Shown: piece after piece, positions 1 to 17,510 of the stretch
Position numbering within the stretch: position 1 is the first letter of the stretch
Layout: the number at the start of each line of letters is the position of its first letter
From: Rhodospirillales bacterium
Lineage (GTDB): Bacteria; Pseudomonadota; Alphaproteobacteria; Rhodospirillales; Casp-alpha2
Assembly (NCBI GenBank): GCA_018664265.1
Contig: JABJOR010000230.1
Location: 1-17,510, forward strand
Direction of reading: 5' to 3'
DNA: 17,510 nt
Program-made: the position numbers and the translations under genes
Notes under the pieces: generated by a model
Told to the model about the DNA's origin: nothing
The model's database searches: none
Seen by the model: the letters and a program-made list of their open reading frames with translations, nothing else

Positions 1-1976
1 AATTCAGCACCGGCTTCGGCGAGAACTTCATAAACATGGATTGCCATTTCGGATGGCACCCAAAGCTCCCAACCCAGCTCGCCCACATAGGAGATACGAG
101 CGGCCCGCACGGTGGCGTAGCCAATCTCGATTTCGCGTGAGGTGCCGAACGGGAAGGCTTCGTTAGAAAGGTCTTCCGGAGTGACTTTCTGTAACAGCTT
201 GCGAGCATTCGGTCCTTGAATGTTGATCCCGGCGTGGGCGGCTGTCACATCAGTTAGGGTGGCGTGATCGGTTGATCCAATGTTGTCTTTCAACCAGTGG
301 AAATCATGCGTGTGACAGGCATAGGAGGTCAGTACCATATAGCTGTCTTCTTCCATGCGGGTCACGGTTACATCGGCGGTGATGCCGCCCTGGTGGTTGA
401 GCCACTGGGTGTAGACCATAGAGCCCGGATCAACAGACATATTATTTGCGGAAACATTATTAATAACTTTTTCCGCATCACGGCCCTGCAAGATGAACTT
501 GGAGAAAGTTGAGATATCAATCAAGCCGACATTCTCGCGAATAGCTTTGTGCTCAACGCCGGAATATTCCAGCCATTTTGTTTTCTTGAATGAGTAATCG
601 TATTCAGGTGTTACACCTTTGGGAGCAAAGAAGTTCGGGCGTTCCCAGCCACCGGCTTCACCGAAGCAGGCATTGGCTTCTTTCATTTCATGATACAGCG
701 GTGTGCGGCGGATGCCGCGAGCTGTTTCAGGTTGACGGAACGGCCAGTGCATGGCGTACAGCAGACCGAGTGATTCTGTGGTCCGGTCATGGAGGTACTT
801 GGCGTTGTTCTGGAATGACATTGTGCGTTTGATGTCTACGCCCCATAAGTCACCTGTTGGGTGACCATCGCGGATCCATTCGGCAATGGCTTTACCCGCG
901 CCGCCGGAAGACTGGATACCGGTGGAGTTGAACCCGGTTGCAACGAACACGCCTTTGACTTCCGGGGCTTCACCTAGATAGTAGCGGTTATCCGGTGTGA
1001 AGCTTTCCGGTCCATTGAAGAAGGTCTGGATACCGGCACTTTCCAAAATCGGCATGCGGTGCATGGCACGTTCCAGAACAGGCTCGAAATGATCGAAATC
1101 TTCTGGCAGTTCGTCGAATTCGAAATCCTCGGGAATACCTTCATGGCCCCATGGCTTGGCGACGGGTTCGAACGCACCGATCAGTAATTTGCCAGCATCT
1201 TCCTTGATGTAGATGCATGAGGAAGGCTCACGGAAAACAGGTAGCCCGCTCGGCAGGCCATCAATGCCCTCGGTAACGATATAGAAGTGCTCGGCTGCGT
1301 GCAGCGGAATATCCACGCCGATCTGTTTGCCGAACTCGCGGCTCCACATACCACCGGCGATGACCAGGTATTCGCACTCGATGGTGCCTTTGTCTGTGGT
1401 CACGCTTTTAATGCGGCCTTTGTCGGTCTTGGCGCTGATGACTTTGGTGTGTTCCATAATGGTGGCACCGCCCATGCGAGCACCCTTGGCCATGGCTTGG
1501 GTCACATCGATCGGGTTGCACTGCCCATCGCCGGGCAGGAAGATGCCGCCCATAACATCATCGGTGTTCATGATCGGGTACTTGTCCTTGATCCACTCCG
1601 GCGTGACTTCTTCTACTTCAAGGCCAAACACGCGGGCCATGGATGCTCCGCGTTTGAGTTCTTCAAGGCGTCCCTCTTCCGTAGCAACAGAGATCGAACC
1701 GTTGGTTTTCAATCCTGTTCCCTGGCCGGTCAGTTCTTCAAGGCCTGAGAACACCTCGGCGGTGTACTTGGCGATTTTGGTCATGTTGGAGGTGGCGCGA
1801 AGCTGACCAACCAGACCAGCGGCATGCCAGGTGGTTCCACAGGTGAGCTGCTTGCGCTCCAGCAAGACAACATCCGTGAAGCCTATCTTGGTGAGTTCGA
1901 AAGCTGTGGCGACACCCACGATGCCGCCGCCGACGATAACAACCTGGGCGCTGCTGGGAAGAGTATCAGTAGACAT
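1..1976 (-). CDS. FAD-dependent oxidoreductase with GcvT-type folate domain (dimethylglycine/sarcosine dehydrogenase family), 3' end cut off
   Basis: The window holds 658 codons and no stop; the gene continues past base 1. Family members are about 800-850 residues, so roughly 150-200 are missing. Residues 12-21 form the Rossmann FAD motif ([10 protein letters not shown]). Residues 45-53 read TCGTTWHAA, the hallmark of dimethylglycine and sarcosine dehydrogenases, in which this His (here H51) carries the covalently bound FAD. The DAO-type domain spans about 12-370, followed by the linker domain and then the GcvT-like aminomethyl/folate domain from about 430 onward. The family oxidatively demethylates N-methylated amines and passes the one-carbon unit to tetrahydrofolate. 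The start ATG at 1976 has AGGAG (1984-1988) seven bases upstream. The gene begins 25 bases after the XRE-cupin regulator, so the two are probably co-transcribed. The exact substrate (dimethylglycine, sarcosine or another methylamine) cannot be told from sequence. Confidence 0.9.
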
Positions 1977-2001
1977 GGAAAGACTCCTTGAGAAAGATAG
2001 A

Positions 2002-2637
2002 TCAGTATGTTGGTGGGGACATAACCCAGACTACACGAGCCGGGGTGTCATCGGGATTGGCCGAGCTGTGGGGCTCCAGGCCGTTAAAAGTCATGGTGTC
2101 GCCTTCTTCCAATATAAAGGTGCGCTCACCAATCCAGACTTGCAGGCGTCCTTCGATAACCAAAGCCGCTTCCTGACAGGGCCGGGCATAAAGCTCTTCG
2201 CCTGTGGTGGCCTGGGGTTCGTACGTGGTCATGATCATTTCAAAATCACCACTCAGATTGGGTGACAGAAGTTCTTCTCTCAAGCCTGATCCGGTGAAGG
2301 TCAAATGACGTCGATTACCGCGCCGCACGATCATATCGCGTTCTTCTTCAGGGCCTTCTGTACGGCCTTGAAAGAACCAGCTGATCTGAACGCCCATGGC
2401 CTCGGCAATTTCTTTCAGACGGTCAATGGCGACGGGAGAAATATTGCGCTCGATTTGCGAGATATAGCCGACAGAACGCCCAAGTTTTTCTGCCAAATCG
2501 GTAATCGTCAAGTTCTGTGCCTTACGCAGGTCGCGGATTTGATCGCCCACAGGGATGCTGCTCAACGAATCATCGTTCGTATCATCGTCAGTATTTGCGC
2601 CGGTTGATGCACTCTGATTGATCTCGCTTGCAGACAT
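2002..2637 (-). CDS. XRE-family transcriptional regulator with C-terminal cupin sensor domain
   Basis: This 211-residue protein has an acidic Ser/Asp-rich N-terminal tail (1-30), a helix-turn-helix of the Cro/CI type (about 32-86, with [18 protein letters not shown] as the recognition region), and a cupin_2 beta-barrel (about 135-205, containing a [11 protein letters not shown] segment). This is the PuuR-like HTH-cupin architecture, whose members usually control an adjacent amine or amino-acid catabolic gene and sense its substrate in the cupin. The oxidoreductase gene follows by 25 bases on the same strand, so that operon is the likely target. The start is ATG 2637, because GGAG (2643-2646) lies five bases upstream. 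An in-frame GTG two codons earlier overlaps that Shine-Dalgarno sequence and is unlikely to be used. The ligand is not predictable. Confidence 0.87.
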
Positions 2638-2751
2638 GAACACTCCAGAGAATGAGGCTGTTTCGTATTTTTCTGAAATGCAGTGTAGAATACAAAAATG
2701 AAAAAATGAAGCTAAAATTTCATTCTAAATAAGTGTTTGTTATCAAAGGCT
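2638..2751 (-). promoter_or_regulatory. Intergenic spacer: presumed promoter of the XRE-cupin operon and weak 3' end of the kinase gene
   Basis: This very AT-rich 114-base spacer separates two same-strand genes. On the minus strand, just past the kinase stop, a short A/T stem (arms 2719-2724 and 2705-2710, loop 2711-2718) is followed by T-runs down to about 2693. That resembles a weak intrinsic terminator, but the stem has only one G-C pair. The promoter for the XRE gene must lie here if the operon is independent; a TATTCT-like hexamer near 2688-2693 is possible, with no convincing -35 box. Both readings are low-confidence inference. Confidence 0.3.
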
Positions 2752-4269
2752 TCAATCGTCATGAGGGGTTCTGGGTAAAATAACCCGAACACACAGGCCT
2801 TTATCCGATATGTTTTCCATAACAATATCACCCCCGTGCGAGCGAATAATGCTGCGCGCGATTGCCAATCCAAGGCCAATTCCGCCCGTTTCAAGGTTTC
2901 GCGACGTTTCTACCCGCACGAATGGCTCAAACACTTGTTCAAGAAATTCAACCGGAATGCCGGGGCCGTCATCTTCAATGGTGATATGAATCGCGTCGTC
3001 CATTACCTTTAATTCAGTCCGGGCGCGTTCGCCATATCGAATGGCATTTTCAATCAGGTTGCGGATGGCCCGTTTCAAGGCAAAGGGGCGACAACGATAG
3101 GGTAAGGACTCTGGTGCCCCTTCTGATACAGTGAAAGAAACATCCTCGCCAAGATCATGCTGGTCCTGTGTAATACTATCAATCAGGGCGGCAAGGTCAG
3201 TCGCGCGGGTGTCTTCCTGATCGGCATCTTCGCGGGCAAAAGCCAGAGTGGCTTCAGTCATGCGCTGCATTTCATCCAGGGATTCCAGAATTTTAATGCG
3301 CACTTCTTCATCGTCAATCATTTCTGCCCGCAGGCGCATTGATGTCAGGGGTGAACGTAAATCATGACTGATGGCAGCCATCATACGAGTGCGATCTTCC
3401 ACAAAACGTTGCAGGCGATCACGCATCTGATTAAAGGCCTGAGTGGTTTTGCGGATTTCAATCGGGCCGCTGTCTTCAAGCTCGGGACCTTTTTCACCGC
3501 GCCCGAGGGCCTCGGCAGCCGTTGCCAGTTTTCCCAAAGGCCGGGTTATCCGGCGGACAACCACAAACGTGACAATACAAACAGCAACACCCATGAGAAC
3601 AAGGGATAACAGTGTTGCATAGGCCCAACCGCCTCTCTTTGACCGTATTTGGTAGGTCGCGTTAAGCCAATTGTTGTTGGCTAGTTGCAGGGACAGGGAT
3701 AAACCGGGGGCTGGACCTGATGGGCGCATATGCCCCGATTTACCAATGCCACCCATTTCCGACATGTGCCTGCCATGCATTTCTTCATCGTCGTCGTCGT
3801 CGTCATCGTCATGGTCATCGTCGTCATCGTCATCGTCATGGTCATCATCGTCGTCGTCGTCGTCATCATCATGGTGACGATTTCGCCATGACCAGAAGTT
3901 GCCACCGTCAAAGGCGACAAGCAAAGGCCTGTCTTGTGGTTGATCGAGCAATCTGATCAATCTTTGGGCGAATGGATTTTCCCGGTGCTCAGAGTTGTTG
4001 ATATCAAGTGAACTTTCCGGGCTAATCCAGAAGCTGAGCTGTACCGTGCTTGCGGCTTCCAATATGCGTTCATGCATGGCGGTCGGGGTTTCACTTAAAA
4101 CGCGCGCAATGCCGGCCACGCGACCAAGAAGCTGTCCGCGTTTTGCTGAAGCCAGAGACATTCTGTGCTCATCAAACAAGATTATTGCGCCGACAATCTG
4201 AGCCACAACCATGGACAGCAATAGCAGTACCATGAGCTGCCCTGCCAAGTTTTTAGGCCACAACTTCAT
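2752..4269 (-). CDS. Sensor histidine kinase (EnvZ-like) with poly-Asp/His extracytoplasmic domain
   Basis: The 505-residue inner-membrane kinase has TM1 at about 11-33, an extracytoplasmic sensor domain at 34-215, TM2 at about 216-238, and HAMP at about 239-290. The HisKA helix carries SHDLRSPLTS (phosphoacceptor H302). The HATPase_c domain shows the N box (NLIENAIRYG), G1 (DDGPGIP) and G2 (GGIGLGLAIA), so it should be catalytically competent. The odd part is residues 132-169: HH, ten Asp, His, eight Asp, His, eight Asp, then EEMHGRHM. This highly acidic run faces the periplasm and should bind cations; Ca2+ or a transition metal is inference. The ATG start overlaps the response-regulator stop by four bases (ATGA), which implies translational coupling and a cognate pair. 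The two TM segments and HAMP match the usual EnvZ-type layout. No named orthologue is recognised. Confidence 0.92.
   Translation of the reverse strand: MKLWPKNLAGQLMVLLLLSMVVAQIVGAIILFDEHRMSLASAKRGQLLGRVAGIARVLSETPTAMHERILEAASTVQLSFWISPESSLDINNSEHRENPFAQRLIRLLDQPQDRPLLVAFDGGNFWSWRNRHHDDDDDDDDDDHDDDDDDDDHDDDDDDDDEEMHGRHMSEMGGIGKSGHMRPSGPAPGLSLSLQLANNNWLNATYQIRSKRGGWAYATLLSLVLMGVAVCIVTFVVVRRITRPLGKLATAAEALGRGEKGPELEDSGPIEIRKTTQAFNQMRDRLQRFVEDRTRMMAAISHDLRSPLTSMRLRAEMIDDEEVRIKILESLDEMQRMTEATLAFAREDADQEDTRATDLAALIDSITQDQHDLGEDVSFTVSEGAPESLPYRCRPFALKRAIRNLIENAIRYGERARTELKVMDDAIHITIEDDGPGIPVEFLEQVFEPFVRVETSRNLETGGIGLGLAIARSIIRSHGGDIVMENISDKGLCVRVILPRTPHDD
3787..3870 (-). repeat. Triplet tract (GAT/GAC) encoding the poly-Asp run with His interruptions
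   Basis: Twenty-eight codons encode D10-H-D8-H-D8, residues 134-161 of the sensor kinase. GAT and GAC are mixed and the His codons are evenly spaced. The tract is therefore not a pure microsatellite, and the amino-acid sequence looks selected. Slippage could still change its length between strains without shifting frame. Seen directly in the sequence. Confidence 0.9.
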
Positions 4270-5006
4270 GCCTCAGTTACCTCTGCCGTAAAACTGTATC
4301 CGCCGCCCCAGTGGGTTTTGATCAGTTTTGGATTTTTTGGATTTTTTTCAATCTTCTTACGCAGGCGGCTGATTTGATTGTCCACGCTGCGATCAAAGGC
4401 GATGGCGTCCCGGCCACGGGTGATGTCCAGTAGCTGATCTCTACTGAGAACCATTCCGGGGCGTTGCAGGAAGGCGCTGAGCAATAAAAATTCACCAGTG
4501 CTGAGTGGGATTGCCACTTTGTCCGGACCGCTGAGTTCCTGCCTTGCACTATCGAGCATCCATTGATCAAAATGCAGGCAAGGCAGGCCCGGTTGTTTGC
4601 GTTGTTGGGGCAGAGTGTTTGCCCGGCGTAGCACGGCTTTGATCCGAGCCAGCAATTCACGCGGGTTAAACGGTTTCGTTATGTAATCGTCAGAGCCCAT
4701 TTCCAGGCCAATGATGCGGTCAGTTTCCTCAGCCATTGCCGTGAGAAGGATAATGGGGATTTGGCTGGTTGCACGTAGTTCGCGACAAAGGCTCAAGCCA
4801 TCCTCACCCGGCATCATGATATCAAGAATAACCAGATCGATAGCTGATGATTTCAAAACCTTCCGGGCGGCATTGGCGCTTTCTGCAAGCGTGATACGAT
4901 AATCATGGCGTGCCAAATAGGCCTTCAGGGAATCACGAATTTCCTTCTGATCATCAACGACCAGAAGGTGATGGCTTTCTTGCAAGGCTCCAACTTCTTT
5001 TATCAT
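4266..5006 (-). CDS. OmpR/PhoB-family response regulator, cognate partner of the poly-Asp kinase
   Basis: This 246-residue protein has a receiver domain (about 12-125) with the acidic pair D18/D19, phosphoacceptor D62 in LDIMMPGEDG, T89 and K111 (TKPF). A winged-helix DNA-binding domain (about 145-240) ends in THWGGGYSF, typical of OmpR-type regulators. The stop overlaps the kinase start by four bases. An open frame extends upstream to a TTG at 5057, but ATG 5006 gives a length and N-terminus matching the second regulator at 6157-6903 (248 residues). No Shine-Dalgarno sequence is visible before ATG 5006; the preceding bases are pyrimidine-rich, so translation may be leaderless or atypical. 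A near-palindrome at 5048-5070 suggests autoregulation. Most residues are identical to the second regulator, so the two probably arose by duplication. Confidence 0.93.
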   Translation of the reverse strand: MIKEVGALQESHHLLVVDDQKEIRDSLKAYLARHDYRITLAESANAARKVLKSSAIDLVILDIMMPGEDGLSLCRELRATSQIPIILLTAMAEETDRIIGLEMGSDDYITKPFNPRELLARIKAVLRRANTLPQQRKQPGLPCLHFDQWMLDSARQELSGPDKVAIPLSTGEFLLLSAFLQRPGMVLSRDQLLDITRGRDAIAFDRSVDNQISRLRKKIEKNPKNPKLIKTHWGGGYSFTAEVTEA

Positions 5007-5343
5007 GGTTACACTATGCACGACATTAAGGGGGGAGTTGAGAAAAAAGTGTAACAAAGTTTGTCACACTATAGGAGGCTTACGAATTGTGACGAAAAAT
5101 TTATGATTTAATATATAAGCTGAAAATCTTGACTCATAAAGTGCGAATAGTGTGCAGCGTTTTATAATGATTAAGAAGCTTCTGTAACTCATAATTATGG
5201 CTGGTTTCGTGCCTAAAATGGAAGTCAGAAGCGAAAATTTAAAAATTGTAATTTTGATTTCCGCTTACAGAGGGCTAAGCGGTCTTAATTCCGTGCAGGT
5301 CAATTAGGTTGATGATGACCATAAATGGAAGTTTGTATATCTA
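5007..5343. other. 337-base AT-rich intergenic region upstream of the regulator-kinase operon
   Basis: No supported gene lies here. The region holds the near-palindrome at 5048-5070, a GTGACG on the plus strand at 5089-5094, and an inverted repeat CCGCTTA/TAAGCGG (5261-5267 and 5276-5282, loop of eight). A TATAGT lies on the minus strand abutting the palindrome (about 5069-5074) and could be a -10 element for the regulator-kinase operon, but no good -35 box accompanies it. The 5261-5282 hairpin has no T-run on either strand, so its role is open. Confidence 0.5.
5048..5070. promoter_or_regulatory. Near-palindromic operator candidate upstream of the response regulator-kinase operon
   Basis: The arms AGTGTAACAAA and TTTGTCACACT flank a central G, with 10 of 11 positions complementary. 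Read on the minus strand it contains GTGACAAA followed 12 bases later by GTTACA. This resembles the tandem GTGACA repeats before the exported-protein gene and the EF-hand operon. It lies about 40 bases before the proposed ATG and just downstream of a TATAGT hexamer, a position that fits autoregulation. A further GTGTAAC lies on the minus strand immediately before the ATG. Binding is inferred. Confidence 0.5.
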
Positions 5344-5366
5344 TCATTTCCAGTCGATATACAAAC
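5331..5366 (-). terminator. Stem-loop at the 3' end of the hypothetical gene, possible weak terminator
   Basis: An 11-bp perfect inverted repeat, GTTTGTATATC (5331-5341) and GATATACAAAC (5356-5366), has a 14-base loop and spans the stop codon of the hypothetical gene. It is A/T-rich and lacks a following T-run on the minus strand, so it may stabilise or end the transcript only weakly. Confidence 0.35.
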
Positions 5367-5886
5367 CAACGTCACCCATAAATCCATTTGGAAAATTGAG
5401 AATTGTTGCCTTTAGATGATAACCCTTGTATTGACCAAGCGCTTTCCATATCAAGTAAAAACTTCTTGCCTTACCTTGCAATGTTTTCGGCCAGTTTTTT
5501 TCTGAGCAGTTTACAGCCCGTCCAGCATCTGTGCAGTAGGCAGAAGGAAAACTCATAACCTCAACTTCATATTCTCCTTTTTTGGCGGCTTTCAAGATCT
5601 TTTGTTCAAGGGTGGAAAAATCATCTTCAAGGAATTTCGCCAGCATGAATTTCCTTTGTTGATCCTCGAACAGCATTTTCATTTTTGTAGATTTAAACTT
5701 TGTGTCTCTTTCCATTTTTCTTTGTGAAATAATGGCATAACGGCGTATTTGTGCGGCAATAATAATACGCTTTACAGACGCCCAATCCTCAGGTGCCGTT
5801 GAAGGTTGCTGCTCAGTCAAGGCCTTTGGATCTGTGCCCGCAAATGAAATGTCATTTAATGATATGTGGAATGAACACATTGCCAT
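5344..5886 (-). CDS. Hypothetical protein, family not recognised
   Basis: The frame encodes 180 residues, or 178 if the second ATG at 5880 is used; that one has GAGA six bases upstream and is slightly better placed. I do not recognise the family. There is no clear signal peptide or membrane helix. The N-terminal half is basic and probably helical (about 38-115, many Lys/Arg/Met/Glu). The C-terminal half contains paired-looking Cys (YCTDAGRAVNC, about 117-127) and a hydrophobic/aromatic tail ending GLYIDWK. The gene is AT-rich and sits between the two similar response-regulator genes, so it could be an insertion after duplication. A minus-strand extended -10 lies upstream at 5922-5927. Coding status rests on the long open frame and promoter context. 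Confidence 0.6.
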   Translation of the reverse strand: MAMCSFHISLNDISFAGTDPKALTEQQPSTAPEDWASVKRIIIAAQIRRYAIISQRKMERDTKFKSTKMKMLFEDQQRKFMLAKFLEDDFSTLEQKILKAAKKGEYEVEVMSFPSAYCTDAGRAVNCSEKNWPKTLQGKARSFYLIWKALGQYKGYHLKATILNFPNGFMGDVGLYIDWK

Positions 5887-6156
5887 TCTCTATACATGAT
5901 TATGGTGGTCTAATTAGTGACATTATAGCAAACGAATGTAAGCACATTATGTCTGTATGTAACTGGATTGTGTCTGAAAATAATAATCACTTTTAATTAT
6001 CTGAGATGGCTGAAAATTGCTACAGGTGGAAGTTCTGACCACTTCCCAATAACATCAGCTTATGGGAAGCAGAGCAAATCTTTGTTATTTCGCACAGAAT
6101 GTGTCATTTAGTTTCCATATTTTGTGTCAATTTACAAAATTCCAAAGAGGCAAAAT
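5887..6156. promoter_or_regulatory. AT-rich spacer with extended -10 promoter candidate for the hypothetical gene
   Basis: On the minus strand, TGCTATAAT (-10 hexamer 5922-5927 with a TG extension) lies about 35 bases before the hypothetical gene's ATG; the -35 region is weak. A small inverted repeat ATTTTGT/ACAAAAT (6119-6125 and 6134-6140) lies downstream of the second regulator's stop and might be part of its transcript end. Nothing else stands out. Confidence 0.4.
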
Positions 6157-6903
6157 TTATTCTGACAAACTATCTGTAACCCGTGCGGTAAAGCTGTATC
6201 CACCGCCCCAATGGGTTTTGATCAGGGTCGGGTTTTTTGGGTCTGGTTCAATTTTTTTTCTTAAGCGGCTGATTTGGTTATCTACGCTTCTATCAAAAAC
6301 GTTGGCTTCACGGCCCCGGGTTATATCCAGAAGTTGATCACGAGTCAGGACCATTGCCGGGCGTTGCAGGAATGCGCTGAGCATAAGAAACTCACCTGTG
6401 CTGAGGGAGATGACTTCACCGTCCTCACGGATTAGCTCGCGCTGGCCGGTGTCAAATTGCCAACCATCAAAATGCAGTCGGGAGACTTCCGGTTGTTGAC
6501 GCTGGGTTGGCAGGGATTGTGTGCGTCGAAGGACAGCTTTGATACGTGCCAATAACTCGCGGGTGTTAAACGGTTTTGTTATGTAGTCATCGGCCCCGAC
6601 TTCAAGGCCAATAATCTTGTCTGTCTCATCGCCCATGGCAGTGAGTAATATAACGGGAATGCTTGAGGTGCTGCGAACTTCTCTACACAAGCTCAGGCCA
6701 TCCTCTCCGGGCATCATGACATCCAGAATAATTATATCGACAACGCTACTTTTGAGAATTTTACGCGCAGAATTTGTGCTATCTGCCAAAGATATACGAT
6801 AACCATGTTGTGTCAGATAACTTTTTAGGGCATCGCGAAATTCCACGTTATCATCAACAATCAGGATGTGGGGTTCTGTGTTTTGGGTGTTTTCAGATGG
6901 CAT
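6157..6903 (-). CDS. OmpR/PhoB-family response regulator, second copy without an adjacent kinase
   Basis: This 248-residue regulator has a receiver domain (about 11-124) with D17/D18, phosphoacceptor D61 in LDVMMPGEDG, T88 and K110, and an OmpR-type winged helix (about 145-240) ending THWGGGYSF. By eye roughly two thirds or more of the residues are identical to the regulator at 4266-5006. The matching stretches include the receiver core (about 64-72), the whole RLRKKIE region and the C-terminal hairpin, so both may recognise the same DNA. All phosphorylation residues are present. No histidine kinase is adjacent, so it probably shares the poly-Asp kinase or responds to an unlinked one. The gene is divergent from the small exported-protein gene, with a 195-base shared control region. 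Its start has only a weak AGAG Shine-Dalgarno sequence. Confidence 0.93.
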   Translation of the reverse strand: MPSENTQNTEPHILIVDDNVEFRDALKSYLTQHGYRISLADSTNSARKILKSSVVDIIILDVMMPGEDGLSLCREVRSTSSIPVILLTAMGDETDKIIGLEVGADDYITKPFNTRELLARIKAVLRRTQSLPTQRQQPEVSRLHFDGWQFDTGQRELIREDGEVISLSTGEFLMLSAFLQRPAMVLTRDQLLDITRGREANVFDRSVDNQISRLRKKIEPDPKNPTLIKTHWGGGYSFTARVTDSLSE

Positions 6904-6937
6904 TTTTTCTCTGTTATCATTAAAAATCTTAAAAAGG

Positions 6938-6957
6938 TGTATCCAAATGTATCAAAT
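6938..6957. promoter_or_regulatory. Tandem 10-bp repeat upstream of the second response regulator
   Basis: TGTATCCAAA and TGTATCAAAT lie head to tail with a 10-base period, 35-55 bases before the regulator's ATG. OmpR-family proteins bind direct repeats with a period near 10-11 bp, so this is a possible binding site. The repeat is short and A/T-rich and may be chance. Confidence 0.3.
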
Positions 6958-6991
6958 GGCATATTTGACAAAAATCGGGACAATTTAGCCC

Positions 6992-7031
6992 TTTATGTGA
7001 CAAAGTTTTGCGACATAAACGGTGTTTTATA
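6992..7031 (+). promoter_or_regulatory. Regulator-dependent promoter candidate for the small exported protein
   Basis: GTGACA (6997-7002) and GCGACA (7010-7015) are direct repeats 13 bases apart. The second ends exactly 10 bases before TTTATA (7026-7031), a -10-like hexamer. No consensus -35 box fits. The same layout precedes the EF-hand operon. The site also sits inside an inverted repeat TTTATGT (6992-6998) / ACATAAA (7013-7019). Tandem repeats replacing the -35 box 10 bp before the -10 box are the known geometry of PhoB-type activation; assignment to the two local regulators is inference. Confidence 0.5.
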
Positions 7032-7098
7032 GAGTTGTGCAAAGCGAAAGCAATTCGAATTTAATTTTACTCAACGTTTACTCAATGGAGATTTTAAA

Positions 7099-7332
7099 AT
7101 GCTTACAACTCTTAAAACCGCGTCACTTTTATCCCTTACAGCTCTTGCTATGGCCAGTGTTGTTGCTCTCTCAACCCCTGCATTCGCAGAAGGTGCTGTT
7201 GATCGAAATCAAACATTTACCAGTCCTTCACAAACGACAGAGGCATCAAGTGTCCAGCTTTCAGAAGCTGCTGTTATGCCTTCAACCAGTTCGGCATTAA
7301 AGTTTGATTGGAGCAACCGGGATCACAAGTAG
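7099..7332 (+). CDS. Small exported protein of unknown function
   Basis: The product is 77 residues, with GGAG eight bases before ATG 7099. Residues 1-30 form a classic Sec signal peptide: a Lys at 6, a hydrophobic core LLSLTALAMASVVAL, and a cleavage site after STPAFA. The mature part, about 47 residues, is Ser/Thr/Gln-rich with no Cys and no predicted helix, and ends KFDWSNRDHK. I do not recognise the family. It is a single-gene unit: its own promoter candidate lies at 6992-7031 and a strong terminator follows 22 bases after the stop. It is divergent from the second response regulator and shares the putative regulator site with the EF-hand operon, so it is probably a co-regulated periplasmic or secreted factor. 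Confidence 0.75.
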   Translation: MLTTLKTASLLSLTALAMASVVALSTPAFAEGAVDRNQTFTSPSQTTEASSVQLSEAAVMPSTSSALKFDWSNRDHK

Positions 7333-7354
7333 TCTTTATCCTTTCTTTTAATAG

Positions 7355-7396
7355 CGGCACTGCTCTGAATGATATTAGGGCAGTGTCGTTTTTTTT
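7355..7396 (+). terminator. Rho-independent terminator of the small exported-protein gene
   Basis: The stem arms are CGGCACTGCTCT (7355-7366) and AGGGCAGTGTCG (7377-7388). They form 12 pairs including two G-U, with a 10-base loop, and are followed directly by eight T (7389-7396). This is a textbook intrinsic terminator on the plus strand. Confidence 0.93.
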
Positions 7397-7432
7397 GTAC
7401 TCACGTCTCTTCACTTTATGGTGTGTGTTCTG

Positions 7433-7467
7433 GAGCGTAATCAGACCTTATAGGTCTGATTGCGTTC
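7433..7467. repeat. Strong 16-bp hairpin between the exported-protein gene and the EF-hand operon
   Basis: GAGCGTAATCAGACCT (7433-7448) pairs with AGGTCTGATTGCGTTC (7452-7467) across a three-base loop. Fourteen pairs are Watson-Crick and two are G-U. There is no T-run on either side, so it is not a typical terminator. It could be an operator, a structured RNA or a transposon-derived relic. Confidence 0.75.
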
Positions 7468-7468
7468 T

Positions 7469-7521
7469 AATTCGTCATAAAGTGTATCAGGTCGGTAAAT
7501 TTCCATAATTTATGACGAATT
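7469..7521. repeat. 13-bp perfect inverted repeat upstream of the EF-hand operon promoter
   Basis: AATTCGTCATAAA (7469-7481) and TTTATGACGAATT (7509-7521) are perfect inverse complements separated by 27 bases. The right arm ends 11 bases before the tandem GTGACA repeat. The TTTATG-GAC core resembles the TTTATGTGAC at 6992-7001, so it may be a further regulator site or a looping arrangement. Confidence 0.65.
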
Positions 7522-7531
7522 CACCCTGTTG

Positions 7532-7566
7532 GTGACAAACCTCCGTGACATTTCTGCGTTTAACTA
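7532..7566 (+). promoter_or_regulatory. Regulator-dependent promoter candidate for the EF-hand/cytochrome operon
   Basis: GTGACA occurs at 7532-7537 and again at 7545-7550, a 13-base period, followed after exactly 10 bases by TAACTA (7561-7566), a plausible -10 hexamer. The first repeat reads GTGACAAA, as at 6997. Transcription would begin near 7573, leaving a leader of about 38 bases. There is no consensus -35 box, as expected for an activator-dependent promoter. Confidence 0.5.
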
Positions 7567-7610
7567 TGGGTATCCGAGATTTTCGGTAATCTAGAAAAAT
7601 GGAGATTGAT

Positions 7611-8168
7611 ATGTCAGAAGTAGAGAAAACCCACAAAAAGAAATCTCACAAAGTTTTGATTGGCCTTGGGGTCGCCGTGCTAATTGGCGGCGCTGCTTAT
7701 GCCGGGTCCAGTTTTGCCGGGCAATCCGGCTGGGGCATGGGGCATGGAATGGGACATGGCATGGGTTACGGCATGGGCAATAATCATATGCAACAAATGT
7801 TTGAAACCATGGATGCCAATCAGGATGGCAAGATCACGGCTGCCGAAATGGAAGCTACCAGAAATCAGCGTTTTTCAGATGCAGATGGTGATGGCAATTC
7901 CATGATCAGCCTTGATGAATTTGAGGGCATGTGGATGAGCCATATGAAACCTCGCATGGTTGACCGGTTCCAGATGCATGACGACGATGGTGATGGCAAT
8001 ATCTCTGCCGACGAAATGACAGAGCATATGTCCAAAATGACGTACTGGATGGACAAGAATAATGATGGCGCTATCGAAAAGGATGAAATCGGCAGGCATC
8101 GCGGAATGATGGGCATGAGAGGTGAGTGCTCAAGATTCGATAATGACGATGATGACGATAAGAGCTGA
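7611..8168 (+). CDS. Membrane-anchored EF-hand protein with Met/Gly/His repeat and acidic tail
   Basis: The product is 185 residues. ATG 7611 is preferred over the in-frame ATG 7599, because GGAG (7601-7604) lies six bases before 7611 and inside the longer frame. A basic N-terminus and one hydrophobic segment (14-37) form a signal anchor or cleavable signal. Residues 41-62 are a repeat of MGHG/MGYG units rich in Met and His, a possible copper or other soft-metal site. Four EF-hand loops follow: 68-79, 90-103, 124-135 and 148-159. Loops 1, 3 and 4 have canonical Asp/Asn at positions 1, 3 and 5, Gly at 6 and Glu at 12; loop 2 is two residues longer. The tail reads FDNDDDDDKS. The protein should bind Ca2+ on the periplasmic side. 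It is the first gene of the cytochrome operon and a likely target of the poly-Asp two-component system. Its role (Ca2+ buffer, sensor or cytochrome partner) is unknown. Confidence 0.88.
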   Translation: MSEVEKTHKKKSHKVLIGLGVAVLIGGAAYAGSSFAGQSGWGMGHGMGHGMGYGMGNNHMQQMFETMDANQDGKITAAEMEATRNQRFSDADGDGNSMISLDEFEGMWMSHMKPRMVDRFQMHDDDGDGNISADEMTEHMSKMTYWMDKNNDGAIEKDEIGRHRGMMGMRGECSRFDNDDDDDKS

Positions 8169-8191
8169 TCATCTTTCATAACAAAATTAAT

Positions 8192-8226
8192 ACTGGGCCT
8201 TCCGGCAAGATCTCGGAAGGCCCAGT
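8192..8226. repeat. 13-bp stem-loop between the EF-hand gene and the cytochrome b gene
   Basis: ACTGGGCCTTCCG (8192-8204) and CGGAAGGCCCAGT (8214-8226) pair perfectly across a nine-base loop. On the plus strand the stem is followed by CAATTAAAGGGG and not a T-run, so it is unlikely to be a full terminator. It more likely limits read-through, marks an RNA processing site or protects the upstream message. That would let the EF-hand gene be expressed more than the cytochromes. Confidence 0.75.
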
Positions 8227-8248
8227 CAATTAAAGGGGAGGGAGGAAC

Positions 8249-9376
8249 ATGAAAACGTCTCAAATTATCTGGGATTTCCCGACACGGGCTTTTCACTGGT
8301 TATTGGTTTTAACGGTTGCCGGAGGCTTGATAACGGGATTTTTGGCGCCGGATTCATGGCTGATGATCCATGTTTGGTTTGGCACGGCCGTTCTGGCACT
8401 GATCACATTTCGCCTGATTTGGGGTTTGGTTGGTTCCTATCACAGCCGATTTTCATCTTTTATATATTCACGGCGTGAAACGCGCGATCACATCCTAGGA
8501 TTGCTAAAAAGAAAGCCCTCAAAGCATTTGGGGCATAACCCCCTTGGAGCGTTGATGATTTTTATTTTGATAGGAACGTTATTGGTAATAACCCTGTCAG
8601 GTTTTGTTGTTCTCGGTGGTGAAGAGAAGCAAGGTCCACTGGCTGGTGTTGTTCCTTATTTTATTGGCAAAGGCGTTGAAGATATACATGAAACCCTTGC
8701 CGGTTTCTTGCTGTTCTTGATTGGCGGGCATTTGTTTGGGGTTGTGGTTGAAAGCCTGCTTTCCAAAGAAAATCTGGCAAAATCTATGGTTACAGGGCGT
8801 AAAGCTATTCCGGATATAGATTCAGATAATACCGATACTGTTAAAGGTGGTGTTCACCGTGGTGTGTCGGTGGCCGGGGTTGTTGGCCTTGTGGTCGTCC
8901 TTGCCTTGTTTTTGATCGGCATTCCAACAATTTCCGGTGCTGTAACAGAAAGCGTAATTCCGACGGATGTTTCCAATACGCAATACAGCACCGAATGCGG
9001 GGATTGCCATCATGCATTTCATCCAAGTCTGTTGCCGAAGGAAAGTTGGTTCAAAATGATGAACGAACTGGATAATCATTTTGGTGAGGATGCATCCCTT
9101 GATGGCAAGGTAGTTCAATCGCTGGAAGCTTTCCTTATAAACAACAGCTCGGAAATTTGGGATACCAGAGCCGCAAATTTGTTCCGCAATGTTAACCCGA
9201 AAAAACCCCTGCAAATTACAGCAACCAAACGGTGGAAGCACATTCATGAAGATGTACCTGATACTGCGTTTCAACATAAATTGGTTGGCACAAAGACCAA
9301 TTGTGCAGGATGCCATAGTGGCACACAAGTTGGCATGTTTGCCGATTATACAGTTCAAATGCCGAAAGGATTCTAA
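8249..9376 (+). CDS. Cytochrome b561-type membrane protein fused to a diheme cytochrome c (DHC) domain
   Basis: The 375-residue protein starts at ATG 8249 behind a strong GGAGG. The N-terminal part (1-180) is a four-helix cytochrome b561/Ni-hydrogenase-type domain with helices at about 13-33, 39-60, 100-122 and 147-170. Candidate heme-b ligands are H16, H41, H147 and H161. A fifth helix (206-229) leads to a periplasmic DHC domain with two heme c sites, CGDCH (250-254) and CAGCH (352-356), and further conserved His such as H277 (NHFGE) that can serve as sixth ligands. In R. sphaeroides and Shewanella the cytochrome b and DHC are, as I recall, separate proteins; here they are joined, which would bring quinol oxidation and electron export onto one chain. 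It is followed by the SHP gene after three bases. The electron acceptor is presumably SHP and/or the free DHC. Confidence 0.9.
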   Translation: MKTSQIIWDFPTRAFHWLLVLTVAGGLITGFLAPDSWLMIHVWFGTAVLALITFRLIWGLVGSYHSRFSSFIYSRRETRDHILGLLKRKPSKHLGHNPLGALMIFILIGTLLVITLSGFVVLGGEEKQGPLAGVVPYFIGKGVEDIHETLAGFLLFLIGGHLFGVVVESLLSKENLAKSMVTGRKAIPDIDSDNTDTVKGGVHRGVSVAGVVGLVVVLALFLIGIPTISGAVTESVIPTDVSNTQYSTECGDCHHAFHPSLLPKESWFKMMNELDNHFGEDASLDGKVVQSLEAFLINNSSEIWDTRAANLFRNVNPKKPLQITATKRWKHIHEDVPDTAFQHKLVGTKTNCAGCHSGTQVGMFADYTVQMPKGF

Positions 9377-9379
9377 GCC

Positions 9380-9796
9380 ATGAAGAAGATTCTCCTATTG
9401 ACTTTAATGTTCACCGGAATGGCGTTTTCAAATGTCTATGCGCAGTCGCCGCAAAGTGTTGTTTTGACATTTTATGAAAACTTGCAACGTGAACAAGCTG
9501 TTGATTTTAAAGGATTTTCATCGGAGCGAGGACAAAACTTATTTGTCTCTGCTTTTTCTGATGGCAAGCCTGATATCCCATCGTGCACCACATGTCATAC
9601 ACCGTCGCCAACCGGTACGGGAAAGACTCGTGCGGGCAAGATTATAGAGCCCATGGCGTTGTCGATTAATAACGCTCGCTATACCGATACCGTTAAGACA
9701 GAAAAATGGTTCCGGCGCAATTGCAAGAGCGTGATGGGGCGAGAATGCACCCCCCGTGAAAAGGGTGATTTCCTCACATTCATGATGGGGCAATGA
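9380..9796 (+). CDS. SHP-type monoheme cytochrome c (DUF1924 family)
   Basis: This 138-residue periplasmic protein has a signal peptide at 1-21 (cleavage after NVYA-Q). The heme site is CTTCH (69-73), with H73 as proximal ligand. The C-terminal part, EKWFRRNCKSVMGREC (108-123), matches from memory the conserved region of R. sphaeroides SHP, where an Asn next to a Cys is the unusual distal heme ligand. Here that Asn is N114, and C115/C123 could form the disulfide known near the SHP heme. In SHP the Asn leaves upon reduction and the open heme binds O2 or NO; the physiological substrate is not firmly known to me. It starts three bases after the cytochrome b-DHC gene, with AAAGGA upstream, so it is tightly co-transcribed and is probably the terminal acceptor of that chain. 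Confidence 0.9.
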   Translation: MKKILLLTLMFTGMAFSNVYAQSPQSVVLTFYENLQREQAVDFKGFSSERGQNLFVSAFSDGKPDIPSCTTCHTPSPTGTGKTRAGKIIEPMALSINNARYTDTVKTEKWFRRNCKSVMGRECTPREKGDFLTFMMGQ

Positions 9797-9832
9797 TCCA
9801 TTGTTTTTAATAAAATATAACAGGAGTTTAAA

Positions 9833-10297
9833 ATGAGGTTTTCTTTTATTGCAGTATCCCTTGGTGTTTTGTTCGGCGCATCAGCGCAGGCCGATGATGA
9901 TGTTTATCCCGTGGTGAGTGATCCACTTACCGCGTCGGCTTGTGGAGAATGTCATATGGCATTCCAGCCGCAGATGCTGCCTGCAAGGTCCTGGAAAGCT
10001 ATCATGCAGGGCCTTGATAATCATTTCGGCGAGGATGCAACTGTAGACACTATGGCGGTTTCAAAGATAGAAAGTTATCTGGTCGCCAATGCAGGAGATG
10101 TGGGCTGGGACAATGAAATTTTGCGCGGCGTCAGTTCTTCATCCACACCTTTGCGTATTTCCGAATTACCAAAGTGGATTGATGAACACGATGAAGAATT
10201 GCCGGCAAATGTCTGGTCCCGTGCCGATGTCGGCTCGAAAGCAAATTGCCGGGCCTGTCACCGTGCAGCGGACAAAGGATATTATGACGACGATTAA
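9833..10297 (+). CDS. Periplasmic diheme cytochrome c (DHC family)
   Basis: This 154-residue protein has a signal peptide at 1-20 (cleavage after SAQA-D), and AGGAG lies six to seven bases before ATG 9833. It has two heme c sites, CGECH (37-41) and CRACH (139-143). Other conserved His (H64 in NHFGEDA, H119 in DEHDE) fit bis-His coordination, as in DHC of R. sphaeroides. It is clearly homologous to the C-terminal domain of the cytochrome b protein encoded upstream; both contain a LDNHFGEDA-type segment and MLP/LLP-x-SW. The operon therefore holds two DHC units, one tethered and one soluble. The mature protein starts DDD and ends YYDDD. The stop lies three bases from the end of the convergent aldolase gene, with no terminator between them. 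Confidence 0.9.
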   Translation: MRFSFIAVSLGVLFGASAQADDDVYPVVSDPLTASACGECHMAFQPQMLPARSWKAIMQGLDNHFGEDATVDTMAVSKIESYLVANAGDVGWDNEILRGVSSSSTPLRISELPKWIDEHDEELPANVWSRADVGSKANCRACHRAADKGYYDDD

Positions 10298-10300
10298 GGG

Positions 10301-12334
10301 TTATCGTAACGCCGCCGCTATGTTGCCGCCATCAACGGTGATAATGGCTGCGGTGGTGCTTTCCGCCAAGGCCAGATCAACAAAGGCCTGGGCCACATCA
10401 TCGGCGGTGACTTCGCGCTTCAACAGGTTACCGCCCATGTAATCAGCCTCTGACAAGCCACGGGATTTGGAACGTGAGGCAATCATTTGATCGTCCAGTA
10501 AACCTGAGCGAATACGGTCTGCATTTACCGCGTTGGAGCGAATGCCATCAGCCCCGTGATCCAGCGCGTACTGGCGCATCAGGAACAGGGTTGCTGCTTT
10601 CGGCAGGCCGTAAGGGCCAAAGTTTGCCCCCGGATTGACGGCTTGTTTGGAGGTGTTGAACAACAGGCACCCTCCAACTCCTTGCGCACACATGATTTGG
10701 ACGGCCGCTTGTGAAACGGCCTGATGGGACCAGAAATTCAACTCAAAACTATTACGTAAGACATCATCGCTCACCTCACCGATCTTGCCTTGCCATGCAG
10801 CCCCTGCATTAGAGACAACCATGTCCACGCCGCCATAAGTTTTGCAGATGGTGTTGAAAGCTGCAGCAACACTCGCTTTGTCTGTGACATCACAACCAAT
10901 CGCCAGACCACCAATTAGGCCAGCAACTTTTGCCGCTGCGCCGCTGTCGAGATCAAGCACACAGACTTCTGCACCTTGCGTTGCAAAGGCTTTTGCAGTC
11001 GCAGCACCAATGCCAGAGCCACCACCCGTCACAGCGACGATTTGACGGGCCAGTGGTTTCTCGCTGGTTTTGGATAATTTGGCTTGTTCCAGTGACCAGT
11101 ATTCCAGATCAAATGTGTCACGCTCGACAATGCAATCGTAGCTGCTCATGCCTTCTGCGTGGCTGATGACCTCGACGTTTGTTTCTGCAAGGTCAGCCGC
11201 GATGCGGGCCGCCTTGGCACTGTTTCCAAGACCGAATAATCCCAAACCCGGAACCAGAATGACCCGTGGCATGGGGTCTAGTTCCACCTTCTTGATTTTT
11301 TGACGCGCATTGTTACGCTTGAAATAAGCATGGTATTCGGCCTCATAGGCCGCAACGGATTTTTCTACGCTGGCTTTAAATGCATCCAGCTTCCCAGCCT
11401 GCGGTGCAGGGACAATTAGCGGGCGGTGTTTGGTGCGAATAACATGATCGGGTGTAACCGTCCCGCGTTGGGAGTATCGCGCAATGTCTTTGCCATCCAC
11501 ATAGGTGCGAACGGTTTTGGATGTGCGGAATTCCAGGATAAGGGATTTGGATTTGAAGCTGGTGGCTCCGCGCAGGATTGGTGCTACGTCTTCGACGCAT
11601 GCAATTTTCTTTGGCAGGGTTTTGGCCTTGATGGGTTTTTTGGCGTTGGCCTTGATATATTTTTCAGCCATGGAGACCAGCTTGATCATCCGTGAATAAG
11701 CTTGTCTGGCCGTATCGCCGAAGCTGAAAATACCATGGTTGAGCAGCACCAGCCCTTCGACTTTGGGGTTTGCATCAAACACCTGTGATGCAGCCTTCGC
11801 CAAATCGAAGCCCGGCATGATATAGGGAACGTAACCAACTTTATCGCCATAAACCTCACGGCAGATTGCTTCACCGTTGGGTTGATCGGTCAGGGCAAGA
11901 ACCGCATTGGCATGGGTGTGATCAATAAATTTGTGGGGCAGGAATGCATGCAACAATGTTTCAACCGATGGATTGGGCGAGCTGGCATCCAGCAAATTGA
12001 CCCGTTGTGCATTTACCATATCTTCGTCGCTGAGTTTCTTAAGTGCGATCATGGATTGTAATTCAGCCAATCGAACAGCGGGAAGACCTGCGGGTTCAAT
12101 ATCCCCCATGTCCCAGCCGCTACCTTTGACGCACAGCACCGGCGTCGGGTTTCCCATGAAATCAGCGACCTCTGTCTTGCACGACGTATTGCCACCCCCA
12201 TGCAGGACCAACGAAGGCACATTACCCAAAAGCCGCGTGGTGTATGTCCTCAGCGCCAGATCTTCGTTCACACCTTGCTTGGCATAATGGCGGATGGCGG
12301 CTTTGGCGTCTTTGTCAGACCACAGGTTTTTCAT
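10301..12334 (-). CDS. Bifunctional class II aldolase / short-chain dehydrogenase (RhaD-like)
   Basis: The protein is 677 residues, the usual length of this fusion family. The N-terminal part (about 1-400) is a class II aldolase/adducin domain with GGGNTS (46-51) and HTH (139-141) contributing zinc ligands. The C-terminal part (about 425-677) is a short-chain dehydrogenase with TGGGSGIGAA for NAD binding and a YGLPK catalytic Tyr/Lys motif. Related fusions cleave rhamnulose-1-phosphate and oxidise the lactaldehyde product, but no other rhamnose gene is nearby, so the sugar substrate is uncertain and I give no symbol. The gene lies downstream of an mmsA-type gene on the same strand, but a terminator at 12401-12434 separates them. 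Its Shine-Dalgarno sequence (AAGAGAA) is modest. It converges on the DHC gene with three bases between stop codons. Confidence 0.88.
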   Translation of the reverse strand: MKNLWSDKDAKAAIRHYAKQGVNEDLALRTYTTRLLGNVPSLVLHGGGNTSCKTEVADFMGNPTPVLCVKGSGWDMGDIEPAGLPAVRLAELQSMIALKKLSDEDMVNAQRVNLLDASSPNPSVETLLHAFLPHKFIDHTHANAVLALTDQPNGEAICREVYGDKVGYVPYIMPGFDLAKAASQVFDANPKVEGLVLLNHGIFSFGDTARQAYSRMIKLVSMAEKYIKANAKKPIKAKTLPKKIACVEDVAPILRGATSFKSKSLILEFRTSKTVRTYVDGKDIARYSQRGTVTPDHVIRTKHRPLIVPAPQAGKLDAFKASVEKSVAAYEAEYHAYFKRNNARQKIKKVELDPMPRVILVPGLGLFGLGNSAKAARIAADLAETNVEVISHAEGMSSYDCIVERDTFDLEYWSLEQAKLSKTSEKPLARQIVAVTGGGSGIGAATAKAFATQGAEVCVLDLDSGAAAKVAGLIGGLAIGCDVTDKASVAAAFNTICKTYGGVDMVVSNAGAAWQGKIGEVSDDVLRNSFELNFWSHQAVSQAAVQIMCAQGVGGCLLFNTSKQAVNPGANFGPYGLPKAATLFLMRQYALDHGADGIRSNAVNADRIRSGLLDDQMIASRSKSRGLSEADYMGGNLLKREVTADDVAQAFVDLALAESTTAAIITVDGGNIAAALR

Positions 12335-12400
12335 GGGTGTTCTCTTTGTTGGTTGTTTGGAAAGTATGGTTATGCACCAGCAATCGCCTTAGATAAATAA

Positions 12401-12434
12401 AAAACTCCCCGGTATTTTGAAACCGGGGAGTTTT
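12401..12434 (-). terminator. Intrinsic terminator of the mmsA-type gene
   Basis: The perfect 13-bp arms AAAACTCCCCGGT (12401-12413) and ACCGGGGAGTTTT (12422-12434) enclose an eight-base loop. Read on the minus strand, the stem runs into TTTTTTATTTA, a good U-tract. It lies about 47 bases past the mmsA stop and about 66 before the aldolase start, so the aldolase gene needs read-through or a promoter in 12335-12400. Confidence 0.9.
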
Positions 12435-12481
12435 GAATGCTTCAAAAATTTTTCACGTGAAACATTTTGGCAGTTTTTGCC

Positions 12482-13984
12482 TTAAACGTCAGAGCCGCTT
12501 GTAAAGTTAAATGCAGCGCCTTCGCGGATGCCAGAAGGCCAGCGTGAGGTGATGGTTTTCAGTTTGGTATAGAAACGAACGCCTTCCATTCCGTGGATGG
12601 AATGATCGCCGAACAGGGAGTCTTTCCAACCACCGAAGCTGTGGTAGGCAACTGGGACCGGGATCGGAACGTTTACGCCGACCATGCCAACCTGAATGCG
12701 CTTGGCAAAATCACGGGCTGCATCACCATCGCGGGTGAAGATCGCCGTGCCGTTACCATAGGCATGATCATTGATCATGGTGATGGCATCGTCATAGGAC
12801 TTGGAACGAACGGTAGCCAGCACGGGTCCGAAGATTTCCTCCTTGTAGATGTCCATGTCTGTGGTCACGTTATCGAACAGGCAACCACCAACGAAGAAGC
12901 CGTTTTCGTAGCCCTGCAATTTAACATCGCGTCCATCGACGACCAGTTTGGCACCTTGTTCAATGCCAGTTTCAACCAAGCCGAGGATTTTGTCTTTGGC
13001 TTGCTGGTTAACAACCGGACCCATTTCTGCTTCCGGATCGTTGTAGGCACCGATTTTCAGATCGCGAACACGGGGAGCAAGCTTTTCGATGAAGCGGTCA
13101 GCCGTATCATCGCCAACAGCAACAGCAACGGAAATCGCCATGCAACGCTCGCCGGCTGATCCGTAGGCTGCACCCATGGCAGCATCAACAACCTGATCCA
13201 TATCGGCATCCGGCATGATAACCATGTGGTTCTTGGCACCGCAAAGGGCCTGAACCCGTTTGCCGTTGGCGCAACCGGTTGAATAGATGTAGCGACCAAT
13301 CGCTGTGGAACCAACAAAGCTGACTGCTTTCACATCCGGATCACTCAGGATCGCATCGACGGCTTCCTTGTCGCCATTGACTACGTTCAAAACACCCTTG
13401 GGTGCGCCAGCTTCCAGCATCAATTCTGCCAGACGCATGGAGCAGGATGGATCACGCTCGGATGGTTTCAAAACGAATGTGTTACCACAGGCCAAAGCCA
13501 TTGGGAACATCCACATTGGAACCATAGCCGGGAAGTTGAACGGTGTAATACCAGCGCAAACGCCTAGCGCCTGACGGGTGTTATGCACATCAACGCCAGT
13601 GGCAACGCTTTCGGAGAAATCTCCTTTGAGAGCCGTTGGAATGCCGCAGGCAAATTCAACTACTTCCAGACCACGGGAGACTGAGCCCTTGGCGTCTTCG
13701 AGGGTTTTGCCGTGTTCGCGCGATGCCAACTCGGCCAGTTCACCAAGATTGTCGATCAGCAACTGACGAAACTTGAACATTACTTGCGCACGTTTGGCCG
13801 GAGGTGTTGCGGACCATGCCGGAAAGGCTGCCATTGAACTTTCAATAGCCTTGCGGACATCGGCCTGATTGGCCAACGCTACTTGGGCTTCGACTTCGCC
13901 GATAGCCGGATTGTAAACATCGCCGCGGCGATCACTGGTGCCTTTGACGACTTCGCCGTCTATAAAATGATAAATTTCACGCAT
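12482..13984 (-). CDS. mmsA: CoA-acylating methylmalonate-semialdehyde dehydrogenase
   Basis: The protein is 500 residues, the family's normal length. It is an aldehyde dehydrogenase fold with the oxyanion Asn in TPFNFP (N150), VLKPSERDPS in the NAD site, and catalytic Cys C281 in AGERCMA. The segment CGAKNHMVIMPDAD takes the place of the ELGGK-type motif of ordinary aldehyde dehydrogenases and is characteristic of the CoA-dependent methylmalonate-semialdehyde group. It converts methylmalonate semialdehyde or malonate semialdehyde plus CoA and NAD+ to propionyl-CoA or acetyl-CoA with loss of CO2, serving valine, inositol or beta-alanine breakdown. The gene is divergent from a MocR regulator 78 bases away, the usual place for such a regulator's target. 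No strong Shine-Dalgarno sequence is seen before ATG 13984. A strong terminator follows the gene. Confidence 0.92.
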   Translation of the reverse strand: MREIYHFIDGEVVKGTSDRRGDVYNPAIGEVEAQVALANQADVRKAIESSMAAFPAWSATPPAKRAQVMFKFRQLLIDNLGELAELASREHGKTLEDAKGSVSRGLEVVEFACGIPTALKGDFSESVATGVDVHNTRQALGVCAGITPFNFPAMVPMWMFPMALACGNTFVLKPSERDPSCSMRLAELMLEAGAPKGVLNVVNGDKEAVDAILSDPDVKAVSFVGSTAIGRYIYSTGCANGKRVQALCGAKNHMVIMPDADMDQVVDAAMGAAYGSAGERCMAISVAVAVGDDTADRFIEKLAPRVRDLKIGAYNDPEAEMGPVVNQQAKDKILGLVETGIEQGAKLVVDGRDVKLQGYENGFFVGGCLFDNVTTDMDIYKEEIFGPVLATVRSKSYDDAITMINDHAYGNGTAIFTRDGDAARDFAKRIQVGMVGVNVPIPVPVAYHSFGGWKDSLFGDHSIHGMEGVRFYTKLKTITSRWPSGIREGAAFNFTSGSDV

Positions 13985-14062
13985 GATAATATTTGATCTT
14001 TCTTTGTTAAATTAATTGCCAACAACCTAGTTTTTTTCTATTCATGAACGTAGAGCCAGTTT
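13985..14062. promoter_or_regulatory. Divergent control region between mmsA and the MocR regulator
   Basis: This 78-base AT-rich spacer must hold promoters for both genes. A short direct repeat, AGTTTTT (14029-14035 and 14058-14064), about 29 bases apart, is a possible MocR half-site pair, but it is A/T-rich and may be chance. No clear -35/-10 pair can be assigned. Confidence 0.4.
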
Positions 14063-15571
14063 TTGGACGATTATGGGGCCAGCAAATTGCAGGATTTTAT
14101 ATTCCATTTGGAAAAAGATGGACGGATCAGTATTCAGGCTGAATTACGCCAACGTCTGGTTTCGGGAATTTTGAGCGGTCATGTTGTGACGGACGCGCCT
14201 CTGCCATCCAGTCGCCATTTTGCCAAACGCCTCGGAATCTCGAGAAATACAGTCAGCATAGTCTATCAGGGTTTGGTGGATGATGGCTATCTGGTTTCGC
14301 TCGAACGTCGGGGTTTTTTTGTTAACAAGGAAATATTACAGGGCGGGGTGACGCTTGCTCCCGCTGAAACCACCCAACACCATAAGCCCGAAAACCCACC
14401 GGACTGGCCGGGTATGTTTAAAGTCCGCCCCAGCAACCAGCGAAATATTTACCGTCCGACCAATTGGCAGCAATACCCTTATCCGTTTATTTATGGCCAG
14501 GTAGACAGAGACCTGTTCCCGATAGTGGAATGGCGCGAGTGCTCGCGCCAGGCTCTGGGGCGTAAAGGTGTGGATGCCTGGACAGCGGATTCCTACACAT
14601 TTGATGATCCGTTGCTGGTTGAACAAATACGGACCCGTTTGTTGCCCCGACGCGGAATTATGGCGGATGAAGCCCGGACGCTGGTAACATTGGGTGCTCA
14701 AAACGCGCTCTATCTTATTGGCTCTTTGTTGATTGGACCGGACAGCACAGTCGCCATGGAAGAGCCGGGCTATCAGGCTGTGCGCAATATCTTTCAACTT
14801 AAAACGCCAAGCGTACGCCCCATCCCTATTGATGATAAGGGAATGGTTGTTGATGAGCGTTTGGCTGAATGCGATTTTGTCTATGTGACGCCAAGCCATC
14901 ATTACCCGACCACGGTCACCATGTCGTTGGAACGCCGTCGCGAATTGTTACGATTGGCTTCCAAACATGATTTTGTGATTATCGAAGACGATTATGAATT
15001 CGAGACCAATTATCTATATGACCCTATTCCGGCATTGAAGTCGCTGGACGAAGATGACCGGGTGATTTATGTGGGCAGCCTGTCCAAGAGCCTGTTTCCG
15101 GGATTGCGTTTGGGCTACCTCACTGCACCGCAAACATTGGTAGAAGAGCTGCGCGCCCTTCGCCGATTGATGTTGCAACACCCGCCGAATAATAATCAAC
15201 GCACAGCGGCATTGTTTTTATCGTTGGGATATCACGACTCATTGATCTACCGTTTGCACCGGGTTTACCGGGAACGTTGGGAGTGCATGGGCCGGGCGCT
15301 GGAAGCCCACCTTCCGGGTAGTTCAGAAGTGCCTTCCTTCGGCGGCACCAGTTACTGGGTGAACGGGCCAAAAGATCTGGATGCAGAAGTGCTGGCGGCA
15401 CAGGCTCTGGAAAAAGGTGTGGTCATAGAGCCCGGCATCCCGACCTTCGCCAGCCCCAACCCGCCAAAGAATTTCTTTCGATTGGCATTTTCTTCGATCA
15501 CCGCCGAAAAAATTGAACCGGGAATCGAGATATTGGCGGGATTGGTTGGGAGAGAGCGGCCTATATCATGA
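14063..15571 (+). CDS. MocR-type transcriptional regulator (GntR HTH fused to aminotransferase-like PLP domain)
   Basis: The product is 502 residues. The start is TTG 14063, with AGAG six bases upstream; a stop codon at 14051 limits the frame and no in-frame ATG precedes the HTH. Residues about 20-88 are a GntR winged helix (PLPSSRHFAKRLGISRNTVS). Residues about 130-495 are a fold-type I aminotransferase domain with EDDYE (308-312) and the PLP Schiff-base Lys in SLSKSLFPGLR (K342). MocR proteins bind PLP and an amino acid, and usually activate a divergent catabolic gene. Here that gene is the mmsA-type dehydrogenase, which would fit regulation by an amino acid such as beta-alanine, though the ligand is inference. 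Its stop overlaps the start of the next gene by four bases (ATGA), implying co-translation with the transglutaminase-like protein. Confidence 0.92.
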   Translation: MDDYGASKLQDFIFHLEKDGRISIQAELRQRLVSGILSGHVVTDAPLPSSRHFAKRLGISRNTVSIVYQGLVDDGYLVSLERRGFFVNKEILQGGVTLAPAETTQHHKPENPPDWPGMFKVRPSNQRNIYRPTNWQQYPYPFIYGQVDRDLFPIVEWRECSRQALGRKGVDAWTADSYTFDDPLLVEQIRTRLLPRRGIMADEARTLVTLGAQNALYLIGSLLIGPDSTVAMEEPGYQAVRNIFQLKTPSVRPIPIDDKGMVVDERLAECDFVYVTPSHHYPTTVTMSLERRRELLRLASKHDFVIIEDDYEFETNYLYDPIPALKSLDEDDRVIYVGSLSKSLFPGLRLGYLTAPQTLVEELRALRRLMLQHPPNNNQRTAALFLSLGYHDSLIYRLHRVYRERWECMGRALEAHLPGSSEVPSFGGTSYWVNGPKDLDAEVLAAQALEKGVVIEPGIPTFASPNPPKNFFRLAFSSITAEKIEPGIEILAGLVGRERPIS

Positions 15572-16410
15572 GTGGTGAATCTGTAGAGCATTACAAAAAT
15601 CATGGAAGCTGGACCAATCCTGGGCAGTTTGATTTGTTAATTAAGCCTTTGCCAGATGATGTTGAGGCACTCGCCCATGTTGTACAGAATCTCTTTATTC
15701 ACAGTGATTATATATCTTTATACGGCCTTGAAGATGAAGACTTTCTATCTTCTTCGCGTGGTACGCTATCAATTGAATCTCGGCTGAAGAACATTGTTGC
15801 CACCAATAAATCACCCCTTGAAGTAAATCGATGTCCACAAGAACGCACATTCACCACGTGTCGTGATTATGCCTTAATGCTATGCTCGTTCTTACGAGAG
15901 AAAGATTATTCTGCGAGAGTCCGATGCGGGTTTGCGACATATTTTGAAGACAATAAATATGAAGATCATTGGGTTTGTGAATATTGGAATGCTAAGAGTA
16001 AATGTTGGTGTATTGCGGATGCTCAACTTGATGGTGAGCACTGTGCTTATCTATTGATAGATTTCAATACTGTGGATATTCCTTTGGATAAATTCCTTTT
16101 ATCTGGATATGCATGGAAACAATATCGATCTGCCTCAGTTGAGGCTTCCATATTTGGACATGGTGATTCAACAGGACCCATGTTTCTGGTAATTAATTTG
16201 GTACGTGATTATTTAGCTCTGCGAAATCAAGAAGCTTCAATTTGGGACACATGGAGAGATTTGTTGCCGTTTGAAGAGAGGCTTGATTCCACAATATTGA
16301 CCTGTTGCGACAATTTGGCTGATGTAATTCTGAATGTTGATATTGAATTTAAGAATTTGATTCTCGCACAAGAAAATATTGATGCCATGTATGAATTAAT
16401 TTGGAAATAG
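15568..16410 (+). CDS. Transglutaminase-like cysteine protease/peptidase-fold protein
   Basis: The product is 280 residues and its ATG overlaps the MocR stop. The transglutaminase-like domain (about 65-160) has the catalytic triad in order: C98 (TFTTCRDYALML), H134 (EDHWVCEYW) and D151 (IADAQLD). No signal peptide is visible, so it acts in the cytoplasm. Such proteins cleave or transfer amide bonds; here the substrate is unknown. Coupling to a MocR regulator is unusual and may point to an amide or amino-acid conjugate in the same pathway as the mmsA gene. The gene is more AT-rich than its MocR neighbour, which could indicate separate acquisition. The C-terminal 110 residues (about 170-280) are not recognised and look helical. 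It converges on the kinase gene with two bases between stop codons. Confidence 0.8.
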   Translation: MSGESVEHYKNHGSWTNPGQFDLLIKPLPDDVEALAHVVQNLFIHSDYISLYGLEDEDFLSSSRGTLSIESRLKNIVATNKSPLEVNRCPQERTFTTCRDYALMLCSFLREKDYSARVRCGFATYFEDNKYEDHWVCEYWNAKSKCWCIADAQLDGEHCAYLLIDFNTVDIPLDKFLLSGYAWKQYRSASVEASIFGHGDSTGPMFLVINLVRDYLALRNQEASIWDTWRDLLPFEERLDSTILTCCDNLADVILNVDIEFKNLILAQENIDAMYELIWK

Positions 16411-16412
16411 CT

Positions 16413-17510
16413 TTATTTCGAGCGAACAGTCCGTTCTGTCGGGAAATTGATTGTTACCTGTGTGCCTACATTAATTTCACTTTTAATCTCAAGCGTACCG
16501 CCATGTAGTTTCATGAAATGCTTACACAAGTGAAGGCCCAAGCCGGTGCCTTCATGGTTTTGAGCATGATTATTATTAGCCTGTTCAAAGGGTTGCATTG
16601 CTCGGTCTATGTTCTCTTGTGACATGCCAATGCCCGTATCACCTATCGTAATGGAGAATTTAGAGGAGGTGTCTGTTGCGGACGTTACTGTGACATCCCC
16701 GCCTCGGGGTGTGAATTTTATGGCATTGGAAAGCAAATTATTGAGAACCTGGGTCATAACTCGTTCGTCGGCCCGAAGGATCATATTTTCAGTATTGTTT
16801 ACTGTAATTAGTTTAATTCGCTTATTGTTTGCCTGGGGGGAAATCATTTTAATTGTTGATGATATATGATTGTTGATGTCGATATTTTCTTCATGTAGCT
16901 CATATTTTCCTGCTTCAACTTTAGACAGGTCGAGAACATCATTGATAAGACTTACGAGAAGTTTGCCACTTTCATGGATATCTTTAGCGTATCGCTCATA
17001 ATGTATATCGCCCAGCTTTCCAAAGGTGCGTAGCTCCATCATTTCAGCAAACCCCATAATTGCATTTAAAGGGGTGCGCAAATCGTGGCTCATCGCGGCC
17101 AGAAATTCTGATTTGGCAGCACTGGCAGCATCGGCTTCCTCTTTTGCTTTCTCGGCATTTATAACTGCTATTTCCCGTGCGGTGACCTGGCGGGATAGTA
17201 CAAATAAAAGGGTGATTATCAAAACGCATATGAGGACTGATATTATCGCTATATTCAGCTTGTCTTTCTCCCAACCAGCCAGAAGGTTCTCTTCAACCAT
17301 GGATGTACAGACGTAAATTGGATGCCGTTTGGCAAAACGACAGTTCACCAAGACATTGGCTTTAGAAATATGACTGAATATGTTTATAGAAACATCCGGC
17401 AGGCGTTGCTCCAGAAATGGATGTAAAGCCGGATTGCGGCCAAAGATCTTGCCTATCGCTTCGTCTTTTGGGGGTGAGCGAAGCATGAGCATTGAATCAT
17501 CACGAAGCAT
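16413..17510 (-). CDS. PleC-like membrane sensor histidine kinase, N-terminus beyond the window
   Basis: The window shows 365 residues; the Met at the edge is probably internal. The frame is open to base 17510 and the start of a periplasmic sensor domain is missing. Visible parts are the end of an extracytoplasmic domain (1-80, containing LRSPP, reminiscent of PDC/Cache sensors), a TM helix (about 85-106), a coiled linker rich in Ala/Glu/Lys (110-132), and HisKA with SHDLRTPLNA (phosphoacceptor H142). HATPase_c follows with an N box NLLSNAIKFTP, DTGIGM and GTGLGL. The protein ends soon after the ATPase domain, so there is no C-terminal receiver. Linker and HisKA sequence (AAKSEFLAAMSHDLRTPLNAIMGFAEM) resemble alphaproteobacterial PleC/DivJ-type kinases. 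No response regulator is adjacent, so its partner is unknown. Confidence 0.9.
   Translation of the reverse strand: MLRDDSMLMLRSPPKDEAIGKIFGRNPALHPFLEQRLPDVSINIFSHISKANVLVNCRFAKRHPIYVCTSMVEENLLAGWEKDKLNIAIISVLICVLIITLLFVLSRQVTAREIAVINAEKAKEEADAASAAKSEFLAAMSHDLRTPLNAIMGFAEMMELRTFGKLGDIHYERYAKDIHESGKLLVSLINDVLDLSKVEAGKYELHEENIDINNHISSTIKMISPQANNKRIKLITVNNTENMILRADERVMTQVLNNLLSNAIKFTPRGGDVTVTSATDTSSKFSITIGDTGIGMSQENIDRAMQPFEQANNNHAQNHEGTGLGLHLCKHFMKLHGGTLEIKSEINVGTQVTINFPTERTVRSK

What the first reader, a model, noticed from the sequence alone, without database searches (positions are those of the whole stretch)
2752..10297. Candidate cation-responsive system joining a poly-Asp kinase, twin regulators, an EF-hand protein and an SHP/DHC cytochrome chain
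Within 7.5 kb lie a kinase with a 26-Asp extracytoplasmic run, two near-identical OmpR-type regulators, a small exported protein, a four-EF-hand membrane protein with an acidic tail, and a cytochrome b-DHC fusion, SHP and DHC. Shared tandem repeats at two promoters tie the regulators to the exported protein and the cytochrome operon. Known: SHP, DHC and cytochrome b form a set in some proteobacteria, and Ca2+-responsive two-component systems exist (CarSR in Vibrio/Pseudomonas). Inference: here a divalent cation controls a ligand-binding heme chain.
Basis: partly seen in the sequence, partly recalled or inferred. Interest (0 to 1): 0.75.

Follow-up and report, generated by a model that had tools for sequence, protein, structure and literature searches.

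The report
EF-hand two-component locus with cytochrome operon
A conserved bacterial sensor system paired with a secreted calcium-binding-type protein has, in this genome, gained a second regulator and a neighbouring operon for an oxygen- or nitric-oxide-binding type of heme protein, which suggests, but does not prove, that a metal-ion or envelope signal controls that heme chain.

Summary
The genes described are real, with corrections: the regulators are 72% identical, and the 26 Asp form three blocks split by His. The 7.5 kb is a mosaic, not one conserved system. (1) An EnvZ/OmpR-like kinase-regulator pair facing an exported EF-hand gene is conserved: 14 of 20 fetched relatives' loci; 18 of 78 assessable named loci, against no multi-EF ORF in 986 kb of flank. 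The kinase's Asp/His-rich loop is a variable trait of the clade; here it is near the long end. (2) Matrices built from relatives' intergenic sites alone rank the expected window promoters first and second, though the EF-hand site is only modestly above chance. (3) Same-genus G001 keeps the flanking order but lacks the second regulator, two orphan genes and the SHP/DHC/cytochrome b operon here. That operon is a diverged second copy; no other listed genome has both close together. Most reported SHP operons carry one of three kinase types (PMC2909971); this kinase lacks the SK1 motifs and fails the QseC cut-off. Most likely a cation/envelope-sensing regulon that gained an SHP operon. Ca2+ as signal, regulator binding and read-through are inferences.

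The parts
2752..4269 (-). EnvZ-like sensor histidine kinase; residues 132-184 hold an Asp/His-rich, low-confidence (probably disordered) loop with 26 Asp in three blocks, inside an otherwise confidently modelled sensor domain
   Evidence: Pfam HAMP/HisKA/HATPase_c; AF2 pLDDT under 50 at 132-137 and 139-184, about 90 for residues 51-120, overall pTM 0.43; Asp/His-rich loop in many relatives
4266..5006 (-). OmpR-family response regulator RR1, overlapping the kinase start by 4 bp
   Evidence: 84% to G001's regulator
5049..5068 (+). regulator-proximal site GTGTAACAAAGTTTGTCACA upstream of RR1; overlaps an inverted repeat that the terminator scan also lists (5070-5048, minus strand)
   Evidence: 2nd best window hit of the relatives-only matrix, 15.8, expected 0.017 per 17.5 kb
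5344..5886 (-). orphan gene, 180 aa, AT-rich (GC 0.398)
   Evidence: no Pfam/NCBIfam match; found in 1 of 41 genomes, its own; GC
6157..6903 (-). second OmpR-family regulator RR2, no kinase of its own next to it; sister of the RR1 lineage
   Evidence: 72% to RR1; groups with RR1 plus G001's regulator, 94/87
6937..6956 (+). regulator-proximal site GTGTATCCAAATGTATCAAA
   Evidence: best window hit of the relatives-only matrix, 23.0, 0 in 60 shuffles
6998..7015 (+). EF-proximal direct-repeat site TGACAAAGTTTTGCGACA (half-sites 13 bp apart) at the exp77 promoter
   Evidence: best window hit, 23.8, 0 in 60 shuffles; only zero-mismatch match to the derived pattern in the 3.28 Mb genome
7099..7332 (+). 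exp77: 77-aa protein with signal-peptide-like N-terminus, orphan
   Evidence: no homologue besides itself, cluster on 13 contigs; in 41 genomes only its own and a marginal hit (E 0.0097, G019)
7353..7396 (+). intrinsic terminator after exp77 (16-pair stem plus T-run)
   Evidence: z -5.79
7533..7550 (+). EF-proximal direct-repeat site TGACAAACCTCCGTGACA at the EF-hand promoter
   Evidence: 2nd best window hit, 17.2, expected 0.067 per 17.5 kb; 2 mismatches to the derived pattern, as at two other genome places
7599..8168 (+). exported four-EF-hand protein, Met/His/Gly-rich N-terminal part, acidic tail (alternative start 7611)
   Evidence: Pfam EF-hand families over cut-off; four loops; similar gene beside the regulator in relatives
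8192..8226 (+). 14-bp GC-rich intercistronic hairpin without T-run between EF-hand and cytochrome genes
   Evidence: -32.8 kcal/mol, z -4.43; not in the terminator list
8249..9376 (+). cytochrome b561 - membrane diheme cytochrome c fusion (CytB/mDHC)
   Evidence: PF01292 and PF09626
9380..9796 (+). SHP (sphaeroides heme protein, DUF1924); keeps residues aligned with W84 and N88 of R. sphaeroides SHP
   Evidence: PF09086; alignment to 1dw0, residue numbers counted by hand from the chain positions shown
9833..10297 (+). soluble diheme cytochrome c (DHC)
   Evidence: PF09626; 2fw5 at 3.8e-36

Best explanation
A conserved kinase/OmpR-type regulator pair senses a divalent cation, or an envelope state set by cations, through an EnvZ-type sensor domain carrying an acidic/His-rich loop. 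It controls a small exported EF-hand protein that binds and buffers the ion. In this lineage the regulator was duplicated (RR2), the intergenic control region exists in several partial or full copies so that both exp77 and the EF-hand gene carry the site, and an extra SHP operon settled directly behind the EF-hand gene. Transcription from the EF-hand promoter probably runs on, past an intercistronic hairpin, into cytochrome b-DHC, SHP and DHC, so a quinol-to-SHP electron chain with an O2/NO-binding type of heme became part of the regulon. Shown here: gene identities, the conserved neighbourhood, conserved sites, the difference from G001, second-copy status. Inferred: that RR1/RR2 bind the sites, activation rather than repression, that the signal is a cation, read-through into the cytochrome genes, and the function of SHP here.
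For: EF-hand gene divergent from regulator and kinase in 14 of 20 fetched loci; of the other six, two contigs begin at or within the gene pair (L016, L057), two have a small Met/His-rich exported protein (L058, L060), one a cytochrome c' gene (L061) and one (L047) no such gene found. 18 of 78 assessable named loci have an ORF with two or more EF loops within 1.6 kb upstream of the regulator, and none of their ORFs further than 3 kb away do (986 kb). Relatives-only matrices rank the four expected promoter sites first and second. The stretch RSVDNQISRLRKKIE, in which the DNA-recognition helix should lie (recalled for OmpR-type proteins), is identical in RR1 and RR2. Same gene order in G001 without RR2, orphans and cytochrome operon. 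GC 0.398-0.495 in the added genes against 0.507-0.532 in the conserved flank genes xre, kinase, RR1, aldolase/SDR, aldehyde dehydrogenase; EF-hand 0.481. No canonical terminator in the 80-bp EF/cytochrome gap. Two more members of this regulator clade face a b561-type cytochrome gene: L061 (cytochrome c' plus b561) and L091 (small exported protein plus b561).
Against: No expression data. No site of its own was found for the cytochrome operon, the hairpin could end or weaken transcription, and a promoter-like 9-of-12 match lies at 8115-8144 just before the gap (the scan as a whole finds 12 against 10.7 +/- 3.0 in shuffles). Co-location is unique to this genome among the rows listed. Other members of the clade have Met/His-rich exported partners instead of EF-hands (by eye), which fits copper, iron or peptide stress as well as Ca2+. 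9 of 20 fetched kinases have no run of four Asp (plus for L058). Low GC is not confined to the added genes: the 280-aa gene and second kinase at the right end have 0.384 and 0.431. The EF-hand site is only modestly above chance.
Confidence: 0.55

Rival explanations
1. Two unrelated neighbours: the conserved kinase/regulator/EF-hand system is real, but the SHP operon merely landed behind it and is transcribed and regulated on its own.
For: Operon absent at this locus in G001, placed elsewhere in other genomes, in several near a different OmpR-type kinase/regulator pair; strong hairpin between EF-hand and cytochrome genes; a promoter-like match at 8115-8144; no conserved site directly in front of 8249.
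Against: Same strand, 80 bp gap, no canonical terminator there; promoter-like matches as many as in shuffles; two other members of this regulator clade have a b561-type cytochrome gene facing them.
Confidence: 0.33
2. The signal is a transition metal (Cu, Fe2+, Zn, Ni) or cationic envelope stress rather than Ca2+; the EF-hand or Met/His-rich exported protein is a feedback binding protein, as CpxP is for CpxA (recalled).
For: His alternates with Asp in the loop; exported partners next to this regulator type look Met/His-rich by eye in Aeromonas, Photobacterium and two relatives, and without EF-hands in Thalassospira and an Oceanospirillaceae MAG (none of those scanned has a Pfam match); the window's EF-hand protein has a GMGHGMGHGMGYGMG stretch; kinase core closest to CpxA in Foldseek.
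Against: Four EF loops with Ca2+-type ligands here; ExxxE not conserved; heavy-metal kinase model CztS/SilS/CopS 132.1 of 292.55 bits required; the UzcR U/Zn/Cu site quoted in PMC8963506 (CATTAC-N6-TTAA) differs from this one.
Confidence: 0.4
3. The long poly-Asp run is a slippage expansion without sensing function in an ordinary EnvZ-type kinase.
For: Codon-repeat DNA; very variable length in relatives, no run of four Asp in 9 of 20.
Against: An acidic/His-rich stretch recurs before the conserved WLN motif: best 30 residues with 12 or more D/E/H in 15 of 20 by script, 16 if L058, which the script anchored wrongly, is read by eye; 26 of 33 protein hits have a run of four or more Asp, but that search was seeded partly with Asp-rich words and is biased.
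Confidence: 0.25
4. Assembly artefact: the genome is a draft MAG-like assembly of 603 contigs and the locus is a chimera.
For: Draft, 78.4% complete, 2.51% contamination.
Against: G001's order holds on both sides and through the middle; the orphan exp77 is on 13 contigs in the protein database.
Confidence: 0.03

Closest known systems
SHP / DHC / cytochrome b operon with linked sensor kinase (Meyer et al. 2010, PMC2909971; passages seen)
   Same: CytB/mDHC chimera, SHP and soluble DHC; SHP keeps W84 and N88; a kinase/regulator pair nearby.
   Different: The paper describes three kinase types for those operons that have one (SK1 with SGVYWQ/RSRSLWD motifs and Orf1, SK2 QseC-like, SK3 of Campylobacter/Arcobacter). 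This kinase lacks the SK1 motifs and scores 99.5 of 475 bits for QseC; SK3 was not compared. An EF-hand gene precedes the operon.
EnvZ/OmpR two-component systems
   Same: Best NCBIfam matches of kinase (222.7 bits) and regulators (253.1 and 260.3 bits).
   Different: All below the equivalog cut-offs (415 and 331); the partner is an exported EF-hand protein.
CarSR/BqsRS of Pseudomonas (PMC12666569; passages seen)
   Same: Kinase/regulator pair linked to cations.
   Different: The kinase's ExxxE is not conserved; the term EF-hand does not occur in that paper's text.
UzcRS of Caulobacter (PMC8963506; passages seen)
   Same: Alphaproteobacterial metal-responsive pair that controls many exported or membrane proteins.
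   Different: Reported UzcR site CATTAC-N6-TTAA differs from YGACAWACTTYTGYGACA; UzcR binds widely, whereas here only four genome places match the derived pattern within 2 mismatches.
CpxAR with CpxP (recalled)
   Same: Envelope sensor whose regulon includes a small periplasmic feedback protein; CpxA cytoplasmic structures lead the Foldseek list.
   Different: Partner here has EF-hands; CpxA model 176.9 of 486 bits.

Membership tests
SHP operon (SHP, CytB, DHC) | DUF1924 heme protein with CxxCH | tested here: met
   PF09086 117.6 bits, cut-off 22.5; CTTCH in sequence
SHP operon (SHP, CytB, DHC) | residues equivalent to W84 and N88 (O2-binding type) | tested here: met
   alignment with 1dw0
SHP operon (SHP, CytB, DHC) | CytB and one or two DHC beside SHP on the same strand | tested here: met
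SHP operon (SHP, CytB, DHC) | linked kinase of type SK1 | tested here: not met
   no SGVYWQ- or RSRSLWD-like motif in residues 1-225
SHP operon (SHP, CytB, DHC) | linked kinase of type SK2 (QseC-like) | tested here: not met
   99.5 bits, cut-off 475
SHP operon (SHP, CytB, DHC) | linked kinase of type SK3 | not tested
   no SK3 sequence was compared
SHP operon (SHP, CytB, DHC) | O2 or NO binding, electron transfer from quinol | not testable with these tools
   biochemistry
OmpR/PhoB-type two-component system | kinase with HAMP, HisKA, HATPase and regulator with REC plus winged helix, adjacent | tested here: met
EnvZ/OmpR proper | equivalog cut-offs of NF007004 and NF007005 | tested here: not met
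   222.7 of 415; 253.1 and 260.3 of 331
heavy-metal kinase CztS/SilS/CopS | TIGR01386 cut-off | tested here: not met
   132.1 of 292.55
BqsS/CarS-type iron sensor | Exx(x)E motif in the periplasmic domain | tested here: inconclusive
   window kinase has one ExxxE (residue 67), not conserved over 27 aligned kinases, and one ExxE (residue 94) that was not traced
EF-hand Ca2+-binding protein | EF-hand Pfam over cut-off and 12-residue loops with acidic ligands | tested here: met
   EF-hand_1, _5, _6, _7 over cut-off; four loops
EF-hand Ca2+-binding protein | binds Ca2+ | not testable with these tools
   needs protein
lanmodulin | NF053806 cut-off | tested here: not met
   32.6 of 135 bits

The most novel reading that the evidence does not exclude
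An undescribed, broadly conserved proteobacterial cation-homeostasis circuit: a kinase that reads extracytoplasmic Ca2+ (or another divalent ion) with a disordered poly-Asp/His loop controls a secreted EF-hand buffer protein through a conserved 13-bp-spaced direct repeat. This circuit repeatedly recruits heme/cytochrome b561 chains (cytochrome c' in one relative, SHP/DHC here), so that cation level gates an O2/NO-handling heme pathway.
Probability: 0.25. Interest if true: 0.7.

Novelty: new variant of a known kind. Interest (0 to 1): 0.5.

Why it matters
If the linkage holds it adds a kinase type to the three reported for SHP operons, a heme system whose physiological role is still open in the paper seen (PMC2909971), and gives a testable inducer class for it. 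Independently, the kinase/regulator/EF-hand pair looks like a common signalling unit; no paper on it appeared in the listings (open-access library only; listings read, not the papers). Genetically defined bacterial Ca2+ sensors are few (recalled), and the conserved promoter site would make the regulon predictable in cultivable alphaproteobacteria.

Tried and rejected
Rfam search of 2600-10400: no match up to E 0.5. Foldseek of the full kinase model in PDB: the 50 listed matches are mainly kinase cytoplasmic parts (CpxA first) and say nothing about the sensor domain. Trees of cytochrome b-DHC, SHP and DHC do not resolve the source of the window's operon except DHC with G048 (99/95); some rows (G042, G046, G060) have very long branches. 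Homology search for exp77 found only itself; the 180-aa orphan was not sought in the protein database. Own-genome pattern search at 3 mismatches is below its control (26 forward and 15 reverse against 35 and 26), so only the four matches at 0-2 mismatches are considered, two of them outside the window (C260, C592; not followed); the pattern was derived partly from the window, so with relatives-only matrices is the better test. The relatives' sites were picked by eye; L059 and L055 (identical to L054) were left out of the EF-proximal matrix (12 sites), L055 out of the RR-proximal one (13 sites). In one search other hits of similar score exist: 15.6 at 15935 and 13.9 at 5741 (EF-type, both inside genes) and 16.2 at C161 1575-1594 (RR-type, inside a DHC gene); they were not counted as promoters. 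UzcRS, lanmodulin and heavy-metal kinases were considered and rejected as families. PMC12864828 was searched for passages and not used. The 96-base stretch 7405-7500 with a large hairpin is single-copy in the genome, so a repeat element is not supported. Two literature searches returned nothing.

Full report
What is there. The window is contig C15 of a draft genome (3.28 Mb, 603 contigs, 78.4% complete). Genes in order: Xre-cupin regulator 2002-2643(-), kinase 2752-4269(-), RR1 4266-5006(-), orphan of 180 aa 5344-5886(-), RR2 6157-6903(-), exp77 7099-7332(+), EF-hand protein 7599-8168(+), cytochrome b561-DHC 8249-9376(+), SHP 9380-9796(+), DHC 9833-10297(+), then an aldolase-II/SDR fusion and an aldehyde dehydrogenase on the minus strand. 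RR1 and RR2 are 72% identical over 234 aa.

Half one: a conserved sensor/EF-hand unit. The kinase was sought in 61 genomes (its own and 60 relatives); 44 have a match at E 1e-60 or better. I looked at wider DNA for 20 matches (L043-L061 and L016), which are the 22 best besides the window's own, without G051's and the second one of G006. In 14 of the 20 a gene similar to the window's EF-hand protein is divergent from the regulator. Of the six others, L016 and L057 begin at or within the gene pair, L058 and L060 have a small exported Met/His-rich protein, L061 has cytochrome c' followed by cytochrome b561, and L047 has none found and an interrupted-looking regulator. Among 80 named loci found with an alignment of six regulators, 78 had enough upstream DNA to assess and 18 have an ORF with at least two EF loops within 1.6 kb upstream of the regulator; no such ORF lies further than 3 kb from the regulator in 986 kb. 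EF-hand genes stand there in Sphingomonas, Methylobrevis, Xanthobacter and Loktanella among others.

The kinase loop. In the AF2 model (27 sequences, mean pLDDT 79.5, pTM 0.43) residues 51-120 of the sensor domain score about 90 and 132-184 mostly under 50. Of the 20 fetched kinases 10 have a run of at least four Asp in the 90 residues before the WLN motif by script, 11 with L058, which the script anchored wrongly. In the protein search 26 of 33 hits (two of them short fragments without the loop) have such a run, but that search was seeded partly by Asp-rich words and over-represents them. The window has 31 Asp in the domain; P0131 has 36 and P0152 33. So the run is near the long end of a variable family trait, not a unique invention.

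The sites. Relatives' regulator/EF-hand intergenic regions hold two recurrent elements: TTGTAACnnnnTGTnnCA near the regulator and YGACAWACTTYTGYGACA near the EF-hand gene (read by eye). Matrices made only from relatives (13 and 12 sites) rank window positions 6937 (23.0) and 5049 (15.8), and 6998 (23.8) and 7533 (17.2), as first and second; 60 Markov shuffles give 0, 0.017, 0 and 0.067 hits per 17.5 kb at those scores. The next EF-type hit (15.6, at 15935 inside a gene) is close to the 7533 score, so that site is supported by its position as well as its score. The RR2/exp77 region carries both elements, the EF-hand promoter the EF-side element, RR1 the regulator-side element. The own genome's second SHP operon (C161) has no EF-side element. 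The stretch in which the DNA-recognition helix should lie is identical in RR1 and RR2, so both probably bind the same sites; this is inference.

Half two: an added cytochrome operon. G001, the other genome of the genus, has FAD protein, Xre-cupin, kinase, regulator, EF-hand, aldolase/SDR and aldehyde dehydrogenase in the same order with 51-82% identity, but RR2, the two orphans and the cytochrome operon are missing there and two other genes stand between EF-hand and aldolase/SDR. The added genes have GC 0.398-0.495 against 0.507-0.532 in the conserved flank genes; but the EF-hand gene is 0.481 and two genes at the right end are 0.384 and 0.431, so GC is weak evidence. The window's cytochrome b is 43% identical to C161's. 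C161's and G001's copies pair in the tree (99/98) inside a four-row group (99/99) that leaves the window's copy out; its place is otherwise unresolved, except that its DHC groups with G048 (99/95). RR2 branches next to RR1 plus G001's regulator (94/87, just under the tool's mark), so the duplication may predate the split of the two genomes with loss in G001; faster change of RR2 or acquisition is not excluded.

Are the halves one regulon? The EF-hand and cytochrome genes are 80 bp apart on one strand. No terminator-like match lies between them, but there is a 14-bp GC-rich hairpin (-32.8 kcal/mol, z -4.43), and a weak promoter-like match (9 of 12) sits at 8115-8144 in the end of the EF-hand gene; in the region scanned such matches are no more frequent than in shuffles. 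exp77 by contrast ends in a good terminator (7353-7396). Read-through is therefore plausible and unproven. In 21 of the 61 genomes both a kinase match and DUF1924 are present; they are close together only in the window (by eye; in the single-contig genomes G007, G019 and G052 they are 0.2, 1.1 and 1.8 Mb apart, while contig breaks limit the others). In 297 genomes of the order, 112 have DUF1924 and 209 an RR1 relative at E 1e-75; by eye no listed pair besides the window's is within 20 kb (nearest 72 kb, G072), but the listing of regulator matches was cut. Two other members of the regulator clade do face a b561 cytochrome gene: L061 and L091. This suggests a recurring tie, on two cases picked while reading the neighbourhoods.

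Comparison with what is known. Meyer et al. 2010 (PMC2909971; passages seen) report that the majority of SHP operons carry one of three kinase types, SK1, SK2 or SK3, while some, as in R. sphaeroides, carry none, and treat SHP as an oxygen-binding heme protein with reported NO dioxygenase activity. The window's SHP keeps the equivalents of W84 and N88. Its kinase lacks the SK1 motifs and fails the QseC (SK2-type) model; SK3 was not compared. It may thus be a further sensor type for this operon, if the operon is really under it. For the kinase/EF-hand pair no description appeared in the listings; the library holds only part of the literature and the listed papers were not read.

Verdict. The robust result is a conserved kinase/regulator/EF-hand unit with recurrent sites in its control region, apparently undescribed. 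The attachment of a heme chain was seen only in this genome and needs one transcript test. Ca2+ is a reasonable but untested ligand.

Noticed in passing
L006 (G000:C161) 906-6700: A second SHP operon (cytochrome b-DHC, SHP, two DHC) lies divergent from what looks by eye like a ferredoxin-reductase gene, a membrane protein and a multiheme cytochrome whose C-terminus is HDDDDDDD.
   Followed up: partly
window 7412-7484: Large near-perfect hairpin between exp77 and the EF-hand promoter (z -7.15 for 7400-7520); single copy in the genome.
   Followed up: partly
L061 8301-9412: In an order-level relative (same locus as L102, MAG BP5.bin101) the same regulator/kinase clade faces cytochrome c' plus cytochrome b561 instead of an EF-hand gene.
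   Followed up: yes
L091 8827-9794: Oceanospirillaceae MAG: small exported-looking protein plus cytochrome b561 on one strand, divergent from a regulator 60% identical to RR2.
   Followed up: partly
L090, L103, L104: In Aeromonas, Photobacterium and Celerinatantimonas the small exported-looking gene next to this regulator type is Met- and/or His-rich by eye; L090 and L103 have no Pfam match, L104 was not scanned.
   Followed up: partly
L062, L064, L065, L071: SHP operons of several relatives stand opposite a different OmpR-type regulator/kinase pair (26-29% to the window's); whether it is the QseC-like SK2 of PMC2909971 was not tested.
   Followed up: no
window 15568-16410: 280-aa protein overlapping the MocR-type regulator gene by 4 bp, no Pfam match, GC 0.384; looks transglutaminase-like by eye.
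   Followed up: no
window 5344-5886: AT-rich orphan gene between RR1 and RR2, absent from 40 other genomes searched.
   Followed up: partly
G000:C260:1956-1973 and C592:2607-2624: Two further genome places match the derived regulator pattern with 2 mismatches; their neighbours were not read.
   Followed up: no
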